Positions 1-64,000 of a stretch of 64,000 nt of DNA are shown here, one piece after another (within the stretch, counting starts at the first letter, position 1; the number at the start of each line of letters is the position of its first letter). The DNA comes from a virus: positions 1-64,000 of IMG/VR virus record IMGVR_UViG_3300025788_000001. One strand, 5' to 3'. The position numbers were made by a program, and so were the translations under genes. The notes beneath the pieces are model-generated. The model had not been told where the DNA came from, searched no databases, and worked only from the letters and a program-made list of their open reading frames with translations.

Positions 1-1
1 T

Positions 2-3000
2 GAAGAAGGTTGGCTTGAAGCTCCTTGGACTAAATTAAAAGAGACTGCTGGTGGCTCTTTGCCATACATGGCGTTGCCTGTGGCTGCTGGTGCTACTGCA
101 CTTGCTCTTCCTGAAGCTGCAGCGGCAGCTCCTATTCTTGGTGGTTTAGCTACGGCTGGTGAAGCTTTGGGTATGGGTGCTGCTGGAGCGGCATCGGCTG
201 CTCAATTTACTGGTTCAAACCTTTCACGCCAAGTTCAAGAAGGCAAGTCGTTAAAAGACGCTAGCTTTATGCAGGCAGCTGCGGCGGCTATTCCTCAGGC
301 TGCTTTAGATGTAGTTGGTTTGAAGTATGTACCTGGCATTCAAAAAATCTTCCGTTCAATTGGGCAAGACATTACCGAAGAAGCAGCTAAGAAAATGCTG
401 CAACAAGGCGCGCTAAAAACAGCGGGTCAGTACATCGCTGGCGGCGCAAAGATTGCTGGTATTGAAGGTGCTACAGAAGCTGGTCAACAATTTTTCGAGC
501 GCTTACAAGCCGGCCTGAACATAGCAGACCCCGAAGCCCGTAAAGAGTACCTTGATAACTTTGTTGGCGGCGCTGCATTAGGTGCAGTAGCTGCTCCGTT
601 TGGTGTACATGGAACTCGTGCCGATGCTAGAAATGTATTGGATAAAGCTCAAGCAGGGCGTGAAGAAGAGGTCTTAAAAGCAGAACAATTAGCTGCGCAA
701 CAAGCGCAAGAAACAGCACAAGCCCAAAAAGAAATGCAGGGGATATCCCCTAGCGGCCCTACAGAAGTAGAAACTGAACAAAATAGAATTCGTTTAGACC
801 GATCTGCAGCACAAATTACTGATCAAAAACGTGTACTAGAAGACCACTTAAATGGGTTGCGTCAGCAAGCCAGCCAAGAAACAGATTTAGGTAAGCTCGA
901 AACAATCACTACAGAAGCACAAAAGTACCATGCTGCGTTGGACGATCTTGACCCAGATAAAGTTAAGGGCCAAATACAAACGCTTACAAAAGAAAGTACT
1001 AATCTTCAAAAGCAGCTTAAGAAAATTAAAGATGACCCAGAAGCGGCCGCTGAAGTTCAAGCTAACTTGGAACAAAACCAAACCAAAGCGCAAGAACTAA
1101 ATGATCGTTTAGCAGCTATTGAACATGCCAATAGGAAGACTGCAACAGCAGAAGAAATTGATAAGAATCTAGCTAAGAAACAAAAAGAATTAGCTAAGGC
1201 TAAGGAAACCGGCGACTTGCAGTCAATGGGTAAAATCCTTGCTTCAATGAAGGCGCTGCAAGAGCAGCACCCTGGCGATGCAACTAAACAACCCTCCCTG
1301 TTTGAAGGTGAAGGTGAGTCTGCTGTTTATCCTGAATATCAAAAACGTCTTGCTGAAGAAGACCGTCAGCGTCAAGCTAAATCGCAAGAAGTTTTAGACC
1401 AAGAAGCTATTCAAAATGCACAGCAACAAGAAATTAAACAGTCTACTGGTGAAGCTCCACGCCTTGGCAAGTACAAAGAGGAAATGACGTCGGATGAATA
1501 TACCGACTTACTGGCGCATAAACTGGTAGACCTACACACCCGTCCTGATACGCATATTCCTGCCCCTTTAAGCCCTGCGCAAAAAGCCGCCGAAACTAAA
1601 CGTGTAAATGCTATCAATGCCGCTAAAGTTGAGTTTGAAGTTAAAGCACAAGATTACCAAAACCTTGTAAACCAAGCGGACGAATTGGGCCGTGGTGAGA
1701 AAGGCCCGGGTACTGAGATTTATACTGCCAGGGGCGATGTAGCCGCGCTAGGCAAAAAACTAGATGCCGCTAAGAAAGCGATGTGGGAAGCTAAAGGCAA
1801 AATGATTGCCACTATTCCCGAAGGTACAAAAACTACTATTGAATCTGGCCGTGCTAGCGCTGCAGCACAAGATGTACACTTGTTAGACCTTACAGACACT
1901 ATAGATAGTATGCGTAAGGGTGAATGGTTTGGTGGTCCAAACCCAAGAATGGCGGAAGGCTTTTTACACAGTTTAGCAACTAAAGCACGGTCGGCCCTTG
2001 ATAAATATGTACAGGCTACAGTAAGCCACATTAACTACGCACGTTTAGAAAAAGGTCTAGACCGTCTTTCTGAACCGCAAAAAGAAGACATCGTTAAGCA
2101 GCTTGATGGCTTGATGTTGAACAAAATTCAACGGGCTGTTGGTAAGAAAGCTACTGAATTAAAAGAAGCTGAAGTTGGAAGCGGTCATGTAAAAGCTGCA
2201 TTAGAAAAAGTAGGCTTTAGATTTAAAGAAGGCGAGATTGAAACAGGATTTCACCGTAATGAATATAAAGACGTACAAAAGTTTGCTGAAAGACTTAAAA
2301 ATAAGTACACCAATAAAGGTGTAAAAGAAGTTGGCACGCTACAACGTATAACTCCTGAAGCTGCTAGCCGTTATGCGGTTCAAAATGTTCTTACTAAAAA
2401 GCAAGCCGAAAAGAACGCAACTAAAGCAAAAGCTATTCCTGCAAAAACAACGCAGGAGCGTACGAAAGAAACTGAACAAGAAGCGGCTCAGCAAACAGGC
2501 TTAGGTTTAAGCGGTAAAAAACAAGGGTTTGAAGTTGCAGAAAAACTACAAGCCGCACTGCCGCACCAAGGGCCTAAAGTAGAGGCTGCGTTTAATTTTG
2601 CTAAGCAATACTTAAAAGAATGGAATGCTCGTAAGAGCATGGTACTGAATGAGAAACAACGTATGGCGCTTAAAGAAGCGCGTAAAAAGTATGTTGAATC
2701 CCGCGCAGCGTTAAACCAACAATTTAAAAATAGTCGAGTTGACCCCCGTATTGCCAAAATAATGAATTGGATGGTCACCGCTGATGAAAAAACTCCGCGC
2801 TATAGAAAAGCCCAGAATATCATTATTGGTATGGAAGGGAAGATGCAACAACAGGTGTTTGCTAAGACACCTGCAAAACGTATAGAAGAAATTGCGCCAG
2901 CTAAGAAAGAAGAGCAAGAAAAATTAACTGAAAAAGAACAGCAACTTCGGGAAGACCTTGGCTATAAAGACCTTGAAAAAGAAGAAGCCGGTGAAGAGGT

Positions 3001-6000
3001 TGGGCGTATTTCAGAAATTGGCTTGGCTAAAATTCGCAAGACCATGCAAGAACGTGTGGACTTTATTACCAAACGCTTAGAGTCGCAAAAAGCCCCAGTT
3101 AAAGACCGTGAAGGTTTGGTAAAAGAAAAAGATAAATTGATGTCGCAAATTAAAGCGACAGATCAAGTACTTAACGCTCGCCGTATTGGTATGATTGTTG
3201 GCCAAGCACAAGAAGAGCAAGGTTCCAAACGCTATAAAGCCTCTAAGACCGAAAAGAAAATGGTTAAAGAAGGTAAGCTTGAAGAAAAAGGTGTTACGCC
3301 CCTTGCTTATGAAATGGTATTACAGGCGTATAACGAGAACGCAAAGACTGCAGCCCCAAAAGTTGAATTTAATAATAAGATCCATACACTTGCTACTGTT
3401 GAGCTGCGTCTTGACCGGGGCACTAATTTAACGGCGCAACGCCGGAAACAATTAGAAAAACTAAAAAATAAACTTCGTAAAGAACTGGGAAATTTAGCTG
3501 ATGCCGCTGAAGGAGAACAAGTAAGCGCTGAAGACGAAGCAAAAGAACTTGGTGTTGATCCGGAAGCATATAAACGTTTGCTTCGCGCTATGGATATTGG
3601 GTTTAAACCACGAGTTGGTGAAGGAAGATCTTCCGGCATTCAGATGTTGCGCTCTGCAGCTCAGGCTGTAGTTGATAAGCTCAAGATACCAAAAGGTTTA
3701 AACGTAACTGTTATTCAAGACCTTTCTTCAACAATGAAACAGTATATTCGCGAGCGTGGATATAACCCCGATTTAACTAAAGGTTTCGTTACTGAAAATG
3801 GCGATGTAGTTATCGTAGCTGCTAATCACAAAACAACTAACGAAATTGCTGAAACTTTAGCACACGAAATTACAGGGCACTTAGGAGTCGAAGCTATTCT
3901 TGGTAAAGAAGGAATGACCGCTTTAGTTAAAAAAATCACCACCCAAAAAGGCGGTGTAATGGCGTTAGCTGATAAATTAGGTGTTGGTGATGACGCCCAT
4001 GCAGCATACACGGCTGCTTTAGATTCTGGTCAAACAAAAGACGAGGCTTTAGAAGCTGCTGTGCATGAAATGATCGCGCATACAGCGGAAAAACACCCAA
4101 GCAAAGATTGGGTTGGTAAGGCTAATGAATGGATTAAAGCTTTAGTTGGTGAATTTAGAGCCGCTTTACGGCGCATGGGAATCAAGCTAGATACAAATAC
4201 ATCTGATGTATACAAACTGCTTCGTGAAGCCCGCCGTGATTTTAAAGAAGTAAATCCAGGCGCTTATAAAGAAGCTAATGGCAATATCCAATTTAGCAGC
4301 AAGCCAAGCTATAACAGTAAGTTTGCAGACTTAGGCGGTGACGTTAGCAAGATTGTTCACGCTAATAAGACTGCTACCGATAAGGTTAAATCTGTAGCTG
4401 CGGGCTTTAAAACGCCCAGCAATATAATTAAAACCGGGGGTATATTGTCCCCTGAAAACCTCTTAGCATTACGGACTCGTTACATTGATAGGTTTGCCCC
4501 AATAGAAAGAGTAGCTGAGCAGTTAACTGCAAAACTTAAGAGCTCCCTTGAAGGCACACAGTTAATGTACTACCTGCGTATGTTTGATCAAGGAATTAAC
4601 TGGGTTGCTCAAACCGCTGCGCATGGCCCAATGAGTATCATTGAAAAGAAACGCAAAGACGGAAAAGTAGAGCGCATAGTCGAGACCAAAGAGGGTGCAA
4701 GCCTTCTCAAAGTATCTCAGGCCCTTAAAGAAGCCGATGTAGGTGACGCTAATGCGGCAAACCAGCTATTTACATTCTACTTAGCAGCTAAACGTGCGGC
4801 AAATAAAGGTTTAGATACGCTTAATTTTGGCCCAGAAGTTACTCAAGACATGCTTGATAAGGTGATGGACCGCATTAATTCTGACGCTAAAACCAAAACA
4901 GCGTTTGAAAAAGCGGCTGGTATCTATAATGAATACAATCGTGGTCTTGTGGAGTTTGGTGTTCAAACTGGTCGATTCTCCAAGGAAGAAGCTGCAAAAC
5001 TTTTAAAAGAAAATGACTACGTTCCGTTCTACAGAATCGATAAGAACGGCGACATTGCTTTGGACATTGGCGGAGCTACCCCAATCCATATCGGTAATAT
5101 TAAAAACCAGCCTTATTTACACGAATTAGCTGGCGATAATAAGCCTATTCTAGATGTCTTTACTAGTGCCCTGCAAAATACACGTATGCTAACCGATATG
5201 TCTTTGCGTAACTTGGCTACTAGAAACGTGGCATTTAGCTTGCAGGAGCTGGGGCTACTTAAAGTTAAAAAATCTCGTGCCGGTAAAGAGTTTGGTTCAG
5301 GAATTTATCCTGGCAAAATGGAAGCTGGGCCGGACGTTATTCATTTTAAAATTGATGGCGTAGACCATCATGCTGTTGTTGATACTGAGTCGATTGGTAT
5401 TCCAGCAGAGTTGCTGGTTAAAGGAATGGATGGGGTACAAACTTCTATCCCCAACTTGGTTAAGGTCGCCGGTTACCCTGCTAGGTTACTGCGTTCATTT
5501 ATTACCCGTAACCCAGCTTATGCTGTACGCCAGATTGCGCGCGATTCATTATCCAACGCTTTTGTAACAGGAGCTAATTCAGTTCCTATCATAGACAACT
5601 TGAAAGAGTTAGGTTCTATGCTAAAGGGCGTAAACGAAGGTGAATTATTACTTAGAAGCCGTGGTATTTTAGGTGGTCAAGTTCTTGGTAATGCTTCTGA
5701 TGCCATGCAAAAAGCTATGCTGCAAATCATTGATGGCAAGCCGGGCTGGGAAAAAGCTATGGCTTATCTAGACCACGTAGCTATGATGGGCGATGCATCC
5801 TCCCGTATAACTTCTTACAACAGTTTTATTAAGCAAGGGCTGTCCGATATGGAAGCTACCTTAGCTGCTCTTGAGGCAATGAACTTTAGTAAGAAGGGCA
5901 CTTCGCCTAGCTTGTATTTGCTCAACCAAATGGTTCCATTCTTAAACGCGCAGATTCAAGGTATGGATGTTCTTTACAAAGCATTTGCTGGCAAGATGCC

Positions 6001-6952
6001 GTTTGCTGACAAGCTAGATATTAAGAAAAAGATTTGGCAACGAGGCGCTATGATGGCTGCATTTACTATGGCATATACAGCTATGTCTTACGATGATGAC
6101 GACTATAAAAACGCTACGGCATCTGAACGTATTGGTAACTGGTTTATTAAAGTTCCGGGAATTGACGAAAAAGTTAAAGTACCTATTCCATTTGAAGTCG
6201 GTGGTATTTTTAAAATGCTTCCTGAAATGCTCTACTCAACTATGTTTAGAGACAAGAAGCTGGGTGAAGCGGCCTCAGAAACATCTAAGTATGTTGTGGA
6301 TAATTTCTTACCTTCGTTTACACCGACAGCCATTAAGCCAGTTATTGAGCTTGGGTCTAACTACTCATTCTTTACAGGCAAACCGATTGAAAGCCAGCGT
6401 CTAATGGAGCTAGCTCCGGGGCAACGTTCGTATGCAAACACACCGGAAGCATTAAAGCTACTTGGGGAAGCTACAAATATATCTCCAGTTAAGGTGGAGT
6501 ACATGCTGCGCGCATACACAGGTTCGTTACCACTAGCTGTTTTATCTTTAGCTAACCCAGTCGGCGGTGCGGAAAGGCCTGAAGGGCGCGGCGCTTTAAG
6601 TAGTACAAGCCCTGTTATCGGCGCTTTCTTCCAGCCTAAAGATGCAAATGGTCTAGTTGATAAAGCGTACCAGCAAATGCAGGACGTAATCCAAGCGGAC
6701 CGCACATATAAAAACTATATTGATAGCGGTAGAGATGAAGAAGCGGAAGCATACATAACCAAAGAAGCTGATTTAATTGGTATGGCTAGCTTCTCTGGAG
6801 ACTTTAGGCATAAAATGGGTACGCTAGCTAAACAAGAACGTGCTATTAGATCGATGACTGGCATTAGTGGGGCTGAAAAACGTGCCGCTTTGGACGAAAT
6901 TAAAGACGCTAAAATCGAGCTCTCTAAAGCATTCCTCAGCGCACGCGAGTAA
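2..6952 (+). CDS. Giant internal virion / large polyvalent protein, 5' end outside window
   Basis: The reading frame is open to the left edge (codons begin at base 2), so more than 2,300 residues are encoded and the true start lies upstream; the TTG at 59 is not a convincing start. Residue numbers here count from 59. An Ala/Gly-rich, membrane-active-looking N-terminal region is followed by long Lys/Glu/Gln coiled coils (about 200-420 and 860-1100). A zincin-like HEITGHLG motif lies near 1269-1276. The C-terminal third has 'PAYAVRQIARDSLSNAF' near 1820 and 'VPFLNAQIQGMD' near 1960, which resemble the LPD38 domain of large polyvalent proteins. Known role of the family: proteins packaged in the virion and delivered with DNA, like T7 gp16 ejection proteins. 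The active-site motif suggests peptidase activity, but that is inference. It ends the late operon in this orientation. Confidence 0.8.
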   Translation, partial: EEGWLEAPWTKLKETAGGSLPYMALPVAAGATALALPEAAAAAPILGGLATAGEALGMGAAGAASAAQFTGSNLSRQVQEGKSLKDASFMQAAAAAIPQAALDVVGLKYVPGIQKIFRSIGQDITEEAAKKMLQQGALKTAGQYIAGGAKIAGIEGATEAGQQFFERLQAGLNIADPEARKEYLDNFVGGAALGAVAAPFGVHGTRADARNVLDKAQAGREEEVLKAEQLAAQQAQETAQAQKEMQGISPSGPTEVETEQNRIRLDRSAAQITDQKRVLEDHLNGLRQQASQETDLGKLETITTEAQKYHAALDDLDPDKVKGQIQTLTKESTNLQKQLKKIKDDPEAAAEVQANLEQNQTKAQELNDRLAAIEHANRKTATAEEIDKNLAKKQKELAKAKETGDLQSMGKILASMKALQEQHPGDATKQPSLFEGEGESAVYPEYQKRLAEEDRQRQAKSQEVLDQEAIQNAQQQEIKQSTGEAPRLGKYKEEMTSDEYTDLLAHKLVDLHTRPDTHIPAPLSPAQKAAETKRVNAINAAKVEFEVKAQDYQNLVNQADELGRGEKGPGTEIYTARGDVAALGKKLDAAKKAMWEAKGKMIATIPEGTKTTIESGRASAAAQDVHLLDLTDTIDSMRKGEWFGGPNPRMAEGFLHSLATKARSALDKYVQATVSHINYARLEKGLDRLSEPQKEDIVKQLDGLMLNKIQRAVGKKATELKEAEVGSGHVKAALEKVGFRFKEGEIETGFHRNEYKDVQKFAERLKNKYTNKGVKEVGTLQRITPEAASRYAVQNVLTKKQAEKNATKAKAIPAKTTQERTKETEQEAAQQTGLGLSGKKQGFEVAEKLQAALPHQGPKVEAAFNFAKQYLKEWNARKSMVLNEKQRMALKEARKKYVESRAALNQQFKNSRVDPRIAKIMNWMVTADEKTPRYRKAQNIIIGMEGKMQQQVFAKTPAKRIEEIAPAKKEEQEKLTEKEQQLREDLGYKDLEKEEAGEEVGRISEIGLAKIRKTMQERVDFITKRLESQKAPVKDREGLVKEKDKLMSQIKATDQVLNARRIGMIVGQAQEEQGSKRYKASKTEKKMVKEGKLEEKGVTPLAYEMVLQAYNENAKTAAPKVEFNNKIHTLATVELRLDRGTNLTAQRRKQLEKLKNKLRKELGNLADAAEGEQVSAEDEAKELGVDPEAYKRLLRAMDIGFKPRVGEGRSSGIQMLRSAAQAVVDKLKIPKGLNVTVIQDLSSTMKQYIRERGYNPDLTKGFVTENGDVVIVAANHKTTNEIAETLAHEITGHLGVEAILGKEGMTALVKKITTQKGGVMALADKLGVGDDAHAAYTAALDSGQTKDEALEAAVHEMIAHTAEKHPSKDWVGKANEWIKALVGEFRAALRRMGIKLDTNTSDVYKLLREARRDFKEVNPGAYKEANGNIQFSSKPSYNSKFADLGGDVSKIVHANKTATDKVKSVAAGFKTPSNIIKTGGILSPENLLALRTRYIDRFAPIERVAEQLTAKLKSSLEGTQLMYYLRMFDQGINWVAQTAAHGPMSIIEKKRKDGKVERIVETKEGASLLKVSQALKEADVGDANAANQLFTFYLAAKRAANKGLDTLNFGPEVTQDMLDKVMDRINSDAKTKTAFEKAAGIYNEYNRGLVEFGVQTGRFSKEEAAKLLKENDYVPFYRIDKNGDIALDIGGATPIHIGNIKNQPYLHELAGDNKPILDVFTSALQNTRMLTDMSLRNLATRNVAFSLQELGLLKVKKSRAGKEFGSGIYPGKMEAGPDVIHFKIDGVDHHAVVDTESIGIPAELLVKGMDGVQTSIPNLVKVAGYPARLLRSFITRNPAYAVRQIARDSLSNAFVTGANSVPIIDNLKELGSMLKGVNEGELLLRSRGILGGQVLGNASDAMQKAMLQIIDGKPGWEKAMAYLDHVAMMGDASSRITSYNSFIKQGLSDMEATLAALEAMNFSKKGTSPSLYLLNQMVPFLNAQIQGMDVLYKAFAGKMPFADKLDIKKKIWQRGAMMAAFTMAYTAMSYDDDDYKNATASERIGNWFIKVPGIDEKVKVPIPFEVGGIFKMLPEMLYSTMFRDKKLGEAASETSKYVVDNFLPSFTPTAIKPVIELGSNYSFFTGKPIESQRLMELAPGQRSYANTPEALKLLGEATNISPVKVEYMLRAYTGSLPLAVLSLANPVGGAERPEGRGALSSTSPVIGAFFQPKDANGLVDKAYQQMQDVIQADRTYKNYIDSGRDEEAEAYITKEADLIGMASFSGDFRHKMGTLAKQERAIRSMTGISGAEKRAALDEIKDAKIELSKAFLSARE

Positions 6953-7112
6953 ACCACACCCCCATCTTGCCATTCTTGCGCCCTATCTCTGCCTTGGCTT
7001 GTACTCGGTGGTAAAGGGCGGCTTTTAAACCGTTAACCCTTACCTCCTCAAACTTTAATGTAGGAACAAAGAAGCCCCCTTGTGCGGGGACTTCTAACCA
7101 CGGAAAATGCAC
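6936..7112 (-). CDS. Small conserved phage protein (FFVP motif)
   Basis: A 58-residue product with 'PAQGGFFVPTLKFEEVR' near the N-terminus and 'KMGVWFTRV' near the C-terminus. I recognise this pattern from small phage proteins of unknown function next to replication genes. The start chosen is GTG at 7112, directly after the primase stop codon, with GAGGAAG seven bases upstream inside the primase end; a GTG at 7127 would overlap the primase. Its 3' end overlaps the convergent giant virion gene by 17 bases, so the two late and early transcription units collide here, and I see no hairpin terminator between them. Function is unknown. Confidence 0.7.
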   Translation of the reverse strand: MHFPWLEVPAQGGFFVPTLKFEEVRVNGLKAALYHRVQAKAEIGRKNGKMGVWFTRVR

Positions 7113-7113
7113 T

Positions 7114-9972
7114 TTAATCTTCCTCACTTATCACCAGCGGCCGTGTAATTCTCATTACATTGACTCGCATCGATGGGCCGCGTGTCTTAGCCAGCATGTC
7201 TTTGCGCATGTACGCTATCTTGTAATTAGGTAGTGTTTCAAGCTCCTTCTTCAAGTCAGAGTATCCATAACTCATAGTAGAGCAGTGTTGTTTAAGCAGT
7301 TGCTCCTCAATGAAGTAGTCAACGTGCCCCGGGGTCATATCATGCTCAACCCTTCCAGCCACATCTGACCTAGTTAGCGACTGGTCAATTTCATTATGCC
7401 CCCCTAGCGTTGCTTTCGTAATACCGTCAATAGCTTTAACCACAACGAATTTACCGTAGCACTCACGGGTGTAGGCGTTAAGAACATCTTCAGCGGAACG
7501 GCGGTTGCCTCGTACTGCGGCTCTAGCTTCATTAACCATACCGCGAAGGGTTTCTATAATAGGACGAATAGGTACATCAATAATGCCTGCATATTTTTTG
7601 CTCATTAGAATCACTATAGCTACGATGGCGGCATTACCAGCAGTCCAATAACGCTCGTCATCTGATGAATTAAATTCCGCTTTTAACTTCTCGCGGGTCT
7701 CTTCAAAAACCTTAACTGCGGTTTCTCTGTTCCTGACAATCCAACGAATCAATTCACGACCTACGACACCGTAGTTAGACTTTAGGAGATCAACAGTACT
7801 ACTCTCTGTTGACGACGCCCATTGAACTTCCTTGGCAGGCTTGACTTCCAGCATACGGAGCATTTCAGCTTGGGATGTATGCTTGCGCCCACCCGATAAG
7901 AAGTCGTAAATATGAGTGTTGCTTGAAAACAACACCATCAAGTTCCATACAGTTGTGTTCAAACGTTCCTTATTGGCGCCTTGTTCCATGCGCTCTTTGC
8001 CTTTACCTTGGGTTAAATCCAGTAGGAACTGGGGCAACCACTCAAATGACTCCCGATTTTTGTTTGTAATCTCGTCCATTACAAGCGGGAGGCTGTTTAA
8101 TAAGCCCTGTCTTTGCTGTGCGGCTACGGCTGAAGTTGATTGCGTGACCCTGTAGAGCTCTGGATGACCCCAAAAACTAGCTGCAAGGGCTAAGGCAAGC
8201 GATTTACCACGACCTGAACCCGAAGATCCGAGGTGATAAACAACGCCTCTAAAGCCTGAGAAATGCATCAGGATGGAAGCAGGCCCCACCATACCCATAG
8301 TAACAATCTCCCACAGCTCCTTGGCAATGTACATATTGAGTACTTTCTTCCACTCATCCAGCGTGCCCATAGGTTTAGTAGCGTAGTTAACGTTAGCCAT
8401 ACCAGGGGTCGGGACATATAGTTCCTTGCCATCAGGGGAGAAGATGGTGCTGTCGTAAACAAACGAATTGTCCTCTTGCCAGCCGCAGCTATGAGGAACC
8501 TTGACCGCCACCTTATTAGAACTGGCGTATTCCACACAACCACGGATGTACTCGTATAGGTGGACATCATTGCCCTTGCCGTAGACTGCGATTATATTGT
8601 GGCTAGCTAGCATCTTCACAGTCTCATCCTTACTTACTGCCGATTTTTGAGGCATTATGATATCTGAGGTGTGGGTAGGGCGGCAAACAATCATATGAAT
8701 CAAATGCTCATCGCCATTATCTAGGATATCAACCACAAACAAATCGTAAGGCAGGATCATTACCTGCTTCTTGACCTTTTCTCCGCCTTCTTCTTCAATT
8801 ACCTTGTCGATAAAGATGCCCCCATTAGCCCCATAGCTAAATCCGCGGGGTGGAATTGGGCGCACAATCATTAACTGCTCGGCAGGTTTGTCTGCTGTAG
8901 CCGCCTTGGTTTCTACTATGATTTCCTTGGGCTTATTGTCGACCTTAATTTCACGTCCCAATGCTAGCGGGTTAGTAATCTTACCGAAGTGTGGGCAACC
9001 TTTACATAAACCTGGGTTTGCCTCGTCAAGCTTTAAGCAACTGTAAGGGCCTTTGATTTGGTGCCACTTGGTATTGTGTCGATCCATATCGTAGGGGTGC
9101 ATGGCGGATAGGGCTTGACCTTCTTCCTCGCCATCTTCGCAGTACTTAGCTATGCTGAGGATACCCCGCCACAAAGGTTCCATGCCGTCATCTTTAGCAT
9201 GTTCAATGTAATGGTTTATCTGTTTGCATTTGGGCGCCAAAGTTTTAAAGAACGTGATGCTGTTCTCAACTATCTTGACGTTTGATGCAGAACCTTTTAA
9301 ATCTGGACGCTTGCCTGGTAAATCAAATTTAGGTAGCATTTCATGGGAGTCTTCCCCTACTTTTTCCCTGATGACCGTAGACAGTTGTGTAAAGTCAAAC
9401 GTTACACCGACCACCTTGATGGCAACAGACCGCGGCTTTTCCTGCTTATAGTTTTGTGTATCAGGTACACGTAGTACTCGAGCTGCATCGCCAGTAACCA
9501 TGGCGTCAATCCGCAGGCCTTCTTTCTTACAAAGGCGCTTGAGATTTTCTGCTACTGGTTTCCATGCGGATATATCTACTTCGTCAAAAAACGGCCAGTA
9601 TACGTGCAATCCGCCACCACTAGATACGACGTATGGGGTGCCCAACTGGTCTAACGAAGTTGAAGACAAAAAGCTACCCAATGCTGCTGCTGCTGCCTGC
9701 TTATTAGGATAATCCTTTCCTTCACCACAATCAATATCCAAGAATAAAGATTTTATTTTTAATGCGTTTGTGGCTAATCGCTTGCCACTTGTGTTGAATG
9801 ATGCTAAGGCGTAGAAAGCGTTTAAACCTTCTCCACTAAAGTGTGTAGCGTTGCTATACAGTTCATCAATCGTGTCAACAAAGACATGTTCTTTTTTAGC
9901 TGTGCTAAGTTCGCAGGCGCAATATTTACCCGAAGACGGAAGCACAGTCGCTAGGAATTCCTGCGACTTCAT
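7114..9972 (-). CDS. Fused archaeo-eukaryotic primase-type domain and DUF927/SF3-like helicase
   Basis: A 952-residue replication protein. The N-terminal prim-pol domain shows the metal motif 'FLDIDCG' (Asp79, Asp81) and the second AEP motif 'SSGGGLHVYW' (His123), then 'VTGDAARVLRVPDT' as a likely third motif. A Cys-containing linker near residues 320-335 (CLKLDEANPGLCKGC) may bind a metal. The C-terminal half is a DUF927-type ATPase with Walker A 'GSSGSGRGKS' (about 580-590) and Walker B 'LPLVMDE' (about 633). Such fusions lay RNA or DNA primers and unwind the fork. It is the last large gene of the early operon, downstream of the SSB-like and HTH genes. The start ATG at 9972 fits the N-terminus of the family. 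It could also act as a primase-polymerase; the sequence alone does not decide. Confidence 0.9.
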   Translation of the reverse strand: MKSQEFLATVLPSSGKYCACELSTAKKEHVFVDTIDELYSNATHFSGEGLNAFYALASFNTSGKRLATNALKIKSLFLDIDCGEGKDYPNKQAAAAALGSFLSSTSLDQLGTPYVVSSGGGLHVYWPFFDEVDISAWKPVAENLKRLCKKEGLRIDAMVTGDAARVLRVPDTQNYKQEKPRSVAIKVVGVTFDFTQLSTVIREKVGEDSHEMLPKFDLPGKRPDLKGSASNVKIVENSITFFKTLAPKCKQINHYIEHAKDDGMEPLWRGILSIAKYCEDGEEEGQALSAMHPYDMDRHNTKWHQIKGPYSCLKLDEANPGLCKGCPHFGKITNPLALGREIKVDNKPKEIIVETKAATADKPAEQLMIVRPIPPRGFSYGANGGIFIDKVIEEEGGEKVKKQVMILPYDLFVVDILDNGDEHLIHMIVCRPTHTSDIIMPQKSAVSKDETVKMLASHNIIAVYGKGNDVHLYEYIRGCVEYASSNKVAVKVPHSCGWQEDNSFVYDSTIFSPDGKELYVPTPGMANVNYATKPMGTLDEWKKVLNMYIAKELWEIVTMGMVGPASILMHFSGFRGVVYHLGSSGSGRGKSLALALAASFWGHPELYRVTQSTSAVAAQQRQGLLNSLPLVMDEITNKNRESFEWLPQFLLDLTQGKGKERMEQGANKERLNTTVWNLMVLFSSNTHIYDFLSGGRKHTSQAEMLRMLEVKPAKEVQWASSTESSTVDLLKSNYGVVGRELIRWIVRNRETAVKVFEETREKLKAEFNSSDDERYWTAGNAAIVAIVILMSKKYAGIIDVPIRPIIETLRGMVNEARAAVRGNRRSAEDVLNAYTRECYGKFVVVKAIDGITKATLGGHNEIDQSLTRSDVAGRVEHDMTPGHVDYFIEEQLLKQHCSTMSYGYSDLKKELETLPNYKIAYMRKDMLAKTRGPSMRVNVMRITRPLVISEED
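9370..9380 (+). repeat. GATGACCGTAG motif copy 1
   Basis: Exact 11-mer on the + strand inside the primase-helicase gene, which runs the other way. The antisense codons read Ser-Thr-Val-Ile. Confidence 0.7.
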
Positions 9973-9986
9973 AAATGCTCCTTGGG

Positions 9987-10142
9987 TTAACCGTTAATGC
10001 GTTGATTGAATCTTTTTAGTACTTCCTTTTGAAAACTTAACGGCATGCCAGTATCAAGGTAGCGTTCTGCAAAGCTAATTAGTTCTTTGTCGGTTAAGGC
10101 AGTTGGCGATATTGCCGATTCTTTTATTTGTTCTGCTTGCAT
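9987..10142 (-). CDS. Short conserved phage protein, 51 aa
   Basis: A gene of 52 codons starting with ATG at 10142 and ending TAA at 9987, overlapping the end of the HTH gene by 19 bases. GAGG lies nine to ten bases upstream of the ATG. The product contains 'LTDKELISFAERYLDTGMP' followed by 'SFQKEVLKRFNQR', an amphipathic all-helical layout I recognise from small unannotated proteins in phage replication blocks. It sits directly upstream of the primase-helicase, 14 bases before its start, so the two are probably co-translated. Function is unknown. Confidence 0.65.
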   Translation of the reverse strand: MQAEQIKESAISPTALTDKELISFAERYLDTGMPLSFQKEVLKRFNQRING

Positions 10143-10390
10143 TTTTTCATTGCCTCTTCAACAGTACTGCTTGTTTGTAATATGCGTAACAGGTTGGTCA
10201 CGCTCGTTCTGTACGATGGAGTAACTTCGGTTCCAGCGAACCAGTTATAAACCGTCTGTCTTGTTGCGCCTGTGTATTGCGAAATCTGAATTACAGGTAA
10301 ATTTAATTTAATAGCCCATCGACCTAACTGATTGCCTAGAGTCTTCTCCGCCTTAGCGGTGGACTGCCTTATTGTTTCTGAGTAAGCCAT
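10124..10390 (-). CDS. Helix-turn-helix DNA-binding protein
   Basis: 88 residues. A Cro/CI-like HTH is visible in 'ISQYTGATRQTVYNWFAG' (about residues 36-53): helix, turn and recognition helix with the QTVYNWF pattern common in phage XRE-type regulators. The C-terminus is a short helical tail rich in Lys. It lies between the Cys-rich peptide gene and the small gene before the primase, with a 94-base upstream gap that has room for its own promoter; I could not pick a clear one. It probably regulates the replication block or its own operon. There is no partner repressor in the window, so a lysogeny role is not supported. Confidence 0.75.
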   Translation of the reverse strand: MAYSETIRQSTAKAEKTLGNQLGRWAIKLNLPVIQISQYTGATRQTVYNWFAGTEVTPSYRTSVTNLLRILQTSSTVEEAMKKCKQNK

Positions 10391-10484
10391 AGTCTTTTCT
10401 TATTTGTAGGGTGGGGAGACAGTCTTTTTAGTCTGAAATCTCTAAGAGCCATAGAGCTGAATAGTGTCAGCCTCCCCGTAAACT

Positions 10485-10634
10485 TTATCCTGAGCAGGTC
10501 GTAAAACAGTTGCCAGACCAATCACAGCAAATAGTACAGATTCGTCCTGTTTGCATATCAGTGTTTGTCATACATCCAGCATAAACAGCGGATGCCGCTA
10601 AGACCAGCCCAAGGGCTACGATAATTTTACTCAT
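10485..10634 (-). CDS. Tiny secreted Cys-rich peptide, 49 aa
   Basis: ATG at 10634 lies inside the end of the SSB-like gene (ATGAGTAA arrangement); the stop is TAA at 10485. Residues 1-19 form a typical signal peptide: Lys3, a hydrophobic core 'IIVALGLVLAASAVYA', then 'AGC', which could be a signal peptidase I site or an imperfect lipobox. The mature part is short and has six more cysteines in 'ICTICCDWSGNCFTTC', besides Cys21. I read it as an exported, disulfide-bonded or metal-binding peptide. Possible roles include superinfection exclusion at the envelope or a lipoprotein; none is shown. It is odd to find it inside a DNA replication operon. Confidence 0.65.
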   Translation of the reverse strand: MSKIIVALGLVLAASAVYAGCMTNTDMQTGRICTICCDWSGNCFTTCSG

Positions 10635-11514
10635 CGTCTGTATCCCACTCATCAACAACAGAAGCTAAGTCACCAGTTTTCTTCTTTGGCACCGCTGATG
10701 GTTTAACTGTAGGTTTACGCTTCTCAGGCTCATCAAACGACTCCGCTTCTTCCTTAGGTGCGGCTAATGCTGGAGCTGCTTTCTTTGTACCTGCACTTTG
10801 GGAGACAGACATTGTAACCGCCTGCTTAGCCTCCTTAGACTCGCTCTTTTCCTTAACGCTCTCATACTCTTCCTCGGACAACCAACGCATAGGCTGGAAG
10901 AACAACTTAGGTACTGCGGCTTTAGTATCGAAACGCAACCGAGTAACAACAGTCTCGGGGCTAATGCTCTGCGCGGCTAAGAATCTTGCGTACGCTTGTA
11001 GTGGGCGCTTGTCGCCTTCTTCTTTACCGAAGATTGATGTAGCAGATAGGGTCAACTGCATAACATCGCCAGTTACGTCGTTAGATAATACAACCGCAAG
11101 ACGCTGACTGAAACGACATGCGCGAGAATCACCTTGACCGGAGCCTTTGGCATTTTGTGGGCATGACGCGCAGTTACTAGATTGCGCTTCTTTAGCGGAC
11201 GCATCGGGTTTTTCACCGTCAGCAGACCAACAATCGGGTGCTTTCGATGCTCCTTCTTCATAGCTACCAGCGTAATATGTACGGCTGATCTTTGGGGCGG
11301 CTTGAACAATCACCACATCAAGATGGCGGTCTTCGATAGCTGCTACCTCATCACTACCTGACATTAAACGAAATACACCACCTTTAACGGAGATGCGCTT
11401 ACCAAAATTACCACTACCACCGCCTGATAGGCTTCTCGCTAATTCAGAAATCTCTACCGTCTTAGCAAATGCTGGTAGTTGGGCGGGGTTAAATGCTGTG
11501 AGTTCTTTACTCAT
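10627..11514 (-). CDS. Putative single-stranded DNA-binding protein with acidic tail
   Basis: 295 residues. The central part has four cysteines ('APDCW', 'SSNCASCPQ', 'RACRFS') that could hold zinc, as in some phage SSBs. The region from about 205 on is low-complexity, and the protein ends in an acidic tail 'VVDEWDTDDE', a hallmark of SSBs that recruit replication partners (T7 gp2.5, T4 gp32, bacterial SSB). It sits between the helicase and primase genes. Its first codons overlap the end of the preceding 75-residue gene (ATGAGTAA). The family assignment rests on architecture and context; the OB fold itself cannot be read by eye. Confidence 0.55.
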   Translation of the reverse strand: MSKELTAFNPAQLPAFAKTVEISELARSLSGGGSGNFGKRISVKGGVFRLMSGSDEVAAIEDRHLDVVIVQAAPKISRTYYAGSYEEGASKAPDCWSADGEKPDASAKEAQSSNCASCPQNAKGSGQGDSRACRFSQRLAVVLSNDVTGDVMQLTLSATSIFGKEEGDKRPLQAYARFLAAQSISPETVVTRLRFDTKAAVPKLFFQPMRWLSEEEYESVKEKSESKEAKQAVTMSVSQSAGTKKAAPALAAPKEEAESFDEPEKRKPTVKPSAVPKKKTGDLASVVDEWDTDDE

Positions 11515-11734
11515 TTGTTACTACTCCTGTGCTATTTGGCTTAGCTACTGCTTCGCCTGTTTGTAAAAATTCTAAAAATGTTGCGGCGGCTTCGGTAACT
11601 TCGAAAGCATCACCTTCATACATAGTTTTTGCAGCTGTATCCAAAGCCATTCGACGAAGGTCTAATTCCAGCATGATGTTACGTGCCGCGTTCTCTACTG
11701 CCTGTTGTTCTGGTGTTAATTGAGCGTCGCTCAT
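11507..11734 (-). CDS. Small hypothetical helical protein
   Basis: 75 residues, Ala/Glu-rich and probably all helical: 'QAVENAARNIMLELDLRRMALDTA' and 'AAATFLEFL'. A strong GGAG lies just upstream of ATG 11734. It is coupled to the SSB-like gene by an 8-base overlap, which suggests a shared role in replication or recombination. No family recognised. Confidence 0.7.
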   Translation of the reverse strand: MSDAQLTPEQQAVENAARNIMLELDLRRMALDTAAKTMYEGDAFEVTEAAATFLEFLQTGEAVAKPNSTGVVTNE

Positions 11735-11744
11735 GTAATTCTCC

Positions 11745-12149
11745 TTATTTAGTTGGTTTGCGTACTGATACTGATACTTCGGACATGGAGTTTAAACCCA
11801 TTGGTACAACGCCAGGGTTTTCATCCAAAAACATCGCCATATTCTTTTGAGCAATTCTCTTTTCAAAAAGATCAAGCGCATCGTGCTCTATCGCAAACGT
11901 CTTAAATGAATCCCAGTCGTCTGTGTAGTAGCGCGTCTTTTGCGACAAGATAATAGTACCTTCATCTGTTCGCACAGATTGAAGACCGAGCGCCACCATC
12001 TGATCCTTCATGGCGTTCTTAATTTCTTCTTGCTGCAGTTTAAGTTCCTCAAGCTTGGACTCATACTCCGTCGTAAGCTCATTAGTCCTGCTATATATCT
12101 TGCGATATATCTTTGCTAGTTTGTCTAGCGGAATCACTTCGTCTGACAT
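11745..12149 (-). CDS. Conserved phage coiled-coil protein
   Basis: 134 residues. The N-terminal third is a coiled coil ('KLEELKLQQEEIKNAMKDQ'), followed by a conserved core with 'SVRTDEGTI', 'KTRYYTDDWDSF', 'LFEKRIAQKNM' and 'FLDENPGVVPMGLN'. This layout recurs in phages beside SSB and recombination genes, but no function is established to my knowledge. A strong AAAGGAGG ribosome site precedes ATG 12149, and a good sigma-70-like promoter lies just upstream (12169-12197), so this gene probably heads a separate transcript covering the SSB and primase genes. Confidence 0.75.
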   Translation of the reverse strand: MSDEVIPLDKLAKIYRKIYSRTNELTTEYESKLEELKLQQEEIKNAMKDQMVALGLQSVRTDEGTIILSQKTRYYTDDWDSFKTFAIEHDALDLFEKRIAQKNMAMFLDENPGVVPMGLNSMSEVSVSVRKPTK

Positions 12150-12168
12150 ACTTCCTCCTTTGTCAATA

Positions 12169-12197
12169 ATTATACATCAATACAGACAGCTGTACAA
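12169..12197 (-). promoter_or_regulatory. Sigma-70-like promoter before the SSB/primase block
   Basis: On the - strand: -35 TTGTAC (12197-12192), a 17-base spacer, and -10 TATAAT (12174-12169), a perfect -10. It lies in the 63-base gap after the helicase stop codon and about 20 bases before the start of the 134-residue gene. A short hairpin (AACCC-ATTATC-GGGTT) sits between the helicase end and the -35. It would give separate control of 12.1-6.9 kb. Confidence 0.65.
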
Positions 12198-12212
12198 CCC
12201 GATAATGGGTTT

Positions 12213-13775
12213 TTAAATTTCGCCTATCTCCTCCTTATACAGATTGAGCAGAATGTCATGTCCTTCAACACGCTTTTCTAACTGCGCAAACATCCGCTTT
12301 TCTATATCGCTACCTTGTAAGTGTATCACAGTAACATTCGTACCTGTCTGTCCAATACGATCTGCTCTAGCAATGCACTGTAGGTAAGTCTCTACAGACA
12401 TAACGGGGCCATAAAATACTACTGTATCCGCGGCTGTAAGCGTTACCCCATGAGAGGCTGCCTGGGGTTGGACTACCAGTATACGCGGATTAGGTTCTGT
12501 TTGGAACCGTTTAAATATATCGGTACGCTTATTAACCGATACATCGCCATGAATCACCTCTGCCGCCACGTTATGCTTAAGAAGGTACTCGTGGATGGTC
12601 TCGATGCTGTGCCTAAAGGGTGCAAATACAATCACCTTTCTGTTGGTTTCTTCCAACACTTCTAGCAAAACATTCAAGCGAGGAGCGCAGTCAAATTCCA
12701 CGACCTCATGGCTGTCGGTGTATGCCGCACCAGCAGAAATCTGTAGTAGCTTGGATACACCAGCCGCGGCGTTAACTGCCGTGATAGTCTCGCCCGAAGC
12801 CTGCATAACCATGCGCTCTTTGAGGAGCTTATAGTACTTGACTTGCTGTGGGGTTAGGGGTATCTCTCGTGTCTCAGTTAGTACTGGTGGTAGGTCTGTA
12901 CACTCTTCTTTGGTAAACCTAATGGCAGGTTGCAACGCAGCAAATACCGCCTCAGCCGCCCCGCTCTTAGGAACCCATTTGAATTGGGTAAGCTTTTTCA
13001 TAACCTTGTCGCGCCACGCAGTAGCAAACTTTGGTACACCAGTCGGGTTAACTAACTTAGCTAAACCATACGCATCCACAGGCGACTGCGCAGAAGGAGT
13101 TCCTGTCATCATCCACAACATTGAATCAGGGTGCAGAATTCTATTAAGGGACTTCCATCGTTTAGTTGATGCGTTCTTGTATGCGTTGGCTTCATCTACT
13201 ATGACTAAATCAAACCGCCCATCGCGTGCAACTTCCTCGGCAATTAAGTTAAGCCCATCGTAGTTAACGATAACGAACTCATAGTCGCCTTGAACCATCT
13301 CGATACGCCGACTAGCCTGAGCATGGTGCGCCGCAATTGCAGACCTATGGATTATGCTGTTAGATATACCGCTTATCCAAGCATCGTGCATGATTGATAA
13401 AGGGCACAAGATTAAGCAACGTCTGACTTTCTTTAGCCGCATCAAGTAATCCGCCGCCCATAAAGCACTAAGCGTCTTACCAGTTCCAGGGTCATTAAAT
13501 ACAAACGCTCTTGGGTTAAGTGTTAAGAAGGAGGATGTTTCAACCTGATGCGCAAAAGGTCTATGCCTGCCTGGCCAATCATACCTAGCCGTTATGGGCG
13601 AGACTACATCTTTAACACCTAAGTTTCTTAATACCCTTACTTCCTCTAGACCCCAAAATACTGCCATCTCATATACACCACCATTCTCACCGACTATCTT
13701 ACTGCGCGGAATAATACTGTACTTATCGGGGTCACGCGTCCTAAATACTAGAGCTTTGTTCTCTACTATTTCCAT
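12213..13775 (-). CDS. SNF2-like superfamily 2 helicase
   Basis: 520 residues with the full set of SF2 motifs: motif I 'NDPGTGKT' (about residue 97), Ia 'ILCPLSIMHDAW', motif II 'VDEAN' (about 193), motif III 'MTGTPSAQ' (about 223), motif IV region 'KVIVFAPF', motif V 'ASHGVTLTAAD' and motif VI 'QCIARADRIGQ' (about 468). The last is the SNF2 signature. Motif II is DEAN rather than DEAH. These phage proteins are thought to remodel or translocate on dsDNA during replication or recombination. It lies between the 134-residue gene and a short gene that overlaps its start by 35 bases; its own ribosome site is weak, so coupling is likely. Confidence 0.92.
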   Translation of the reverse strand: MEIVENKALVFRTRDPDKYSIIPRSKIVGENGGVYEMAVFWGLEEVRVLRNLGVKDVVSPITARYDWPGRHRPFAHQVETSSFLTLNPRAFVFNDPGTGKTLSALWAADYLMRLKKVRRCLILCPLSIMHDAWISGISNSIIHRSAIAAHHAQASRRIEMVQGDYEFVIVNYDGLNLIAEEVARDGRFDLVIVDEANAYKNASTKRWKSLNRILHPDSMLWMMTGTPSAQSPVDAYGLAKLVNPTGVPKFATAWRDKVMKKLTQFKWVPKSGAAEAVFAALQPAIRFTKEECTDLPPVLTETREIPLTPQQVKYYKLLKERMVMQASGETITAVNAAAGVSKLLQISAGAAYTDSHEVVEFDCAPRLNVLLEVLEETNRKVIVFAPFRHSIETIHEYLLKHNVAAEVIHGDVSVNKRTDIFKRFQTEPNPRILVVQPQAASHGVTLTAADTVVFYGPVMSVETYLQCIARADRIGQTGTNVTVIHLQGSDIEKRMFAQLEKRVEGHDILLNLYKEEIGEI

Positions 13776-13920
13776 CTTCGTTTCTCTCTTCTTTTTGTTT
13801 TATGTAATCGTTCAAAGTCTTTGGTTGTTTTTTTCCAAAGATTGCTTCAAAGTTTTTATCAAACTGTTCTAGTTCTACACCTAATGGGCGAGGTGTATCG
13901 CCTTTACCACCATCTCTCAT
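13741..13920 (-). CDS. Small conserved phage protein starting MRDGGKGDTPRP
   Basis: 59 residues from ATG 13920 to TAG 13741. The N-terminus 'MRDGGKGDTPRPLGV' followed by 'FDKNFEAIFGKK' matches a short protein I have often seen in phage early regions ('GGKGSxPRPFxV ... FGK'), of unknown function. Its ATG overlaps the stop of the DUF7220-like gene (ATGA), and its own 3' end overlaps the helicase start by 35 bases. Confidence 0.7.
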   Translation of the reverse strand: MRDGGKGDTPRPLGVELEQFDKNFEAIFGKKQPKTLNDYIKQKEERNEDGNSREQSSSI

Positions 13921-14162
13921 TCTTTTTCCTTTGCTAATATCTGAGCTGCTCTATGAATTTTTCCATCAAACCAACGACGAACAACATAACTGCGAACAAC
14001 AGAAATGACTGTGTAAAGTAATCCCATGTAAAAGTTGTTAGTAAGAGTAATATGGAACCCAAAAAGAGGAAGGATAAGCAGGTTAGCAACAAAGTTAATA
14101 CCAAAACCAATCCCCACATTGATACACGCTTCATAAAAACTCCCTAGTTTAGTCTGCCTCAT
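13917..14162 (-). CDS. Two-helix membrane protein, DUF7220-like
   Basis: 81 residues. Two membrane segments: 'GIGFGINFVANLLILPLFGF' (about 17-36) and 'NFYMGLLYTVISVVRSYVV' (about 43-61), followed by 'RRWFDGK'. The layout (N-terminal 'EACINVGIGFGINF', central 'LPLFGF', 'VRSYVVRRWF') is that of the phage DUF7220 family. The role is unknown; inner-membrane location is inferred. ATGA overlaps on both sides place it in a translationally coupled run. Confidence 0.75.
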   Translation of the reverse strand: MRQTKLGSFYEACINVGIGFGINFVANLLILPLFGFHITLTNNFYMGLLYTVISVVRSYVVRRWFDGKIHRAAQILAKEKE

Positions 14163-14704
14163 TTCTCTTGTGCCTTTCTTAGTATTGCTCTAGCAAAATC
14201 TATTTGGTAGTGATGCCAATTTTTATAGTCTTTAAACACTTCATCTGCTACCTTCCGTATTTCCTCATCTGTTAGTGTCTTTGCTGGATGGGTGTAGAGT
14301 GGAATAGCAAGATAACCTTCTGCTGGTTCATACCCAACATAAACAAATTCACCGCCTACACTACTCATCCACGCTACTGGTTTGTTGTCAACTTGTAATA
14401 GCTGATTAGCGACATTTTTGGCATCATCGTAGCTATTGAGCGACATTTTAGTTTTTAATTCTTCTATCTCAGCTTGTTGCTGGCGTAGCATGGTGGCTGT
14501 CTGCATAAATATTTCGCCAGAAAAACCATTAGCCCTAGCTTCAGAGGCTTTATTTCCTTGAAATTCAATCAGTTCATTTGCGTTCAGAGAAGTCCGATTA
14601 GGGTTTACTCTTTTCCATATATGTTCATATGTGTAGCCTAGCGCAAGAGCTTCTGCCTCGGTCATTGCGAGCCTGTTTCCATCTTTGTCATGAAATATAA
14701 TCAT
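14159..14704 (-). CDS. Modular PVAW/PLYTHP protein (full A+B+C form)
   Basis: 181 residues. It contains all three modules of a family repeated in this genome: A, 'LNANELIEF ... TATMLRQQQAEIEELK', a coiled coil; B, 'PVAWMSSVGG ... IPLYTHPAKTLTDEEI'; C, 'FARAILRKAQEK' at the C-terminus. Module B resembles the short conserved stretch of lambda Ea22/ead-like phage proteins. No catalytic motif is visible. It is the only copy outside 21.1-23.6 kb, 6 kb away from its paralogues, and its stop codon overlaps the next start within the same conserved junction sequence. Function unknown. Confidence 0.7.
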   Translation of the reverse strand: MIIFHDKDGNRLAMTEAEALALGYTYEHIWKRVNPNRTSLNANELIEFQGNKASEARANGFSGEIFMQTATMLRQQQAEIEELKTKMSLNSYDDAKNVANQLLQVDNKPVAWMSSVGGEFVYVGYEPAEGYLAIPLYTHPAKTLTDEEIRKVADEVFKDYKNWHHYQIDFARAILRKAQEK

Positions 14705-14808
14705 TTTCTTCTCCGATTAACCATATCTTTTTGAATGATAATTCCACCAAAATAAATTAAGACAGCTATATACACAACGACTAGCACACCTATAATAATT
14801 TCATTCAT
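14701..14808 (-). CDS. Tiny single-pass membrane protein, 35 aa
   Basis: ATG 14808 to TGA 14701, with ATGA overlaps on both sides, which supports it as a real gene. One strongly hydrophobic helix ('IIIGVLVVVYIAVLIYFGGIII', given here from residue 4) followed by a basic tail 'NRRRK', so an N-out/C-in inner-membrane protein is likely. Function unknown. Confidence 0.7.
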   Translation of the reverse strand: MNEIIIGVLVVVYIAVLIYFGGIIIQKDMVNRRRK

Positions 14809-15203
14809 GGCATTAACTCTTTAGGTGGACGATCATCGCCTTCTCGGTAAGTCTTGCTATACAGCGTTAGCATCCGTAGATTACACATCACATGAGCTAG
14901 ATGTGGTAGTCCTGATTCGGGGTCTAGTTCTTCACCTCGTTGCCAAGCAGCTAAGTGTCTCATTGCACAAGCATAGGGAACAGACCAAGGCATTCCTTTA
15001 GCCCAATTCCAAGCAGCATATTTCTTTGTACCATACATCCAAACTCTAGCCTCATCTTCCAATGTAGCTAGTGGGATCAAACTAAGATCGGCTTTACCGC
15101 CGTTGAACCTAGCGCCTGATCCTTTTGCTGTACTGTTTACATCTCCTATACCTTTAGTTACTGTATCGTCACTGTGGTATACGTATTCTTCGTTTGGCAT
15201 CAT
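14805..15203 (-). CDS. Putative dATP/dGTP diphosphohydrolase (DUF5664-type)
   Basis: 132 residues. The core 'GARFNGGKADLSLIPL' (about 31-46), 'VWMYGTKKYAAWNWAKG' and 'HLAHVMCNLRML' match the phage dATP/dGTP diphosphohydrolase N-terminal family (formerly DUF5664), a MazG-related helical fold. The likely reaction is dNTP to dNMP plus pyrophosphate, shaping the nucleotide pool. Relatives occur in phages that replace adenine with 2-aminoadenine, but I see no PurZ in this window. The start is ambiguous: two ATGs in tandem after GGAGG, with spacing favouring the second (15200). A Ser/Thr-rich N-terminal extension is not conserved. Confidence 0.7.
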   Translation of the reverse strand: MMPNEEYVYHSDDTVTKGIGDVNSTAKGSGARFNGGKADLSLIPLATLEDEARVWMYGTKKYAAWNWAKGMPWSVPYACAMRHLAAWQRGEELDPESGLPHLAHVMCNLRMLTLYSKTYREGDDRPPKELMP

Positions 15204-15209
15204 TCCTCC

Positions 15210-15467
15210 TTATTTGATTGAGCCATCTGCCTTCCTTGGGAAACTTCTATTAGCACTAGCACTCTTAGCTTTAAGATTACTTCGTACCGTCTTACCGCCT
15301 TTGCTTAGGGGCTTGGTGTGATCTACATCCTTGCCATCGCCTTTATGCACTACGCCTTCCCTCTCAAGCATACGTCTAGCTTTATTGCGTTGGGCGCGTT
15401 TCTTCTTAACGGCTTCTGTGCCGTCGTAGTTTAGGTACTCTTGTCGAAAATTACGCTTAGCTACCAT
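15210..15467 (-). CDS. Small basic HNH-like protein
   Basis: 85 residues, strongly basic, with 'GDGKDVDHTKPLSKGGKTVRSNLKA' (about 43-67; listed here in part as KDVDHTKPLSKGG and RSNLKA). The 'DVDH...PLSKGG...NL' pattern is the HNH first and second motif, but the final His/Asn pair that completes the active site is reduced to 'SASANRS'. It may be a degenerate HNH nuclease or a DNA-binding protein of the same fold. An AAGGA ribosome site precedes ATG 15467. Confidence 0.65.
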   Translation of the reverse strand: MVAKRNFRQEYLNYDGTEAVKKKRAQRNKARRMLEREGVVHKGDGKDVDHTKPLSKGGKTVRSNLKAKSASANRSFPRKADGSIK

Positions 15468-15966
15468 TTTTAAGTCCTTTCTTATTGTGCTCGGCTACTG
15501 CCTCACACCAATCAATAAATTCCTCTACAGAGGTATCGTTTCTAAAGCTGTTTACTGCCCTACAAACCATTTGAATATTATCGGGCGTATACCCTCCGCC
15601 TGCAACAATACGATCTATGGACGCATTTGTTTTTGTTATTACGCCTTTTTCTAAAGAGCAGGTCAAGTCTCGCCCCGTTAGAGCACACTTGTAGTTTTGC
15701 TTTTCAAGTCTGTCTAGAATAATCTGCTTAGTTAGTTTGTCTCTTTTTCTACCGCCATAATACAAAAGGCGTGCGGCATACCTTGACCAATCACCGCTTA
15801 TATATGCGTATTGATTCTCAGTAGACTGTATACCTGTAATGTATTTCCATTTGCCTTTACATTGTGGAGAACAAAATTTATGTACGCCCGAACGTGGAGT
15901 AAACAAAGTACCACAAACAGCGCATGCTTTTTGTTTAAATGTTTGTGGTGTGTCCCAGCGTGGCAT
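15457..15966 (-). CDS. HNH endonuclease with N-terminal zinc ribbon
   Basis: 169 residues. The N-terminal zinc ribbon is 'CAVCGTLFTPRSGVHKFCSPQC' (cysteines near 15, 18, 32 and 36). The C-terminal part, 'CALTGRDLTC ... ASIDRIVAGGGYTPDNIQMV', has the layout of an HNH/His-Me finger domain in which the first metal residue sits in 'SIDRI' and the last Asn in 'DNIQMVCRAVNSFRN'. It may be a homing-type nuclease or a nicking enzyme used in replication. It overlaps the small HNH-like gene by 11 bases. Confidence 0.7.
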   Translation of the reverse strand: MPRWDTPQTFKQKACAVCGTLFTPRSGVHKFCSPQCKGKWKYITGIQSTENQYAYISGDWSRYAARLLYYGGRKRDKLTKQIILDRLEKQNYKCALTGRDLTCSLEKGVITKTNASIDRIVAGGGYTPDNIQMVCRAVNSFRNDTSVEEFIDWCEAVAEHNKKGLKNGS

Positions 15967-15977
15967 TTTGTTCTCTC

Positions 15978-16646
15978 TTAATAATGTTTGCGGTGAAACT
16001 CACAGCTTTTTACAGGACACCACCCACATAGCGGGGTGCTATTTGGATTCCATATGTCATTGTCGTGGCTAGAGGCGAGCTTGGCAACCCGTTCTCTATA
16101 CTTATTCCAATGGTAAGGGGCATCTTCTAACAGCATTTTATGCTTAACCGCACTCCCTTTAACTACAAATAGTAGGGCTGAGTTAACTTGCCGTATGTGG
16201 GGGAAGTGAGCAAACACCATCAAAGACATTAGGATTAGCTGATCTCGGTCAGGATACTTGTCGTTGCCTGTCTTATAGTCAATAACCCAAGCCTTTAAGC
16301 CATCGTCATCAATAATAAGTAAGTCAGCAATACCGCGTACCCAAACGTCGTCATCTTTAAAACCGCATGGGGAGAGGTCAACCCTCAACCCCATCTCATA
16401 CTCAGCTAACTTGCGTCCTTCTTTTTTAAGTAGGCTATCCAGTACTGGCTTCATGTAGTCATACTCAGGGGGCAGGGGTGTGCCATCCTTAACGTAAACT
16501 TCTGCCGCTTCATGCACTTGCTTACCGTAGATAGTGTGGACAGTATCAGTGAAGGGGTAGTTTTTAAGTACCTTGACTTCATGAAACCTCCTAGCACAAC
16601 CTTCGTAATCTTTAAGCCCTGAATGGCTCCACTTAATTGTAGTCAT
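15978..16646 (-). CDS. PD-(D/E)XK nuclease, Cas4/RecB-like
   Basis: 222 residues. The nuclease core reads 'VRGIADLLIIDDDGLKAWVIDYKTG' (split: 'GIADLLIID' supplies Asp, 'WVIDYKTG' supplies the D-x-K pair), with Gln in 'RDQLILMSLM' as the following helix motif. One Cys in 'YEGCARRFH' near the N-terminus and three near the end ('LCGWCPVKSC') match the Fe-S cluster layout of Cas4-like and AddB-type exonucleases. It likely resects DNA ends in recombination-dependent replication. It is coupled to the metallopeptidase-like gene (TAATG) and sits next to the DNA polymerase. Confidence 0.8.
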   Translation of the reverse strand: MTTIKWSHSGLKDYEGCARRFHEVKVLKNYPFTDTVHTIYGKQVHEAAEVYVKDGTPLPPEYDYMKPVLDSLLKKEGRKLAEYEMGLRVDLSPCGFKDDDVWVRGIADLLIIDDDGLKAWVIDYKTGNDKYPDRDQLILMSLMVFAHFPHIRQVNSALLFVVKGSAVKHKMLLEDAPYHWNKYRERVAKLASSHDNDIWNPNSTPLCGWCPVKSCEFHRKHY

Positions 16647-16942
16647 TAGAATTTTGCTGTTCGTATGGCTTGTTCAAGGCGGTCGGCAAACCCACTAACA
16701 AATGTTTCCTTGGCGTTTAGTTTGGACTCACCCATATCGTACAAAATAGCATGAACAATCTCATGCCACAAAGTATTATGTTGCCGCGATGCCGCCTGCT
16801 TAGCAATGGATATAGTGTGGTTACTGTAGTTATATGCACCTCGGCACTCATCCCTACCGACAAACACACTATCGTATAGCTCTACTTTGATTTTGGTTTT
16901 GCCTATTGTTATTACCTTTGGTACTGCAAATCGTTTGGTCAC
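16646..16942 (-). CDS. Small zincin-like metalloprotein (HExxH)
   Basis: 98 residues with 'HNTLWHEIVHAILYDMG' (about 55-71), which holds an HEIVH zinc-binding motif in a helix, preceded by a beta hairpin ('AYNYSNHTISI'). This resembles ImmA/DUF955 and SprT-like small phage metallopeptidases. The third ligand may be Glu in 'NAKETFVSGFADRL'. It could cleave a repressor or host regulator; the target is unknown. An ATGA overlap links it to the polymerase gene upstream. Confidence 0.7.
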   Translation of the reverse strand: MTKRFAVPKVITIGKTKIKVELYDSVFVGRDECRGAYNYSNHTISIAKQAASRQHNTLWHEIVHAILYDMGESKLNAKETFVSGFADRLEQAIRTAKF

Positions 16943-18927
16943 TTCGCTTCTCCATATCGTTTGGCACAGCCGGTCTCAGCGTCAAGAGGGATTCCTGACA
17001 TGTACTTAGGATCTGCTACCATCTGCGCGTGTACCCAAGTTTCAGCTCCTACGGCTTCTGTCTCGGGAACTAGTACTACAACTTCATCATGCACAGTTAG
17101 TACACACGGATACCTCTTTTGTATCCGTAGCATCCCATCCGTCATGACACATCGTGCTACTGCTTGCACAATATTTTCTACTATTTTACCACCATACAGC
17201 TTCTTAGGCTTGTTCTTATCATCCCCACCATACTGCCATTGGATTCTACCCTTGTTGTCAGCTACTCCTTCAAGGTTTGGGTATCTTAAAGATAGCCCAC
17301 TAGGTAGCTCAATGCTCTCCTTGGCAAACTTAATGCACTTGTAAGGATGTTCTTTACCCCTAGATAAGCAAGTCAAAATAGCATCGCTACATAGTTGCCA
17401 AAAAGCAACAACTGGTTGGGCTTTACTTCTATAGATGTCGATGATCTTCTTGGCAGATACGCAATGAATCAATAGCTCGTCCTCCGTACAAGTATGAGGT
17501 ATAGCCCGCATCTTTTCTAAGTTATTATCCCACCCAATAAAGTCTTGCATGTCTTGGCCAGTAACACCGAGTTGTTTAGCAAACGCTTTATCGTACATCG
17601 TAGGGGGTGCACCTAGAAAGCCCGTCAATAATTGAGCCGCAAAGCTAGCCCAACCCATGCCATAGCCACATCCTAAGAGAGCTGACTTCGCTGATTGGCG
17701 GAGATCCGCATGGTCTTTTTTATTGAGACCGGCAATACCGAACATCTGTGCTCCGAACGCCGCATATGCGTCTTGCCCTGACGCAAAGATTTCAAGAAGA
17801 TTTTGATAGTCGGCGAGGTACGCAAGTACACGCGGTTCAATCTGCGATAGGTCGCAAACAACGAGAGTGTAACCTCTCGGCGCTTGAATACTTTTGCGTA
17901 AAAAAGACCCCCGCTTGAGGTTCTGCAGATTAAGCCCCGAACCCTTGCTCGCTGACCAACGACCGGTGTGGGCGCCGTAATAATTGAGCGGGACAGGTAG
18001 CGTACCTCGTTCTGATATATCCACGAACCTTTGCGCTCGCGTTCTTTCAAGTGTCGACTTAACTTTAAGCCTCGCTTCACAAATAAGCGATACGTCTTCG
18101 TTGTTTGAATTAAGCAGTGCTTGGAAGAGGGCATCCGTTTTAGCGAAAGCGAAAGCTTCTTTACCAGTCGTCTTGCTAATTTTTGTTGGGGGGGATACCC
18201 CAAGTGCCCTAAGGACTTCAGCAAACTGATCGTTACTAGCCAACGCCGTTTCATCAACGTTAACTTTTTTAAGGATCGCTTCGCGCTTGGTACGCTCATC
18301 AATAATGGCTTCATTCAACATCTCCTTATCAAGTTCAAGGACGGGGTCAATAAACATTTTTAGTGTGAGGTCGATAAGCTTTAGCTCACCTTTTGGATAG
18401 CCACCCGTGATTTCCTCGTTTAAGCTATTAAATATTGCTTCGCACAAGAACACATCATGAAGACAATAAGTCGCTAGCTCTTCCTCTATGTTTAGCGGTA
18501 GTTCCTCCAAGCCGTCGGTAGAGTAGACTGCTTGCCCTTTTGGTGGGAGCTCGTAGTATTCTGCGAGTTTGGCGAGGCTATTTCCGACCTCAACGCCCCT
18601 AAGAGCACGAGCCATAGATAGAGAATCAAAAATAAAAATAGGATGCGCGCCGTAAACCCATGACAAAATCGCCACATCAAACTGGGCATTGTGCGCAAGC
18701 ACCGCCGTCCGACTCCAATCAACTGACTCGACCCATTGAGGGAGGTTCTCATGCGTAACCCAATGCGACTTGTCATCGCCATACTCTTTCCAACCAATTC
18801 CAAATGCTTTAAATTTATCATCACGAATGTACTCCTCCGTTGTCATCTTAGATAGGGTGTAGTCTGACCTATCCCATCTTGTCTCAAAGTCCACGACCAG
18901 TAGTCGGTCAAATGGTTTGTTTGCCAT
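16939..18927 (-). CDS. polA: Family A DNA polymerase with 3'-5' exonuclease domain
   Basis: 662 residues. The exonuclease domain has Exo I 'VVDFETRW' (Asp13, Glu15), Exo II 'VLAHNAQFD' and Exo III 'YCLHDV'. Polymerase motif A is 'CDLSQIEPRVLAYLAD' (about 360), motif B 'RQSAKSALLGCGYG' (about 405-418) and motif C 'TVHDEV' (about 612). There is no 5'-3' exonuclease domain. In motif B the residue matching E. coli Phe762 is Leu, the state common in viroplankton polymerases. It is the replicative polymerase of the phage. AAGGAACC precedes ATG 18927. Confidence 0.95.
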   Translation of the reverse strand: MANKPFDRLLVVDFETRWDRSDYTLSKMTTEEYIRDDKFKAFGIGWKEYGDDKSHWVTHENLPQWVESVDWSRTAVLAHNAQFDVAILSWVYGAHPIFIFDSLSMARALRGVEVGNSLAKLAEYYELPPKGQAVYSTDGLEELPLNIEEELATYCLHDVFLCEAIFNSLNEEITGGYPKGELKLIDLTLKMFIDPVLELDKEMLNEAIIDERTKREAILKKVNVDETALASNDQFAEVLRALGVSPPTKISKTTGKEAFAFAKTDALFQALLNSNNEDVSLICEARLKVKSTLERTRAQRFVDISERGTLPVPLNYYGAHTGRWSASKGSGLNLQNLKRGSFLRKSIQAPRGYTLVVCDLSQIEPRVLAYLADYQNLLEIFASGQDAYAAFGAQMFGIAGLNKKDHADLRQSAKSALLGCGYGMGWASFAAQLLTGFLGAPPTMYDKAFAKQLGVTGQDMQDFIGWDNNLEKMRAIPHTCTEDELLIHCVSAKKIIDIYRSKAQPVVAFWQLCSDAILTCLSRGKEHPYKCIKFAKESIELPSGLSLRYPNLEGVADNKGRIQWQYGGDDKNKPKKLYGGKIVENIVQAVARCVMTDGMLRIQKRYPCVLTVHDEVVVLVPETEAVGAETWVHAQMVADPKYMSGIPLDAETGCAKRYGEAK

Positions 18928-18935
18928 TGGGTTCC

Positions 18936-19139
18936 TTAGTTAAATATAAATACACCAAATAGGGTGGCTACAAGCACACCCACATATACTACTGAAACCG
19001 TTTTGCGTCTTTTAATTTCTTTAATGTTTCCTATAAGGGCTGTTTGTAGAATCTCCATATCCCCATCAATCGGTGGTCGCCGATCAGGGCGGTAGTTAAT
19101 ACCCATTTTTATTTTGCCGTTATCGTAAGGAACATTCAT
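18936..19139 (-). CDS. Small C-terminally anchored membrane protein
   Basis: 67 residues. A hydrophilic, Arg/Pro-rich N-terminal half ('YRPDRRPPIDGD') is followed by one membrane helix 'VSVVYVGVLVATLFGVFIF' at the very end. GGAGGG precedes ATG 19139, and the ATGA overlap with the upstream gene supports the start. The layout (helix, linker, C-terminal anchor) suggests a membrane-tethered accessory protein. Function unknown. Confidence 0.6.
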   Translation of the reverse strand: MNVPYDNGKIKMGINYRPDRRPPIDGDMEILQTALIGNIKEIKRRKTVSVVYVGVLVATLFGVFIFN

Positions 19140-19309
19140 ACATGCCCTCCAGTAACCAGACTTGGGGCACTTCTAAACGTTTTTAAATCGCGTTCTCGTG
19201 GGTGGATTGTTGGTTTGTAGATGACCGTAGTATTTACAGTTCTTGGTTGTGCCCATTTGATTGGGTCGGATTTATCTTCTTCGATTACTCTTTTTGGTTT
19301 ACTACTCAT
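19136..19309 (-). CDS. Short conserved phage protein, 57 aa
   Basis: ATG 19309 to TGA 19136, overlapping the next gene by ATGA. The product begins 'MSSKPKRVIEEDKSDPIKWA' and continues with 'VIYKPTIHPRERDLKTFRSAPS', a hydrophilic sequence with no domain I can name. The even spacing and the coupling to the next gene argue for a real gene. It carries one GATGACCGTAG motif in antisense. Confidence 0.6.
   Translation of the reverse strand: MSSKPKRVIEEDKSDPIKWAQPRTVNTTVIYKPTIHPRERDLKTFRSAPSLVTGGHV
19220..19230 (+). repeat. GATGACCGTAG motif copy 2
   Basis: Exact 11-mer on the + strand, antisense to the 57-residue gene; the antisense codons read Thr-Thr-Val-Ile. Confidence 0.7.
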
Positions 19310-19318
19310 TTGTTTTCC

Positions 19319-19546
19319 CTAGTTTAATGTTCGGTTATCCATGTGTTGCTTTACATAGAACCCAGTTGTTACAGCCGCATCATTCAGTAGCTCAGGAACT
19401 TCCCATTCTTCGATGTTAATTCCATAAATCTTAACTACCTGAGACTCGTAGTCGTAGCCTACAACAATGGCACAGGAATTCTTTTCCTCGTCCACGCAGT
19501 CGTTCAGTATATCTTGTACTGCTTTGTAGGTTTCATTAGCTTCCAT
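19319..19546 (-). CDS. Hypothetical acidic protein
   Basis: 75 residues, mixed alpha/beta by appearance: 'AIVVGYDYESQVVKIYGINI' looks like two strands, then 'VPELLNDAAVTTGFYVKQH'. A well-placed AAAGGA precedes ATG 19546, inside the end of the VRR-NUC gene. No family recognised. Confidence 0.65.
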   Translation of the reverse strand: MEANETYKAVQDILNDCVDEEKNSCAIVVGYDYESQVVKIYGINIEEWEVPELLNDAAVTTGFYVKQHMDNRTLN

Positions 19547-19844
19547 GTCGATCCTTTAGTTCTTGCAAAGTGTCAGTAACATCATAAATGTTATCTTCAT
19601 TTACGACCATTGTTACTCCGCCAGCCTTTCGTATTAACGCCATTTGCGCTTCTTGGAGAGGAGTAGGTTTGTTATTGCCCGCCTTACACTCGATGCCAAT
19701 AAACAAACCAAGGTAACAAGCCACAATATCAGGTACACCACTACGCCCAAAACCTCCAGTAACAGGGTAGAAATAATACGCCCCATAAGAGTTAAGTACA
19801 TTGACCACCTTCTTCTTGACCTTGGCTTCGGGTGTCATGCTCAT
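19536..19844 (-). CDS. VRR-NUC domain nuclease
   Basis: 102 residues, the whole length of a stand-alone VRR-NUC domain. The active site is 'RSGVPDIVACYLGLFIGIECKAG': Asp in 'VPDI', then E-x-K in 'IECKAG', followed by the helix 'PTPLQEAQMALIRKAGG' with its conserved Gln. Members cleave branched or Holliday-type DNA. It most likely resolves replication or recombination intermediates before packaging. Start ATG 19844 overlaps the previous stop by ATGA. Confidence 0.88.
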   Translation of the reverse strand: MSMTPEAKVKKKVVNVLNSYGAYYFYPVTGGFGRSGVPDIVACYLGLFIGIECKAGNNKPTPLQEAQMALIRKAGGVTMVVNEDNIYDVTDTLQELKDRHGS

Positions 19845-20038
19845 TGTAGTTCCGCATTGCGTCTCCTAACTTCGTCGATCCGTTGTAAACAAGCTACTAT
19901 CTGAAAGCGTTGTTTATCTAGCATCTGAAAATCGCCGACAGCTTCCGCCTTAAGTGCAAGAATAACCTCAGCCTCTAAATTACATAACGCCGCATTTTCC
20001 CTGACTATCTTTAGTACTTCCAACTCACTTAACTGCAT
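19841..20038 (-). CDS. Hypothetical helical protein, 65 aa
   Basis: 65 residues, all helical by appearance, Leu/Glu/Arg-rich with a possible two-helix hairpin ('EVLKIVRENAALCNLEAEVI' and 'QIVACLQRIDEVRRRNAEL'). It overlaps the winged-helix gene by 14 bases and the nuclease by four. No family recognised. Confidence 0.6.
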   Translation of the reverse strand: MQLSELEVLKIVRENAALCNLEAEVILALKAEAVGDFQMLDKQRFQIVACLQRIDEVRRRNAELQ

Positions 20039-20318
20039 TGCGTAGCTCCTTCATAAATTCCCTTCCTTTATCAGTTAGCGCATGATACACGCTTCTTTTG
20101 TCGTCAGATTCGTTGTACTTGTGCATAAGCTTTTTAGCTATGGCGGAATTGACGTGGTATTGGGCAGTGGTAGATACCATCGCCCCTTGCTTATTAACTA
20201 AAGCTAGAAGCCGAGTAGTTGTTATAGGCTCAGTCTTTTCCACCAAACCAATAACATACTCCTCGCCCCAAGACACGCCAACCTCATCTCTAATATGTTG
20301 GGTGGCAAATATAGTCAT
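20025..20318 (-). CDS. Winged-helix DNA-binding protein
   Basis: 97 residues with a winged-helix look: 'TTRLLALVNKQGAMVSTTAQYHVNSAI' supplies helix-turn-recognition helix and 'DDKRSVYHALTDKGREFM' the wing and last helix, as in MarR/PadR-type proteins. The likely role is transcription control of early genes. ATGs and coupling place it directly after the larger 192-residue winged-helix protein. Confidence 0.65.
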   Translation of the reverse strand: MTIFATQHIRDEVGVSWGEEYVIGLVEKTEPITTTRLLALVNKQGAMVSTTAQYHVNSAIAKKLMHKYNESDDKRSVYHALTDKGREFMKELRNAVK

Positions 20319-20896
20319 TACTTAATCTGCTTTCCGAACACTTGGTTAAGCTCAGCCCATAGCTCGCGTGCTTGGTAGATGTTAAGGCTATTTACTAAGT
20401 CCTTCACGCTAGTATGAACAGGCAAAACCGCAGGCTTGGTAAACTTTTCAACATTCTCGGCGTCTATCGTTGCTTGCTTCATACGCTTAGTCGCTTCCAC
20501 TACACTAACATACTTCTTGCTTACCACCTTAACTGCCTTTTTCTTCTTACTGTAAAGCCCCTTGACCTGCGTTGTGTATGTAGAAGCTACCGCCCAGTAT
20601 ACGAATACCATGCGTCTACCGAACCCTTTGTAGTTCTTGTTTACAATCGGGGCACGCCCAATCAGTTGGCGGTCGTATAGGGTTTTAAGTGATGAGGCTA
20701 GCCCCGCAACGTCGTCTTTATCGATATCAAATGCGGTTCGCAAAGTTTCTAAACTACATTGAGGGTTGGCTTTGATGTGCTCGTATACAGATTCACAAAA
20801 AGATTTTTTCTCTGTTACTGGCGTAGATGTAACTTCTTCTACTGGTAGGTTCCAACTGTTGATGATTTTTTGTACTTCAGTTTGAATATCTGGCAT
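20318..20896 (-). CDS. Putative winged-helix regulator
   Basis: 192 residues. Residues about 33-95 look like a winged helix ('ESVYEHIKANPQCSLETLRTAF', then 'LASSLKTLYDRQLIGRA', then an aromatic wing 'GFGRRMVFVYWAV'). A basic linker 'YSKKKKAVKVVSKKYV' follows, and a C-terminal helical part ends 'ELWAELNQVFGKQIK'. This fits a DNA-binding protein with an oligomerisation tail. AAAGGA precedes ATG 20896. There is a 63-base upstream gap that may hold a promoter. Confidence 0.6.
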   Translation of the reverse strand: MPDIQTEVQKIINSWNLPVEEVTSTPVTEKKSFCESVYEHIKANPQCSLETLRTAFDIDKDDVAGLASSLKTLYDRQLIGRAPIVNKNYKGFGRRMVFVYWAVASTYTTQVKGLYSKKKKAVKVVSKKYVSVVEATKRMKQATIDAENVEKFTKPAVLPVHTSVKDLVNSLNIYQARELWAELNQVFGKQIK

Positions 20897-20959
20897 AACT
20901 TTTCCTTTGTTTGTAATACTTCTGTAATTTTACTACAAATTTTAACTGTTGTTTTTTAA

Positions 20960-21163
20960 CTACTTTTTCTCAATTAACTTAAACAGTTTCTCAACCATCT
21001 CTTCAGCGTCTAGTGCTATATTGATAAGGGCTAACAACTTCTCGTTAAATGCAGGTTCTAGGTTAGCGGCGTTATCCACCGCCCCTATGTTTGTGAGTTC
21101 CGCTATTTCATTGTGTAGCGTTCTTATGTCCGAGCCTAGCTCGTTGATCCTTTGTTTATTCAT
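20960..21163 (-). CDS. Hypothetical coiled-coil protein, 67 aa
   Basis: The frame is open further upstream, but the ATG at 21163 is preferred because it overlaps the previous stop as ATGA and follows the conserved AGGCACAAGAG junction. The product 'MNKQRINELGSDIRTLHNEI...' is helical with heptad spacing and ends in 'EMVEKLFKLIEKK'. No family recognised. Confidence 0.6.
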   Translation of the reverse strand: MNKQRINELGSDIRTLHNEIAELTNIGAVDNAANLEPAFNEKLLALINIALDAEEMVEKLFKLIEKK

Positions 21164-21387
21164 TTCTCTTGTGCCTTTCCAATATCTATTGTAGGAATAT
21201 CTACCCATTCCCCATACGCTATGCCTACCGAATACTTCTCTTTCCATATCTGCCACCATTTAGATATTTTGGTTTGTTCTTCATAAACATATCGCCATTG
21301 TGCAAGGTATTCATATTGCATTGCCGTTATATCAGCATAGGAGGATGGCACTAATCTTTTAGCCAATCGGTATTCTTTTGTACGCAT
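21160..21387 (-). CDS. Hypothetical protein with KAQEK tail
   Basis: 75 residues, aromatic-rich: 'QYEYLAQWRYVYEEQTKISKWW'. The last residues 'GKAQEK' and the DNA around its stop codon match the junction shared by the PVAW/PLYTHP family, although the rest of the protein is unrelated. This looks like an unrelated gene that has acquired the family's 3' end. Confidence 0.65.
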   Translation of the reverse strand: MRTKEYRLAKRLVPSSYADITAMQYEYLAQWRYVYEEQTKISKWWQIWKEKYSVGIAYGEWVDIPTIDIGKAQEK

Positions 21388-21602
21388 TATTTTTCTTGTG
21401 CCTTTCTTAGTATTGCTCTAGCAAATTCAATAATGTCTTGTGCGCCATTAAGATTATTCTTTTGTGTCCACAAAGCTAATATTTCACTATCTGTTAGTGT
21501 CTTTGCTGGATGGGTGTAGAGTGGAATATGGTAAATCTCGTCTTTAACCACACTAAAAAGTAATTCGTTAGCCGCCATCCACGCTACTGGTTCGTTGTTC
21601 AT
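21387..21602 (-). CDS. PVAW/PLYTHP family protein (B+C form)
   Basis: 71 residues: 'NNEPVAWMAANELLF', 'IPLYTHPAKTLTDSEIL' and the C-terminal 'FARAILRKAQEK'. It is the shortest complete B+C copy and lacks the coiled-coil module A. Function unknown; it is probably a paralogue arisen by recombination at the shared ends. Confidence 0.7.
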   Translation of the reverse strand: MNNEPVAWMAANELLFSVVKDEIYHIPLYTHPAKTLTDSEILALWTQKNNLNGAQDIIEFARAILRKAQEK

Positions 21603-21784
21603 TTGCAGTTCTTTCTTAATCGTTTAGTTTTATCTTCGTTATCACTAAAGTATTTACAATCCTTACCTTCTCTAGGACTATCTACAAAGTAAGACTGATA
21701 CTCTGGTGTAGCCCTAGCAGTAAAGCGATAACATCTCTCACGCTTCTTACAGGTCTCGTCACGACACATTGTTATATCAGCCAT
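21599..21784 (-). CDS. Small Cys-rich conserved phage protein
   Basis: 61 residues with cysteines in 'MCRDETCKKRERCYRF' and later 'GKDCKYF' and a C-terminal 'NCK'. The pattern 'CRDxxCxxxxxCYRF ... P..QSYF' is one I have seen in phages of proteobacteria; it probably binds a metal. It interrupts the PVAW/PLYTHP series. Function unknown. Confidence 0.7.
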   Translation of the reverse strand: MADITMCRDETCKKRERCYRFTARATPEYQSYFVDSPREGKDCKYFSDNEDKTKRLRKNCK

Positions 21785-22062
21785 TAGTTCATCCCCGTAA
21801 GTCCATGTTGCGACTGTACTGTCTTAACATATTGCACTGCGTCCCAGAAGCCATTCTCATACTCTTCAGATTGAGTCCCTGTCATCGTAATGTCTTCAGC
21901 CCACACAACCATTTTGTCAAGATGTACAAGCTGTCTATGCTGTTGCTCAATCAACTCCTGAGCTTTCATCAAGATAACATGAGCAGTACCCCAAGGAAGT
22001 TCAGAAGTTTCTTCTAAGTAGTCGGTAATATCTTTTAATACTTTTTCTCTAAGCAGTCTCAT
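21784..22062 (-). CDS. Hypothetical protein, 92 aa
   Basis: 92 residues, mostly helical with aromatic patches ('ELPWGTAHVILMKAQELIEQ' and 'YENGFWDAVQYVKTV'). It shares no module with its PVAW/PLYTHP neighbours, but the junction with the upstream copy is conserved, so it moves in the same setting. No family recognised. Confidence 0.6.
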   Translation of the reverse strand: MRLLREKVLKDITDYLEETSELPWGTAHVILMKAQELIEQQHRQLVHLDKMVVWAEDITMTGTQSEEYENGFWDAVQYVKTVQSQHGLTGMN

Positions 22063-22334
22063 TTATCCTGTGCCTTTCTTAGTATTGCTCTAAATTTGTC
22101 TGCTACATGGCGATACAAGATTTCCATGTCTGCTTTGCTGTGTCGGTCAAAATGGTTCATCCAATAGTCGGCTGATTCTCTAGCTTCTTTTAATATTTCC
22201 TCATCTGTTGTTAGTGTCTTTGTTGGCTGTGTGTAAAGTGGTTTCCAATAATCAACTTCACAATAAGGCTTCTTCTCTACAATCTTTGTGCCATGACCTG
22301 TTTTAAGAATCCACGCTACTGGTTCATTGTTCAT
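22059..22334 (-). CDS. PVAW/PLYTHP family protein (divergent B+C form)
   Basis: 91 residues: 'NNEPVAWILKTGHG', a diverged 'WKPLYTQPTKTLTTDEEIL', and 'DKFRAILRKAQDK'. Compared with the other copies, His is replaced by Gln in the PLYT-P core, and the linker between modules is longer. Function unknown. Confidence 0.7.
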   Translation of the reverse strand: MNNEPVAWILKTGHGTKIVEKKPYCEVDYWKPLYTQPTKTLTTDEEILKEARESADYWMNHFDRHSKADMEILYRHVADKFRAILRKAQDK

Positions 22335-22591
22335 TTCTCACTAGCCTTTCTTAGTATTAGATGGGCAAAATAATGTTGTTGCGTAGTAAATCCGTGTTGC
22401 ATAGCAATCCCATCTTCATGCGATTTTGCCCACAATTCGTTTACTACATCATCTGTTAGTGTCTTTGCTGGATGGGTGTAGAGTGGAATATTGGCGTGTT
22501 CATTTTCTTTTGGATATGCTTTTGTGTCATACCCTTCTTCTAAATATTGAAGGCTAAATTTACTTATCCACGCTACTGGTTCATTGTTCAT
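22331..22591 (-). CDS. PVAW/PLYTHP family protein (B+C form)
   Basis: 86 residues: 'NNEPVAWISKFSLQYLEEGYD', 'NIPLYTHPAKTLTDDVVN' and a C-terminal 'HLILRKASEK'. The junction with the next gene is slightly diverged (Ser for Gln in the tail). Function unknown. Confidence 0.7.
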   Translation of the reverse strand: MNNEPVAWISKFSLQYLEEGYDTKAYPKENEHANIPLYTHPAKTLTDDVVNELWAKSHEDGIAMQHGFTTQQHYFAHLILRKASEK

Positions 22592-23184
22592 TTCTCTTGT
22601 GCCTTTCTTAGTGCTTTAGCAGTAGCTAATACAATCTTTTTGTATTTGTTAAATTCTTCCCCAGTTTTCCAAATCTCATGCCCTACTGGCACAATTTCTG
22701 CATCTTGAAGAATAGCTACTACATTTATCTCCTCATCTGTTAGTGTCTTTGCTGTTGCCGCCTTGTAGCCTTTCTCAAACCCAATAGCTTCAGCAATGCC
22801 TAAATCGTGTTCTGCTGGATGGGTGTAGAGTGGAATAGGCTCTGTTGTCCCTGTAACTTTCCATGCAAACTTAATGTCATAGATTGTTGCGCCTTCTCCT
22901 TCAGGGTAAAAATGTCCTACTGGTTCATCTAAACCCCCCATAAGTGTAGGGTTTGTTGGTACTTGTTCAATCTCCTCAGATGATTTAGACAATCTCCATA
23001 GTGCTAACTCTTTTTTCAACGCTTCTATCTCAACTTGTTGCTCATGGAGTATTTCTTCATACTTACTTGTTATCCTTTCAATTTCTACCTCTTGCTGGCG
23101 GAGCATGGTGGTTATTTCTTCTCTAGTTACCAGCTTGTACCAACTGTCAACTTCTAATAGGTCGGCTAATTCATTTGCGTTCAT
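22588..23184 (-). CDS. PVAW/PLYTHP family protein (A+B+C, extended)
   Basis: 198 residues. Module A 'MNANELADLL ... TTMLRQQEVEIERI' continues into a long coiled coil. Module B is altered: 'EPVGHFYPEGEG' in place of PVAW, then 'PIPLYTHPAEHDLG', then an inserted 'AIGFEKGYKAAT' before 'AKTLTDEEI'. Module C is 'LATAKALRKAQEK'. The insertion between PLYTHP and KTLTD shows that the modules can be split. Function unknown. Confidence 0.7.
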   Translation of the reverse strand: MNANELADLLEVDSWYKLVTREEITTMLRQQEVEIERITSKYEEILHEQQVEIEALKKELALWRLSKSSEEIEQVPTNPTLMGGLDEPVGHFYPEGEGATIYDIKFAWKVTGTTEPIPLYTHPAEHDLGIAEAIGFEKGYKAATAKTLTDEEINVVAILQDAEIVPVGHEIWKTGEEFNKYKKIVLATAKALRKAQEK

Positions 23185-23342
23185 TTCTCTTGTGCCTTTC
23201 TTTCTTCTAGCTCTACCTTGGCTAGTTCTATTATGTATTGATTTTTATCTATACCAAGTTTTTCAGCAAGAGCTAATGCCAAGTCAGGCACAATAAACTG
23301 ATGGACTGTTTTACCATCTTTCTTTACCTTTATAGTCTTCAT
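23181..23342 (-). CDS. Small protein with the family tail, 53 aa
   Basis: ATG 23342 to TGA 23181, with ATGA overlaps at both ends. The product 'MKTIKVKKDGKTVHQFIVPD' followed by 'LALAEKLGIDKNQYIIELAKVELEERKAQEK' (quoted in part) looks like a beta-hairpin plus helix, and it ends in the family tail ERKAQEK. As with 21160-21387, only the 3' end belongs to the modular family. Confidence 0.65.
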   Translation of the reverse strand: MKTIKVKKDGKTVHQFIVPDLALALAEKLGIDKNQYIIELAKVELEERKAQEK

Positions 23343-23593
23343 TTCTCTTGTGCCTTTCTACTTATCATTCCATCAGCATACCCAATTTGTCTGCCACGCT
23401 CAAATGCATCTAAGCAATACTGTTCTGCTTTTTTTACTTCATGGTCTTTTTGGCAATAAGCATCTTTTAATTTTTCAATGCCTTCTTTCAACGCTTCTAT
23501 TTCAGCTTGTTGCTGGCGTAGCATGGTGGCTGCTTCTTGCAAACAAGGTATTGCAGTAAATTCCAATTCCTTAATTAGTTCATTAGCGTTCAT
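23339..23593 (-). CDS. Module A-only paralogue with KAQEK tail
   Basis: 84 residues: 'MNANELIKELEF', 'EAATMLRQQQAEIEALKE', a coiled-coil stretch with two cysteines, and the tail 'MISRKAQEK'. Module B (PVAW...PLYTHP) is absent, so this is an A+C deletion form of the same family. Confidence 0.7.
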   Translation of the reverse strand: MNANELIKELEFTAIPCLQEAATMLRQQQAEIEALKEGIEKLKDAYCQKDHEVKKAEQYCLDAFERGRQIGYADGMISRKAQEK

Positions 23594-23805
23594 CCCACAT
23601 ACTCCTCTGCCATGTTTTCAGCATATGTTAACCAAGGCTTCCATGCCCTACGTATTTCACCAAACACATAGTGGTTGGGGTTTTCACGTAACACTAACTC
23701 TCGTTTAGCTTCCACCGTTTCCGCTAATGGGATTGTTGTAAACAAAGAGTTTTTGTTTGCGTCGTGGATTATATATTTCCTAGTGCGTGGTGTTTCATTT
23801 TCCAC
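23590..23805 (-). CDS. Hypothetical protein, 71 aa
   Basis: 71 residues, with a beta-rich start 'RKYIIHDANKNSLFTTIPLAE' and a C-terminal 'RRAWKPWLTYAENMAEEYVG'. No module of the neighbouring family is present. Coupled to both neighbours. Function unknown. Confidence 0.65.
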   Translation of the reverse strand: MENETPRTRKYIIHDANKNSLFTTIPLAETVEAKRELVLRENPNHYVFGEIRRAWKPWLTYAENMAEEYVG

Positions 23806-24052
23806 AGTTGTTTTCCTTTTGGTTTTGGCTTGCTTGAATTTGCTTGATGACCGTAGATAAAGCCTGTAGTTGGGCGCATATAGTGTTAATGATCTTCGTC
23901 ACTTCGTACGCTTGGGGGCTTGTATCTACAAAGCTATACTGCGCACCCGTTGCCCCTTGTATGGTTTCGGATTTATAGTGCGAGTAGTGCTCGGGCTTTC
24001 TCTCTAGTCCTTTGTGCATAGCTTCTCTATCCTCCGTTGTAAATGTTGTCAT
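23795..24052 (-). CDS. Hypothetical protein, 85 aa
   Basis: 85 residues: a hydrophilic, His/Tyr-rich N-terminal half ('KPEHYSHYKSETIQGATG') and a C-terminal amphipathic helix 'ICAQLQALSTVIKQIQASQNQ'. It carries one GATGACCGTAG in antisense. No family recognised. Confidence 0.6.
   Translation of the reverse strand: MTTFTTEDREAMHKGLERKPEHYSHYKSETIQGATGAQYSFVDTSPQAYEVTKIINTICAQLQALSTVIKQIQASQNQKENNCGK
23846..23856 (+). repeat. GATGACCGTAG motif copy 3
   Basis: Exact 11-mer on the + strand, antisense to the 85-residue gene; the antisense codons read Ser-Thr-Val-Ile. Confidence 0.7.
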
Positions 24053-24300
24053 GGCTTTTCCCTTTCTTTAAACTCAGTTGTAAACCCTTCAGGTTCAGCG
24101 TGTTTGTACCTAATATCCATGCAAAGATGGTTGGCAATCCTACGCACTACATCAGATAATGGTACTGTTCTAGCTTCAGCCCAAAAACTATAATTGTCGT
24201 TGGTATAATACCTATTGGCATACTCCAATCTTTCTATTCTTGCTTCAAGCGTTCTAATCTTTTCAATTAGCTTATCATTATTGCATCTAAACCAACTCAT
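24049..24300 (-). CDS. Hypothetical protein with N-terminal coiled coil
   Basis: 83 residues. 'LIEKIRTLEARIERLEYANR' is a short coiled coil, followed by 'LSDVVRRIANHLCMDIRYKHAEPE'. It resembles small phage proteins that oligomerise, but no family is recognised. ATGA overlaps on both sides. Confidence 0.6.
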   Translation of the reverse strand: MSWFRCNNDKLIEKIRTLEARIERLEYANRYYTNDNYSFWAEARTVPLSDVVRRIANHLCMDIRYKHAEPEGFTTEFKEREKP

Positions 24301-24611
24301 ACTTCCTCCTTCTGTTTATATTGTTTAGTTATTTCATGCATCTTACCCGCAATAAACCCAGCCTCCCATAACGGGTCGACCATACCACTAGCCATGTATG
24401 TATCGTAGTCCTTGGGTATAGGTAGCCAATCGGCATATTCCTCGTCATATAGGGCTTGGTCATCGCTACGCAGTCCTTCAAAATCTAATGCGTAACTCTG
24501 CAACTCCAAGCCTAGGTCAGAGTCGGCGGTTAATAGGTTCTCGTCTATCTCCTCTATCTTGCCGTCATTCCATGTAAACCTTACCTGCACCTTCGTTATT
24601 GATTTACTCAC
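24297..24611 (-). CDS. Hypothetical acidic protein, 104 aa, GTG start
   Basis: The frame is open further upstream, but the GTG at 24611 follows a strong GAGGAGGAAG site and overlaps the stop of the 55-residue gene (GTGAGTAA), so I prefer it. The product begins 'SKSITKVQVRFTWNDGKIEEI' (two strands) and then is acidic ('LRSDDQALYDEEYADWLPIP'), ending 'MHEITKQYKQKEEV'. It lies immediately downstream of the ATP-grasp gene set. Function unknown. Confidence 0.65.
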   Translation of the reverse strand: MSKSITKVQVRFTWNDGKIEEIDENLLTADSDLGLELQSYALDFEGLRSDDQALYDEEYADWLPIPKDYDTYMASGMVDPLWEAGFIAGKMHEITKQYKQKEEV

Positions 24612-24771
24612 TATCTTCCTCCTCAATTCGATCAGCTTCTTCACACATAAAATCAAACTGCATATCCAAAACATTAAAGTGCTTACCGGCTTCAGCTTCG
24701 GCATCATCGCAGTTATCTGCCTCCACTTCTACATATGCGCACCCAGTTACTAATACATTCCATCTGCTCAT
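24604..24771 (-). CDS. Small acidic protein next to the ATP-grasp gene, 55 aa
   Basis: ATG 24771 overlaps the ATP-grasp stop as ATGA; the stop is TAA at 24604. The product 'MSRWNVLVTGCAYVEVEADN' followed by 'DMQFDFMCEEADRIEEEDSE' has a beta-rich first half, three cysteines and a highly acidic tail EEEDSE. Its size, acidity and position make it one possible acceptor for the neighbouring peptide-ligase enzymes, but that is inference only. Confidence 0.6.
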   Translation of the reverse strand: MSRWNVLVTGCAYVEVEADNCDDAEAEAGKHFNVLDMQFDFMCEEADRIEEEDSE

Positions 24772-25538
24772 ACAACCTCCTTAATTGCATTAACATATTT
24801 GTTAACAGTCGAACCCTCTAGACCGCACGCAGTATTTACTTCTAACACATAGCACTTATCCTGTGCCTCATTCCATGCAACATCTACTGCACCGAAGTCT
24901 AGCCCTAACGCATCAACGGCAGAGATAGCAACCCCCCTAAGAGAGTGAGGTTCTTCGATACCACCTCGACAAAAGACATACCCATTTGCATGGTTTCTAA
25001 TATAAGGGTGGTGGTCATCAACACTAGAACTCCTACGCTTTTCTTGTATGTCAAGAATTTTACTATTAAATACATGAACTCTGAACTCCTTTTGCTTGCG
25101 TATGTATTTTGTATACAACGGGGCATCTACTAACTCTGAGTGTTGTTTGGCTACAACAATGCCTTGCCCTGAGTGTGCGGTGAGTAGCGTACGACATACT
25201 ACCTTGAAGCCCTGTTCTATCCAGTCCTTTGCCTTGTCCTTGTCTGTTGTGTATTCAGGGTGGGGGACATCGGCTAGCTTAAAATGCAGTAACGACCTGT
25301 GTTTGTTTGACGCAACGCTGACGGCACTAGCGGAGTTGATGACCGTAGCATTTGTATCACTAATCCCACTACTACCCCAGTTAATAACGACACGACTAGG
25401 CTTGCACAAGCCGACACGCTCAGGGTTTATAAACAACACATCTCTACCTAATGCTTCGCTCAGTCCTTTCTTTAATAGCCTTGCACTTTTACTGCCTCGT
25501 TTGTATGGGGCTATGGCTACCCTTGATGTGTTTGTCAT
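24768..25538 (-). CDS. ATP-grasp ligase
   Basis: 256 residues. ATP-grasp motifs: 'FKVVCRTLLTAHSGQGIVVAK' (quoted in part: Arg/Thr then the Gly-rich loop HSGQGIVV), 'YTKYIRKQKEFRVHVF' (adenine/substrate strand) and 'FGAVDVAWN ... YVLEVNTACGLEG', where E-x-N binds the metal. This is the RimK/GshB-like group. It would activate a carboxylate as acyl phosphate and join it to an amine. It lies 0.5 kb downstream of genes for a class II glutamine amidotransferase and an amidoligase on the same strand, a combination predicted from comparative genomics to build or attach peptides. Substrate unknown. Confidence 0.88.
   Translation of the reverse strand: MTNTSRVAIAPYKRGSKSARLLKKGLSEALGRDVLFINPERVGLCKPSRVVINWGSSGISDTNATVINSASAVSVASNKHRSLLHFKLADVPHPEYTTDKDKAKDWIEQGFKVVCRTLLTAHSGQGIVVAKQHSELVDAPLYTKYIRKQKEFRVHVFNSKILDIQEKRRSSSVDDHHPYIRNHANGYVFCRGGIEEPHSLRGVAISAVDALGLDFGAVDVAWNEAQDKCYVLEVNTACGLEGSTVNKYVNAIKEVV
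25338..25348 (+). repeat. GATGACCGTAG motif copy 4
   Basis: Exact 11-mer on the + strand, antisense inside the ATP-grasp gene; the antisense codons read Ala-Thr-Val-Ile. Confidence 0.7.
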
Positions 25539-25828
25539 TCCGTATCTTTCCTTTCTAAGCCTTTGATTTTGTTAAGCAAATCCGTTATCTGCTCATCGTT
25601 TTGGTATCCGATTACATCATTACATACAGGGTTTTGGGAGTCTAAGTAGTAGTTTGTTTTACTTAACCACTTAATAACTGCCAATTCATATGGGCGTTCA
25701 TCATTACCACGAATCAGACCATCACCCCCCCATACCACACTCGCACCATACCCATTAGGAAAACGGTAAAGTCTTTGGTTGTGTGGCATATCCTTATTCG
25801 GATTCTCTGCTACTAAATGTTCTTTCAT
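25535..25828 (-). CDS. Conserved phage protein (FPNGYGASVV)
   Basis: 97 residues with 'YRFPNGYGASVVWGGDG', 'YELAVIKWLSK' and 'CNDVIGYQNDEQITDLLNKI'. This order of motifs is common in small proteins of phages of many hosts; no function is established to my knowledge. It lies between the ATP-grasp and GAT-II genes, coupled by ATGA on both sides, so it may work with that cluster. Confidence 0.75.
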   Translation of the reverse strand: MKEHLVAENPNKDMPHNQRLYRFPNGYGASVVWGGDGLIRGNDERPYELAVIKWLSKTNYYLDSQNPVCNDVIGYQNDEQITDLLNKIKGLERKDTE

Positions 25829-26031
25829 ACTCCCTCCTCTAGGTTTATATACTGACTCTCTTCCCCTAACTCCAAGGTTTCGTACTGCTCATAGTTGTCA
25901 CTTTGAATGTGCTTATCCCACAAACTGGGGTCAGTCTTATATGCTTTTCTTTCTGCTTCTTCTCTAGTAAGGGCAGTTACTTCTTGGACTGCAAAGCGGG
26001 TAGCACCCGCAACTATATAAAACTTAGACAT
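25825..26031 (-). CDS. Hypothetical protein, 68 aa
   Basis: 68 residues: 'SKFYIVAGATRFAVQEVTALTREEAERKAYKT', quoted in part, gives strand-strand-helix, then an acidic end 'ELGEESQYINLEEGV'. AAAGGAAAAT precedes ATG 26031. It sits between the GAT-II and ATP-grasp genes. Function unknown. Confidence 0.65.
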   Translation of the reverse strand: MSKFYIVAGATRFAVQEVTALTREEAERKAYKTDPSLWDKHIQSDNYEQYETLELGEESQYINLEEGV

Positions 26032-26051
26032 ACTTTATTTTCCTTTCGTTG

Positions 26052-27233
26052 TTAGCAGATACTGATTTTTTGTGGCTTAGTTCTTTCCATCCAAGGGAAC
26101 GCTTCACGGGCACAGATGTGGTCAGTCAAGATACGCTCGAACCAACTGCTGTCAATCATGTCGTCTAGTGCCATGTAGCACACCTCCATGAAGTTATCGA
26201 TACCAAACTCCTCGATGAATTCATAGCCTGCGGTGCGACTAAGATACTTGATCTCAAATGTCTGCTCGATCTCAAACAGTAAATCTTCCATCACATCGTC
26301 AATCTCTTGAGGTGACACACCAAACTCAGGGCTACGCTTAGTGTTATCTTCATCATCGTAATCGCCATCTTCATCTTCAAAGATACTACCTACTGGCGGT
26401 ACATATACTGGGCGATCTAGCTTGTCCGTTGCTTCTACCTTGTCATATGTCTTGGTAGTGTGGTTGTATTTGTAATCCTCCCAGTAATCATCACTATCGT
26501 ATCGACTATCGTAACCACCAGCACCGTAGCCAGCACCATAGCCAGACCACTGCTTGTACGACTTACTCCCACCAGTTTTCCATACTGCCTTGTATGGCTC
26601 AGCCTCGATCTGTTGCACCGCTAACTCGGCACTATCAACATAATCTTTGGGCACACCAGTAGGACTAGACCACGCATATGTATTAGATAACCAACGACCG
26701 CCCCAATACACGCCTGAGGTTTGATTGACTGTCTGAACACGACCTGTGCTATCCATGATGACGAACTTATTAGACGCACCAATATGATCACCGACAATCT
26801 CAGCAAACGCATCGGTAAACGCAAAGTCTAAGTTGTTAGCAAGCATAGGTCGCAAGTAGTCACGAATGTAGTGCCATGTATCTGACTTGGTAACATCACC
26901 CGCATTACCTGTACCTAGTATGCCGTTATGCATGAGCCAAACATCAAGCCCGTGCTCAGCACTATTGAATACTTCATATGGGTGGCAATTCTCCATATCG
27001 ATGTTGCCGTGGGTCTTCATACGCAGATGGAACGCACAATCGTAGCCATCAATGTGGTTGGTATAAAAGTCTACAAACTCTTGGGCATTCTTAGGCAAGA
27101 TCTTCTCTATGAGAAGCTCGCCGTCAACTGAACGCATGATACCAACGCCATCGGCATTAGATGAATAGAAATCCTCTAACCACTCTTGGGTTAATGAAGG
27201 GGCGGAAGCGGGCTGAACGACTAATAAACACAT
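26052..27233 (-). CDS. Class II glutamine amidotransferase-like protein
   Basis: 393 residues. Cys2 directly after Met1 ('MCLLVVQP') is the expected N-terminal nucleophile of class II (Ntn) glutaminases. 'NADGVGIM', 'FHLRMKTHGNIDMENCHPYEV' (in part: HLRMKTHG and NCHPYEV) and 'WLMHNGILG' match the glutamine-binding loops of GATase-II. The C-terminal 170 residues (Gly/Tyr-rich then very acidic) have no recognisable synthetase domain. It could supply ammonia from glutamine to the neighbouring amidoligase, or use the same fold as a peptidase. AAAGGAAATACAT precedes ATG 27233. Confidence 0.88.
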   Translation of the reverse strand: MCLLVVQPASAPSLTQEWLEDFYSSNADGVGIMRSVDGELLIEKILPKNAQEFVDFYTNHIDGYDCAFHLRMKTHGNIDMENCHPYEVFNSAEHGLDVWLMHNGILGTGNAGDVTKSDTWHYIRDYLRPMLANNLDFAFTDAFAEIVGDHIGASNKFVIMDSTGRVQTVNQTSGVYWGGRWLSNTYAWSSPTGVPKDYVDSAELAVQQIEAEPYKAVWKTGGSKSYKQWSGYGAGYGAGGYDSRYDSDDYWEDYKYNHTTKTYDKVEATDKLDRPVYVPPVGSIFEDEDGDYDDEDNTKRSPEFGVSPQEIDDVMEDLLFEIEQTFEIKYLSRTAGYEFIEEFGIDNFMEVCYMALDDMIDSSWFERILTDHICAREAFPWMERTKPQKISIC

Positions 27234-27270
27234 ATGTATTTCCTTTATTTAGATTGATTTAAATTTGTTT

Positions 27271-27288
27271 GGGACAGGTTTCTGCCCG
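27271..27288. repeat. Hairpin repeat R1
   Basis: GGGACAG-GTTT-CTGCCCG, 7-bp stem (one G-C/G mismatch-compatible position) and 4-base loop. It lies between the amidoligase stop and the GAT-II start. Confidence 0.7.
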
Positions 27289-27289
27289 C

Positions 27290-28765
27290 TTACACTTCAG
27301 CTAATTGTTCTTTCTTCTCGAAACGTGGGTTAGCTTTAACGATTGCTGATTTATCTAGCATGAATCCCTTAGACTGCAAGAATGACCGTAGATTGATTGT
27401 GTCCTTGCGGTTGTCAGGCTGGCAAATAAACTTGAGGAAGTTATCCGTAGTTAAGTCTTGTTGCCCTGTATCACGACTAAAGAACCAAGCCATGTAAGTA
27501 AACTCAAGACAAGACATGATGGTCTCATAGCGTAGCGTGCCCTTAAACAAGCGGAACTCAATAGTTCTCTCGGGCTGGAAGTTAACCGACTCATACCGAT
27601 CCTCATTCAAGCGTTGCATACCATTACGCTTGCCGTGCTTGAGCCATGCATAGTCGGCTGTCTTGTTCTTAACCTGTGAATAGCGGTTGCCATCTCGTCT
27701 TGCTATGGTACGAAAGAGTCGCTGGTTTCTACTATCGTGCATGAACAGGATTAACTTTGCCGCATGAAACATACTCATACCCTTCTTGCAAATGTGAACA
27801 TGAAGCCCACAAGTCTTGGTATCGTGCGACTTAACATCAGCCCATCTACGCTTAAAGAACTCTAACTGCTTGGCATGAACATCTAACCCTGTGTAGCCAG
27901 TCACCATCTCAAAGCCGTGGCTAAGAGACCCATCGTCTTCTAAGAAACAATAGTTGTGCCCTTCAGGCGTAACACCGATAGCCTCGAACAACTCCTCAGC
28001 CTTAGCCTCTCGGTCGCAACCATCGCCGACCTCCATCTCAAGCTCAAGCCCCATGTAGATCTTAGTCTCTCGCTTGGAGAACTCAGTTGGGATAAGACCT
28101 AGCTTACGCTTACTACTATGATAACCCCCGATGAAGCGGCTTTCTTCTTCCTCCTCCTCATCGTCTTCGATGTCAGGCTCTTCATCATCTTCATGCACCA
28201 CGCTATCATGGTAGTCTGACCAACGATAGCTATTCTCCCTACAACTAGAGCACACCCATCTGTCGCCGTTATACACCCAAGAGCCATCGTCTTCTGCTTC
28301 TATGTACTCGCAGTCAGAGCAAACCTCATATGTAGGTGCGTCGGGGAATTTATCCGAATCGTTAATCATTTCGCACCAATCGCTACTACCTGCCATATCC
28401 CTAATGTCAGGGTTGTCATTAAGCATACAAACTAACTCACTATCGTCTTGAGTTCTAAAACACTCCCTAGCCCTCACTCCGAAGTCGTATAGAGCACGCT
28501 TGCGAGTCATAAGCGAGACATAACTTGTTACTGAAAACCGATTGAGTCGGTTGCCGTGCCATTGTTGTGTTACTAAGAGGTTGTTCTTGATAGTGTGCCT
28601 ACTATGATCTACTGCTTCCGCCATAGTCCATGCGTGTGGTCTTTCCATGTGATTCAACTTCATGCTGAGGAATGTCCGCAACACGTCATGCTTACCATCG
28701 GGCAGGCTTGCTTTGCGAAGACGGACTGCTTCTACCTGTGCAACTGTATATGTAACTGTTGGCAT
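27290..28765 (-). CDS. Amidoligase (GS-like COOH-NH2 ligase) with zinc ribbon
   Basis: 491 residues. A zinc ribbon ('CSDCEY ... CSSCRE', about 153-190) and an acidic linker ('EEDDEEPDIEDDEEEEEE', in part) precede the catalytic part. Amidoligase_2 motifs are 'MGLELEMEVG' (about 240), 'FLEDDGSL', 'CGLHVHI' and 'PERTIEFRLFKGTL' (about 400). This glutamine-synthetase-like fold uses ATP to join a carboxylate and an amine. It heads the cluster with GAT-II and ATP-grasp. The start ATG 28765 has GAAAGGAAATAC upstream. Product chemistry unknown. Confidence 0.85.
   Translation of the reverse strand: MPTVTYTVAQVEAVRLRKASLPDGKHDVLRTFLSMKLNHMERPHAWTMAEAVDHSRHTIKNNLLVTQQWHGNRLNRFSVTSYVSLMTRKRALYDFGVRARECFRTQDDSELVCMLNDNPDIRDMAGSSDWCEMINDSDKFPDAPTYEVCSDCEYIEAEDDGSWVYNGDRWVCSSCRENSYRWSDYHDSVVHEDDEEPDIEDDEEEEEESRFIGGYHSSKRKLGLIPTEFSKRETKIYMGLELEMEVGDGCDREAKAEELFEAIGVTPEGHNYCFLEDDGSLSHGFEMVTGYTGLDVHAKQLEFFKRRWADVKSHDTKTCGLHVHICKKGMSMFHAAKLILFMHDSRNQRLFRTIARRDGNRYSQVKNKTADYAWLKHGKRNGMQRLNEDRYESVNFQPERTIEFRLFKGTLRYETIMSCLEFTYMAWFFSRDTGQQDLTTDNFLKFICQPDNRKDTINLRSFLQSKGFMLDKSAIVKANPRFEKKEQLAEV
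27381..27391 (+). repeat. GATGACCGTAG-like motif copy 5 (AATGACCGTAG)
   Basis: Ten of eleven bases match. It is antisense to the amidoligase gene, in a reading frame (Asn-Leu-Arg-Ser) different from the other antisense copies, which argues for selection on the DNA. Confidence 0.6.
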
Positions 28766-28796
28766 AACTGTATTTCCTTTCGTTTGTGTAATAACT

Positions 28797-28807
28797 GATG
28801 ACCGAAG
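28797..28807 (+). repeat. GATGACCGTAG variant (GATGACCGAAG)
   Basis: One mismatch to the motif. It lies in the intergenic gap upstream of the amidoligase gene, six bases before hairpin R2. Confidence 0.4.
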
Positions 28808-28812
28808 TCATT

Positions 28813-28829
28813 GGACAGAAACCTGTCCC
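28813..28829. repeat. Hairpin repeat R2
   Basis: GGACAG-AAAC-CTGTCC core, in the gap between the amidoligase start and the upstream 36-residue gene. Confidence 0.7.
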
Positions 28830-28832
28830 AAT

Positions 28833-28943
28833 CTATTTAATAATCAAACCTACTACATACCTAACTACCTGCGCCCCTATGAATAAACTACAAAACAACA
28901 GGGCGATCCTGCTATACAAATCAAATCCTTGTAATACTTTCAT
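28833..28943 (-). CDS. Tiny membrane protein, 36 aa
   Basis: ATG 28943 to TAG 28833, overlapping the end of the 226-residue gene by 23 bases. GGAGAAG lies just upstream of the ATG. The product has one membrane helix, 'IALLFCSLFIGAQVV', and a second hydrophobic stretch 'VVGLIIK' at the end. It ends four bases before hairpin R2. Function unknown. Confidence 0.6.
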   Translation of the reverse strand: MKVLQGFDLYSRIALLFCSLFIGAQVVRYVVGLIIK

Positions 28944-29601
28944 CTTCTTCTCCCGCTAGTCGATACCGCATTATGTCGTTGCCCGTGCCATCTAAACCCC
29001 AGTCCCAAGCATCTGCCCTACGCACATAGCCCACGGGTCTATTAAAATCCCTTAGCCACACTACTAATTCAGGTGTGGTAAGGGTGCTATTTAGGCGGGC
29101 TATGTCGGGTATGGTGCCGTGTATTGGGTGGTCTCTTAAGTCGGTAAGGCGGTGCAAGTTACCCCAATCCACCCATGGACTCTCTTTCTTGAGCTTCTTG
29201 TATGCGACTATCGCACCGGTTTGCCTCGGAGAATCACCCCACCATAAGTGGGACACCCAATTACTACCTTTCTCTCCACTCCGCAAGACATACCTAACCC
29301 TATCTGTGCGTAGTAAGTGCTCAGGCTTTTCATCGGGTTGGGTTGTGGTATTTATTAGTGGGTGCAGGGGTGTGAACCCCTTGGGTATTTTGAAGCGTGG
29401 TTCTGTGGGTTCGGGTTCTCGGAAGACGGGTAGTCTTGGGTCTGTTGTTGGGGGTGGTGGGGCGTGCAAGCGTGGTACTACCCTATCTCGCATTTCTGCA
29501 ATCATCTCTTCAACGCTCATATCCCTAACTGCCCTACCTACATACTGCCTTTCTTGCTCATACACATCTTCTAGTCCTTCTCTACTTTCACCATTAGGCA
29601 T
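28921..29601 (-). CDS. Hypothetical protein with Pro-rich linker, 226 aa
   Basis: 226 residues. An N-terminal helical part ends in a Pro-rich linker ('RLHAPPPPTTDPRLPVF'), followed by a compact Trp-rich domain: 'GSNWVSHLWWGDSPR', 'SPWVDWGNLHRLTDL', 'VVWLRDFNRPVGYV', 'ADAWDWGLDG'. Several Trp/Asp pairs suggest a globular domain, but I do not recognise it. AAAGGAGGAAAT precedes ATG 29601. It is the first sizeable gene upstream of the amidoligase. GC is higher than in its neighbours by eye. Confidence 0.65.
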   Translation of the reverse strand: MPNGESREGLEDVYEQERQYVGRAVRDMSVEEMIAEMRDRVVPRLHAPPPPTTDPRLPVFREPEPTEPRFKIPKGFTPLHPLINTTTQPDEKPEHLLRTDRVRYVLRSGEKGSNWVSHLWWGDSPRQTGAIVAYKKLKKESPWVDWGNLHRLTDLRDHPIHGTIPDIARLNSTLTTPELVVWLRDFNRPVGYVRRADAWDWGLDGTGNDIMRYRLAGEEDESITRI

Positions 29602-29630
29602 GGTTTATTTCCTCCTTTGTTAGTGGTTGT

Positions 29631-30233
29631 TTACTTAGCGGACAGGTTTCTGCCCGTATCGTATTCATTTAACTTCTCTACTCTCCTTTCTTTCATCAAT
29701 CTATATTGCGTTTCTAAAACCGCCAAGTGGTCTAGGCGTGCTTGTTTGATTTGGGCTATTTGCTCGGGTGTATCTGCTTTTGTTTGCCGAGTCGTTTTTA
29801 TGGGACAGGTTTCTGTCCGTCTGAAGTAGGCGTGGTATCTGTTCTTAGCTAGGTTTACTTCTTTATCTAGGGTGGTTTTTAGTGCTTCTCGTTCCTTACC
29901 CTTTTCCTTTTGCCACCTTTCTTTCATCACTCGCTTTCGCATATCGTTGATGTCCTTTCTTTTTTGGTGTATTAGTTGTTCCCCTAGGTAGGGGTTGATG
30001 CGTTTATTTGTTATCTTGTTGCGTAGTTCTTTGAGGGTGAGCTTAGCCCTCGGTTTGCGTTTGGGTTGGCATTGTTTGCACAAAGAGCTGATGACCGTAG
30101 TTCCTGTTTCAACCCGCCTGTTTAGGGCGTTTGAATATTCTTCTGCAGTCATGCGTCTTTTAAACTCAGCTCGCTCTCTTGTTTCCCCGCATTTCGCACA
30201 AGTTAGTTGTGCTTGCTTGGTTAGTTTTTTCAT
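29631..30233 (-). CDS. Zinc-ribbon protein with long basic helix
   Basis: 200 residues. An N-terminal zinc ribbon 'CAKCGETRERAEFKRR ... SLCKQC' (two CxxC pairs near residues 12-15 and 51-54) is followed by a long, very basic helical region ('QKRKDINDMRKRVMKERWQKE', in part). The architecture suggests nucleic-acid binding, perhaps of HNH-endonuclease descent but without the HNH core. Hairpins R3 and R4 lie inside the coding sequence and encode '...GRNLSAK' at the end and '...RTETCPIK' in the middle. The ribosome site is weak. Confidence 0.65.
   Translation of the reverse strand: MKKLTKQAQLTCAKCGETRERAEFKRRMTAEEYSNALNRRVETGTTVISSLCKQCQPKRKPRAKLTLKELRNKITNKRINPYLGEQLIHQKRKDINDMRKRVMKERWQKEKGKEREALKTTLDKEVNLAKNRYHAYFRRTETCPIKTTRQTKADTPEQIAQIKQARLDHLAVLETQYRLMKERRVEKLNEYDTGRNLSAK
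29639..29656. repeat. Hairpin repeat R3
   Basis: CGGACAG-GTTT-CTGCCCG, inside the last codons of the zinc-ribbon gene. Confidence 0.7.
29802..29819. repeat. Hairpin repeat R4
   Basis: GGGACAG-GTTT-CTGTCCG, inside the coding region of the zinc-ribbon gene. Confidence 0.7.
30090..30100 (+). repeat. GATGACCGTAG motif copy 6
   Basis: Exact 11-mer on the + strand, antisense to the zinc-ribbon gene; the antisense codons read Thr-Thr-Val-Ile. Confidence 0.7.
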
Positions 30234-30261
30234 GTGGTTTGTTTCCGTTTTAATGAAGCAA

Positions 30262-30279
30262 GGGCAGGTTTCTGTCCCG
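30262..30279. repeat. Hairpin repeat R5
   Basis: AGGGCAG-GTTT-CTGTCCC, in the non-coding region upstream of the zinc-ribbon gene. Confidence 0.65.
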
Positions 30280-30613
30280 TTTAGCCATAAAAGTCTACTA
30301 ATGTCCAGTAATTATACCTATGTTGTCCACAGTAGTTGTCATGTGTTTGAGCCTTATACTACTACGCTTTTTCCTTATGCTGTCACAGATGTCTACGGAT
30401 TTCCAGCAACTTAAGGACTAAGAAAGTAAGACACAAATAAACAGTCCCACTTATCTACCCTTATATATATATATTTAGAATTTAGTATTTATATATATAG
30501 GTGTGCTGGGAATGTGGTAGACGCACATAAACAAAAGGGTTGCGGGCGTCAAGGTAGTGTCCACCTGCGAGATAAAGTAGACAATTACCAAGTGCATTAT
30601 TATGGTGCATAAC

Positions 30614-30631
30614 GGGACAGAAACCTGTCCC
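30614..30631. repeat. Hairpin repeat R6 (perfect copy)
   Basis: GGGACAGAAACCTGTCCC: a perfect 7-bp stem and AAAC loop, 13 bases downstream of the 85-residue gene. Confidence 0.75.
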
Positions 30632-30643
30632 AAACCCCTCTCA

Positions 30644-30901
30644 TTACAGCCAGATGAAGCCACAAGAAGCTAACGCATCGGAGGTGATGACTACCCAGCC
30701 TGAGTCCTTGCCGTGCTTCTCAATGCGTTTACGCCACGCTGTTGTGGCTCGGGCTAAAGACTGATATGGCTTTCTTACTATCTCGCCTACTTCATCGCCT
30801 TTCTTTTGGCATACGACCCATACATTACTACGCTTACCTAGTGTGCCTTCGGCTAGGATCTGTTTGTATACAGCGCTTGGTTTGAGTGTGATTGATTTCA
30901 T
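30644..30901 (-). CDS. Hypothetical basic protein, 85 aa
   Basis: 85 residues, basic, with 'SNVWVVCQKKGDEVGEI' and 'RATTAWRKRIEKHGKDSGWVVI', i.e. strand-helix-strand by appearance. ATG 30901 overlaps the stop of the HTH-like gene (ATGA) and follows GGAGAATTACT. It is followed by hairpin R6. No family recognised. Confidence 0.65.
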   Translation of the reverse strand: MKSITLKPSAVYKQILAEGTLGKRSNVWVVCQKKGDEVGEIVRKPYQSLARATTAWRKRIEKHGKDSGWVVITSDALASCGFIWL

Positions 30902-31041
30902 AGTAATTCTCCTTTGTAAAGGTTAACGACAGATTGGACTTGCTTGGTTGATAACTTGAGAGAGCGGGCAATCGCTAGGATTGTGTAGCCTTCCCAATAC
31001 ATTAGTGCTACCTCTTCTACTAATCGCTTCATGCCTGACAT
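30898..31041 (-). CDS. Tiny HTH protein, copy A, 47 aa
   Basis: ATG 31041 to TGA 30898. The core 'EGYTILAIARSLKLSTKQVQSVVNL' (quoted in part) reads as helix-turn-helix: 'LAIARSLKLSTKQVQSVV' has the Ala-x3-Leu and turn spacing of a sigma-70 region 4 or HTH_23 type motif. It is a paralogue of the gene just upstream (31044-31187). It probably binds DNA as an early regulator. Confidence 0.65.
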   Translation of the reverse strand: MSGMKRLVEEVALMYWEGYTILAIARSLKLSTKQVQSVVNLYKGELL

Positions 31042-31043
31042 GG

Positions 31044-31187
31044 TTAGACTCCTTTGTGTTTAGGTAGGTTGATTACTGCATATACATCTTTGGTTGAAAG
31101 ACTTAGTTGCCTTGCTATCGCTAGGACTGTGTAGCCGTCACGATATAGGGACATGATGTCCCATGCTTTGTTCTTGCCCTTGCTCAT
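31044..31187 (-). CDS. Tiny HTH protein, copy B, 47 aa
   Basis: ATG 31187 to TAA 31044. The core 'DGYTVLAIARQLSLSTKDVY' matches copy A closely in length and in the HTH motif, so this is a tandem duplication that has since diverged in its termini. Coupled to the upstream 56-residue gene by ATGA. Confidence 0.65.
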   Translation of the reverse strand: MSKGKNKAWDIMSLYRDGYTVLAIARQLSLSTKDVYAVINLPKHKGV

Positions 31188-31354
31188 TCGTATTTCCCTT
31201 GTTTGTAGGTGTTGCGGTTAAAGGTCATAAACACCTCGCCCATAGTGATGGGCTTGTGGTAGTCAGGTTTGGGTTTGGTATCGGACAGAATCCTGTCCCG
31301 TTGTTGCCTGACCATTTGTCGCATGGCTAGTTGTTGCGCTTTGGTTAAGTGCAT
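31184..31354 (-). CDS. Small basic protein, 56 aa
   Basis: ATG 31354 to TGA 31184. 'MHLTKAQQLAMRQMVRQQRD' is a basic amphipathic helix; the rest, 'KPDYHKPITMGEVFMTFNRN', is short and polar. Hairpin R7 lies inside it and encodes 'RDRILSD'. Function unknown; a nucleic-acid-binding role is a guess from charge. Confidence 0.6.
   Translation of the reverse strand: MHLTKAQQLAMRQMVRQQRDRILSDTKPKPDYHKPITMGEVFMTFNRNTYKQGKYE
31282..31300. repeat. Hairpin repeat R7
   Basis: CGGACAG-AATC-CTGTCCCG, inside the 56-residue gene. Confidence 0.7.
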
Positions 31355-31409
31355 GGTTACTCCTTGATTAGACAGAAAATTAAACTGCGATGAAGCCTCG
31401 TTGCCACGC

Positions 31410-31844
31410 TTACTTGATAATCCGCATGAACTTGGCTTGCTCGGCTTTACTCAACTGCTCGAACAACTCGACTACCTTGTCAACTGTTACCTTGACTTGC
31501 TTGAATGACCCTGACTTCTCAGGTCTAACTATGTGACTACGGAACATCTCAGTCGCTGACTTGTATGCGAGTTGGTGCTCTCTCGTTCTCTCATCACGAG
31601 TTTGGGACAGAATCCTGTCCAAGACCTTATCGCTTGGATTACCTAGATAACCCGCAACAAAGTGTCGCACCCATTCGTGTCTCCAATCGGCTTGTGCCTC
31701 AGGGTCTTCCTTAATGTATTGCTTATGCCATACCTCTGACTCAGCCATACTCATTCGCTTGGCTACTCCCATGCCGTTAGCGAATACAGCGAATGTAATG
31801 TTTGCACCCTTTGGTGCTGTTTGATAAGTAAATGTTAATGCCAT
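31410..31844 (-). CDS. First early-operon protein, 144 aa
   Basis: The frame extends upstream, but ATG 31844 is chosen because it follows TTGGAG and because the upstream part runs through a hairpin terminator. The product starts 'MALTFTYQTAPKGANITFAV', has 'ESEVWHKQYIKEDPEAQADWRHEWVRHF' (in part) and ends in an amphipathic helix 'LFEQLSKAEQAKFMRIIK'. It is the promoter-proximal early gene, where phages often place host-takeover proteins. Hairpin R8 is inside it and encodes 'LDRILSQ'. No family recognised. Confidence 0.65.
   Translation of the reverse strand: MALTFTYQTAPKGANITFAVFANGMGVAKRMSMAESEVWHKQYIKEDPEAQADWRHEWVRHFVAGYLGNPSDKVLDRILSQTRDERTREHQLAYKSATEMFRSHIVRPEKSGSFKQVKVTVDKVVELFEQLSKAEQAKFMRIIK
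31604..31620. repeat. Hairpin repeat R8
   Basis: GGGACAG-AATC-CTGTCC, inside the 144-residue first early gene. Confidence 0.7.
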
Positions 31845-31860
31845 GATGTGTAACTCCAAT

Positions 31861-31887
31861 ATAAAAAGCCAAGCGTATCGGCTTGGC
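31861..31887 (-). terminator. Leader terminator/attenuator of the early operon
   Basis: On the - strand: GCCAAGC-CGATAC-GCTTGGC (7-bp stem) followed directly by TTTTTAT, 17 bases before the ATG of the first early gene. An intrinsic terminator in the leader would need antitermination or would set basal early expression. Confidence 0.6.
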
Positions 31888-32239
31888 AACGAATGAATAG
31901 ATGTTCTATCCATGTAAACAGTATAGCTTTAGGGTCTATTCCCCCCTTCGTAATGGCTATATGGCGACCCCACTATGGGGGTATCAACCCTGTTGGAGGG
32001 AGTGGTGACATGGTCACTAGATCATTGTTCCTTAACCGCACAGCTAAAAAATGTCAAATCTTGTATAAAATCAACAACTTACAGCAAAATTTTATTAAAA
32101 ATTCATGCACTTCCATGTCTAATATTTGACCAAACATGTGACATCCCCAGTTTCCCAGTTGGTACCTACAGGCATAAAACATCTATACATATTGATACCC
32201 ATATGTATAAAAAATTCCAAAAAATATACATGTCAAATG

Positions 32240-32268
32240 TTGCAGTGCAATAAAATGTGTAATAAACT
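32240..32268 (+). promoter_or_regulatory. Candidate late/leader promoter
   Basis: TTGCAG (-35), 17-base spacer, TAAACT (-10), 46 bases upstream of the 42-residue gene that begins the rightward operon. Both hexamers are partial matches. Confidence 0.4.
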
Positions 32269-32314
32269 ACACAAACCGGGAAAAATGTTTCCCACAATTT
32301 ACAAAGGACCTACC

Positions 32315-32443
32315 ATGTACGATTTTTTTAAACCCCTCGAGCTAAACAAAACTTACCAGCAAACTGAGAAAGCAATTAAAGACGCATACCACTTTTGGCT
32401 AGACGTTACGATTGACACAATCAAGATGCTAAAAGCTAAGTAA
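32315..32443 (+). CDS. Small helical protein, 42 aa
   Basis: ATG 32315 after AAAGGACCTACC; stop at 32443. 'MYDFFKPLELNKTYQQTEKA' plus 'IKDAYHFWLDVTIDTIKMLKAK' form one or two amphipathic helices with an aromatic face. The last part loosely recalls phasin-like proteins, but the match is too short to name. A strong hairpin follows at once, so it may be a separately expressed early or leader gene. Confidence 0.6.
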   Translation: MYDFFKPLELNKTYQQTEKAIKDAYHFWLDVTIDTIKMLKAK

Positions 32444-32448
32444 AAAAA

Positions 32449-32477
32449 AAAACCCCCGGGGGTTTTAAGTCCGGGGG
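32449..32477 (+). terminator. GC-rich hairpin after the 42-aa gene
   Basis: AAAACCCCCGGGGGTTTT is a perfect 18-bp palindrome, and CCCCCGG (32453-32459) can alternatively pair with CCGGGGG (32471-32477). The T-run is only four long. It probably ends or attenuates the leader transcript before the terminase genes. Confidence 0.5.
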
Positions 32478-32621
32478 CCAAACCATCACAACAAAGGAGA
32501 TTTGCGCATAGCTCAAACGAAGGAGGAAAAGCCACACGCAAAAGAATAGTAACATAAAAAACAAAAACGTTGTATACTTCCAACATTCGCTTACCCCAGC
32601 GCAACCAAGGAGGTAGTTAGT

Positions 32622-33242
32622 TTGCTTTTAGAGCATTTGGTCTCAGCCGTAGCTGCAGATTATGTACCAGAAATTGATTCTGGTGCGGACAACTTTACCC
32701 CCCTAGAAGACTTGACTGCCCCCCAAACATTGGGCGCGCAAAAACAAACAGTAGACTGGTTAAACCAATTCTCCTCCGAAGAGGAAGAAGCCCAGATCCT
32801 ATCTAATGCCCAAGAACAACAAGTAGCCAACGCATTCGCTGCTTTAACAGCTGGCTCCCCTGACGCAAAAAACCAATTACTGAACTTACAAGTCCCTGAA
32901 GAAATCACAAACGCCGTGGCTATGGTCACTGGATACCAGTGGGAGTTTGTAAAACAGGCGAATGAGTTGCGTTCGATGAGCGTGGCAAAGATCGTCAAAG
33001 AAACCGACCACCCTGATGCCCGGATACGTCTAAAAGCGTTGGAGTTGCTAGGAAAAGTCACGGAAGTAGCCTTGTTTACCGAACGCGTAGAAGTAAACCA
33101 AAAAGAAATAAGCAATGAGGAACTCGAAAAGCGCATCAGAGAGAAACTATCCAAGTACATGGGTAAAGCAGACGTCATTGACGTAGAAGATATCGTCGAA
33201 ACTAAGGTTGTTGCAGAAAAGCAACGGTATAAAGACGAATGA
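32622..33242 (+). CDS. terS: Terminase small subunit-like protein, TTG start
   Basis: 206 residues. The TTG at 32622 is preferred because AAGGAGG lies 8-9 bases upstream. The centre, 'SMSVAKIVKETDHPDARIRLKALELLGKVTEVALF' (quoted in part), is helical with the 'DARIRLKALELLGKV' stretch common in phage terminase small subunits of this type. The N-terminal part is acidic and the C-terminal part is a coiled coil ('EELEKRIREKLSKYMG'). It recognises the packaging site on DNA and loads the large subunit. Its end overlaps terL by four bases. Confidence 0.75.
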   Translation: MLLEHLVSAVAADYVPEIDSGADNFTPLEDLTAPQTLGAQKQTVDWLNQFSSEEEEAQILSNAQEQQVANAFAALTAGSPDAKNQLLNLQVPEEITNAVAMVTGYQWEFVKQANELRSMSVAKIVKETDHPDARIRLKALELLGKVTEVALFTERVEVNQKEISNEELEKRIREKLSKYMGKADVIDVEDIVETKVVAEKQRYKDE

Positions 33243-34771
33243 ATCTAGACTTTCTAACTCCACAAGAGGCTCTCGCCGCGCAATTAGCGCTAAAAGACAT
33301 GAGTTTGGAAGAGAAGGCGCTCTTTTTAGCGGATTTAGAAGAGCAAGAGCACCGCATGCACTTAAATCAGGCACAAAATAAGCCGCTGGAGTTCGCGAAA
33401 GCAGTATACCCAGGCTTTAAGATAGGGCCCCAGCACCGCAAACTAGCTAAAATCTTCCAGGATGTTGTGGAGGGGCGAAAAAAGCGCGTAATTATTAATA
33501 TTGCACCACGTATGGGCAAATCAGAGTTTTCGTCCTACCTGTTTCCGGCATACTTTCTAGGTCAATACCCCGAGAAGAAAATCATTATGGCCACGCATAC
33601 CGCGGGGCTCTCGGAAGACTTTGGACGGAGAGTGAGGAACTTAATTGACTCAGATGATTACAGAGCAGTCTTCCCAAACACGGTCGTTGCCGACGACCAA
33701 AAGGCTGCGGGTAAGTGGAGCACATCTGCTGGTGGGCAGTATTATGCTGCTGGTGTCGGGGGTGCCTTGGCAGGACGAGGCGCTGACTTGTTTGTTATTG
33801 ATGACCCTCATTCTGAACAGGACATGAAAGCGAATTCAAGGCTAGCGTTTGATAACGCCTGGTCTTGGTTCCAAACTGGCCCACTACAACGTTTAATGCC
33901 GGGGGGTGCGATCATAGTAATTATGACTCGCTGGTCTTTGCTCGATTTAACTGGGCGGATCATTGACTACAATATAAAAAACCCGCACACGACCCCTTGG
34001 GAGATTGTAGAACTGCCCGCTATCCTTAACGAAGATACAGACGCAGAAAAATCCCTTTGGCCAGAACAATGGCCCCTCGAAACACTGAAAGCTACAAAGG
34101 CAGTACTAGATCCTCGTTATTGGAATGCCCAGTATATGCAGAACCCGACTAGCGATATGAGCGCTGTTGTTGGAAGAAAAGACTGGATGATATGGGAAAA
34201 AGATGACCCGCCTACTGTAGAGTATATTATTCAAAGCTGGGATACGGCGTTTGAAACTAAGACAACATCTGACTACTCCGCATGTACAACGTGGGGGGTT
34301 TGGTATAACGAGGAGGATGGGAACTCACCCAATTTAATCTTACTCGACGCCTTTAAAGACCGAATGGCATTTCCAGAACTAAAACAAGTAGCGCTAAAGC
34401 ACTACAAGGAATGGAAGCCCGATGCGTTTATTGTGGAGAAAAAAGCTTCAGGTGCCCCGTTGATCCAGGAACTTAGGATGATGGGGATACCAGTACAGGA
34501 GACCAACCCTTCCCGTGGAAATGATAAGATGGTTCGCTTGAATGCCGTAGCTGATCTTTTTACTAGCGGGAAGGTTTGGGCGCCCGATAGGCGGTGGGCC
34601 CGGGATGTAATAGAAGAATTGGCATCGTTCCCAGTTGGCGAGCATGATGACTTTGTGGATACGACAACTCAGGCACTTTTGCGGTACCGCCAGGGCGGGT
34701 TCATTAGTTTGGACACCGACGAGAAAGATGATTTGCAGTACAAGTACAGACGGAAGGCGGCATACTACTAA
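33239..34771 (+). CDS. terL: Terminase large subunit
   Basis: 510 residues. ATPase: Walker A 'APRMGKSEF' (about 91-99), then 'MATHTAGLSEDFGRRVRNLI', Walker B 'LFVIDDPHSEQD' (about 184-195) and coupling motif 'TRWSLLDLTGRI'. Nuclease (RNase H fold): 'QSWDTAFETKTTSDYSA' (first Asp, about 333), 'VEKKASGAPLIQEL', 'HDDFVDTTTQALL' (last Asp pair, about 468). It powers headful or cos-type DNA packaging into the procapsid; the type cannot be read from the sequence. Confidence 0.96.
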   Translation: MNLDFLTPQEALAAQLALKDMSLEEKALFLADLEEQEHRMHLNQAQNKPLEFAKAVYPGFKIGPQHRKLAKIFQDVVEGRKKRVIINIAPRMGKSEFSSYLFPAYFLGQYPEKKIIMATHTAGLSEDFGRRVRNLIDSDDYRAVFPNTVVADDQKAAGKWSTSAGGQYYAAGVGGALAGRGADLFVIDDPHSEQDMKANSRLAFDNAWSWFQTGPLQRLMPGGAIIVIMTRWSLLDLTGRIIDYNIKNPHTTPWEIVELPAILNEDTDAEKSLWPEQWPLETLKATKAVLDPRYWNAQYMQNPTSDMSAVVGRKDWMIWEKDDPPTVEYIIQSWDTAFETKTTSDYSACTTWGVWYNEEDGNSPNLILLDAFKDRMAFPELKQVALKHYKEWKPDAFIVEKKASGAPLIQELRMMGIPVQETNPSRGNDKMVRLNAVADLFTSGKVWAPDRRWARDVIEELASFPVGEHDDFVDTTTQALLRYRQGGFISLDTDEKDDLQYKYRRKAAYY

Positions 34772-35007
34772 TGTTTAAATTCATAAAGCGGTGGTGGAAA
34801 GTTAAAAAAATGTCCCGCGCTATCTGGCGTCAGGTTAAAATCGAGCAAACTTGTACTTTTATGTATGTAGCTGAACCTGTTGAGCGCGTACACGAGTGCT
34901 TAAAAGAATTTGGGCTTACGGATAAAGATATGCAGGCAAAATGTATGTCGTCTTTACCACCAGCGCGAAACAATAATGTAATTAAGGAAGACATAACATG
35001 CCAGTAG
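34771..35007 (+). CDS. Small protein between terminase and portal
   Basis: 78 residues. The first 22 are basic with Trp ('FKFIKRWWKVKKMSRAIWRQ'). ATG 34771 shares a base with the terminase stop (TAATG), and the 3' end overlaps the portal start by 10 bases. Such small genes recur at this position, but no function is known to me. Confidence 0.65.
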   Translation: MFKFIKRWWKVKKMSRAIWRQVKIEQTCTFMYVAEPVERVHECLKEFGLTDKDMQAKCMSSLPPARNNNVIKEDITCQ

Positions 35008-37505
35008 ATAAAGGTTTATACCAAGCGCCGAAAGGCCTAGAACAACTGACTCAGAACGAGCCAGATATTGAAATCGAAATTGAAGACCCAGAAGCGGTTC
35101 ATATTAACGGTGATGGCTTTGAGCTAGATATCGAAAAAATGGACGAAGTTGACGGTAGCGAAGAGTTCAATATGAACTTAGCCGAAGAACTTGATGCTGG
35201 CGCCCTTGAAACGATTGCCGGTGATCTGGCCTCTGACATCGAAAACGATTTGGCTTCCCGCAAAGACTGGGAGCAGATGTACAAAGACGGTATTACATTG
35301 CTTGGTCTGAAGTTTGAAGAACGCGTAGAACCTTGGGATGGCGCTTGTGGTGTATTCCACCCAATGATTACAGAAGCCGTAGTTCGTTTCCAATCAGAAA
35401 CAATTATGGAGACTTTCCCTGCTAAGGGCCCAGTCCGTACACAGATTATCGGTAAAGAGACCCGCGAAAAGATGGAAGCGGCACAGCGTGTAGAAGCTGA
35501 CATGAATTACCAGCTTACAGAAAAGATGCCTGAGTTCAGGAATGAGCACGAGCGTATGCTGTGGAATCTGCCATCTGCAGGTTCTGCGTTTAAAAAGGTG
35601 TACTTTGATCCGTCTATTGACCGTCAGGTTTCAATGTTTATTCCGGCAGAAGATATCATTTTGCCATATGGAGCTAGCGAAATTGCCTCTTGCCACCGCG
35701 TTACACACCGTATGCGCAAGACTAAGCAGGACTTGATCAAGCTACAGCGCGCTGGCTTTTACACCGATGTTGAGCTTGGGGAGCCACAAAAGTTCCGTAC
35801 CGAGATTCAAGAGAAGAAAGATAAAGAAACTGGCTTTACTGCTAGCTACGATGATCGCTTTGAGCTGTACGAAGTACATGCTGATTTAGATTTACCTGGT
35901 TTTGAAGATAAGGACGATAGTGGTGAAGAAACAGGAATTGCTCTCCCGTATGTGGTTACAATGGTACGCGGCACGAATCAGGTTTTGGCGGTTCGTAGAA
36001 ACTGGAAAGAAGAAGATCCGCTGCGTCTTAAACGCCAGCACTTTGTCCACTACCAATATATTCCTGGTTATGGCGCTTACGGTTTCGGCCTTTTCCATCT
36101 TGTTGGCGGTTTTGCTAAATCAGCCACTTCCATCCTGCGACAGCTTGTCGATGCCGGAACCCTATCGAATCTGCCGGGTGGTTTAAAATCCCGTGGTCTT
36201 CGCATTAAAGGTGATGACACTCCAATTGCTCCAGGTGAATTCCGTGACGTAGATGTTGGTTCAGGAACTATTCGCGACAACATCCTACCACTTCCATACA
36301 AAGAACCCTCTGCAGTTTTAGCTGGTTTAATGGACAAAATCATTGAGGAAGGCCGCCGCTTTGCAGCTACTTCGGATATGCAGGTATCTGACATGTCGGC
36401 TAATGCCCCTGTTGGAACTACACTAGCGATTCTCGAAAGAACCTTAAAAGTCATGTCAGCTGTTCAGGCGCGAGTGCATTATGCGCTGCGTCAAGAATTA
36501 AAACTAATTGCCGGTATTATTCGGGATTACACAGACGATGACTATACCTACGAGCCAGAACATGGCGACATGCAGGTTAAAAAATCTGATTACAAACACG
36601 TAGACATCCTACCAGTATCAGATCCAAACGCGGCCACACTATCTCAGCGTGTTGTCCAGTACCAGGCAGTTATTCAATTAGCCCAGTCAGCTCCACAGAT
36701 TTACAACTTACCAGAACTTCATCGCCAGATGCTAGACGTGCTTGGCATTAAGAACGCTGACAAACTTGTGCCATTGGATGATGACCAGAAACCGAAAGAC
36801 CCAGTAACAGAAAACATGGCTGCTCTAAAAGGCAAGCCAATGAAAGCGTTTATGTTCCAGGATCACCAGGCCCATATTCAGGTACACCAGATGGCTATGC
36901 AAGACCCAATCGTTCAACAACTTGTTGGGCAAAACCCACAGGCGCAAGCAATTATGGGCGCAATGCAGGCTCATATAGCAGAACACGTTGGGTATGCATA
37001 CCGTCAGAAGATCGAAGAGGCTATGGGCGCATCACTCCCATCACCGAAAGAAGAGCTTTCACCAGATTTGGAAGTTGAATTGTCTCGTTTGATTGCCCAA
37101 GCAGCTCCGCAAGTACTGGCTCAATCTCAAGCTATGGCTGCTCAACAGCAAGCCCAGCAAAATGCGAAAGATCCTGTAATGCAAGCTGAGTTAATTGACC
37201 AGCAAGTTAAGCAGGGCGAGCTGGAGCGTAAGAAGGCTAAAGACCAAACCGATGCACAGTTTAAACAACAAGAGCTCGCACTTAAAGCGCAGGAGCTTCA
37301 GTCCAAGAAAGTACAGGCTGGGGTCGATACCGCCACAACATTTATCAATAATCAGCAGCAACACCAAGCTAATAAACGCCAGACATTGACTAGCGGGGCC
37401 TTGCAATTAGCCCAACTAGCTCAGCAAGATAAAGAGCACAGGCTTAATACAGCAGTAACCCTAAACCAACAGCAACAAACACCTAAGGAGAGTAAAACCA
37501 AATGA
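34998..37505 (+). CDS. Portal protein
   Basis: 835 residues, the size of podovirus portals. It has an acidic N-terminal tail, a core with 'LGLKFEERVEPWDGACGVFHP' (split here: ERVEPWDGACGVFHP), 'VRFQSETIMETFPAKGPVRT', 'NLPSAGSAFKKVYFDP' and 'GYGAYGFGLFHLVGGFAKSATS', and a Gln-rich C-terminal coiled coil from about residue 700 ('QQQAQQNAKDPVMQAELIDQ'). The dodecameric ring at one vertex binds terminase and later the tail. Good AAGGAAG site. It may include internal barrel-like helices at the C-terminus. Confidence 0.92.
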   Translation: MPVDKGLYQAPKGLEQLTQNEPDIEIEIEDPEAVHINGDGFELDIEKMDEVDGSEEFNMNLAEELDAGALETIAGDLASDIENDLASRKDWEQMYKDGITLLGLKFEERVEPWDGACGVFHPMITEAVVRFQSETIMETFPAKGPVRTQIIGKETREKMEAAQRVEADMNYQLTEKMPEFRNEHERMLWNLPSAGSAFKKVYFDPSIDRQVSMFIPAEDIILPYGASEIASCHRVTHRMRKTKQDLIKLQRAGFYTDVELGEPQKFRTEIQEKKDKETGFTASYDDRFELYEVHADLDLPGFEDKDDSGEETGIALPYVVTMVRGTNQVLAVRRNWKEEDPLRLKRQHFVHYQYIPGYGAYGFGLFHLVGGFAKSATSILRQLVDAGTLSNLPGGLKSRGLRIKGDDTPIAPGEFRDVDVGSGTIRDNILPLPYKEPSAVLAGLMDKIIEEGRRFAATSDMQVSDMSANAPVGTTLAILERTLKVMSAVQARVHYALRQELKLIAGIIRDYTDDDYTYEPEHGDMQVKKSDYKHVDILPVSDPNAATLSQRVVQYQAVIQLAQSAPQIYNLPELHRQMLDVLGIKNADKLVPLDDDQKPKDPVTENMAALKGKPMKAFMFQDHQAHIQVHQMAMQDPIVQQLVGQNPQAQAIMGAMQAHIAEHVGYAYRQKIEEAMGASLPSPKEELSPDLEVELSRLIAQAAPQVLAQSQAMAAQQQAQQNAKDPVMQAELIDQQVKQGELERKKAKDQTDAQFKQQELALKAQELQSKKVQAGVDTATTFINNQQQHQANKRQTLTSGALQLAQLAQQDKEHRLNTAVTLNQQQQTPKESKTK

Positions 37506-37711
37506 TGGATCTACTAACGGCTGATTTCATAGCCGCAATGCGTGACAAGTTGCGCACAGATATGAATAACTACACTGACGATTTGGCAAACGGGCAGTGT
37601 ACAAGTTTTGAGCAGTACAGAGAGCTCTGCGGTGTAATTCGAGGCCTAGCATTTGCAGAGCGCCATTTATTCGACCTCGCTGACAATATGAAAGAAGACA
37701 ACGATGAGTGA
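37502..37711 (+). CDS. Small conserved protein after the portal
   Basis: 69 residues, helical: 'DFIAAMRDKLRTDMNNYTDDLANGQCTSFEQYRE' (in part) and 'GLAFAERHLFDLADNMKED'. This 'CxSFxxYxxxxGxIxGLxxAE' pattern is common directly after portal genes in such phages. Function unknown. It overlaps the portal stop (ATGATG) and the next gene. Confidence 0.7.
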   Translation: MMDLLTADFIAAMRDKLRTDMNNYTDDLANGQCTSFEQYRELCGVIRGLAFAERHLFDLADNMKEDNDE

Positions 37712-38168
37712 AACCATCGCTTTGCCCCCACAAGGGTTTGTATTACCGGATGGCAGTATGCATTCGCTTGACGCAGTAGACGTAGAAGTAAATGAAGTAG
37801 CTGAGCCAACACCCGAAGAAATCCAGGTGCAAATGGCCCGCCAGCTACCTGAACCACGTGGTTGGAGAATGCTGTGTTCGCTGGTTACAGCCACAGACCA
37901 ATACGATAGCGGCATTGTTAAGGCTGATGAGACTAAGAAGATTGAGGAGCTAACTTCCCCAGTTTTATTTGTTTTGAAGCTAGGCGATCTAGCCTATAAA
38001 GATGAAGCTAAATTTCCAACAGGTGCTTGGTGTAAAGAGGGTGATTTTGTTATTACCCGCCCTTATACAGGTACTAGGATCATGATTTACGGAAAAGAGT
38101 TTCGTGTTATTTATGACGACCAAGTAGAAGCAGTTGTCGAGGACCCGAGGGGGATCGCGCGTGCGTAA
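37704..38168 (+). CDS. GroES-like co-chaperonin
   Basis: 154 residues. The C-terminal half shows the pattern of phage co-chaperonins: 'VLFVLKLGDLAYKDE', 'GAWCKEGDFVITRPYTGTRI' and 'GKEFRVIYDDQVEAVVEDP', with a beta-barrel character and a 'DDQVEAVVEDP' end as in GroES-like barrels. It would cap host GroEL and help fold capsid proteins, which fits its place between portal and scaffold genes. The mobile loop (about 65-100, 'YDSGIVKADETKKIEELTSP') fits the GroEL-binding loop. The match is by pattern, not exact motif. Confidence 0.65.
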   Translation: MSETIALPPQGFVLPDGSMHSLDAVDVEVNEVAEPTPEEIQVQMARQLPEPRGWRMLCSLVTATDQYDSGIVKADETKKIEELTSPVLFVLKLGDLAYKDEAKFPTGAWCKEGDFVITRPYTGTRIMIYGKEFRVIYDDQVEAVVEDPRGIARA

Positions 38169-38613
38169 TAGAACCGAATATCTTAGAGCTTGGAGAGCAG
38201 CAAACCCCGAAAAGGTTAAAGCGGCTAAACGAAAGTATTACTCTTCTGAAAAAGGTAAAGCACAAAAACGGAAGGAAGACGCAGCCTATGTAGCAGCTGG
38301 CGGTCGAGCTAAAGCAGAATTACGTAGAAGTGCTAAGCCGCTTTCTGAAACTAGAAAACAAGCAAAACTTAGATACCAGCTAGTTCGCCGTAGTTTTGAA
38401 AAAAATTTAGCAGAGCTTGATAGGCTAGTTCTTACTGAAGCGGTAGATCTTATGCGTAAGCGAAGTGCTATTACGGGCTTTTCTTGGCATGTAGATCATA
38501 TTGTTCCGGTATCAAAAGGCGGAACAAGTAGTGCTAATAACCTGCAAGTTGTACCGGCTTTATGGAATCGCAAGAAATCCAACGCGCACACCGAACGCTT
38601 TTTCGGTGCTTAA
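38161..38613 (+). CDS. Free-standing HNH endonuclease
   Basis: The start chosen is GTG at 38161 (GAGGGGG eight bases upstream), inside the end of the GroES-like gene; a TTG at 38134 is possible. About 150 residues: a basic N-terminal part ('NRTEYLRAWRAANPEKVKAA') and a C-terminal HNH core 'WHVDHIVPVSKGGTSSANN' with 'LQVVPALWNRKKS' as the last metal site. It lies between virion genes and is probably a homing-type mobile gene that does not serve assembly. It overlaps its host gene without breaking it. Confidence 0.85.
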   Translation: MRNRTEYLRAWRAANPEKVKAAKRKYYSSEKGKAQKRKEDAAYVAAGGRAKAELRRSAKPLSETRKQAKLRYQLVRRSFEKNLAELDRLVLTEAVDLMRKRSAITGFSWHVDHIVPVSKGGTSSANNLQVVPALWNRKKSNAHTERFFGA

Positions 38614-38627
38614 AATAAGGAGCAATT

Positions 38628-39599
38628 ATGGTTTACAAATTCCCAGACGAAGACGGAAGCTTTGATGAAAAGCCAGAAGTCGAGTTAGATGTAACTGCTG
38701 AAGGCGATGTTGTTGAGGCGGATATTGTTGTTGAAGACGATACTCCTGAACAAGATCGAAAGGCGCAGCCCCTAAACCGTGATGTAGAAGATCCCTCGGA
38801 TGAAGAGATTGAGGGCTATACAAAAGGTGTTCAATCGCGCATTAAAGAGCTAACGCATGCCCGTCATGACGAGCGTAGAGCCAAAGAAAAGGCCGAACGT
38901 GAGAAAGAAGAAGCAATTCGTCTAGCTCAACATGCTATGGAAGAGAACAAGAAACTGAAGCAGTACGTTCAGACTGGTGAGACTTCCTACCAAGAGATGA
39001 TGCGCGAAAAAGCCGAGGCTGAGCTTAATAATGCACGTGATAAGTTTAAGAAAGCGTCTGAAGACTACGACTCCGAGGCATTGCTTGCCGCCCAAGAAGC
39101 GTTGACTGAAGCGAAGATGAAAATTGAAGCTGCAAAAAATTTCCGTCCAAGTACTTTACAAACTCAAGAAAATGATGTACAAATACAACATACGGCTCCA
39201 GATGTACCCAAGCCCGACGAAAAAACTCTGCGCTGGCAGGCAAAAAACCAGTGGTTCGGATCGCCGGGGTACGAAGAGGTGACAGCCTTTGCATTAGGCT
39301 TGCATCAGAAATTGGTGGCCACGGGTTACGATCCGCGTAGTGAAGAATATTTCGAGAAAATTAATTCTCGCTTAAAGTCTGTGTTCCCTGATTTACTTCA
39401 GGATGACGAGCCAGCTAGCCGTAGAACCGGTGAACCTAGTAAAAAGCCGGCAACAGTCGTGGCTTCTGCTACCCGTTCAACGGGGGCAAAAAAAACTATC
39501 CGACTTACATCCACCCAAGCAGCACTGGCTGATAAGTTAGGTATTTCACGTGAATTGTATGCTAAGGAATTTTTAAAACAGGAGGCCCGTAATGGCTAA
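38628..39599 (+). CDS. Scaffolding protein
   Basis: 323 residues. Very acidic N-terminus, then a long central coiled coil ('RRAKEKAEREKEEAIRLAQH', about 80-180, with 'AEAELNNARDKFKKASEDYD'), and a basic C-terminal part ending 'KLGISRELYAKEFLKQEARNG', the typical helix-rich, capsid-binding end of phage scaffolds. It sits before the capsid genes. It guides coat assembly and is released or degraded. AAGGAGC precedes ATG 38628. Confidence 0.85.
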   Translation: MVYKFPDEDGSFDEKPEVELDVTAEGDVVEADIVVEDDTPEQDRKAQPLNRDVEDPSDEEIEGYTKGVQSRIKELTHARHDERRAKEKAEREKEEAIRLAQHAMEENKKLKQYVQTGETSYQEMMREKAEAELNNARDKFKKASEDYDSEALLAAQEALTEAKMKIEAAKNFRPSTLQTQENDVQIQHTAPDVPKPDEKTLRWQAKNQWFGSPGYEEVTAFALGLHQKLVATGYDPRSEEYFEKINSRLKSVFPDLLQDDEPASRRTGEPSKKPATVVASATRSTGAKKTIRLTSTQAALADKLGISRELYAKEFLKQEARNG

Positions 39600-40044
39600 T
39601 ACTCGTAAAACGCGCGATGGCGAGAATCGCGAAACAGCTTCAACCCGTCCAATCTACCGCCCAGCGGCTACTCTGCCTGATCCTACTCCAGAATCTGGTT
39701 ATAGCTTCAGATGGGTTGCTAAAGAGGTATTAGGACAAGCGGTACCAACTAACGTATCCCAAAAGTTTCGTGATGGTTGGGTACCGGTTAAAGCTGAGGA
39801 TCACCCCGAACTTATGATTGTGGGTGATGCAAATGGAAACGTTGAAATCGGTGGTTTGATCTTGTGTAAGATCTTAACAGAGCACCTCGCAGCACAAAAA
39901 GAGTACTACGAGTCGCAAGCACAAAATCAGATGGATTCGGTTGATAACCATTTCATGCGTAATAACGATGCACGTATGCCTTTGTATAGTGAGCGTAAAA
40001 GCACAGTAAGTAAAGGTGGTGGCTTCGGGAGTGGTTCACGTTAA
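39592..40044 (+). CDS. Conserved capsid-module protein
   Basis: 150 residues, with 'SGYSFRWVAKEVLGQAVPTNVS', 'KFRDGWVPVKAEDHPEL' and a Gly/Ser-rich C-terminus 'KGGGFGSGSR'. It is found between scaffold and coat in similar phages, so a minor capsid or decoration role is likely. It overlaps the scaffold end by eight bases. Confidence 0.75.
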   Translation: MANTRKTRDGENRETASTRPIYRPAATLPDPTPESGYSFRWVAKEVLGQAVPTNVSQKFRDGWVPVKAEDHPELMIVGDANGNVEIGGLILCKILTEHLAAQKEYYESQAQNQMDSVDNHFMRNNDARMPLYSERKSTVSKGGGFGSGSR

Positions 40045-40066
40045 TTAACTTTTTAGGAGGCTTTAA

Positions 40067-40750
40067 ATGGCTACAGTATCCAGTCCTTATGGACTAAAGC
40101 CGATCAGCCTGATCGGTGGGCAATCCTTTACTGGCGGCACAATTCGCGAGTATCAGTTGACCTATAACAACACAGCACCAATTTTTACTGGTGACTTAGT
40201 GCAACTTGGCACAACCAGCAATTTACCTGGTATGCCTATTGTTGTTTCTTCAACCCCAACAACCAGTTCTACTGGTATTGCTGGCGTTTGCGTAGGCGTA
40301 CGTTATCAATTAGCAGGTCAACAACTAGGCTACCCTTTGTATGCTCAGTATTTGCCAGCTAACGCGATCACTGCAGGATATACAAACGTATTTATCCGTG
40401 TAATCGAAGACCCAGATCAGTTGTATCAAGTACAAGCTGCTGGTTCTGTAACTTATACCTCTATTGGTAAAACTGCTGCTTTAGGCAACTTTACTGGTGG
40501 TACAAGCTCTGCAACTGGTAACACAACATCTGGTGATTCAGTAATCAACGTAACTGGCTCTTTGAGTTCAGGCGTGTTGACTGTTGCTAACACCTCCGCT
40601 CTTGCTGTTAAGATTGTTGACTTGGTTAACTCCAGCTCTACATTCGGCGGCAATTTCCCTTCTAACCCCGGTGATGCATACACTGATTTGATCGTCAAGT
40701 TAAACTTTGGCGTACATCAGTACTATCAATCCGCTGGTACAGCTAACTAA
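40067..40750 (+). CDS. Putative capsid decoration/cement protein
   Basis: 227 residues, beta-rich and Ser/Thr/Gly-rich. The N-terminus 'SSPYGLKPISLIGGQSFTGG' is typical of cement-type proteins placed directly before the major capsid gene. The middle has a Ser/Thr/Gly stretch 'TGGTSSATGNTTSGD' that looks like an inserted repeat module. AGGAGG precedes ATG 40067. Confidence 0.7.
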   Translation: MATVSSPYGLKPISLIGGQSFTGGTIREYQLTYNNTAPIFTGDLVQLGTTSNLPGMPIVVSSTPTTSSTGIAGVCVGVRYQLAGQQLGYPLYAQYLPANAITAGYTNVFIRVIEDPDQLYQVQAAGSVTYTSIGKTAALGNFTGGTSSATGNTTSGDSVINVTGSLSSGVLTVANTSALAVKIVDLVNSSSTFGGNFPSNPGDAYTDLIVKLNFGVHQYYQSAGTAN

Positions 40751-40765
40751 TAAAGGAGCTATAAC

Positions 40766-41677
40766 ATGGCTATTTCACGTTCACAGCTCTTAAAAGAGTT
40801 ACTCCCAGGACTAAACGCGTTGTTCGGTTTAGAGTACAAGCGCTATGGCGAAGAGCATAAAGAAATTTATGACATCGAAGCCTCTGAGCGTTCATTTGAA
40901 GAAGAGACAAAACTGTCTGGTTTCTCGGCTGCTCCAGTCAAGAACGAAGGCGGTGCAATTTCTTACGATAATGCACAAGAAGCTTTTACAGCTCGCTACT
41001 CACACGAAACTATCGCTTTGGGTTTCTCAATCACTGAAGAAGCGATTGAAGATAACTTGTATGACTCATTGTCTGCTCGTTACACCAAAGCATTGGCTCG
41101 CGCTATGTCTTACACCAAGCAAGTTAAAGGTGCTTCTGTATTGAATAACGGTTTCTCATCTAGCTACCTCGGTGGCGATGGCGTTGCATTGTTCTCTACA
41201 GCTCATCCATTGGTAAACGGTGGTACAAACAGCAATACTGTTGCTACCCCTGTTGATTTGAACGAGACTTCTTTGGAAGCCGCAACAATTCAAATCGCTG
41301 CCTGGACTGATGAGCGCGGTCTCTTGATCGCTGCTAAGCCACGCAAACTGGTGATCCCACCTGCTTTGATGTTCGTTGCTACTCGTCTGTTGGAAACTAA
41401 CCTCCGTGTTGGTACAAACAACAACGATATCAATGCATTGAAAAACAATGGCACAATCCCAGAAGGCTACGCTGTTAACCACTTCTTGACCGATACAAAC
41501 GCATGGTTTATTTTGACCGACGTTCCAAACGGCCTGAAAATGTTTGAGCGTACACCACTCCAGAATTCTATGGATGGTGACTTCGATACTGGTAACGTTC
41601 GTTACAAGTCTCGTGAGCGTTACAGCTTCGGTTGGTCCGATCCCCTCGGAGCATGGGGCTCAAGCGGTTCATTCTAA
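40766..41677 (+). CDS. Major capsid protein
   Basis: 303 residues. The order 'FGLEYKRYGEEHKEIYDIE', 'KLSGFSAAPVKNEGGAISYD', 'GFSITEEAIEDNLYD', 'FSTAHPLVNGG' and 'RERYSFGWSDPLGAWGSSGSF' matches the HK97-fold coat proteins of the Mu gpT-like group. It is followed directly by a strong terminator, as expected for the most highly expressed late gene. AAAGGAGC precedes ATG 40766. Confidence 0.9.
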   Translation: MAISRSQLLKELLPGLNALFGLEYKRYGEEHKEIYDIEASERSFEEETKLSGFSAAPVKNEGGAISYDNAQEAFTARYSHETIALGFSITEEAIEDNLYDSLSARYTKALARAMSYTKQVKGASVLNNGFSSSYLGGDGVALFSTAHPLVNGGTNSNTVATPVDLNETSLEAATIQIAAWTDERGLLIAAKPRKLVIPPALMFVATRLLETNLRVGTNNNDINALKNNGTIPEGYAVNHFLTDTNAWFILTDVPNGLKMFERTPLQNSMDGDFDTGNVRYKSRERYSFGWSDPLGAWGSSGSF

Positions 41678-41694
41678 TCTGAATGTACCCAATA

Positions 41695-41725
41695 AAAACC
41701 CCCGCTCACAAGGCGGGGGTTTTTT
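41695..41725. terminator. Bidirectional terminator between capsid gene and HNH gene
   Basis: CCCCCGC (41699-41705), 7-base loop, GCGGGGG (41713-41719), T-run on both strands (AAAAA before, TTTTTT after). The loop holds the last bases of the HNH stop codon, so the terminator overlaps the 3' end of that gene (last residues Thr-Pro-Ala-Leu). It serves both convergent transcripts. Confidence 0.9.
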
Positions 41726-42056
41726 CATTGTAATGAAGCTTCCTGTGGCAGTTCGAACACAGCACAATACATTTTTTAATTTCTTTGTAGGCTTTGGTAA
41801 ACATCTTGGAACTAATTAGAGCACTTACTTCATACTCTTTTTCGCTTGGGTCTATATGGTGAAAATCCATACAGGCTATGTGGTTCTCCTTACACCGTGC
41901 GCAATGCAGACTCCCCTTGAATAGGTCCCACTTCTCCTTACCCCGCTTGGAATACTTAGTAGTAGCCTCTATTATCTTTTCTTTATTCTTCTCATAGTGC
42001 TTGCGGCTCTGCAGCTTATGGTATGCCTTCTTAACTTCTGGATCTTTATAGGGCAT
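41706..42056 (-). CDS. HNH endonuclease of the reversed cassette
   Basis: 116 residues. Core: 'CARCKENHIACMDFHHIDPSEKEY' (first part of HNH with CxxC), ending 'CIVLCSNCHRKLHYNE' (second CxxC and final His). It is a WHH/HNH-type nuclease with a zinc-stabilised fold. It lies on the - strand inside the + strand late operon with the Ntn-hydrolase gene, which suggests a mobile cassette. Confidence 0.85.
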   Translation of the reverse strand: MPYKDPEVKKAYHKLQSRKHYEKNKEKIIEATTKYSKRGKEKWDLFKGSLHCARCKENHIACMDFHHIDPSEKEYEVSALISSKMFTKAYKEIKKCIVLCSNCHRKLHYNEKTPAL

Positions 42057-42483
42057 TTTTGTCGTCTAGGGAGTAAGTTTTAATTGGTTCGTGGCTATTT
42101 ACGTCTACATTACACGCCCATTTAACTGCTTCTTCTGCGGGTAAACCCATACGCATACATACTTCGGCGGCCATAGCCCCACTACCAATAGCCATAAAAG
42201 TCCTAACTCTTTCCCATTCAAGGTCATCCCCGCATGAAAAAAGGCCTTCTTTAGTCAGTTTTAAAAAAGAGCTGTCGGATTTTAGCTTTGGTTTTGTTTT
42301 GTTTTTCTTGTTTAGGTAGTCCAGCACTTTCTCAGCATCGCAGTAATTACCTGCAACCCCCAGCCAGCCGCCGTCTATAGCAAATATCTTGTCTTCAAAA
42401 TATTTAATACCAGCATCGCTATCTGTAAACTGGCTGTCCGCAACCAGTATTTTATTATTCCAGTCACCCACAATAGTAGTCAT
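42046..42483 (-). CDS. HslV/proteasome-like Ntn-hydrolase
   Basis: 145 residues. The N-terminus 'MTTIVGDWNNKILVADSQFT' matches the start of HslV and proteasome beta-type subunits: Thr2 as nucleophile after Met removal, Asp in 'VADSQ', a Lys in 'FEDKIFAI' and 'GWLGVAGNYCDAEKVLDYL' for the strand after it. The C-terminal part 'MAIGSGAMAAEVCMRMG' supplies the GSG motif. It could be an active protease or an inactive subunit. It forms part of a reversed cassette with a small membrane protein and an HNH nuclease. Confidence 0.7.
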   Translation of the reverse strand: MTTIVGDWNNKILVADSQFTDSDAGIKYFEDKIFAIDGGWLGVAGNYCDAEKVLDYLNKKNKTKPKLKSDSSFLKLTKEGLFSCGDDLEWERVRTFMAIGSGAMAAEVCMRMGLPAEEAVKWACNVDVNSHEPIKTYSLDDKNAL

Positions 42484-42626
42484 TTTGTTGCCAATAAGTA
42501 GAGACCTACGTTAGAAAAAGCATATCCGCTATATACCACCGCCATAGCCAAGTTACCTTTTACGCCCTGTTCACAGGCGATGTATCCGTATATTAGCCCA
42601 GTCACTATGATAAGCCAGGAGCTCAT
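42480..42626 (-). CDS. Tiny membrane protein of the reversed cassette, 48 aa
   Basis: ATG 42626 to TGA 42480, ATGA-coupled to the Ntn-hydrolase gene; AAAGGAACCC lies upstream. Two short hydrophobic segments, 'SSWLIIVTGLIYGYIA' and 'NLAMAVVYSGYAFSNVGLYLL', give a hairpin across the membrane. Function unknown. Confidence 0.65.
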   Translation of the reverse strand: MSSWLIIVTGLIYGYIACEQGVKGNLAMAVVYSGYAFSNVGLYLLATK

Positions 42627-42787
42627 TGGGTTCCTTTCGTTTTTTGAAGTATACCGATTTTACTAAAATAATTGCACAAATCGTAAAATAGTGTAGAATT
42701 ACAACAACTGGGTAATACTTATACCGGACTGTCCCAGCAGACGATGCAACGATTGGTATAAGTGAACTTTTGCATAGGAAATATATT
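42627..42787. promoter_or_regulatory. Divergent region with palindrome and long inverted repeat
   Basis: Separates the - strand cassette from the following + gene. It has a 13-bp palindrome ATTTTACTAAAAT (42657-42669) and a 9-bp inverted repeat, ACTTATACC (42717-42725) and GGTATAAGT (42755-42763), in the leader of the + gene. The first suits an operator, the second a leader hairpin. A TATACT lies on the - strand at 42648-42653 for the cassette. Confidence 0.5.
42672..42699 (+). promoter_or_regulatory. Candidate promoter for the rightward gene
   Basis: TTGCAC (-35), 16-base spacer, TAGAAT (-10), 89 bases before ATG 42788. It is needed because a strong terminator (41695-41725) stops read-through from the capsid gene. 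Confidence 0.5.
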
Positions 42788-43498
42788 ATGTCACGCGCAA
42801 CTTTTGAAGGTCCAATTTTATCTGGCGACAACCGTTTTGGCCCACTACGTAACGTAGGTTCGGCTCGTTTATCACAAAATGCTGTTGTTGACTACTCTGT
42901 AACTACCGGTAATGGTACTTCTTTCTACCCTGGTGCAGCGCAGCAATTTGTTAATGGTAATCAGTTATCTTCTGATGCTAACGTAAATGCTACTGTTTAC
43001 ACACCATCATCTTCTGTTTACCCATCAGTAGTCGCTACTATACCTGCCGACTCTGGTACAAATATCTATCGTGGCGCTGTAGCATATCTTCCAGCTGGCT
43101 CGCAGATTGAATCAATCGTGGTTGATTATTTAACTGCTATTACTGTCGGTAATGCTAGCTTAAGCGCAGTTAACATCTACGTTTCAAACGGCTATACAGC
43201 AGCTGCAGGAACACCTGCTTACGCTACTATTGCTTTGGGTACAACAACTGTTGGTACTGTAGGTCGTCAAACAACTACATATTCTGCAGCTAACTTACTT
43301 AATATGACTTCTACATCGACTGATATTTTGCAAGGCCAACAGCCTGCAGCTTTATCACAAGTTGTATTTACCTTGTCTATCGTCGGTGTTACGCTTACTA
43401 CTTTGACTGCTGGTAAGTTTAACTTTGACGTTAACTACGTACAATCTGACGGTTCATTAGGTACTAAGACTGTATATCCATTCGGTAACGCTGACTAA
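42788..43498 (+). CDS. Putative structural protein (decoration or tail)
   Basis: 236 residues when started at ATG 42788 (AGGA upstream; the frame is open to 42770). Beta-rich, Ser/Thr/Gly/Ala/Val-dominated, with 'GPILSGDNRFGPLRNVGSAR' at the N-terminus and repeated strand-like segments. It is made from its own promoter after the capsid terminator and is followed by a terminator, so it is expressed as a single gene and likely at high copy. Exact role unknown. Confidence 0.7.
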   Translation: MSRATFEGPILSGDNRFGPLRNVGSARLSQNAVVDYSVTTGNGTSFYPGAAQQFVNGNQLSSDANVNATVYTPSSSVYPSVVATIPADSGTNIYRGAVAYLPAGSQIESIVVDYLTAITVGNASLSAVNIYVSNGYTAAAGTPAYATIALGTTTVGTVGRQTTTYSAANLLNMTSTSTDILQGQQPAALSQVVFTLSIVGVTLTTLTAGKFNFDVNYVQSDGSLGTKTVYPFGNAD

Positions 43499-43506
43499 TT
43501 AATCCC

Positions 43507-43528
43507 GGGGGGTTTCGGCCCCCTTTTT
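43507..43528 (+). terminator. Intrinsic terminator
   Basis: GGGGGG-TTTC-GG-CCCCC stem followed by TTTTT, just after the 236-residue structural gene. It isolates that gene from the following small-protein operon. Confidence 0.75.
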
Positions 43529-43547
43529 AAAATTTAGGAGATTAATT

Positions 43548-44054
43548 ATGACAATTCAATATGATGTAAAAACCTCGCACCTTAGTGGTACAGGCCTTAT
43601 GGTTTCGGGGCGTGTTCGCCTTAAAAACCTTATTTATTTAGGTACTGGTACTGCTGGTGGTGTTGACCTTTTTGATACAACAACCGCTCCTGTAACAGCT
43701 ACTTATGCTCGTTCTGGATATACAGTTACAGTAACGTCTACAGCGCATGGTTTAGTAACAGGCCAAAATATTGGTATTACTTTTTCAGCAGCTTCTAGTG
43801 TTTCTGCAACTGCCGGTAATTATGTTGTAACTAAACTTACCAATGATACGTTTACCATTACAGACCTTAATACTGGTACTATTGCTGGTGGTACAGCGTG
43901 CATATTTTCAACTGGTAAATGGTTAGCTGGCTACAATACTAGTACTGGTGTTCAACCATTTCAAGCCATTATTCCGGGTGAAGGCGTTTTAGCCCAGACT
44001 GGTATTTATGCGGTTGTAACTAACATAGTGTTTCAAACAGTTACTTATGGCTAA
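43548..44054 (+). CDS. Putative structural protein, Ig-like repeats
   Basis: 168 residues. Begins 'MTIQYDVKTSHLSGTGLMV'. The middle stretch 'ATYARSGYTVTVTSTAHGLVTGQNIGITF' (split here into 'SGYTVTVTSTAHGLVTGQ') is a beta-sandwich repeat of the kind shared with the P22 gp10-like and fibre proteins later in the operon. AGGAGA precedes ATG 43548. Its role is likely in the virion. Confidence 0.65.
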   Translation: MTIQYDVKTSHLSGTGLMVSGRVRLKNLIYLGTGTAGGVDLFDTTTAPVTATYARSGYTVTVTSTAHGLVTGQNIGITFSAASSVSATAGNYVVTKLTNDTFTITDLNTGTIAGGTACIFSTGKWLAGYNTSTGVQPFQAIIPGEGVLAQTGIYAVVTNIVFQTVTYG

Positions 44055-44304
44055 GAAGACCCCCTCTCTCGCTATTGGTAGAGGCGAAAAACTCCCTGTT
44101 TCTAAGGGGGCTGGTCTTACTGCAAAGGGTCGCCAAAAATATAATGCAGCTACTGGCTCGAATTTAAAAGCACCACAACCTGAAGGTGGGGCTAGGAAGA
44201 AGTCATTCTGCGCTCGTATGTCTGGTATGCCCGGACCAATGAAAGACGAAAACGGCAAACCTACTCGTAAGGCAGCTAGTTTAAAACGGTGGGCTTGCAA
44301 ATGA
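44047..44304 (+). CDS. DUF6321-like small virion-module protein
   Basis: 85 residues, basic. 'KKTPSLAIGRGEKLPVSKGA', 'GLTAKGRQKYNAATGSNLKA', 'KSFCARMSGMPGPMKDENGK' and 'KRWACK' at the end match the phage DUF6321 family. The cysteines in 'FCARM' and 'WACK' may bind a metal. It is placed beside capsid/tail genes in many phages. Function unknown. Confidence 0.8.
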   Translation: MAKKTPSLAIGRGEKLPVSKGAGLTAKGRQKYNAATGSNLKAPQPEGGARKKSFCARMSGMPGPMKDENGKPTRKAASLKRWACK

Positions 44305-44549
44305 GCGCAATGGATCCAATTACAACAGCTAGAGAACTGGCTACTCACGCCAACGACATTCAACACCTACAGGGCGATATGGATAAAATGGTCGATGAGA
44401 TGAAGCAAATTAAAGAAGCCGTTCAGGCTATCCAAAAGACGCTTGCAGAAGCGCACGGTGGTTGGAGGTTGTTACTTGGTGTAGGAGGCGCTGCAGCTTT
44501 AATTGGCGCTATTATGGCAAACTTGTTTCAAGGATTTTGGAGTAAATAA
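44301..44549 (+). CDS. Coiled coil plus C-terminal membrane helix (XhlA/holin-like)
   Basis: 82 residues when started at ATG 44301 (ATGA overlap). The N-terminal two-thirds is a coiled coil ('DIQHLQGDMDKMVDEMKQIK') and the end is a membrane helix 'LLLGVGGAAALIGAIMANLF' with a short tail. This matches XhlA-type/holin-like topology. A role in membrane holes or in anchoring is possible; another holin candidate lies at 57853. Confidence 0.6.
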   Translation: MSAMDPITTARELATHANDIQHLQGDMDKMVDEMKQIKEAVQAIQKTLAEAHGGWRLLLGVGGAAALIGAIMANLFQGFWSK

Positions 44550-44935
44550 TGGCTAAAAATGGATATGACCAAACCTACGAAGATGACCGTAGGGAGAATA
44601 AAGAAACAGCGGATTTGCTCCCCCGTGCTGGTCGCGCTATAGTAAAGATGGCAAAAACTAAAGCACCCGAAGGGTCTACACCTACACCAGAAAGCCCAGC
44701 TCCTGGTATGAAAAAAGGCGGAAAAGTTATGGAAAAAGAATCTAAGTCAGAAGAGCGCGTGGAAGAGTCGAAAGACAAAAAGCAAGATGTCGCCATGATT
44801 AAGAAAGCGTTTAAAGAGCATGATGCTCAAGAACATAAAGGCGGTAAGGGAACTAAAATCTCCCTTAAAGCTGGCGGTAAAGTAAGAGGTTGTGGTATCG
44901 CTCAACGTGGTTTAACTAAAGGAAAAGTATTATGA
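44549..44935 (+). CDS. Small Lys/Glu-rich virion-module protein
   Basis: 128 residues, Lys/Glu/Gly-rich with 'MKKGGKVMEKESKSEERVEE' and the C-terminal 'GGKVRGCGIAQRGLTKGKVL', the latter a conserved ending in small phage virion proteins. Its basic, flexible make-up suggests packaged DNA or capsid interior binding. It carries GATGACCGTAG at 44582. Function unknown. Confidence 0.7.
   Translation: MAKNGYDQTYEDDRRENKETADLLPRAGRAIVKMAKTKAPEGSTPTPESPAPGMKKGGKVMEKESKSEERVEESKDKKQDVAMIKKAFKEHDAQEHKGGKGTKISLKAGGKVRGCGIAQRGLTKGKVL
44582..44592 (+). repeat. GATGACCGTAG motif copy 7
   Basis: Exact 11-mer in sense with the 128-residue gene; here the frame reads Asp-Asp-Arg-Arg, unlike the antisense copies. 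Confidence 0.7.
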
Positions 44936-45138
44936 AAGAGACAATGGGACCAAAAACTATGGCTAAAGATGTGGAGAAGTTTCCTCAGTTTGAAAGCCAC
45001 GATGCTGCTACAACTAAACACGGCGCAGGGCATTTGCCACACCACAAGTTCTTCCAAGAGCACAAAGCTGGCCATGACGTTCATACTGAAGCTGTTCAGA
45101 AGTTCTGTGGCGGCGGTATGGGCAAGAAAAGCAAGTAA
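44932..45138 (+). CDS. Small His/Lys-rich protein
   Basis: 68 residues: 'MKETMGPKTMAKDVEKFPQF', many His residues ('HGAGHLPHHKFFQEHKAGHDVH', in part) and a 'CGGGMGKKSK' end. ATGA overlap. One of five consecutive small basic genes (44047-45398). Function unknown. Confidence 0.7.
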   Translation: MKETMGPKTMAKDVEKFPQFESHDAATTKHGAGHLPHHKFFQEHKAGHDVHTEAVQKFCGGGMGKKSK

Positions 45139-45398
45139 TGAGAGCGTCTCGCGGTATGGGTGATATAAACCCTGCTAAAGAACCAAAGGCCAAGAAGTCT
45201 GCAGTCCTGATGAAGGAAGGCGGAAAAACAAATTGGATCGCGGGAGCTATCAAGAAACCTGGTGCTTTACATAAAGCTTTGGGTGTACCAGAAGGTGAAA
45301 AGATTCCGTCTAGCAAACTGGCTGCAGCTGCAAAAAAACCCGGCAAGATGGGTAAGCGCAGTAGGCTTGCGGAAACCTTAAAAGGGTTTAAAAAATAA
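45138..45398 (+). CDS. Small basic protein
   Basis: 86 residues, very basic: 'MRASRGMGDINPAKEPKAKK', then 'KKPGALHKALGVPEGEKIP' and 'KKPGKMGKRSRL'. The middle pattern is common in short phage virion-module proteins. TAATG coupling to the previous gene. Function unknown; perhaps DNA condensation. Confidence 0.7.
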   Translation: MRASRGMGDINPAKEPKAKKSAVLMKEGGKTNWIAGAIKKPGALHKALGVPEGEKIPSSKLAAAAKKPGKMGKRSRLAETLKGFKK

Positions 45399-46339
45399 TG
45401 ACGACATCAGCCTTAACAACAGGCACAACACTCTTTAACCTAGACTTAAATGATCTCGTAGAAGAGGCGTTTGAGCGTTGTGGCAGTGAGCTACGTACTG
45501 GATACGACTTCCGTACTGCTCGCCGTTCTTTAAACTTGTTGACGGTTGAGTGGGCTAACCGCGGTATTAACATGTGGACTATTGAGCAGGGAACAATTAA
45601 CCTGAATCAAGGCCAGAATACCTACGCATTACCTACTGACACCATTGACTTACTGGAGCACCAGATTCGCACACAAGCTAACAGTGCGGCTAACCAAACG
45701 GATATAACCATATCTAGAATTAGCGTATCTACATACGCCACTATCCCAAACAAACTAGCGCAAGGGCGGCCGATTCAAGTTTGGATTCAACGTATGTCTG
45801 GCCAGTCTAACGACTCCGCATACCAGCTTGCTGGGGCTATTTCTTCTACTGATACAACGCTTACTTTAACAAGCACAACTAATCTGGCAGCAGCCGGTTT
45901 TATTCAAATTGACAATGAGATCATCGCCTACGGCTATGTATCTGGAAACACGCTAGGTTTCTGTGCTCGTGGTCAAGCGAATACAACTGCGGTATCCCAT
46001 AGTTCCGGGGCAGAAGTTTATGTTCAGAACCTACCCGCAGTTACCGTCTGGCCTACACCAGACGGTTCACAACCATACCAATTCGTGTACTGGCGTTTAC
46101 GTCGTATTCAAGATGCTGGAAATGGTGTAAATATTCAAGACATTCCGTTCCGGTTTGTTAACTGCCTAGTGGCTGGATTGGCTTACTATTTATCTATCAA
46201 ACTTCCTGGTGTTGACCCTCAACGGGTCGCTGGTTTAAAAGCTGATTACGAACAACAGTTCCAGCTAGCCTCCGAAGAAGATAGAGAAAAAGCCCCTATT
46301 CGGTTTGTTCCCCGCAGGATGTTTATTGGGGGTTACTAA
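45398..46339 (+). CDS. Tail tubular protein A / head-tail adaptor-like
   Basis: 313 residues. 'DLNDLVEEAFERCGSELRTG', 'RRSLNLLTVEWANRGINMWT' and 'PFRFVNCLVAGLAYYLSIKLP' followed by 'LKADYEQQFQLASEEDREK' match the gp4/gp11-like adaptor used by P22/T7-like tails. The centre ('AISSTDTTLTLTSTTNLAAAGF') looks like an inserted beta module. It joins the portal and the tail nozzle. Confidence 0.75.
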   Translation: MTTSALTTGTTLFNLDLNDLVEEAFERCGSELRTGYDFRTARRSLNLLTVEWANRGINMWTIEQGTINLNQGQNTYALPTDTIDLLEHQIRTQANSAANQTDITISRISVSTYATIPNKLAQGRPIQVWIQRMSGQSNDSAYQLAGAISSTDTTLTLTSTTNLAAAGFIQIDNEIIAYGYVSGNTLGFCARGQANTTAVSHSSGAEVYVQNLPAVTVWPTPDGSQPYQFVYWRLRRIQDAGNGVNIQDIPFRFVNCLVAGLAYYLSIKLPGVDPQRVAGLKADYEQQFQLASEEDREKAPIRFVPRRMFIGGY

Positions 46340-46716
46340 TGCCTAATAAGTTTGCTTCCGGTAAGTTTGCAATTGCAGAGTGTGATCGGTGCGCATTTAG
46401 ATATAAGTTGGTTGAGCTTCGTACTGAGATTATTAAGACAAAACCCTACCAGCTAAAAGTATGTAATACCTGTTGGGACCCTGATCAACCTCAGTTACAA
46501 TTAGGGATGGTGCCTGTAAATGACCCACAAGCTGTACGGGAACCGAGACGGGATTTAAGTTATGTACAGTCTGGTTTGACGGCTTATGGATATCAAGCTG
46601 GCGGAAGTCGAGATACGCAGTGGGGTTGGGCTCCTGTAGGTCAGGGGTATGACTACAATGAAACGCCGAATTATTTGGTTGGGCAAGGGCAAGTAGGAAC
46701 AGTAACAATTAACTAG
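46339..46716 (+). CDS. Zinc-ribbon structural protein
   Basis: 125 residues. N-terminal zinc ribbon 'CDRCAFRYK ... VCNTCW' (CxxC twice), then Tyr/Gln/Gly-rich 'YGYQAGGSRDTQWGWAPVGQ'. It is coupled to the adaptor gene by TAATG. Position in the tail module and the zinc ribbon suggest a virion or assembly role. Confidence 0.7.
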   Translation: MPNKFASGKFAIAECDRCAFRYKLVELRTEIIKTKPYQLKVCNTCWDPDQPQLQLGMVPVNDPQAVREPRRDLSYVQSGLTAYGYQAGGSRDTQWGWAPVGQGYDYNETPNYLVGQGQVGTVTIN

Positions 46717-46725
46717 GAGCAGGAC

Positions 46726-46920
46726 ATGGGATATAAAAGCGCAGCCGACGGAATTACACATAAGGGCAAAACTAAAGGTAAAAACCTTGGCGATGCTGGC
46801 TCACACGTTGGCGTTGAGATGGGCAAAAAAGTCGGTAAAGGTATTGCTGGCGGTAAAACTAACGACGACATGAAAGCAATTGGTCGTAACGAAGCTAAAA
46901 TTAAAGCTAACGGGAAATAA
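46726..46920 (+). CDS. Small basic protein, 64 aa
   Basis: 64 residues, Gly/Lys-rich ('GITHKGKTKGKNLGDAGSH', 'MGKKVGKGIAGGKTNDDMKA'). Similar in style to the small basic genes at 44-45 kb. GAGCAGGAC precedes ATG 46726. Function unknown. Confidence 0.65.
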   Translation: MGYKSAADGITHKGKTKGKNLGDAGSHVGVEMGKKVGKGIAGGKTNDDMKAIGRNEAKIKANGK

Positions 46921-46922
46921 TC

Positions 46923-47147
46923 ATGGCAAATAATAAACCAGCTAATAAATACGCACAGCCTCATGGCGTTCTTGAAAAGCTTCCTGCCATGTCAGAAGAA
47001 AAAGGCGCTAAGTACATGGACGAGATGAATATCTCTTTGGGTAATATCAGCAAAGATAACTACAAGCCTACTAAGACTTCTGGTATTGAAATGCGCGGCG
47101 GTAAAGCTCAGACTAAAGGCAAAATGTCACGTGGGCCAATGGCTTAA
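46923..47147 (+). CDS. Small basic protein, 74 aa
   Basis: 74 residues: 'NKPANKYAQPHGVLEKLPAM', then 'GIEMRGGKAQTKGKMSRGPMA'. Ends in a Gly/Lys-rich tail like other virion-module small proteins. The gap to the previous gene is two bases. Function unknown. Confidence 0.65.
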   Translation: MANNKPANKYAQPHGVLEKLPAMSEEKGAKYMDEMNISLGNISKDNYKPTKTSGIEMRGGKAQTKGKMSRGPMA

Positions 47148-47159
47148 GGGTAAACCCTA

Positions 47160-48143
47160 ATGAACTATGTTCAGCTTTATCAGGCAATACAAGACTACGC
47201 AGAGAATACTGAGTCGCTATTTGTAAATAACATTCCTCGCTTTGTGCAGGAGGCCGAAGACCGTGTGTATAATTCGGTTCAAATTCCGTCTTTGCGTAAG
47301 AATGTTACTGGTACGCTGACTTCTGGTAATCAATATTTATCGGCTCCAAACGACTATTTATCTACGTACTCCTTAGCTGTTATTGACTCAAGTGGTAACT
47401 ACAAGTATTTACTTAATAAAGACGTTAACTTTTTGCGAGAAGCATACCCAGGCGTTGCTTCTAATGGTACTACCTATCAGGGTACACCAGGCGGGGTTCC
47501 TAAGTATTATGCGTTATTTGGGTCACAATATAGTAGTGCTAATGAACTAAGTTTTATCATGGCACCAACGCCAGATAGCAACTACACAGCTGAACTGCAC
47601 TATTACTACTACCCAGTCTCTATTGTTCAGGGTGCGTTGCCTATTAATTCACCAAATAATGCTGTACCAGCCGGTTCTATTACTACTACTGGTTCTGGCT
47701 ACACAAACGGTTTTTATGCAAATATTCCATTGACTGCTAACACAGGTTCAGGTTCTGGGGCTACGGCTAACATTACAGTGTCTGGCAACGTAGTCACTTC
47801 TGTGGCTATCACTAATGGCGGTAATTTTTATTCCGTTGGCGATACCTTGACTTGTTCTGGTAGCTACCTTGGCAATACTAACGCCACTCCTTTTGTCTAT
47901 ACTATATCCTTGGTCAATAACTCAACTGGTGAAAGCTGGCTTGGAGATAACTACGACCCCGTATTGTTCTACGGCTCGTTAAGAGAAGCAGCAATCTTTA
48001 TGAAAGCTGAAGCGGATATGGTTGGTTATTACGAAACTAAATACCAAGAAGCCGTTGCGCAAGTTAAACGCCTTGGCGATGGTTTAGAAAGGAACGACAG
48101 TTTTAGGAAAGGGCAGACCAGTCTGCCTTATAATCAGCTATGA
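47160..48143 (+). CDS. Tail adaptor/stopper-like protein with inserted beta domain
   Basis: 327 residues. The N-terminal 'NNIPRFVQEAEDRVYNSVQI' and 'AIFMKAEADMVGYYETKYQEA' at the end, with 'RLGDGLERNDSFRKG', match phage adaptor proteins that follow the portal. Between about 165 and 255 there is an inserted Gly/Thr-rich beta module ('GSGYTNGFYANIPLTANTGS', then 'VTSVAITNGGNFYSVGDTL'); the same module occurs in the tail-fibre gene at 51.76-52.02 kb. Ends just before an HNH gene. Confidence 0.72.
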   Translation: MNYVQLYQAIQDYAENTESLFVNNIPRFVQEAEDRVYNSVQIPSLRKNVTGTLTSGNQYLSAPNDYLSTYSLAVIDSSGNYKYLLNKDVNFLREAYPGVASNGTTYQGTPGGVPKYYALFGSQYSSANELSFIMAPTPDSNYTAELHYYYYPVSIVQGALPINSPNNAVPAGSITTTGSGYTNGFYANIPLTANTGSGSGATANITVSGNVVTSVAITNGGNFYSVGDTLTCSGSYLGNTNATPFVYTISLVNNSTGESWLGDNYDPVLFYGSLREAAIFMKAEADMVGYYETKYQEAVAQVKRLGDGLERNDSFRKGQTSLPYNQL

Positions 48144-48748
48144 TAAAAACTTGCTGTACTTGTAAAATAGCTAAAGAAATATCAGAATTTCATTCTGGGG
48201 CTAGACGCTGTAAACCTTGCGCTATTATTGCAGCTAAAGAAAGCTACACTAAAAATAAAATTAAAATAAGTTTAGAAGCTAAAAATCCAACAAAAAAAGA
48301 ATACACTAACGCCCTACGTAGGGCAAGATACGCAAAAAATTCTACCAATATACTTGCACGTAATAAAGCTTGGAAAAATAATAACCCAGAAAAAACGTCT
48401 TTATCGGTTAGTAATTGGCAAAAGAAAAACCCGAAAAAATGTTCTGCAAATACAAAAAAATGGGCGCAAGCAAATAAAGGTATTGTAAATGCAAGAACTC
48501 GAATGTACCAATTAGCTAAGTTAAACCGTACTCCAGCATGGCTTACAGATATTGACCGTGAACGTATTCAAAATGAGTATAAACTAGCTGAAATTCTTAG
48601 AAAAGTAACAAATCAGCAATGGCATGTTGACCATATAATCCCGCTTCAAGGTAAAATAGTGTCTGGGCTACATGTACCATCTAATTTACAAGTAGTTGTA
48701 GCCAAAGAAAACATAGCTAAAAGCAATAAATTTGAGGTTACTTTATGA
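48140..48748 (+). CDS. HNH endonuclease with N-terminal zinc finger
   Basis: 202 residues. The N-terminal 'CCTCKIAKEISEFHSGARRCKPC' (CxxC ... CxxC; shown in part) and C-terminal HNH core 'QQWHVDHIIPLQGKIVSGLHVPSNLQVV' (shown in part) with the last metal residues in 'NIAKSN'. The middle is very basic and Asn-rich. AT-rich codon use and ATGA overlaps on both sides suggest a mobile homing-type gene inserted between two tail genes. Confidence 0.85.
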   Translation: MIKTCCTCKIAKEISEFHSGARRCKPCAIIAAKESYTKNKIKISLEAKNPTKKEYTNALRRARYAKNSTNILARNKAWKNNNPEKTSLSVSNWQKKNPKKCSANTKKWAQANKGIVNARTRMYQLAKLNRTPAWLTDIDRERIQNEYKLAEILRKVTNQQWHVDHIIPLQGKIVSGLHVPSNLQVVVAKENIAKSNKFEVTL

Positions 48749-49179
48749 TTCAGCAGGGGCAGTGCAACATATTTAAAACTAATCTTTTAAGTGGGTTAGA
48801 GAATTTTGCGGCAGGGACTACTCAAAGTTATAAGCTTGCCCTTTATACAGGCAATGCCAACCTTAATAACACTACCACTGCATACAGCACAACCAACGAA
48901 ATTACTGGCTCTGGGTATACAGCGACTGGAAAGCCACTAACAATTACCCAAGTTCCAGTAGGGGATACTACTAATAACACCTCTTATGTGTCTTTTTCTA
49001 ACGTAACTTGGACTTCAGCTTCCTTTACTGCTAGATGTGCTTTGATATATAATTCAACTACTGGAGCAGCTGTAGCGGTGTTGGATTTTGGTTCAGATAA
49101 GACAAATACAGCAGCAGGTACTTTTACTGTGACTTTTCCAACAGCAACATCAACAACTTCTATTTTAAGAATTTCCTAG
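48745..49179 (+). CDS. Putative structural protein, 144 aa
   Basis: 144 residues, beta-rich with 'LYTGNANLNNTTTAYSTTNE', 'GSGYTATGKPLTITQVPVGD', 'SFSNVTWTSASFTARCALIY' and a C-terminal 'TFTVTFPTATSTTSILRIS'. This set of motifs is common before the tail fibres. Likely a tail or baseplate-like protein. Confidence 0.65.
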   Translation: MIQQGQCNIFKTNLLSGLENFAAGTTQSYKLALYTGNANLNNTTTAYSTTNEITGSGYTATGKPLTITQVPVGDTTNNTSYVSFSNVTWTSASFTARCALIYNSTTGAAVAVLDFGSDKTNTAAGTFTVTFPTATSTTSILRIS

Positions 49180-49187
49180 GAATAATC

Positions 49188-49790
49188 ATGCAAATCGAAA
49201 AACAAGGTTCAGGCGACAGCGCTTTAGCTACGCTACAAGCAAACGTAACTGTACCCGAAGGTATGGGTATTGAAGGCAGCTATAACGTAGTATGCCGTGA
49301 TTCACAAGGCAGTCTGAAATGGGAAGAAGAATTTCCTAACCTAGTCGTAGCTATCGGTAAGCAGTTGATGCTTGATACCTTTTTGCGTACTTCTGGCACA
49401 TTTACAACAGTCGGCCCATTCTTGGGATTAATCAGCAATAACACTACGTTTGCCGCCGCTGACACAATGGGTTCACATACATGGACTGAGTTTACTAACT
49501 GCACAGTAGGTGGTTCTGCTGTTCGGGGCACTGCAGTATTCGCTGCTTCTACCTCTACAGGAACTACGCCATCTAATGTAACTTCATCTACAGCTACTGG
49601 TATTACTTATACTATTACTGGCGCTGGTGGTACTGTTTATGGTTGTTTCTTGGTTACAGGTACAGGCGCAGTAAGCACACAAAGCTCAACTGCTGGTACT
49701 TTGTATTCTGAAGGAAACTTTGCTGTAGCTAAAGCTGTTACTGCTGGTGATACTGTTACTGTTACATATAGCACTACCGCAACAAGTTAA
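49188..49790 (+). CDS. Structural protein next to fibre, 200 aa
   Basis: 200 residues. 'EGSYNVVCRDSQGSLKWEEE' and 'FPNLVVAIGKQLMLDTFLRT' are followed by a Thr/Gly-rich C-terminal half with 'YTITGAGGTVYGCFLVTG'. The 'G...LK..E...NLV...G' pattern recurs in phage virion proteins of this group. Role unknown. Confidence 0.65.
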   Translation: MQIEKQGSGDSALATLQANVTVPEGMGIEGSYNVVCRDSQGSLKWEEEFPNLVVAIGKQLMLDTFLRTSGTFTTVGPFLGLISNNTTFAAADTMGSHTWTEFTNCTVGGSAVRGTAVFAASTSTGTTPSNVTSSTATGITYTITGAGGTVYGCFLVTGTGAVSTQSSTAGTLYSEGNFAVAKAVTAGDTVTVTYSTTATS

Positions 49791-49800
49791 GGAGTCTTAA

Positions 49801-52665
49801 ATGGCTCTTCAGCTGGCTGACCGCGTACAACAACTTGGCTCTGCGAACACGACTGTTAGTTTTAACCTAACGTCTACCCCCGCAGGGTTTCAAGCATTTT
49901 CTCCAGCTATAACAACGGGGAATACTCTTTATTACACAGCCTATGATGGCACTAACTGGGAAGTTGGTGTTGGTACACTTACGTCATCTAGCTTATTAAC
50001 TCGTACTACAATTCTATCTTCTAGTAATGCTGGTGCTGCAGTAAGCACGTTTGGTGGAACTATAACTGTATGGTTAGACTATCCTTCTGAAAAATCTGTC
50101 GTTGTTAATGACCTTGGTGATGTTCTTATAAACCAATCCTACGACCAAGGCACAGGAGTCCTACAAGTAACAGGAGCGTCTAGCTTTAATGGTGCTGTAG
50201 TTGATAAGAGTCTGAACTTACAGGGTGGGAATAATTTAATATTGCAGAGTCAGACTTTTGCTACTGCTAATTGGTACAAAGGAAACAATACAGTTATTGA
50301 TAACAACGCTACTGCGCCTGATGGGACTACTACCGCTGCTTTATCTACTGTAGCAGCCGTTACTGGTATAGTTGAGGTAAGTACACAACTTGCAAGCGCT
50401 ACAATTCCCAATAGCACAACGACTACTTTTTCTTGCTATTTTAAAGCAGGTACAAAAAGTACAGTTACTCTTTCATTTGCTTTAAATGCAGCCAATCAAT
50501 ATGTAGTAGCTGTTTATGATTTAACAGCAGTAACAGTATCTCAAACAGCTCAATTAGGGGCATTTACTTTTTTAAATTCCGCTATCACTTCTGTAGGAAA
50601 TAATTGGTATCGCTGTTCTATTACGTTTAGCTGCACTACTTTTTCTTCTGCAGTTAATCTTCCGTTTATTGGCATAGCACCTGCAGCTAGTGGGAATACA
50701 TTTAATTCAAGTGGACGAATTAGTGGAACTTACGCTGGCACTGAAACAATCTATGTTTGGGGCGCACAATTAGAACTAGGCTCTGTAGCCTCTGCCTATA
50801 CCCCTACCACTACAGTAGCAGTTACTACTACTAATAATATTAATGTGCCTAGTGGTCAGGTGTTGGCTGGTGTTGGTAGTGCTTCAGCACCTTCATATTC
50901 ATTTTCAGGAATTTCAAACTCAGGAATAAGAGCGTTTGGAAACAATTTAACTTTTACTGCGCTAGGTACTGATGCGGGTACTATTGCTGTCAATGGAGCT
51001 TTTAATGTAATAAGCACAGGTTCTTATAATATAGGCTCAGATATATCTTTAACTCGTGATGCCGCCAACACTCTAGCGCAACGCAACTCTACCAATGCAC
51101 AAGCCTTTAGACTATATGGAACTTATACTGACGCATCAAATTATGAGAGATTACAGTTTGATTATGGACAAACAATAGGTGGATTATATTCAATATCGTC
51201 ATTAGCGGCTGGAACAGGTACAGTTAGACCAATAAGAATAACAGCAGGTTCTTATTTACAAATTGCTATTAGTTCAACTGTGTATACTTATGGGACTTCT
51301 TCTTTTTCTGCAGGAGACAATGCAATAGATTTGGGCGTAGCTTCTACTGGTCGATTTAAAAACGCCTACTTCTCTGGAGTAGTAACAACAAACTCTGACG
51401 CATCTATTAACACAGTAACAGTAGGACTAGGTGGTGGTGCTGTAAGTACGAATACGGCTGTGGGTAAAAATGCACTTTTAATAAACAGTTCTGGAAGTTC
51501 TTTAGTTGCTGTCGGTGGAAATGCTTTACAAAACAACAGCAGTGGTTTAGCCAGTACAGCCGTTGGATTAAGTTCTATGCTTTTTAATTCAACTGGCAAT
51601 GGTTCAACTGCGGTAGGAGGAGTTTCTTTACAATACAATACTACAGGAAACAACCATGTTGCCATCGGATATGCTGCTTTACAATACAATACTGCTGCCT
51701 CAAATTTAGTTGCTGTTGGTTATGCTTCTCTTTTAAACAACACCACCAATGTAGCCACACTCGGCACAATCACAGGCGGTACAGGCTACACCAATGGTAC
51801 ATACGCTGGTGTAGTAATGACACTATCAAGTGGCTCTACTGCAATCACTTACCCTACTGCAACAATCGTAGTCGCTGGTGGAGTAGTTACCACAGTCACA
51901 CTAACATCTAATGGTGTAGGCTTTAAAGATACTACGACAGTATTAACTGCACCAGCCGCTTCTATTGGTGGTACTGGTAGTGGATTTACTGTGCCAGTAG
52001 CTACTCTACAATCAGGTACAGGCAATGTGGCGGTGGGTTATCAGGCTGGGTATACGAACAGTACGGGTATACAAGGAACTTTTAATGGTTATCAGGCTGG
52101 ATATTCAAACACAACTGCTATTGGAAGCACATTTTCTGGTTTTCAATGTGGATATTCAAATTTAACAGGAAACTACAATAGTGGCTACGGAGTAACAGCT
52201 TTATATTCAATAACTTCTGGAGTTGCTTGTTCTGCTTATGGGGTAAATAGCTTAGTAGCAAATTCATCAGGCAGTAGAAATGTTGCTTATGGAGCTTACT
52301 CTGGTTGGGGTGCTGCTGGTGTAAATGGCAACACCACAGGCTCTAACAATACCTACATCGGCTATCAAACAGTAGGCTCTGCCAACAACAACACCAACGA
52401 GATGGTGATTGGCTACCAAGCAGTAGGACTAGGCTCTAACACTACAGTATTAGGAAACACAAGCACTACACTAACTCAGACCTATGGCGTTACTAAATCC
52501 ACTAATTACACAGTAGCTACTCTACCTTCTGCATCAACAAGCGGAGTAGGTGCTAGGTCGTTTGTAACGGATGCAACTGCTACAACCTTTGCTTCAATCG
52601 TTGCTGGTGGTGGCTCAAACCCTGTACCAGTCTACTCGGACGCAACCAACTGGCGAATCGGCTAA
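49801..52665 (+). CDS. Tail fibre with YadA-like head repeats
   Basis: 954 residues. The N-terminal 'LADRVQQLGSANTTVSFNLT' part likely attaches to the tail. Residues about 540-660 hold head-type beta-roll repeats ('TAVGKNALLINSSG', 'VAVGGNALQNNSSG', 'TAVGLSSMLFNSTG', 'TAVGGVSLQYNTTG', 'VAIGYAALQYNT', 'VAVGYASLLNNT'), 14-23 residues each as in trimeric adhesins. Next is a Gly-rich module like that in the adaptor, then further repeats ('TFNGYQAGYSNTT', 'TFSGFQCGYSNLT'). The C-terminal domain 'FVTDATATTFASIVAGGGSN ... NWRIG' recurs at 61.6-61.9 kb. It likely binds the host. Confidence 0.85.
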   Translation: MALQLADRVQQLGSANTTVSFNLTSTPAGFQAFSPAITTGNTLYYTAYDGTNWEVGVGTLTSSSLLTRTTILSSSNAGAAVSTFGGTITVWLDYPSEKSVVVNDLGDVLINQSYDQGTGVLQVTGASSFNGAVVDKSLNLQGGNNLILQSQTFATANWYKGNNTVIDNNATAPDGTTTAALSTVAAVTGIVEVSTQLASATIPNSTTTTFSCYFKAGTKSTVTLSFALNAANQYVVAVYDLTAVTVSQTAQLGAFTFLNSAITSVGNNWYRCSITFSCTTFSSAVNLPFIGIAPAASGNTFNSSGRISGTYAGTETIYVWGAQLELGSVASAYTPTTTVAVTTTNNINVPSGQVLAGVGSASAPSYSFSGISNSGIRAFGNNLTFTALGTDAGTIAVNGAFNVISTGSYNIGSDISLTRDAANTLAQRNSTNAQAFRLYGTYTDASNYERLQFDYGQTIGGLYSISSLAAGTGTVRPIRITAGSYLQIAISSTVYTYGTSSFSAGDNAIDLGVASTGRFKNAYFSGVVTTNSDASINTVTVGLGGGAVSTNTAVGKNALLINSSGSSLVAVGGNALQNNSSGLASTAVGLSSMLFNSTGNGSTAVGGVSLQYNTTGNNHVAIGYAALQYNTAASNLVAVGYASLLNNTTNVATLGTITGGTGYTNGTYAGVVMTLSSGSTAITYPTATIVVAGGVVTTVTLTSNGVGFKDTTTVLTAPAASIGGTGSGFTVPVATLQSGTGNVAVGYQAGYTNSTGIQGTFNGYQAGYSNTTAIGSTFSGFQCGYSNLTGNYNSGYGVTALYSITSGVACSAYGVNSLVANSSGSRNVAYGAYSGWGAAGVNGNTTGSNNTYIGYQTVGSANNNTNEMVIGYQAVGLGSNTTVLGNTSTTLTQTYGVTKSTNYTVATLPSASTSGVGARSFVTDATATTFASIVAGGGSNPVPVYSDATNWRIG

Positions 52666-52679
52666 TTTAAAGGATAATT

Positions 52680-53114
52680 ATGACAATCGAATTCACAACA
52701 ACAATCACCTCAATGGAGGCTTATCCTCTTTACGAAGCAGTACCCTTGTATGTTTTTAGAGTTTACTGGAATTATGAAGGTAAAGACGATACAGGCGTAG
52801 GTACTGCTATGCAAGGCTCTACCGACATTCCAGCAAGTGACCCACAATCAGCTATTCCTTACGCTGACTTAACGCAAGAACAAGTCATGGGATGGGTTCA
52901 GACCTACACACCAGCATGGATGTGGGCAGAATACACAGACAAGATTAGTGCGTGGATTGTGGCTCAGTACACACCAGCAGTTGTTAATCCTCCATTGCCT
53001 TGGGCTGCTCCTCCAGTAGTTGAGCCTATTATTGAGTCTGTAGTTGAGCCTATTATTGAGCCTGTAGTTAAGCCTATTATTGAGCCTGTAGTTGATACTA
53101 TTGCACCTGCATAA
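52680..53114 (+). CDS. DUF7936-like protein with Pro/Glu repeat tail
   Basis: 144 residues. 'YVFRVYWNYEGKDDTGVGTA', 'GSTDIPASDPQSAIPYADLT' and 'QVMGWVQTYTPAWM' match the phage DUF7936 family, which is often found right after fibres. The tail has repeats of 'VVEPIIE' (four near-copies) and may be flexible. AAAGGATAATT precedes ATG 52680. Role perhaps in fibre assembly. Confidence 0.75.
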   Translation: MTIEFTTTITSMEAYPLYEAVPLYVFRVYWNYEGKDDTGVGTAMQGSTDIPASDPQSAIPYADLTQEQVMGWVQTYTPAWMWAEYTDKISAWIVAQYTPAVVNPPLPWAAPPVVEPIIESVVEPIIEPVVKPIIEPVVDTIAPA

Positions 53115-53839
53115 TGTTTGGGTTTAATGCTTTTGCACGAGCGCCTTTTAATACACTAGGCAATAGCCTATACCCGCTTACGCTCGCAGAAAACCTAAAC
53201 TCGGATGATTCAAGTACCCAAGTATCTACTTTTCTAAGCGTAATTACTGAGGCTATATCACAAGTCCTAGATATTCAAAGCGAACAAGATAACTTCTTTG
53301 AGGGCATAGTAGAAGGGTTTAACCAAGCGGACTCGAGCTCTCAGCTTTTTGCATTCCTACAATCTTTAACTGAGAATTTGAACCCAGCTAATACGCAAAT
53401 TATTACTGCACAGTTCTCCACAGCCCTAACCGAAGCCTTAAACTCCGCTGACGTAGTAACTATTTTTGCCCAATTCTTAACGGCGATTACAGAAAATCTA
53501 GCTCCTACTGACTTAATAAGCATCGCTGCTCAGTTTCCTCTGGCTCTTTCCGAGAATTTAAACCCCGCCGACGTGGTTGCTATAACCGCTCAGTTCGCTG
53601 CCACAGTAGCAGAAAACCTTAGTCCAGCTGATTCCAGCACCCAGATATCAAGGTTCCTAGAGTCTATTGCTGAGAACGTAGGGGTTCTAGATTTGTTAAT
53701 TGCCCGTGGATGGGTTAAAATCAATGATAATCAGACCATAACATGGAATGCGGCGAACAATGCAAATTCAGCAACTTGGGTTAATATTGGTGATGACCAG
53801 AATCCAAATTGGGTAGTAATAAATAATACGCAGTTATAA
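53114..53839 (+). CDS. Repeat-containing tail protein, 241 aa
   Basis: 241 residues. Seven near-repeats of about 27-30 residues around 'ENLNPADV ... AQF ... A(L/V)(T/S/A)ENL', predicted as amphipathic helices or rod-forming repeats, then a compact end 'WVKINDNQTITWNAANN ... DDQNPNWVVINNTQL'. It precedes the Cys-tailed fibre gene. Likely a fibre or spike component; no enzyme motif. Confidence 0.7.
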   Translation: MFGFNAFARAPFNTLGNSLYPLTLAENLNSDDSSTQVSTFLSVITEAISQVLDIQSEQDNFFEGIVEGFNQADSSSQLFAFLQSLTENLNPANTQIITAQFSTALTEALNSADVVTIFAQFLTAITENLAPTDLISIAAQFPLALSENLNPADVVAITAQFAATVAENLSPADSSTQISRFLESIAENVGVLDLLIARGWVKINDNQTITWNAANNANSATWVNIGDDQNPNWVVINNTQL

Positions 53840-53849
53840 AGGATAATTA

Positions 53850-55457
53850 ATGTCAAGTACATACTCAACTTCACTGCTCTTAGAGCTTATCGGTAACGGA
53901 GATCAATCCGGTACTTGGGGGTCTACAACCAACAATAACCTAGGCAACTTGATTGAACAGGCTATTACTGGGGTACAAACCGTTAACTTTGCAACTGACG
54001 CAAACCGCACCCTAACTAACTTTAACGGAGCGCTGGATGAGGCACGTAATGCTGTTCTTGTAATCACTACATCCGTTTCATTAACTGGCACCCGCCAAGT
54101 TGTAGCCCCGCTGGTAAATAAACAATATGTGGTCTATAACAATACAGGATACACAATTACCTTTGGGGGTACTTCTGGTGGTGTAGTTACTATTCCAAAC
54201 GGCATGGTTACTGCGGTTTATTGCGATAGCACAAACTTTGTTGCCGGTATTAACGGTGTTCCAGGAAACTGGACGGTAAACGGTAACTCTACAATTAACG
54301 GCAACGAAACAGTAAAAGGCAATATTGCAGCTAGCTCTGCTGTTTTTGTGGGTTCTATTTCAGGCACAACCCTTACTGTTACTTCTGTTACCTCGGGAAC
54401 TATCGCTACTGGCCAGTATCTTAATGGTTTGGGTGTAACTCCTGGAACAACAATTTCTAGTGGTAGCGGAAGCAGCTGGGTTATAACCCCATCCCAAACT
54501 GTATCTAGTACAACAATTACTGCAAATGGTATTGTTAATGCTGGCGCTTTTGTTGGTGACGGTACATACTTAACTGGTACAGCTCCTAACTTAAACATTG
54601 GCGGAAACGCAGCAACTGCAACTTTTGCCACTTCTGCCGGAACTACTTCTAACTTTACTGGTGTTGCTAACCCACCAAGCGGCGGTACTGGTTTAACCAG
54701 CGTGCCTTTAAACTACTTGGTTTCTGGTAATACTACTTACCCATTTAATACTGTTGCTCCTGGTACAGCCGGTAACGTTCCACTTTCTACAACGTATGGC
54801 GCGGCTACTTTTGTGGCTGGTATTGCTGCAGGTACGATGACCGTAGCTTCTATTTCTTCTGGCACATTAACTGAAGGCGCTACTATTGCCGGTACTGGAG
54901 TTACAGGCGGCACAACAATTAACCAGCTAACTTCTGCTGGCTCAGCAGCTGCAACAAAAACATACGTAAGCGGCGGTGCAGTTGGAGCAAATACAATTAC
55001 GCTAAACTCAGTTACATCAGTAGTAGTTGGCCAATTAGTTATTGGTACAGGCGTTCCTAACAGTACGTTTGTTCAGTCTATTTTTGGTTCACAAATTACT
55101 TTATCTAAAAACCTAACTGTCCAAGCTGCTGGTACATATAACTTCTACACACCGGGCGGTGTAGGTACTTACCAAACAACCCCAACCCAAACTGTATCAT
55201 CTGGAACAACTATTACTGCTACAAATGGCACATACTTTACTAGCCAGCCATTAAACTGGGATAACGTAGCAGGTAAACCAACTAACATAAGTTACTGGAC
55301 AAATGATTCGCATTATATGAATGAAGCTACTGGAGGTGGTAGTGCGTATGGAAACGCAAACCCAGCCGTTACAAGTGTATACTTGTCCAGGTCCGGTATT
55401 ACAGCTGTTTTATCTGTTGGCACACAATGCAACTGTAACTGCGCCTGCGACTGCTAA
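53850..55457 (+). CDS. Tail fibre with C-terminal Cys-alternating tail
   Basis: 535 residues. The N-terminus 'SLLLELIGNGDQSGTWGSTT' is the phage fibre type that precedes 'NLGNLIEQAI', then beta-rich repeats ('ISGTTLTVTSVTSGTIATGQ' and 'TMTVASISSGTLTEGATIAG' are related modules). The protein ends 'SVGTQCNCNCACDC': Cys527, 529, 531, 533 and 535 alternate to the very end. There are no other cysteines in the last 100 residues. AAAGGATAATTA precedes ATG 53850. The tail is a candidate substrate for the radical SAM enzyme two genes downstream, or a metal-binding or disulfide tip. Confidence 0.85.
   Translation: MSSTYSTSLLLELIGNGDQSGTWGSTTNNNLGNLIEQAITGVQTVNFATDANRTLTNFNGALDEARNAVLVITTSVSLTGTRQVVAPLVNKQYVVYNNTGYTITFGGTSGGVVTIPNGMVTAVYCDSTNFVAGINGVPGNWTVNGNSTINGNETVKGNIAASSAVFVGSISGTTLTVTSVTSGTIATGQYLNGLGVTPGTTISSGSGSSWVITPSQTVSSTTITANGIVNAGAFVGDGTYLTGTAPNLNIGGNAATATFATSAGTTSNFTGVANPPSGGTGLTSVPLNYLVSGNTTYPFNTVAPGTAGNVPLSTTYGAATFVAGIAAGTMTVASISSGTLTEGATIAGTGVTGGTTINQLTSAGSAAATKTYVSGGAVGANTITLNSVTSVVVGQLVIGTGVPNSTFVQSIFGSQITLSKNLTVQAAGTYNFYTPGGVGTYQTTPTQTVSSGTTITATNGTYFTSQPLNWDNVAGKPTNISYWTNDSHYMNEATGGGSAYGNANPAVTSVYLSRSGITAVLSVGTQCNCNCACDC
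54836..54846 (+). repeat. GATGACCGTAG motif copy 8
   Basis: Exact 11-mer in sense with the Cys-tailed fibre gene; the frame reads Met-Thr-Val-Ala. Confidence 0.7.
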
Positions 55458-55466
55458 GGAAAAATT

Positions 55467-56222
55467 ATGAACTTATATACGCTACAAAATACTAATCCTA
55501 TATCAGTTTCCGCTGTTGATGTAACTCGTGCTGATAATACTATTACGTTTGCGGTTACAACAACAAACACTGCTGATAAAAACCCAAGAGTAGATACTTT
55601 TACGTTAGACTATAATTTGTTATCAGCCCGTTCAGATTTTGACGATAGCACACAATGGATTATCGGGTATAACCCAGAATATGCACCCCAAGGTGGCGGC
55701 CCTCTATTTATTATCTACAACACCTTTAAAGAAACATTCCCAACTAAAGGAAAAAGTGGTACTTTTACAGCAAGACGTGACGGCGTAAATATTATTTTTT
55801 CTTTGTATGTGCCGTTTAAAAATTCGTCATTAGATGAATGTTCTTTACTAGTAGTTAGTGAAGACATCACAAAGATAACAGCGGATTCATCTTTCTCCGC
55901 CCCAATCGTGGTAACTGATAGACTTAGCATTCGCCCTTTAGTAATGCCTTCTGTTCGCGCTGTATCTGTTACACCTATTGGCCAAGATTTAGATGTCGTG
56001 CTCCAATTGTGTAAAAATGGGCAAGATATAAGTAATATTGCAACCCTTTACATTTCATGTGATACTGGCTCTTTGTCTTCTTCAGTTATTAAAACAAATG
56101 GTAATGGGCAGGCAACCCTGCGTATCTATGGTGACCCACACCGTGCCGGAGAAGCTGGTGTATTAAACGTTGGCTTCAAGTATTGGAGCGGCGAGCTTTA
56201 CGTAAATTACATAGCCCCTTAA
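55467..56222 (+). CDS. Hypothetical virion-like protein between fibre and radical SAM gene
   Basis: 251 residues, beta-rich with 'FAVTTTNTADKNPRVDTFTL', 'FTARRDGVNIIFSLYVPFKN', and near the end 'LYISCDTGSLSSSVIKTNGNGQATLRIYGD' (in part), which looks like a Big-type Ig domain. Cysteines occur at 'LDECSLL', 'LQLCKNG' and 'YISCDTG'. GGAAAAATT precedes ATG 55467. It may be a second fibre part, a chaperone or the substrate carrier for the next gene. Confidence 0.65.
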   Translation: MNLYTLQNTNPISVSAVDVTRADNTITFAVTTTNTADKNPRVDTFTLDYNLLSARSDFDDSTQWIIGYNPEYAPQGGGPLFIIYNTFKETFPTKGKSGTFTARRDGVNIIFSLYVPFKNSSLDECSLLVVSEDITKITADSSFSAPIVVTDRLSIRPLVMPSVRAVSVTPIGQDLDVVLQLCKNGQDISNIATLYISCDTGSLSSSVIKTNGNGQATLRIYGDPHRAGEAGVLNVGFKYWSGELYVNYIAP

Positions 56223-56245
56223 AAGAAATTACAAAAAACCACATC

Positions 56246-57634
56246 ATGGCTAAATTTAAATTAGATTGTCTTGACGCCCTTAAACCAGAAAAAAGAAAAA
56301 CATTTTTGTATGACAATGCAACTTCGGAACTTCTAAATGAAGACGGCACTCCTTTTGACTTTGGTTTTATTGTTGTTGACCCAAAAAAATATAAAGATAT
56401 AGCAACACCGAATAAAGATAATCCTATTGGAAAAAGCCGTAGACTAAAGCGACTTAAGATTCAGCTTGGTCTTTCTTGTAATTACGAGTGCTCATATTGT
56501 AGCCAGCGGTTTGTACCTAGGGCTGATGAAACTAACCCAGATGATATTGAACCATTTTTAACCCAGCTTCCTACATGGTTTGATGGTGGAGAAGATGGCG
56601 ATGGTAGCGGTGTACGTATAGAGTTTTGGGGCGGTGAACCTTTTGTATACTGGAAAACTTTTAAGCCTTTAGCTGAGCGCATTCGTCAGATGTACCCTAA
56701 AGCAGAATTTTTGGTTATAACTAATGGCTCTTTACTTGATCTAGAAAAAAATCAATGGGTAGATGACTTAGGTTTTATGGTAGGTATATCCCATGATGGT
56801 CCGGGATACCATGTTCGTGGTGAAGACCCGTTTGATAATCCCAAACAGTTTGCTGCTATTAAAGATTTATTTGACCGTTTATACCCTAAAAACCGTATAA
56901 GTTTTAATGCCACATTAAATAAAGATAACCAAAGCCGTACCGCTATTGGCGAGTTTTTTGAACAACGTTTAGGGATTATGCCTGTTATTGGGGAAGGTAG
57001 CTTTGTTGACCCATATGATGAAGGGGGCGCAGCTTCTTGTTTTGATGACCCTGCTGATTTTTTATCCTATAGAAACAAGTACTTAGCTGAATTGCGAGAC
57101 GGTGGGGTCCATAACTTTACTACAATTGCTAGTAAAATTACAGATTTTAAAGACTCTATTATTAATAACCGTCCAGCTTCTGCATTAGGGCAAAAGTGCT
57201 CTATGGATAAACGAGACCAACTAGCCGTAGATTTACATGGAAATGTGCTTACTTGTCAAAATGTATCGTCTGTAGCCATAAGTTCAAACGGTGAAAGCCA
57301 TAAAATTGGGCACGTATCTGATTATGCTAATATCAAGCTTAATACAGTTACCCATTGGTCACATCGTAAAGAATGCCCTAATTGCCCTGTGTTACAAATG
57401 TGCCAAGGTAGCTGTATGTTTTTACACGATAAGTTATGGGAATTAGGTTGTGATACGGCTTTTTCTGACAACGTTCCTTTATTTGCCGCGGCTATTGAAG
57501 CTATGACTGGGTATATTCCGTATTACATTGATGGTCCACAAAGAGATGACCGTAAAGATATATTTGGACTGGTGCACGGCATTCCAGAGCGTAAAGCTAA
57601 AAAGCCTTTTCCTATCCCTGTAGTATCAGCTTAA
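56246..57634 (+). CDS. Radical SAM/SPASM enzyme
   Basis: 462 residues when started at ATG 56246 (an earlier in-frame start at 56183 would overlap the previous gene). Radical SAM cluster motif CxxxCxxC at Cys78, Cys82 and Cys85 ('SCNYECSYCSQ'), 'RIEFWGGEPFVYW' and 'FLVITNGSLLD' as barrel motifs. The C-terminal SPASM-type auxiliary cluster uses cysteines at 318 and later ('LTCQNV', then Cys377, 380, 386, 390 and 402: 'CPNCPVLQMCQGSC'). Family members modify peptides or proteins (anSME, sactipeptide and ranthipeptide maturases). In the same operon as the Cys-tailed fibre. Confidence 0.9.
   Translation: MAKFKLDCLDALKPEKRKTFLYDNATSELLNEDGTPFDFGFIVVDPKKYKDIATPNKDNPIGKSRRLKRLKIQLGLSCNYECSYCSQRFVPRADETNPDDIEPFLTQLPTWFDGGEDGDGSGVRIEFWGGEPFVYWKTFKPLAERIRQMYPKAEFLVITNGSLLDLEKNQWVDDLGFMVGISHDGPGYHVRGEDPFDNPKQFAAIKDLFDRLYPKNRISFNATLNKDNQSRTAIGEFFEQRLGIMPVIGEGSFVDPYDEGGAASCFDDPADFLSYRNKYLAELRDGGVHNFTTIASKITDFKDSIINNRPASALGQKCSMDKRDQLAVDLHGNVLTCQNVSSVAISSNGESHKIGHVSDYANIKLNTVTHWSHRKECPNCPVLQMCQGSCMFLHDKLWELGCDTAFSDNVPLFAAAIEAMTGYIPYYIDGPQRDDRKDIFGLVHGIPERKAKKPFPIPVVSA
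57545..57555 (+). repeat. GATGACCGTAG variant (GATGACCGTAA)
   Basis: Ten of eleven bases match. Near the 3' end of the radical SAM gene, reading Asp-Asp-Arg. Confidence 0.35.
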
Positions 57635-57643
57635 GGAGCTACG

Positions 57644-57856
57644 ATGTTTATTTTTAATTGGGTGTTTGACAAGTTAGGCTACATGCCTAAGATTGATATG
57701 GAAGTTGGCAAAGTGGATTTAAAACTGCAAGATATTTGGCCTTTCCCAGTTACTGAAGAAAAGAAAAAACCACAGGTAAAAAAAGCCACTACTCGCACTG
57801 CTAAAAAGAAACCCGCTGTTGTAGCTAAAACTGTACGTAAGCTAAAAACAAAATGA
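57644..57856 (+). CDS. Small protein with basic tail, 70 aa
   Basis: 70 residues. 'MFIFNWVFDKLGYMPKIDME' looks like a partial membrane helix or amphipathic segment, then a very basic Lys/Arg tail ('TTRTAKKKPAVVAKTVRKL'). It comes just before the lysis genes. Function unknown. Confidence 0.65.
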   Translation: MFIFNWVFDKLGYMPKIDMEVGKVDLKLQDIWPFPVTEEKKKPQVKKATTRTAKKKPAVVAKTVRKLKTK

Positions 57857-58074
57857 AAGACTTTCTTAACCAGCTTCTTACTGGTAGGGATAACCATACG
57901 CAAGATATTGCACGGTGGAGTTGGTTAATTTGTTTACTTGCAGTGATTGCCTTAGCTAGTTATGAAGCAATGCATGGTGCTGTTAGTCTACGAGAGTTAG
58001 CAGAAGCGTTTGGTATTGTTGCTGGTGCGCACGGGGCTGCGGTTATGATGAAAAAAGATGCGGAGCCTCAGTAA
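57853..58074 (+). CDS. Putative holin, 73 aa
   Basis: 73 residues with one clear membrane helix 'LICLLAVIALASYEAMHG' and a second weakly hydrophobic stretch 'FGIVAGAHGAAVMM'. It stands directly before spanin-like and lysozyme genes, the usual place for a holin, with ATGA overlaps. It would open the inner membrane for the lysozyme. Class II topology is possible. Confidence 0.7.
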   Translation: MKDFLNQLLTGRDNHTQDIARWSWLICLLAVIALASYEAMHGAVSLRELAEAFGIVAGAHGAAVMMKKDAEPQ

Positions 58075-58499
58075 TGTGGGGTTTTTTAGGTAACTATGCA
58101 AATATCGTCAAAGCTGGACTTATTGTTTCTGCTCTATGCTTGGTGTTTTTTGCTGGCTGGCATATGCGGGATAGGGATTTTACTATATACAAAACAGCAA
58201 TCCAAGTCGCAGCAGAGAAACAGCAAGCGCAAACGGAGTCAATCCAAAAGCAACACGAACTTGTAACTAAAGGAATTTCTGATGAATACGAAGCTAAGTA
58301 TGCTGCTCTTCGCAACTACTATAAGTCTACTAGCGTGTGGAACAACCCCAATAGCAGTACCATGTCCGGTATTTCCACAGCCCCCAAGTCAGCTGATGTT
58401 ATCACCGCCTACAATGAGCTTGCTGGAAATTGCGCCCAAACCACGCTAATGCTAGTTGAATTACAAAAATGGCTTAACGAACAGATTGGTATTAAATGA
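58074..58499 (+). CDS. Rz-like inner-membrane spanin
   Basis: 141 residues. An N-terminal membrane anchor 'AGLIVSALCLVFFAGWHM' (about 13-30), then a periplasmic coiled coil ('AEKQQAQTESIQKQHELV') and a globular end 'CAQTTLMLVELQKWLNEQI'. This is the usual Rz layout. A nested Rz1 was not found. It would disrupt the outer membrane, implying a Gram-negative host. TAATG coupling to the holin-like gene. Confidence 0.7.
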   Translation: MWGFLGNYANIVKAGLIVSALCLVFFAGWHMRDRDFTIYKTAIQVAAEKQQAQTESIQKQHELVTKGISDEYEAKYAALRNYYKSTSVWNNPNSSTMSGISTAPKSADVITAYNELAGNCAQTTLMLVELQKWLNEQIGIK

Positions 58500-59017
58500 A
58501 AGACAATTTTGCAGATGCCCTAACAGCACTTTTAGTCCACGAAGGCGGTTACGCAAATAACCCCGCAGACCCGGGGGGTATGACAAACCTTGGAGTTACT
58601 GCCTCAACATGGGCTATGTGGGTAGGGCATGATGTAAACGAAAAGCAGATGCGCGCTCTAACGCCATCTATTGTTGCTCCTTTATATAGAAGGAAATTTT
58701 GGGATGCTTGCAGAGCTGATGAGCTTATATCTGGTCTTGACTACGCTGTTTTTGACTACGCTGTTAATTCCGGGGTCGGGCGTGCTATTAAGGCTTTGCA
58801 GAACTGCGTTGGGGTTGCTCCTGATGGTGGTTTTGGTACAACTACTATGGCTGCCGTGAGCCAGTTTAAGGGCGATGCGGCCAAGACTCTAATTGAAGAA
58901 TACTGTGATAATCGGTTACAATTCCTAAAGTCCCTGAAGACTTTCCCTGTATTTGGTAAAGGTTGGGAAAAGCGGGTGAACGAAGTCAAAGCCATGTCAC
59001 TTAAGATGCTAGGGTAA
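58496..59017 (+). CDS. Glycoside hydrolase family 108 lysozyme
   Basis: 173 residues. 'HEGGYANNPADPGGMTNLGV' (His15, catalytic Glu16) is the GH108 signature. 'YRRKFWDACRADELISGLDY' and 'FDYAVNSGVGRAIKALQNCV' follow, with a short peptidoglycan-binding C-terminal part. It cleaves the glycan strand of peptidoglycan during lysis. No signal peptide is visible, so it needs the holin. ATGA overlap with the spanin gene. Confidence 0.93.
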   Translation: MKDNFADALTALLVHEGGYANNPADPGGMTNLGVTASTWAMWVGHDVNEKQMRALTPSIVAPLYRRKFWDACRADELISGLDYAVFDYAVNSGVGRAIKALQNCVGVAPDGGFGTTTMAAVSQFKGDAAKTLIEEYCDNRLQFLKSLKTFPVFGKGWEKRVNEVKAMSLKMLG

Positions 59018-59023
59018 ACCCGT

Positions 59024-61594
59024 ATGCCATTACAAAAACTACAATTTAGACCCGGACTTAACAGAGAAGGCACTGATTACAGTAATGAAGGCGGGTGGTT
59101 TGACGGCGACAAGATTCGTTTCCGTTCTGGCTTTCCTGAAAAAATTGGTGGTTGGGCACGGTTATCTAGTAATACGTTTTTAGGTGTTTGTCGTGACTTA
59201 TGGAATTGGGTAGATTTAGCGGGTAATAACTATGTTGGCGTTGGCACTAACCTTAAATACTATATCGAAGCTGGCGGTAATTATAACGACATTACTCCTT
59301 TTACAGTTATCCACACGCTTACTAACCCACTTTCAACTGTTAGTGGCAGCGCAACATTAACAATCACAGACTCTACTTACCAACCTAATATTGGCGATTA
59401 TATTGTTATTTCAGGTGCTACTAGTTTTAACGGCGTTACTGCTACTACATTAAATAAAGAGTGGGTTATAGCGTCAATAACGTCAAATACCACATTTACA
59501 GTAACCCTTCCATATACTGCCTCTGGGACCGGTTCTGGCGGCGGTAGTGCTTGTGTAATTAGCTATGAGCTTCCTGTAGGTAATAACTCCTATACAACAG
59601 GTAACGGTTGGGGTGCAGGTTCTTGGTCACCTACAATTCCTCAAACATTAACAAACCCATTTTCTACAACTAGTGGTAGCGGTACTGTAACAGTTACACA
59701 GACTGGGCATGGTTATTTAACCACCGCTGGGTCATTTATAGTAGGGCAACAATACAAGATTGTTTCTGTTGGAACTACCGATTTTATAGCTATTGGCGCT
59801 TCTGCTAATACAGTAGGCACTTTGTTTACGGCATCTGGTGTAGGTGCTGGCACGGGTACGGCTTCTATTGGTTGGGTAGCCTTTAGAGATATTACAGTTA
59901 CTGTGGGTGGTGTTCCTACTGCATTGATGAACAATACATTCCAGATTACCTATGTTGATGCTAATACATATACTATTAAAACCAACGGTAATACAGGTAC
60001 TTTTTTAGCTACTTCTACTACGTCTGGTGTAGGTGGTTCTGTAACTTTATATCCCCAATATGGCGCTCGTGGTTGGAGTCAAGCGGCAGCTACATCTAGT
60101 GTTGGACAGCAGTTACGCTTATGGACTAGTGATAACTATGGCCAAGACCTTGTGTTAGCTCCACGTGGAAGCGGTATTTTCTATTGGCAAGATGCTAACG
60201 GTGTTGGTACTAGGGCGCAGCTTCTTAGCACCTTAGCTACATTTAAAGGCTATTTAGGTCAGTACGTTCCTAACCAAACCAATCAAGTTCTTTCTTCTGC
60301 TATTCAGCGGTTTGTTATTGCTATGGGGGCTAACTCGTACCAATCTGGGTTATCGACCACTCCATTTAACCCAATGCTTGTTCGTTGGTCTGACCAGCAA
60401 AATCCCTACCAATGGGTACCTGACATTACAAACCAATCGGGCGAATTTACTTTAACTAATGGCTCTTACATTGTTGGCGCACGTGCAACCCGCCAAGAGA
60501 TTTTGATTTGGACTGATTCTGCTCTTTATTCTATGCAGTACTTAGGTGCTCCTTATGTTTGGGGCTTCCAGATTTTGATGGATAACATTTCTGTTATATC
60601 TCCTGACGCTATGGTTACAGTTAACAACGTAACTTACTGGATGGGTCAAGAGAAGTTCTATATGTATTCTGGTCGTGTTGAAACACTTCCATGCTCCTTG
60701 CGTCAGTTTATTTTTGATGATATTAACCCAGCACAAAACTTCCAAGTATTTGCAGGTGCTAATGAAGGATATAACGAAGTGTGGTGGTATTACGTAAGTA
60801 ATGAGAGCGTTGATGGATTACCTGATAAGTACGTAATCTATAACTACTTAGACCGTGTTTGGTATTACGGCACTATGGCTCGTTCTGCTTGGCTAGGTTC
60901 CGGTATTCAAACTTATCCGTTGGCTGCTAACTACCTAAATTCAGCTTCATTTAAAGGCTATATTTCTGGTTACACTTTGTATGTAACTAATATATCCTCG
61001 GGTAGTATTTCTCTGGATACAACTATTAGCGGTTCTGGGGTTACTGCGGGTACTACTATTGTTAGCTATGGCACTGGTAATGGTGGCACGGGAACTTATA
61101 ACTTAAGCACCGCCCAGACTGTTGGAACAATTACAGCCCCCATCACAATGACGTCAGCCGGTGGTTTTGGTTACTTATTACAGCATGAAAACGGTGTAGA
61201 CGATAACGCAGGTTTAACTACACGTCCAATTAACTCTTATGTACAATCTTCGGACTTTGATATTGGCGATGGACACAATTTTGGATTTGTATGGCGTATT
61301 CTCCCTGACGTTAACTTTAATGGTTCTACTACTAACCAGCCGTCTGTAACAATGACGGTTAAGCCTAGAGAAAACTCAGGTACTCCATATGGTACAGCGG
61401 ATAACCCAGCCGTTACTAGTACGCAAAACTACACAAATACTAGGGTCTATAACGTACAACAGTTTGATGGTCAAGTTTATACCCGCCTTAGGGGTCGCCA
61501 GATGAGCTTTAGGATTGAGTCTGGTGGACAGACAGGTGTTACATGGCAGCTAGGTAGCCCACGTATTGATATACGCCCTGACGGAAGAAGATAA
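59024..61594 (+). CDS. P22 gp10-like tail stabilisation protein
   Basis: 856 residues. N-terminal 'LQFRPGLNREGTDYSNEGGW' and 'RFRSGFPEKIGGWARLSSNT' match the stabilisation/DNA-sealing family. In the middle, 'GARGWSQAAATSSVGQQLRL', 'LAPRGSGIFYWQDANG', and 'VRWSDQQNPYQWVPDITNQS' also fit. Two inserted Ser/Thr/Gly modules ('TNPLSTVSGSATLTITDST' and 'TNPFSTTSGSGTVTVTQTGH') break the fold near residues 95-300. It seals the tail hub before the tail needle or fibre. Confidence 0.82.
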   Translation: MPLQKLQFRPGLNREGTDYSNEGGWFDGDKIRFRSGFPEKIGGWARLSSNTFLGVCRDLWNWVDLAGNNYVGVGTNLKYYIEAGGNYNDITPFTVIHTLTNPLSTVSGSATLTITDSTYQPNIGDYIVISGATSFNGVTATTLNKEWVIASITSNTTFTVTLPYTASGTGSGGGSACVISYELPVGNNSYTTGNGWGAGSWSPTIPQTLTNPFSTTSGSGTVTVTQTGHGYLTTAGSFIVGQQYKIVSVGTTDFIAIGASANTVGTLFTASGVGAGTGTASIGWVAFRDITVTVGGVPTALMNNTFQITYVDANTYTIKTNGNTGTFLATSTTSGVGGSVTLYPQYGARGWSQAAATSSVGQQLRLWTSDNYGQDLVLAPRGSGIFYWQDANGVGTRAQLLSTLATFKGYLGQYVPNQTNQVLSSAIQRFVIAMGANSYQSGLSTTPFNPMLVRWSDQQNPYQWVPDITNQSGEFTLTNGSYIVGARATRQEILIWTDSALYSMQYLGAPYVWGFQILMDNISVISPDAMVTVNNVTYWMGQEKFYMYSGRVETLPCSLRQFIFDDINPAQNFQVFAGANEGYNEVWWYYVSNESVDGLPDKYVIYNYLDRVWYYGTMARSAWLGSGIQTYPLAANYLNSASFKGYISGYTLYVTNISSGSISLDTTISGSGVTAGTTIVSYGTGNGGTGTYNLSTAQTVGTITAPITMTSAGGFGYLLQHENGVDDNAGLTTRPINSYVQSSDFDIGDGHNFGFVWRILPDVNFNGSTTNQPSVTMTVKPRENSGTPYGTADNPAVTSTQNYTNTRVYNVQQFDGQVYTRLRGRQMSFRIESGGQTGVTWQLGSPRIDIRPDGRR

Positions 61595-61911
61595 TGGCTA
61601 CAACTAAAACAAACATAGTACCGTCAAAAGCACCTAACTTACCGATTGCCCCAGTAGAGTATGCGCAATCGTATCAGGACCAGCTTAACAACGCATTTCG
61701 CTTATACTTTACACAGATAGATAACGTAACCCAGTATATATCAGCGCAGACTGTTGTTTATACGGTAGCTACTCTACCTACTGTTGGAATTGTGGGCCGT
61801 AGACTGTTTGTTTCAGATGCTACAAGTACTAGCTTTGGTACTACAGCGACTGGCGGAGGTACTAATCCAGTACCTGTTTTTGATAACGGAACCGCTTGGA
61901 TTATAGGATAA
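61594..61911 (+). CDS. Small virion protein with fibre-type C-terminal domain
   Basis: 105 residues. N-terminal 'PIAPVEYAQSYQDQLNNAFR' is typical of small phage tail proteins. The C-terminal half, 'YTVATLPTVGIVGRRLFVSD' and 'ATGGGTNPVPVFDNGTAWIIG', matches the C-terminal domain of the fibre gene at 49801, and so is a duplicated or shared module. TAATG coupling to the stabilisation gene. Confidence 0.75.
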   Translation: MATTKTNIVPSKAPNLPIAPVEYAQSYQDQLNNAFRLYFTQIDNVTQYISAQTVVYTVATLPTVGIVGRRLFVSDATSTSFGTTATGGGTNPVPVFDNGTAWIIG

Positions 61912-61946
61912 CCGTGGTAAAATCGGTAAAAAGTAAAGGATAGATT

Positions 61947-63431
61947 ATGGCTGGCGGCGGAAGTTCTGGTGGTTTTGAAAGTTATTTACCAATAGCTGCG
62001 GCGTTGGCTGCAACTGTTATGACTGATGGCGCAGCTGCGCCTATGCTATTTGAAGATGGGGCCCTAATGGGGTCTACTGCGCTTGCCTCGGGCGTTACCG
62101 GAGCTGGTATTGGAGCTTTAACAGGTGGTGGTGTAGCCGCTCTTACAGGTCAAAATGTAGGGATGAATGCCCTTATGGGTGGTTTAGGTGGAGCCGCTTT
62201 GGGTGGTTCTGGCTTGTACATGGGGGCTGGCGACTTAGCCGCTGGCGCTCCGACAGCTCTTTCTGCTTCTGGTGCCCCCGTTTCTGGGGCTGTAGCTGGG
62301 GCAGATACTGCTGGAATGCAAGCTGGTTCAAATGCCCTTTTAAATGCCGGATACTCTATGCCAGTTACTTCTGGCGCGGAACTTGGTACATTAACCCCGC
62401 AAGCTTTAAGCCAAGGTGTAGCAGCAGGTCAAATCCCTATGGATGCCGCAAACGTGTACGGCCAGGCTTACACAAATGCTTTTGCTAATGTGCCTGCAAA
62501 CTCAGTACTTGGTGCCGCCGGCACTGGTACAGCCCCGTTAGGTTTTGGTGCTAAAGCTGCTTTAGGTGGTTTAGGTTTAAGCGCGCTTATAGCCCAAAAT
62601 AATAAGAGATACGGTACGCCCGCAAGTGCTCAGACCCCATACACTGGTGGTAACTTAGCTAAATTTAAATACGACCCAAATCAGTATTCGCCTGATGTAG
62701 TTCAACCCCCACGCCCACCATATCAAGCCGATTATTCTGGATATGCAAGGCCGCCCGGTTATGCTGGCGGTGGTTTATTAGACCCAAATTCTGAACCCGT
62801 AGATTTTATGGGTGGCGGTATGTATCCACAAAGTCAAATTTCTAAACCCCAATACGCACAGTCTTCACAAATGCCTATGGCTGCGCAAGCAGTAGCTGCA
62901 GACTACGATCCAAAAACTAACCCAATTACAGGCGAACCTGTAGCTACTATGGCCGGTGGCGGTACCGGTGCAGACGCCCTTAAAGATTTAATGGGTAGCC
63001 GAGATGCAATGGATAAATATACACTCCAATATGCACAAGAAGGTGGTCCAGCGGCATTAGCAGCTAAAGCACAGGGTGGCGACTATAATGCTATGCTTGC
63101 TTTAAAGAAACTACGCGGCACACCTAACGCAAACTATGCTGGCGGTGGTATTGCTAACTTAGGCGGATACTCTGATGGCGGTCGTATGCTAAAAGGTCCT
63201 GGTGACGGTATGAGCGACTCTATTCCTGCTAGTATTCAAGGTAAACAACCAGCCCGTCTTGCTGATAATGAGTTTGTAGTACCCGCCGATGTTGTGTCTC
63301 ATTTAGGTAATGGGTCTTCGGATGCTGGCGCTAAAAAACTGTATGCGATGATGAACAAAGTAAGACAGGCAAGAACTGGTAAAGCTAAGCAAGCTCCTGC
63401 AATTAAAGCTGACAAATACATGCCAGCATGA
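61947..63431 (+). CDS. Internal virion / membrane-active protein
   Basis: 494 residues. An N-terminal Ala/Gly-rich segment ('YLPIAAALAATVMTDGAAAP') and glycine-rich hydrophobic repeats up to about 140 suggest a membrane-inserting ejection protein. The middle is Pro/Tyr-rich ('PDVVQPPRPPYQADYSGYAR'), and 'GGGIANLGGYSDGGRMLKGP ... ADNEFVVPADVVSHLG' near the end is a conserved part in podovirus internal proteins. AAAGGATAGATT precedes ATG 61947. It is the first of the late internal-protein genes that run out of the window. Confidence 0.75.
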   Translation: MAGGGSSGGFESYLPIAAALAATVMTDGAAAPMLFEDGALMGSTALASGVTGAGIGALTGGGVAALTGQNVGMNALMGGLGGAALGGSGLYMGAGDLAAGAPTALSASGAPVSGAVAGADTAGMQAGSNALLNAGYSMPVTSGAELGTLTPQALSQGVAAGQIPMDAANVYGQAYTNAFANVPANSVLGAAGTGTAPLGFGAKAALGGLGLSALIAQNNKRYGTPASAQTPYTGGNLAKFKYDPNQYSPDVVQPPRPPYQADYSGYARPPGYAGGGLLDPNSEPVDFMGGGMYPQSQISKPQYAQSSQMPMAAQAVAADYDPKTNPITGEPVATMAGGGTGADALKDLMGSRDAMDKYTLQYAQEGGPAALAAKAQGGDYNAMLALKKLRGTPNANYAGGGIANLGGYSDGGRMLKGPGDGMSDSIPASIQGKQPARLADNEFVVPADVVSHLGNGSSDAGAKKLYAMMNKVRQARTGKAKQAPAIKADKYMPA

Positions 63432-63841
63432 GCCTCTTAATTCGCCATGTTCCCATTCAATATGTTAATCAAGCCTGGCCTTTGGTTAAAGAATATATTG
63501 CGGATGCTGTCCAGTATGGTGGTGACGATTATACGGTGGAGCAAGTCCAAGTTTATTTGGCCACAGGACAGTGGCTCTTGGTTGTGGCAGCAGATGAATC
63601 CGGGGCAGTTAAAGGAGCGGCGACTATTAACTTTTGTAACTATCCTAATGATCGGGTGGCTTTTGTTACATTTATTGGCGGTCGTTTAATATCTAACCAA
63701 GATACTTTTAAGCAGTTTAAAGATTTGCTAAAGGCTAATGGAGCGACTAAAATACAAGGTGCAGCAAGAGAAGCAATTGCCCGCTTGTGGAGTCGTTATG
63801 GGTTTGAAGAGCGGTACATTATTGTAGAGACAAAAATATGA
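63428..63841 (+). CDS. GNAT-like acetyltransferase-related protein
   Basis: 137 residues. 'QWLLVVAADESGAVKGAATI', 'NDRVAFVTFIGGR' and 'KIQGAAREAIARLWSRYGFEE' match the GNAT-related fold, with the last part as the final helix and 'GF' strand. The acetyl-CoA loop is not clearly complete, so it may be structural. ATGA overlaps at both ends. It occurs in the internal-protein region of many podovirus-like phages. Confidence 0.7.
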   Translation: MSLLIRHVPIQYVNQAWPLVKEYIADAVQYGGDDYTVEQVQVYLATGQWLLVVAADESGAVKGAATINFCNYPNDRVAFVTFIGGRLISNQDTFKQFKDLLKANGATKIQGAAREAIARLWSRYGFEERYIIVETKI

Positions 63842-64000
63842 GATATACACTAGATTCTATGTTGCCTGAAAAGGCTTTTTCCCCGCGCTTAGGCCGTGGC
63901 TTTGGGGCCGGCGGAATGACATTAGAGGGTGGTGGTGGCCAAAGTGCCCCCGCCCCCGCTGCAGCTCAACCTACTACAACAAACGTTCAAAATACTAACA
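63838..64000 (+). CDS. Internal virion-type protein, 3' end outside window
   Basis: ATG 63838 overlaps the GNAT-like stop as ATGA, and the frame stays open to the window end. The visible 54 residues 'MRYTLDSMLPEKAFSPRLGR' and 'GAGGMTLEGGGGQSAPAPAA' begin like small virion proteins with a Gly/Pro/Ala-rich linker. The rest is not visible. Confidence 0.75.
   Translation, partial: MRYTLDSMLPEKAFSPRLGRGFGAGGMTLEGGGGQSAPAPAAAQPTTTNVQNTN

Follow-up and report, generated by a model that had tools for sequence, protein, structure and literature searches.

What three adjoining genes for amide-bond enzymes make, and why a virus would carry them, is the question raised by positions 24604–28765 (minus strand) of the 64,000-nucleotide stretch of DNA analysed here (the window), which comes from the 67-kb record of a freshwater-type bacterial virus. 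Phage clusters of amidoligase, glutamine amidotransferase (GAT) and ATP-grasp genes have been annotated for more than a decade, and the literature on them that was examined reports no substrate. The first-pass annotation had recognized three enzyme genes at this place on a single strand; all three ORFs are confirmed there on the minus strand, and the following features are distinguished.

28813–28828, no strand: palindrome GGACAG-n4-CTGTCC, 48 bases ahead of the start of the amidoligase
27290–28765, minus: amidoligase (Amidoligase_2, zinc-finger subtype), 491 aa (PF12224, invariant motifs, GS/GCS fold)
28241–28321, minus: Cys4 motif CxxC-x19-CxxC, amidoligase residues 149–175 (conservation, subtype count, pLDDT)
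27362–28084, minus: ligase catalytic domain, amidoligase residues 228–468 (VIA-align fold match)
27272–27287, no strand: the same palindrome with one mismatch, in the gap from amidoligase to GAT, 39 bases ahead of the start of the GAT
26052–27233, minus: class-II GAT, 393 aa (invariant Cys2, R71, HNG and D118; profile)
26583–27233, minus: glutaminase (Ntn) domain, GAT residues 1–217 (fold match)
26094–26588, minus: C-terminal part of the GAT, a Tyr/Gly-rich acidic linker followed by a small helical region (AF2 model, alignment)
25825–26031, minus: 68-aa coupled protein (ATGA overlap with the next gene; in only some close relatives)
25535–25828, minus: 97-aa protein, phrog_4074, a common small phage protein (also in unrelated phages)
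24768–25538, minus: RimK-like ATP-grasp ligase, 256 aa (PF08443, phrog_2599; ATGA overlap)
24604–24771, minus: 55-aa acidic protein (ATGA overlap)

The last three gene junctions of the cluster are 4-base ATGA stop/start overlaps. The trio shares its strand with the DNA polymerase, helicase and primase genes, the terminase and virion genes lying on the opposite one; judged from this layout, expression of the trio may be early. Values of dN/dS for the trio genes, counted where dS is unsaturated, are 0.1–0.26, and all three enzymes are therefore under purifying selection. The enzyme classes first proposed for them (amidoligase, GAT-II and ATP-grasp) are supported by catalytic residues in all three, by Pfam for the amidoligase and the ATP-grasp, and by predicted folds for the amidoligase and the GAT, the residues originally named being invariant or nearly so in alignments of relatives.

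The amidoligase belongs to Amidoligase_2 (PF12224), with a score of 28.2 bits (29.2 with its frame) against a cut-off of 22. Its E-x-E, H-x-H and EFR motifs are represented by E241, E243, H322, H324, E403 and R405, all invariant in 18 sequences; with these residues, G239, C319 and G320 are invariant or nearly so among relatives. A sequence search of solved structures returned no match at E values up to 1. In the predicted model (pLDDT 79), the catalytic domain resembles the YbdK-like structure 1tt4 (VIA-align Z 11.7, r.m.s.d. 4.1, 211 aligned) and many glutamine synthetase structures (Z about 10–11), which places the enzyme, by modelled fold, in the GS/GCS superfamily.

Scoring only 11.5 bits against GATase_4 (PF13230, cut-off 23), the GAT falls outside that Pfam family and is therefore assigned to the fold superfamily only. 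Profile, fold and catalytic residues nevertheless show it to be a class-II enzyme. C2, directly after the start methionine, R71, H102, N103, G104 and D118 are invariant, consistent with a glutamine pocket, and the best solved relatives by profile are PurF and GlmS. The Ntn domain matches 1te5 (Z 9.6), EgtC (Z 8.9) and the GlmS glutaminase (Z 8.6), in keeping with membership of this fold. Below it, the C-terminal part is variable in alignment; in the AF2 model the linker (residues 216–307) has mostly pLDDT values under 50, and residues 308–380 form the helical region.

The ATP-grasp protein matches the RimK family PF08443 (25.9 bits, cut-off 21) and phrog_2599 (E = 9.5e-74), and its ATP/Mg residues S123, G124, G126, D219, E233 and N235 are invariant across subtypes. 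Against TIGR00768, the RimK alpha-L-glutamate ligase family, it reaches 40.8 bits where the NCBIfam cut-off is 143.4, so that by sequence it is classed as RimK-like rather than as RimK proper.

Serving as the core of the cluster is a near-obligate pair of amidoligase and GAT. The GAT adjoins the amidoligase in 71 of 72 viral loci selected by amidoligase, and both are present in all 16 bacterial loci selected by GAT, among them a Nocardia locus with the order amidoligase–GAT–amidoligase. There are exceptions: in Clostridioides phage AR1086-1 the 4 kb around the amidoligase showed no GAT, and a GAT stands by itself on an Ideonella plasmid. The ATP-grasp gene is optional for the pair. Methylophilales phages MEP401 and MEP402 and the Manatee Spring podovirus ctgrD200 have the same pair subtype, adjacent and in the same order, with GATs 26–29% identical to that of the window; unlike the window, the full records of MEP402 and ctgrD200 have no ATP-grasp gene, either beside the pair or, by profile or PF08443, elsewhere in the record. 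Conversely, amidoligase and GAT are found at 61 of 61 ATP-grasp loci with at least 5 kb of upstream DNA. The trio proposed as a unit thus stands as a co-occurring set, but not as an indivisible one, the pair being the core and the ATP-grasp an add-on. Because the ATP-grasp groups, with moderate support, inside the lineage of the classical module described below, it was probably recruited to the pair. Two further proposals about its history were not retained: two independent recruitments, suggested by the amidoligase tree (a single group is not rejected by the ATP-grasp tree, p-AU 0.299), and an exchange more recent than the phage backbone (dS 0.62–0.74, similar to the terminase/portal dS of 0.8–1.1).

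Co-occurrence of these genes, claimed at the outset for such clusters in general, is strong in the loci surveyed and has been published for other phages (PMC3890496, PMC6209634, PMC10580990). The trio is annotated in phiEco32, LUZ24-like phages, PA11/TC6, CVT22 and phiM6, usually with a second COOH–NH2 ligase and a gamma-glutamyl cyclotransferase; a passage of PMC10580990 credits the module predictions for phiEco32, LUZ24-like phages and PA11 (Zobellviridae) to Iyer et al. 2009, Mol Biosyst. The window shares with this classical module an Amidoligase_2 protein, a class-II GAT and an ATP-grasp of one and the same family together, and with phiEco32, LUZ24-like phages and PA11 a trio upstream of, and on the same strand as, the replication genes. 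The order amidoligase–GAT–ATP-grasp also occurs in phiEco32 and UFV-P2. Identity of the ATP-grasp is 42–46% to those of CVT22, TC6, QDWS535 and a Vibrio Zobellviridae phage, and 33–36% to those of UFV-P2 and phiEco32. Unlike the classical module, the cluster comes without the second ligase (PF14395) and the cyclotransferase (PF06094), for neither of which the 67-kb record, itself perhaps incomplete, has a match at E values up to 1; its amidoligase and GAT are also of another subtype, related to the classical ones by hhalign at only 97.7% and 91.9%. In Sinorhizobium phage phiM6, amidoligase 2, ATP-grasp and GAT are annotated side by side, as here, but the amidoligase is of classical type, the gene order differs and a gamma-glutamyl cyclotransferase is present.

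The two subtypes also differ in the place of a Cys4 motif, which is located on the amidoligase here and not at the GAT C-terminus as in the classical module. Each of its cysteines is at least 90% conserved in one alignment, all four are invariant in another (19 rows), and the region is modelled at a pLDDT of about 90; we infer that the motif binds zinc. In the zinc-finger subtype, a motif of this type is found in 90 of 95 amidoligases (2.2 expected after shuffling) and in 3 of 82 GATs, against none of 60 amidoligases and 45 of 54 GATs in the classical subtype. Its place thus alternates between ligase and GAT, exactly one motif being present in each of 110 pairs out of 126, and this alternation predicts that the two proteins act in one complex. 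The trio as such was already known; the core pair, the optional status of the ATP-grasp and the Cys4 partition are new.

The small coupled genes are less constant. Comparison of gene neighbourhoods across phages, as suggested by the first-pass annotation, shows every small gene to be absent from some close relatives in which the trio is kept: two loci (L038 and L039) keep the trio without the 68- and 97-aa genes, and the 55-aa gene is missing from L008 and L020 and distant from the pair in L061. The 97-aa family (phrog_4074) occurs in Listeria, Streptococcus, Bacillus and Pseudomonas phages that did not come up with the GAT or amidoligase of the window, and a search of 50,697 phage records found nothing matching the 55-aa protein. 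The idea that either was a dedicated acceptor or partner of the trio was therefore abandoned; neither is an obligatory partner.

The enzyme classes, conserved catalytic residues, near-obligate pairing, optional ATP-grasp and Cys4 partition directly support part of an explanation which, taken whole, we give about an even chance of being right: a glutamine-dependent, two-protein amide-forming core, joined by an ATP-grasp, acts early in infection to modify a host peptide. The most likely chemistry is amidation of a carboxylate on a peptide, dependent on glutamine and ATP, followed by aminoacyl ligation by the ATP-grasp. The GAT would hydrolyse glutamine with Cys2 as nucleophile and supply the amidoligase with ammonia or an amine. 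At the expense of ATP, the amidoligase would activate a carboxylate of a peptide-like substrate and form the amide; the Cys4 module would probably hold the two proteins together or present the substrate. The RimK-like enzyme would probably extend the same product or acceptor by linking an amino acid to one of its carboxylates. Ammonia transfer, complex formation and a substrate common to all three enzymes are inferred steps. The purpose is most likely to be host peptide modification early in infection; what the phage would gain from it is guessed. In Staphylococcus aureus, the ligase and glutamine amidotransferase MurT–GatD amidate a cell-wall peptide carboxylate and alter lysozyme sensitivity (PMC3267633). 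The likeness lies in the two-protein arrangement; MurT–GatD combines a Mur-type ligase with a class-I (CobB/CobQ-like) GAT, neither homologous to the GS-like ligase and class-II GAT found here, and therefore serves as an analogy only. By this analogy, our best guess for the target is a peptidoglycan precursor.

A small-molecule pathway in the style of ergothioneine or butirosin is a tentative alternative, which we consider doubtful yet deserving of some weight. A gamma-glutamyl amide, or another one, would be made by the GCS-like amidoligase and extended by the ATP-grasp before the Ntn-type GAT took off the glutamyl group, giving a soluble peptide metabolite. The amidoligase fold matches YbdK, glutamate–cysteine ligase and GS alike, and classical modules include a gamma-glutamyl cyclotransferase. 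EgtA is a GCS-type ligase, and EgtC of ergothioneine synthesis has the same Ntn GAT-II fold as the GAT of the window, which matches it nearly as well as GlmS. EgtC works as an Ntn hydrolase on a gamma-glutamyl amide and scores less than 1 Z below the best GAT match, so the fold does not separate ammonia donation from deprotection. EgtA and EgtC have other substrates and another context, with further pathway genes that are not seen here. Against this alternative, the record lacks both the cyclotransferase and the second ligase, and transport or tailoring genes are not seen beside the trio.

Protein tagging, with a protein of host or phage receiving amino acids or a peptide from the ligases in the manner of Dop/PafA or of RimK/tubulin ligases, seems unlikely. 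Two enzymes of the GS fold, the Pup ligase PafA and the depupylase Dop, are among the fold matches, and the ATP-grasp is nearest to RimK/MptN ligases; against this, no small protein that could be the tag is conserved with the trio, and the hosts and elements that carry the pair differ widely.

A role in conflict (defence, anti-defence or exclusion), with amide chemistry disabling a nucleotide, cofactor or defence protein instead of remodelling the wall, is likewise improbable. A mobile island of Polynucleobacter carries the pair along with an integrase, a relaxase and a SIR2–HerA defence pair, and between the window and its relatives G011 and G013 amidoligase and GAT are 64–71% identical in amino acids against 94–95% for the terminase; a common island is nevertheless weak evidence, and the three proteins have no PADLOC match, on which ground the trio was rejected as a known defence system. 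For the superinfection block and the modification of a host protein proposed at first, the results speak neither for nor against. Hypermodification of DNA with amino acids, or any tag or peptide protecting phage DNA as initially suggested, is very improbable. Amide formation on modified bases is conceivable in principle for such enzymes, but the record contains no gene of the thymidylate synthase/hydroxymethylase family, and the pair also occurs outside phages.

The two-gene core, without extra ligase and cyclotransferase, offers a small object for expression, pull-down and assay, and the pair might suffice to find what the cluster makes. It is conceivable, at rather long odds, that the pair of zinc-finger amidoligase and GAT is a free-standing amidation enzyme of two proteins, used by phages of several phyla and by mobile islands next to defence genes, which in these freshwater phages, with lineage-specific palindromic control and an ATP-grasp, would have become an exclusion or host-modification cassette with specificity varying by lineage. 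A tandem 47-aa HTH protein was considered but is not supported as the specificity factor for the palindrome, as L010 has a 96% identical protein and another palindrome arm. The palindromes ahead of both core genes, the 68-aa ORF and the amidoligase Cys4 motif are features beyond those of the first-pass annotation.

All three enzymes are encoded on the strand of the DNA polymerase A, helicase and primase genes, with the terminase and portal on the opposite strand, in a virus record of 67,073 bases of which the window covers bases 1–64000:

27290–28765, minus strand, amidoligase
26052–27233, minus strand, class II glutamine amidotransferase (GAT)
24768–25538, minus strand, RimK-like ATP-grasp ligase

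Accompanying them are three small open reading frames of 68, 97 and 55 residues, with an ATGA start/stop overlap at each junction from the 68-residue gene onward. Coordinates and motifs reported in the first-pass annotation were correct: the reading frames are present there, and the named catalytic residues are invariant in relatives. The 55- and 97-residue proteins, proposed there as partner or acceptor, find no support in this role, neither being a constant companion of the trio in relatives.

The amidoligase passes the Pfam Amidoligase_2 cut-off (28.2 bits against 22), and residues E241, E243, H322, H324, E403 and R405 are invariant in an alignment of 18 relatives with identities down to 18%. 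Its predicted structure (pLDDT of 79) contains a glutamine synthetase/GCS-type domain (residues 228–468), with fold matches to YbdK-like 1tt4 (Z-score of 11.7) and glutamine synthetases (Z-scores of about 10). The GAT scores under its Pfam cut-off; C2, R71, H102-N103-G104 and D118 are invariant in the alignment of relatives, and a profile search of solved structures returns PurF and GlmS as its best relatives. In its model, of overall pLDDT only 67.6 with a low-confidence C-terminal half, the first ~200 residues fold like 1te5 (Z-score of 9.6), EgtC (8.9) and the GlmS glutaminase (8.6). The ATP-grasp passes PF08443 (25.9 bits, cut-off 21), matches phrog_2599 (9.5e-74), falls far under the RimK subfamily cut-off and retains the ATP/Mg residues. 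Where dS is unsaturated, dN/dS is 0.10–0.26 for the trio genes, dS of the amidoligase and GAT being near saturation.

This kind of three-enzyme module is already known from other phages. Annotations of all three together exist for UFV-P2 and further LUZ24-like phages (PMC3890496), for TC6 (PMC6209634) and for the phiEco32, CVT22, QDWS535 and phiM6 records; in phage tf, amidoligase and GAT are annotated (PMC3517423). The usual extras are a second COOH-NH2 ligase (PF14395) and/or a gamma-glutamyl cyclotransferase; unlike the classical phiEco32-type module, the window's 67,073-base record contains neither. The phiM6 module combines a classical amidoligase with a GAT that is closer to the window subtype.

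Profiles were built for the window-subtype amidoligase (A1) and GAT (A2), their classical counterparts (A4, A5) and the ATP-grasp (A6), the subtype labels resting on profiles of 6–18 sequences. Collections were scanned with short peptide patterns and the best 80 loci kept, many contigs being fragments and some near-duplicates. The amidoligase and GAT travel together, and the ATP-grasp is optional for this pair. Among the matches listed, a GAT adjoins in 71 of 72 amidoligase-selected loci with room, and an amidoligase is also encoded close by in 16/16 GAT-selected bacterial loci (Polynucleobacter, Pelistega, Azoarcus, Candidimonas, Nocardia and others). Of the 42 listed loci selected by amidoligase that have 4 kb or more of downstream sequence, 11 carry an ATP-grasp, and these 11 all belong to the window's own clade. 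No ATP-grasp was detected in pair-only records, including a related genome of 67,058 bases with a terminase 80% identical. Among the best 80 ATP-grasp-selected loci (60 classical, 17 window subtype), amidoligase and GAT lie upstream in 61/61 that extend 5 kb or more in that direction; the ATP-grasp thus needs the pair, but the pair can do without it. Exceptions to the pairing are Clostridioides phage AR1086-1, with an amidoligase and no GAT detected near it, and an Ideonella plasmid with a GAT alone.

The amidoligase tree has long deep branches. A tree of 73 ATP-grasps groups the window clade with classical freshwater loci (L101–L110; SH-aLRT 91), suggesting with moderate support that this clade recruited its ATP-grasp from the classical module. 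At ~16.2 kb in one record (IMGVR 3300032561_000100, loci L038/L111), the ATP-grasp gene is split over two frames, through either decay or sequencing error; the copy in a related contig (L039/L100) is intact. Relative to two related genomes (G011 and G013), amidoligase and GAT (27290–28765 for the amidoligase) are 64–71% identical and the terminase (33239–34771) 94–95%; the module therefore changes faster than the backbone, by divergence or by swapping. In Nocardia contigs (L085–L090), one GAT sits between two zinc-finger amidoligases that differ from each other, as observed in L085 and L087–L090; the first of the two overlaps the GAT start in L085. Two Polynucleobacter contigs carry the pair in mobile islands, both with a relaxase, one (L075) additionally with a tyrosine integrase and a SIR2-HerA defence pair and the other (L076) with a T4SS coupling protein.

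Within the window amidoligase is a four-cysteine (Cys4) motif, CxxC-x19-CxxC (residues 149–175), for which the model confidently predicts strands and then a helix beginning at the second CxxC; we read this arrangement as resembling a treble clef. The motif occurs in 90/95 amidoligases and 3/82 GATs of the window subtype, and the classical subtype has it in 0/60 amidoligases and 45/54 GATs (shuffled expectation ≤2.2); exactly one is present per locus in 110 of 126 pairs. Judged from these sequences, one Cys4 module per amidoligase–GAT complex would be the simplest reading, and we infer both zinc binding and complex formation. No paper describing this partition was found in the literature searched, which excluded Iyer et al. 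2009.

A class II GAT with a GS/GCS-type ligase would fit glutamine- and ATP-dependent carboxylate amidation, and the ATP-grasp an additional aminoacyl ligation. For phiEco32, a cell-wall/superinfection role has been proposed (Iyer et al. 2009, as relayed in PMC10580990; repeated in PMC11318856); experimental proof was not found in the literature searched. In MurT–GatD, a ligase and GAT amidate peptidoglycan and alter lysozyme sensitivity (PMC3267633), although the parts are not homologous to the amidoligase–GAT pair. The phage's own lysin is GH108 muramidase-like. Such an enzyme would cleave the glycan and not the stem peptides, and a stem-peptide change therefore need not block the phage's own lysis. 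Given its closeness to EgtC (Z-score of 8.9 against 9.6 for 1te5), the GAT may instead have a deprotection role within a metabolite pathway. A conflict role for the pair is faintly hinted at by its neighbours in Polynucleobacter (integrase, relaxase and SIR2-HerA genes). DNA modification by the trio, the basis of an earlier DNA-protection idea, finds no support in the record.

A 16-base palindrome with 6-base arms, GGACAG-n4-CTGTCC, is restricted to the first part of the early region (27272–31620), where it is found at eight places against 0.28 expected in the whole window:

27272, 28813, 29640, 29803, 30262, 30615, 31283 and 31605, 16 bases each, palindrome

One copy lies 48 bases before the amidoligase and another 39 before the GAT. 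Relatives have palindromes at corresponding places with other arms (GGATAG, GGGGAG, TGTGTG, GGGAAC, TGGGAC); the arm type is common to most or all copies of one genome and changes in concert at conserved positions, with two types mixed in one locus (L010). Within the coding gene p56, both arms are altered by synonymous substitutions (GAC/CTG to GAT/CTA), which argues for selection on nucleotides. The palindromes look like lineage-specific operators or RNA hairpins.

Elsewhere in the window, a 2297-residue protein (59–6952, plus strand) carries, close to its C-terminus, the large polyvalent protein domain LPD38. Small paralogous proteins (14159–14704 and 21387–23593, minus strand) are a mosaic mix of common segments (MNNEPVAW..., ...PLYTHPAKTLT... 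and ...LRKAQEK). The early operon opens with genes for two tandem 47-residue homeodomain-like HTH proteins (30898–31041 and 31044–31187, minus strand).

Follow-up and report, generated by a model that had tools for sequence, protein, structure and literature searches.

Why does a phage carry, two genes downstream of a fibre gene ending in alternating cysteines, an enzyme of the radical SAM/SPASM class? We addressed this question in the window, a 64,000-nucleotide stretch of the IMG/VR virus record IMGVR_UViG_3300025788_000001. The fibre gene (53850..55457, + strand) is an ORF for a tail-fibre-like protein of 535 aa, which matches phrog_31104 over residues 1-189 (E 2e-10) and whose PHROG matches are to unnamed families only. 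Its C-terminus reads ...SVGTQCNCNCACDC-stop. The last ten residues are QCNCNCACDC, with cysteines at 527/529/531/533/535, and translation of the ORF bears out the ending Cys-Asn-Cys-Asn-Cys-Ala-Cys-Asp-Cys (residues 527-535; 55428..55454, + strand) given in the original prediction. This tail, the presumed modification site, holds five of the six cysteines of the protein within the final nine residues. In 200,000 residue shuffles, CxCxCxCxC was never found at the fibre end, and among the 179 stop-to-stop ORFs of at least 75 aa in the whole window the fibre alone has a terminal (XC)3 run; together with the reverse search described below, these results rule out a chance origin of the tail. No RNA structure was seen around the fibre stop codon (z 0.33).

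The protein is probably a tail fibre, since relatives carry a Peptidase_S74 chaperone, the relative in phage JWF is annotated as T4-gp36-like, and the gene lies just 3' of that for the J/Tal hub protein, as judged from the context and from relatives. It is followed by the gene for a 251-aa protein (55467..56222, + strand) and then by the enzyme gene, with intergenic gaps of 9 and 23 bp. The order of the three genes, all on the + strand, agrees with the original prediction; that they are also expressed as one operon, as it held, we infer.

The enzyme gene (56246..57634, + strand) was identified from profile matches, alignment and a structural model. Its start is most likely the ATG at 56246, giving 462 aa, and not the TTG at 56183, because the family alignment opens there with MAKF. 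The CxxxCxxC motif of the SAM-binding [4Fe-4S] cluster had been placed at Cys78/82/85 (56477..56500, + strand), correctly, and the suspected SPASM-type cysteine set proved to be the full seven-cysteine motif. The seven residues, 318, 337, 377, 380, 386, 390 and 402 (57197..57451, + strand), fit CX(9-15)GX4C - CX2CX5CX3C - C, and the region is expected from its sequence to hold two auxiliary [4Fe-4S] clusters. All ten cluster cysteines are invariant in an alignment of 30 diverged relatives. The SPASM subfamily model TIGR04085 includes the enzyme (33.5 bits, cut-off 27), as does Fer4_12 (22.3 bits, cut-off 22), while Pfam Radical_SAM gives E 4e-5 and 24.2 bits, below its cut-off of 29.5. Membership in the radical SAM superfamily is established by the invariant CxxxCxxC and by an AF2 model (pLDDT 87) resembling anSME and CteB. 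No RRE-like domain or leader peptide was evident, a point against the explanation favoured below; residues 1-31 of the model form three strands. Among phage families, the enzyme belongs to PHROG 1802 (E 6e-61, 208 bits, residues 44-429 of 462), a "radical SAM domain-containing protein" family of category "other" that includes proteins of Achromobacter phages 2-1 and JWF and whose entry records neither function nor substrate.

If the tail and the enzyme work together, they are expected to occur together, and the co-occurrence check proposed in the original prediction was run in both search directions and among relatives of the fibre. Of 37 viral loci picked by the enzyme, 31 have a Cys tail nearby. 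The tail lies at most 4.5 kb upstream in 27 and 2–3 kb downstream of the enzyme in four (L029, L030, L031 and L036), L030 and L031 having at first looked negative; at the remaining six, the contig end leaves too little upstream DNA. Among bacterial genomes picked by the enzyme, 58 have the tail and nine lack it, the exceptions being mostly distant homologues; for enzymes scoring at least 300 bits, the numbers are 51 and four. A few enzyme relatives (L179, L210, L222, L224, L235 and L240) lack such a tail nearby, which speaks against the link. In the reverse search, a DNA pattern for NCNCNC-stop was used and true ORFs were compared with chance matches. The enzyme was found beside 62 of 84 true ORFs versus 1 of 35 chance matches (Fisher P 8e-14), and extending the search to whole records yielded it for two more. 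Of the loci checked for having a tail and no enzyme (L114 and others), about half stop at a contig border. Two unrelated phage protein families also end in NCNCNC, and the enzyme was not found in their records, a further point against the link.

Presence and absence among fibre relatives gave the same picture. Phages sharing the N-terminus of the window fibre have both tail and enzyme (4) or neither (45), with no discordant case. For a second fibre type, 11 have both and 31 have neither; at two loci that had seemed to possess the enzyme only, the tail was located one ORF further on. The association is thus very strong by every approach: co-occurrence of tail and enzyme is near-obligate and not local chance.

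This pattern bears on whether the enzyme is a metabolic or defence gene, for example a viperin-like one, that merely travels with the fibre genes. Phage radical SAM genes are found elsewhere, as in CP220, for which a metabolic advantage to the host was proposed (PMC2853527), and PADLOC gave a weak match to prokaryotic viperins. That match covers the radical SAM core only, the enzyme scores 48.2 bits for prokaryotic viperin where the cut-off is 180, and a SPASM domain is present in it; a viperin or defence role was rejected on these grounds. In addition, what the co-occurrence tracks is the short tail rather than the type of fibre, and tail and enzyme are gained and lost concordantly. A travelling gene of this kind is therefore very improbable.

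We next consider the tail itself. Beside the enzyme family, 144 different tails built in this way were found, of 3 to 10 units. The residues between the cysteines are Asn in 75%, Ala in 11% and Asp in 7%, and 84% of the later cysteines have Asn or Asp at -3. The codons are mixed (TGC 395, TGT 259; AAC 293, AAT 194), and such synonymous mixing indicates that selection works on the protein, making an artefact of DNA repeats or slippage an unlikely origin. The tail is conserved as protein, at or near the C-terminus. At eight loci, a Hint-type module follows it directly or within a few residues (phage JWF, PF05203, E 3e-12), and the arrangement in phage 2-1 is similar (5e-12). Peptidase_S74 takes this place in the L032 group (22.5 bits against 22). 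Autocleavage by Hint or S74 would make the tail the mature C-terminus. In the enzyme tree, the Hint forms do not group together but fall into two clades. At L025, where three tip ORFs share one frame, stop-codon read-through need not be invoked, because an ATG directly past the preceding stop is available for every unit. Many relatives have 2OG-Fe(II) oxygenase genes between tip and enzyme.

Such a tail might instead be a metal or Fe-S needle, the chains of a trimeric fibre bringing rings of cysteines onto the axis as in HxH iron sites; the help of the radical SAM enzyme would then be indirect, or neighbouring residues would be modified. Alternate residues of a strand do face the same side, and His-rich segments such as DPHHHHNNCTNCNCNC precede some tails. 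HxH fibres, however, require to our knowledge no radical enzyme, whereas in the present case the tail and the enzyme hardly ever occur apart, and the tail varies in length. HxH iron sites, known from pyocin fibres and T4 gp37, resemble the tail in that a side chain recurs at alternate positions along a fibre (PMC6116203); they differ in using His and not Cys, in having no dedicated enzyme and in not being limited to the extreme C-terminus. We regard a needle as improbable, and in all likelihood the Cys tail is the substrate of the enzyme.

What does the enzyme do to the tail? Its closest characterised relatives, PapB, CcpM, QhpD, CteB, anSME and TigE, act on peptides or proteins, whereas relatives acting on small molecules only were what the original prediction had named as counting against it. 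Among the NCBIfam models, PapB ranks first for the window enzyme, and it heads the list for all 30 members. Scores against the thioether-forming families nevertheless all lie far under the membership cut-offs, as with 56.6 bits for PapB ranthipeptide maturases (NF047865, cut-off 340) and 34.4 for QhpD (TIGR03906, cut-off 453). The anSME score is 39.2 bits (TIGR03942, cut-off 349). QhpD/PeaB are the closest plasmid proteins (~21-26% identity), and the best solved Foldseek matches to the model include anSME, CteB, ChlB, TigE, SuiB and SkfB, with anSME structures 4k36-4k39 on top (E ~1e-10).

Each of these systems resembles the phage one in part. QhpD, also radical SAM/SPASM, works on a full-size protein subunit, in which it joins Cys by thioethers to methylene carbons of Asp/Glu (PMC8172795); that substrate is a bacterial enzyme subunit and not a virion fibre, and the acceptors lie within a fold and not in an (NC)n tail. 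The ranthipeptide maturases (PapB, NxxcB, CteB) form Cys thioethers to C-beta or C-gamma in Cys-rich substrates with known Asn and Asp acceptors, as in the Cys-Asn C-beta link of NxxcA (PMC8326336) and the Cys-Asp link made by PapB (PMC9413430). Their substrates are short leader-bearing precursors with CX3D/E repeats, whereas the candidates neighbouring the phage enzyme are fibres or tip proteins, mostly of 80-540 aa and ending in (XC)n; in the phage, the enzyme would act on the end of a large structural protein that is not cleaved off. anSME, with two auxiliary clusters, likewise modifies protein Cys/Ser, but targets an internal sulfatase motif.

By analogy with these enzymes, the product is probably a thioether. 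Other radical chemistry on the same tail is a less likely alternative: residues might be epimerised, Cys or Asn oxidised, or C-C links formed, and the alternation would then reflect the register of a processive epimerase or a beta-helix. Epimerases and enzymes of other chemistries occur among the SPASM-type enzymes, EpeE/YydG and TigE are structural or sequence neighbours, and the 2OG-Fe(II) oxygenase genes suggest extra modification steps. The seven-cysteine SPASM motif, PapB as top model and QhpD matching all 30 members point instead to Cys-linkers, and within the tail it is the Cys that is constant and the spacer that varies.

The 251-aa protein was the other substrate put forward in the original prediction. 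Its family is conserved between fibre and enzyme, and no conserved Cys was found among 38 aligned members, which makes it probably not the substrate. Its model is all-beta with a C-terminal intimin/invasin-type Ig-like domain, and it may be a tip or assembly component.

We thus consider a fibre-tip maturation cassette the best overall explanation of the three genes, and a reasonably probable one. The fibre, or a short tip protein, would be synthesised with C-terminal (Asn/Asp/Ala-Cys) units, and the phage's own radical SAM/SPASM enzyme would bind this tail. The 5'-deoxyadenosyl radical would take hydrogen from residues between the cysteines, to which the Cys sulphur would be joined as a thioether. 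The likeliest link would be from Cys to the beta-carbon of the Asn/Asp three residues upstream, because the repeat offers N-x-x-C spacing. Ala and Val are also found as spacers, and linking of Cys to Asn/Asp leaves them unaccounted for. The outcome would be a rigid, redox-proof, protease-resistant tip, presumably facing the host surface.

The Cys-rich substrates known to be matured by radical SAM enzymes are small peptides and a few enzymes. In the open-licence literature, we found no relevant match for NCNCNC with phage, nor any paper that connects radical SAM enzymes with the modification of tail fibres, nor a virus reported to apply such maturation to its own virion or to its host-recognising part. 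This absence is not proof; it is in line with the original prediction, to which no such phage system was known. Phage radical SAM genes are mentioned in the Pelagimyophage paper and in the CP220 paper (PMC2853527), as cassettes or metabolic genes.

From the sequence comparisons, these phages very probably modify their bacteria-contacting tips chemically. On a wider reading, to which we give about an even chance, an old and widespread class of tailed phages and prophages builds its receptor-contacting tips by radical chemistry, (Asn-Cys)n becoming a polycyclic thioether cap. A dedicated radical SAM/SPASM enzyme would often be helped by 2OG-Fe(II) oxygenases, and the means of exposing the cap at the mature end would differ between phages: a stop codon, a Hint domain or an S74 autoprotease. 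Two members are in culture, the Achromobacter phages JWF and 2-1, and open the proposed modification to direct test. If the wider reading is true, it would give the first known example of a virion protein modified by radical SAM chemistry, and a new kind of adhesin tip. Confirmation would account for PHROG 1802, a common unannotated phage gene family, provide a natural enzyme set for stapling protein C-termini, and reveal a chemical layer of phage host recognition that is missed by sequence and by unmodified AlphaFold fibre models.

The virus record containing the window comprises 67,073 bases and carries structural genes and a GH108 endolysin. Its fibre gene (53850-55457, + strand) encodes 535 aa with the C-terminal end SVGTQCNCNCACDC, and five of the six cysteines lie within the final nine residues. 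A 251-aa ORF (55467-56222), here the partner, separates it from the radical SAM/SPASM gene, which encodes 462 aa and whose start is best placed at ATG 56246, because the family alignment begins there. The original prediction had described the Cys-rich fibre end, the middle ORF and the enzyme motifs, and all were found to be real in the window ORFs. Immediately 5' of this cluster, a DUF7936 protein (E = 5e-15; 52680-53114) ends with repeated VEPIIEPVVEPI-like segments. HNH-endonuclease-like ORFs, called by eye from Cys-pair and HVDH-type motifs, lie among the phage genes at 48140-48748, 38134-38613, 15457-15966 (-) and 41706-42056 (-).

To relate the alternating-Cys tail to the enzyme, we searched the viral collection blind with a DNA pattern for Asn-Cys-Asn-Cys-Asn-Cys-stop. 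Among the matches listed, the enzyme was present at 62/84 loci where a real ORF (≥75 aa) ends in the pattern, versus 1/35 chance matches (P = 8e-14), and two further tail loci gained the enzyme by whole-record search. The remaining 20 enzyme-less real-ORF loci among these matches comprised 10 with a contig border directly after the tail or partner gene, 9 encoding different proteins (members of a 202-aa family or of a 184-190-aa family, and a singleton), and L153 (L-numbers denote viral or bacterial-genome loci, in their own coordinates). The enzyme family was not found in the records of the two unrelated NCNCNC-ending phage families (202 aa: L055, L085, L104, L119, L137; 184-190 aa: L052, L099, L111).

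Starting from the enzyme, close relatives were found at 37 viral loci, and every one with enough DNA has a same-strand ORF containing a run of at least (XC)3. This run lies at most 4.5 kb upstream of the enzyme in 27, and 2-3 kb downstream at L029, L030, L031 and L036. A profile-guided scan of GTDB genomes yielded 80 enzyme loci, including Limnohabitans, Burkholderia, Paraburkholderia, Polynucleobacter, Magnetospirillum, Rhodospirillaceae, Thalassobacter, Halomonas and Parasutterella; these host names are tentative, since many are metagenome bins. The tail lies at most 4.5 kb upstream in 58 and is absent there in nine. Among these nine, the genes upstream at L179 are unrelated and on the reverse strand; L210, L222, L224 and L240 hold distant homologues with no phage genes visible; and at L233 a tail lies at a distance of 6 kb. 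At L230 (Parasutterella muris), CxxC-repeat tip-like ORFs (HCSYCSYCTYCSQCSNC) lie 1.8-2.9 kb upstream of the enzyme gene (9908-11218), also a distant homologue; this is possibly a variant with other Cys spacing. Clustering at 80% identity divides the tail-associated enzymes into 17 viral and 34 genomic clusters. L234, L235 and L241 (gut Sutterellaceae, a Bacilli bin) each have at least two radical SAM/SPASM genes side by side.

Phages whose fibres match the window fibre in its N-terminal part were gathered whatever the C-terminus. Of 49 usable loci, 4 had tail and enzyme, 45 had neither and none had one alone. For a second fibre type, 9 had both, 31 neither and 2 seemingly the enzyme alone; in these two, the tail sits in the next ORF. 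Discordance is absent among fibre relatives, whose rows are not all independent.

The enzyme carries CxxxCxxC at 78/82/85 and a complete seven-Cys SPASM pattern at 318-402. All ten motif cysteines are invariant in a 30-member alignment, whose other 29 members share 42-63% identity with the window enzyme. It belongs to PHROG 1802 (E = 6e-61), and its SPASM domain scores above the cut-off. PapB is its best full-length NCBIfam model and heads the list for all 30 members; the QhpD, CcpM, DynA and anSME models also match all 30, and the window enzyme falls far under the own cut-offs of all five. By sequence, the nearest solved structures are TigE, CteB and anSME; an AlphaFold2 model (mean pLDDT 87) first matched anSME, CteB, ChlB, TigE, SuiB and SkfB in the PDB; and the nearest annotated plasmid proteins are QhpD/PeaB. 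From these family, model, structure and plasmid matches, we read it as a radical enzyme that modifies proteins or peptides and belongs to an uncharacterised subfamily.

Among 144 distinct tails, the stop codon follows immediately in 94 and within 8 residues in 37; twelve have long extensions, eight of them Hint-like modules. In Achromobacter phage JWF the tail/Hint junction reads NCNCDCNCNCS/CFPAGT (PF05203, E = 3e-12), and in phage 2-1, read separately, ANCNCDCNCS/CFPAGT (5e-12); matches were weaker in L191, L226 and L243, and L219, L220, L225 and L227 were recognised mainly by motif. At L032-L034, a Peptidase_S74 chaperone begins directly after NCNCDCNCDCFW. Both modules belong to known self-cleaving families; they cut themselves off, so the Cys tail would become the mature end. 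In the enzyme tree, Hint-bearing forms occupy two clades that lie apart. An exposed tail is reached by different routes, an argument that its position at the mature C-terminus matters. At L029 (5342-6328) and L031 (9429-10334), the tail precedes a ~175-aa domain starting SKI(V/I)CAK(F/L)YD, for which no Pfam match was found; it takes the place of the Hint or S74 module of other phages and could be a further module that removes itself.

On the simplest reading, the enzyme would modify the Cys tail. Thioethers are the most likely chemistry, because the closest SPASM enzymes link Cys sulphur to neighbouring residues: NxxcA forms Cys-Asn links with N-x-x-C spacing (PMC8326336), PapB forms Cys-Asp links (PMC9413430), and QhpD forms links within a full-size protein (PMC8172795). 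In an (NC)n tail, a spacer residue stands at -3 of every Cys beyond the first. Of 647 spacers in the distinct tails, 487 are Asn, 70 Ala and 47 Asp; 84% of Cys after the first have Asn or Asp at -3, and the Cys and Asn codons are a synonymous mixture. A different radical chemistry on the same tail is possible. Possibly, too, the tail would act as a metal-binding Cys needle, likened to the HxH sites that bind iron in pyocin and T4 fibres (PMC6116203). A His-rich stretch (e.g. DPHHHHNNC) immediately before the tail in the fibres of L013, L046, L062 and L098 hints at metal binding close to the tip.

At most loci, a single partner family (114 members by BLAST clustering) lies between tip and enzyme. 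No conserved cysteine was found in its alignment, and its predicted model is all-beta with an intimin/invasin-like Ig domain. Many loci also have one to four 2OG-Fe(II) oxygenase-like genes, lying between tip and radical SAM gene at L017 (5783-8001), L037 (6001-7839), L035, L023, L063 and L174, whose products could hydroxylate the same tip. In a third group, the tip adjoins the enzyme directly. Two or three tandem short tips (about 80-170 aa), each with its own Cys tail, precede one enzyme gene at L019 (3431-4211), L037 (3640-4449), L063, L080, L087, L103, L110, L128, L135 and L153; several phages have three. Their N-termini are similar in several phages, and they are possibly alternative or heteromeric fibre tips. 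L025 (6002-7081) has three one-frame tandem units with only stop codons and short linkers between them, each ending TNCNCACDCL.

No link between a radical SAM enzyme and fibre modification was found in the open-access literature, where phage papers treat radical SAM genes as cassettes or metabolic aids. The logic of an enzyme paired with a Cys-rich substrate is already known; a virion receptor-end protein as the substrate of a radical SAM enzyme appears to be new.
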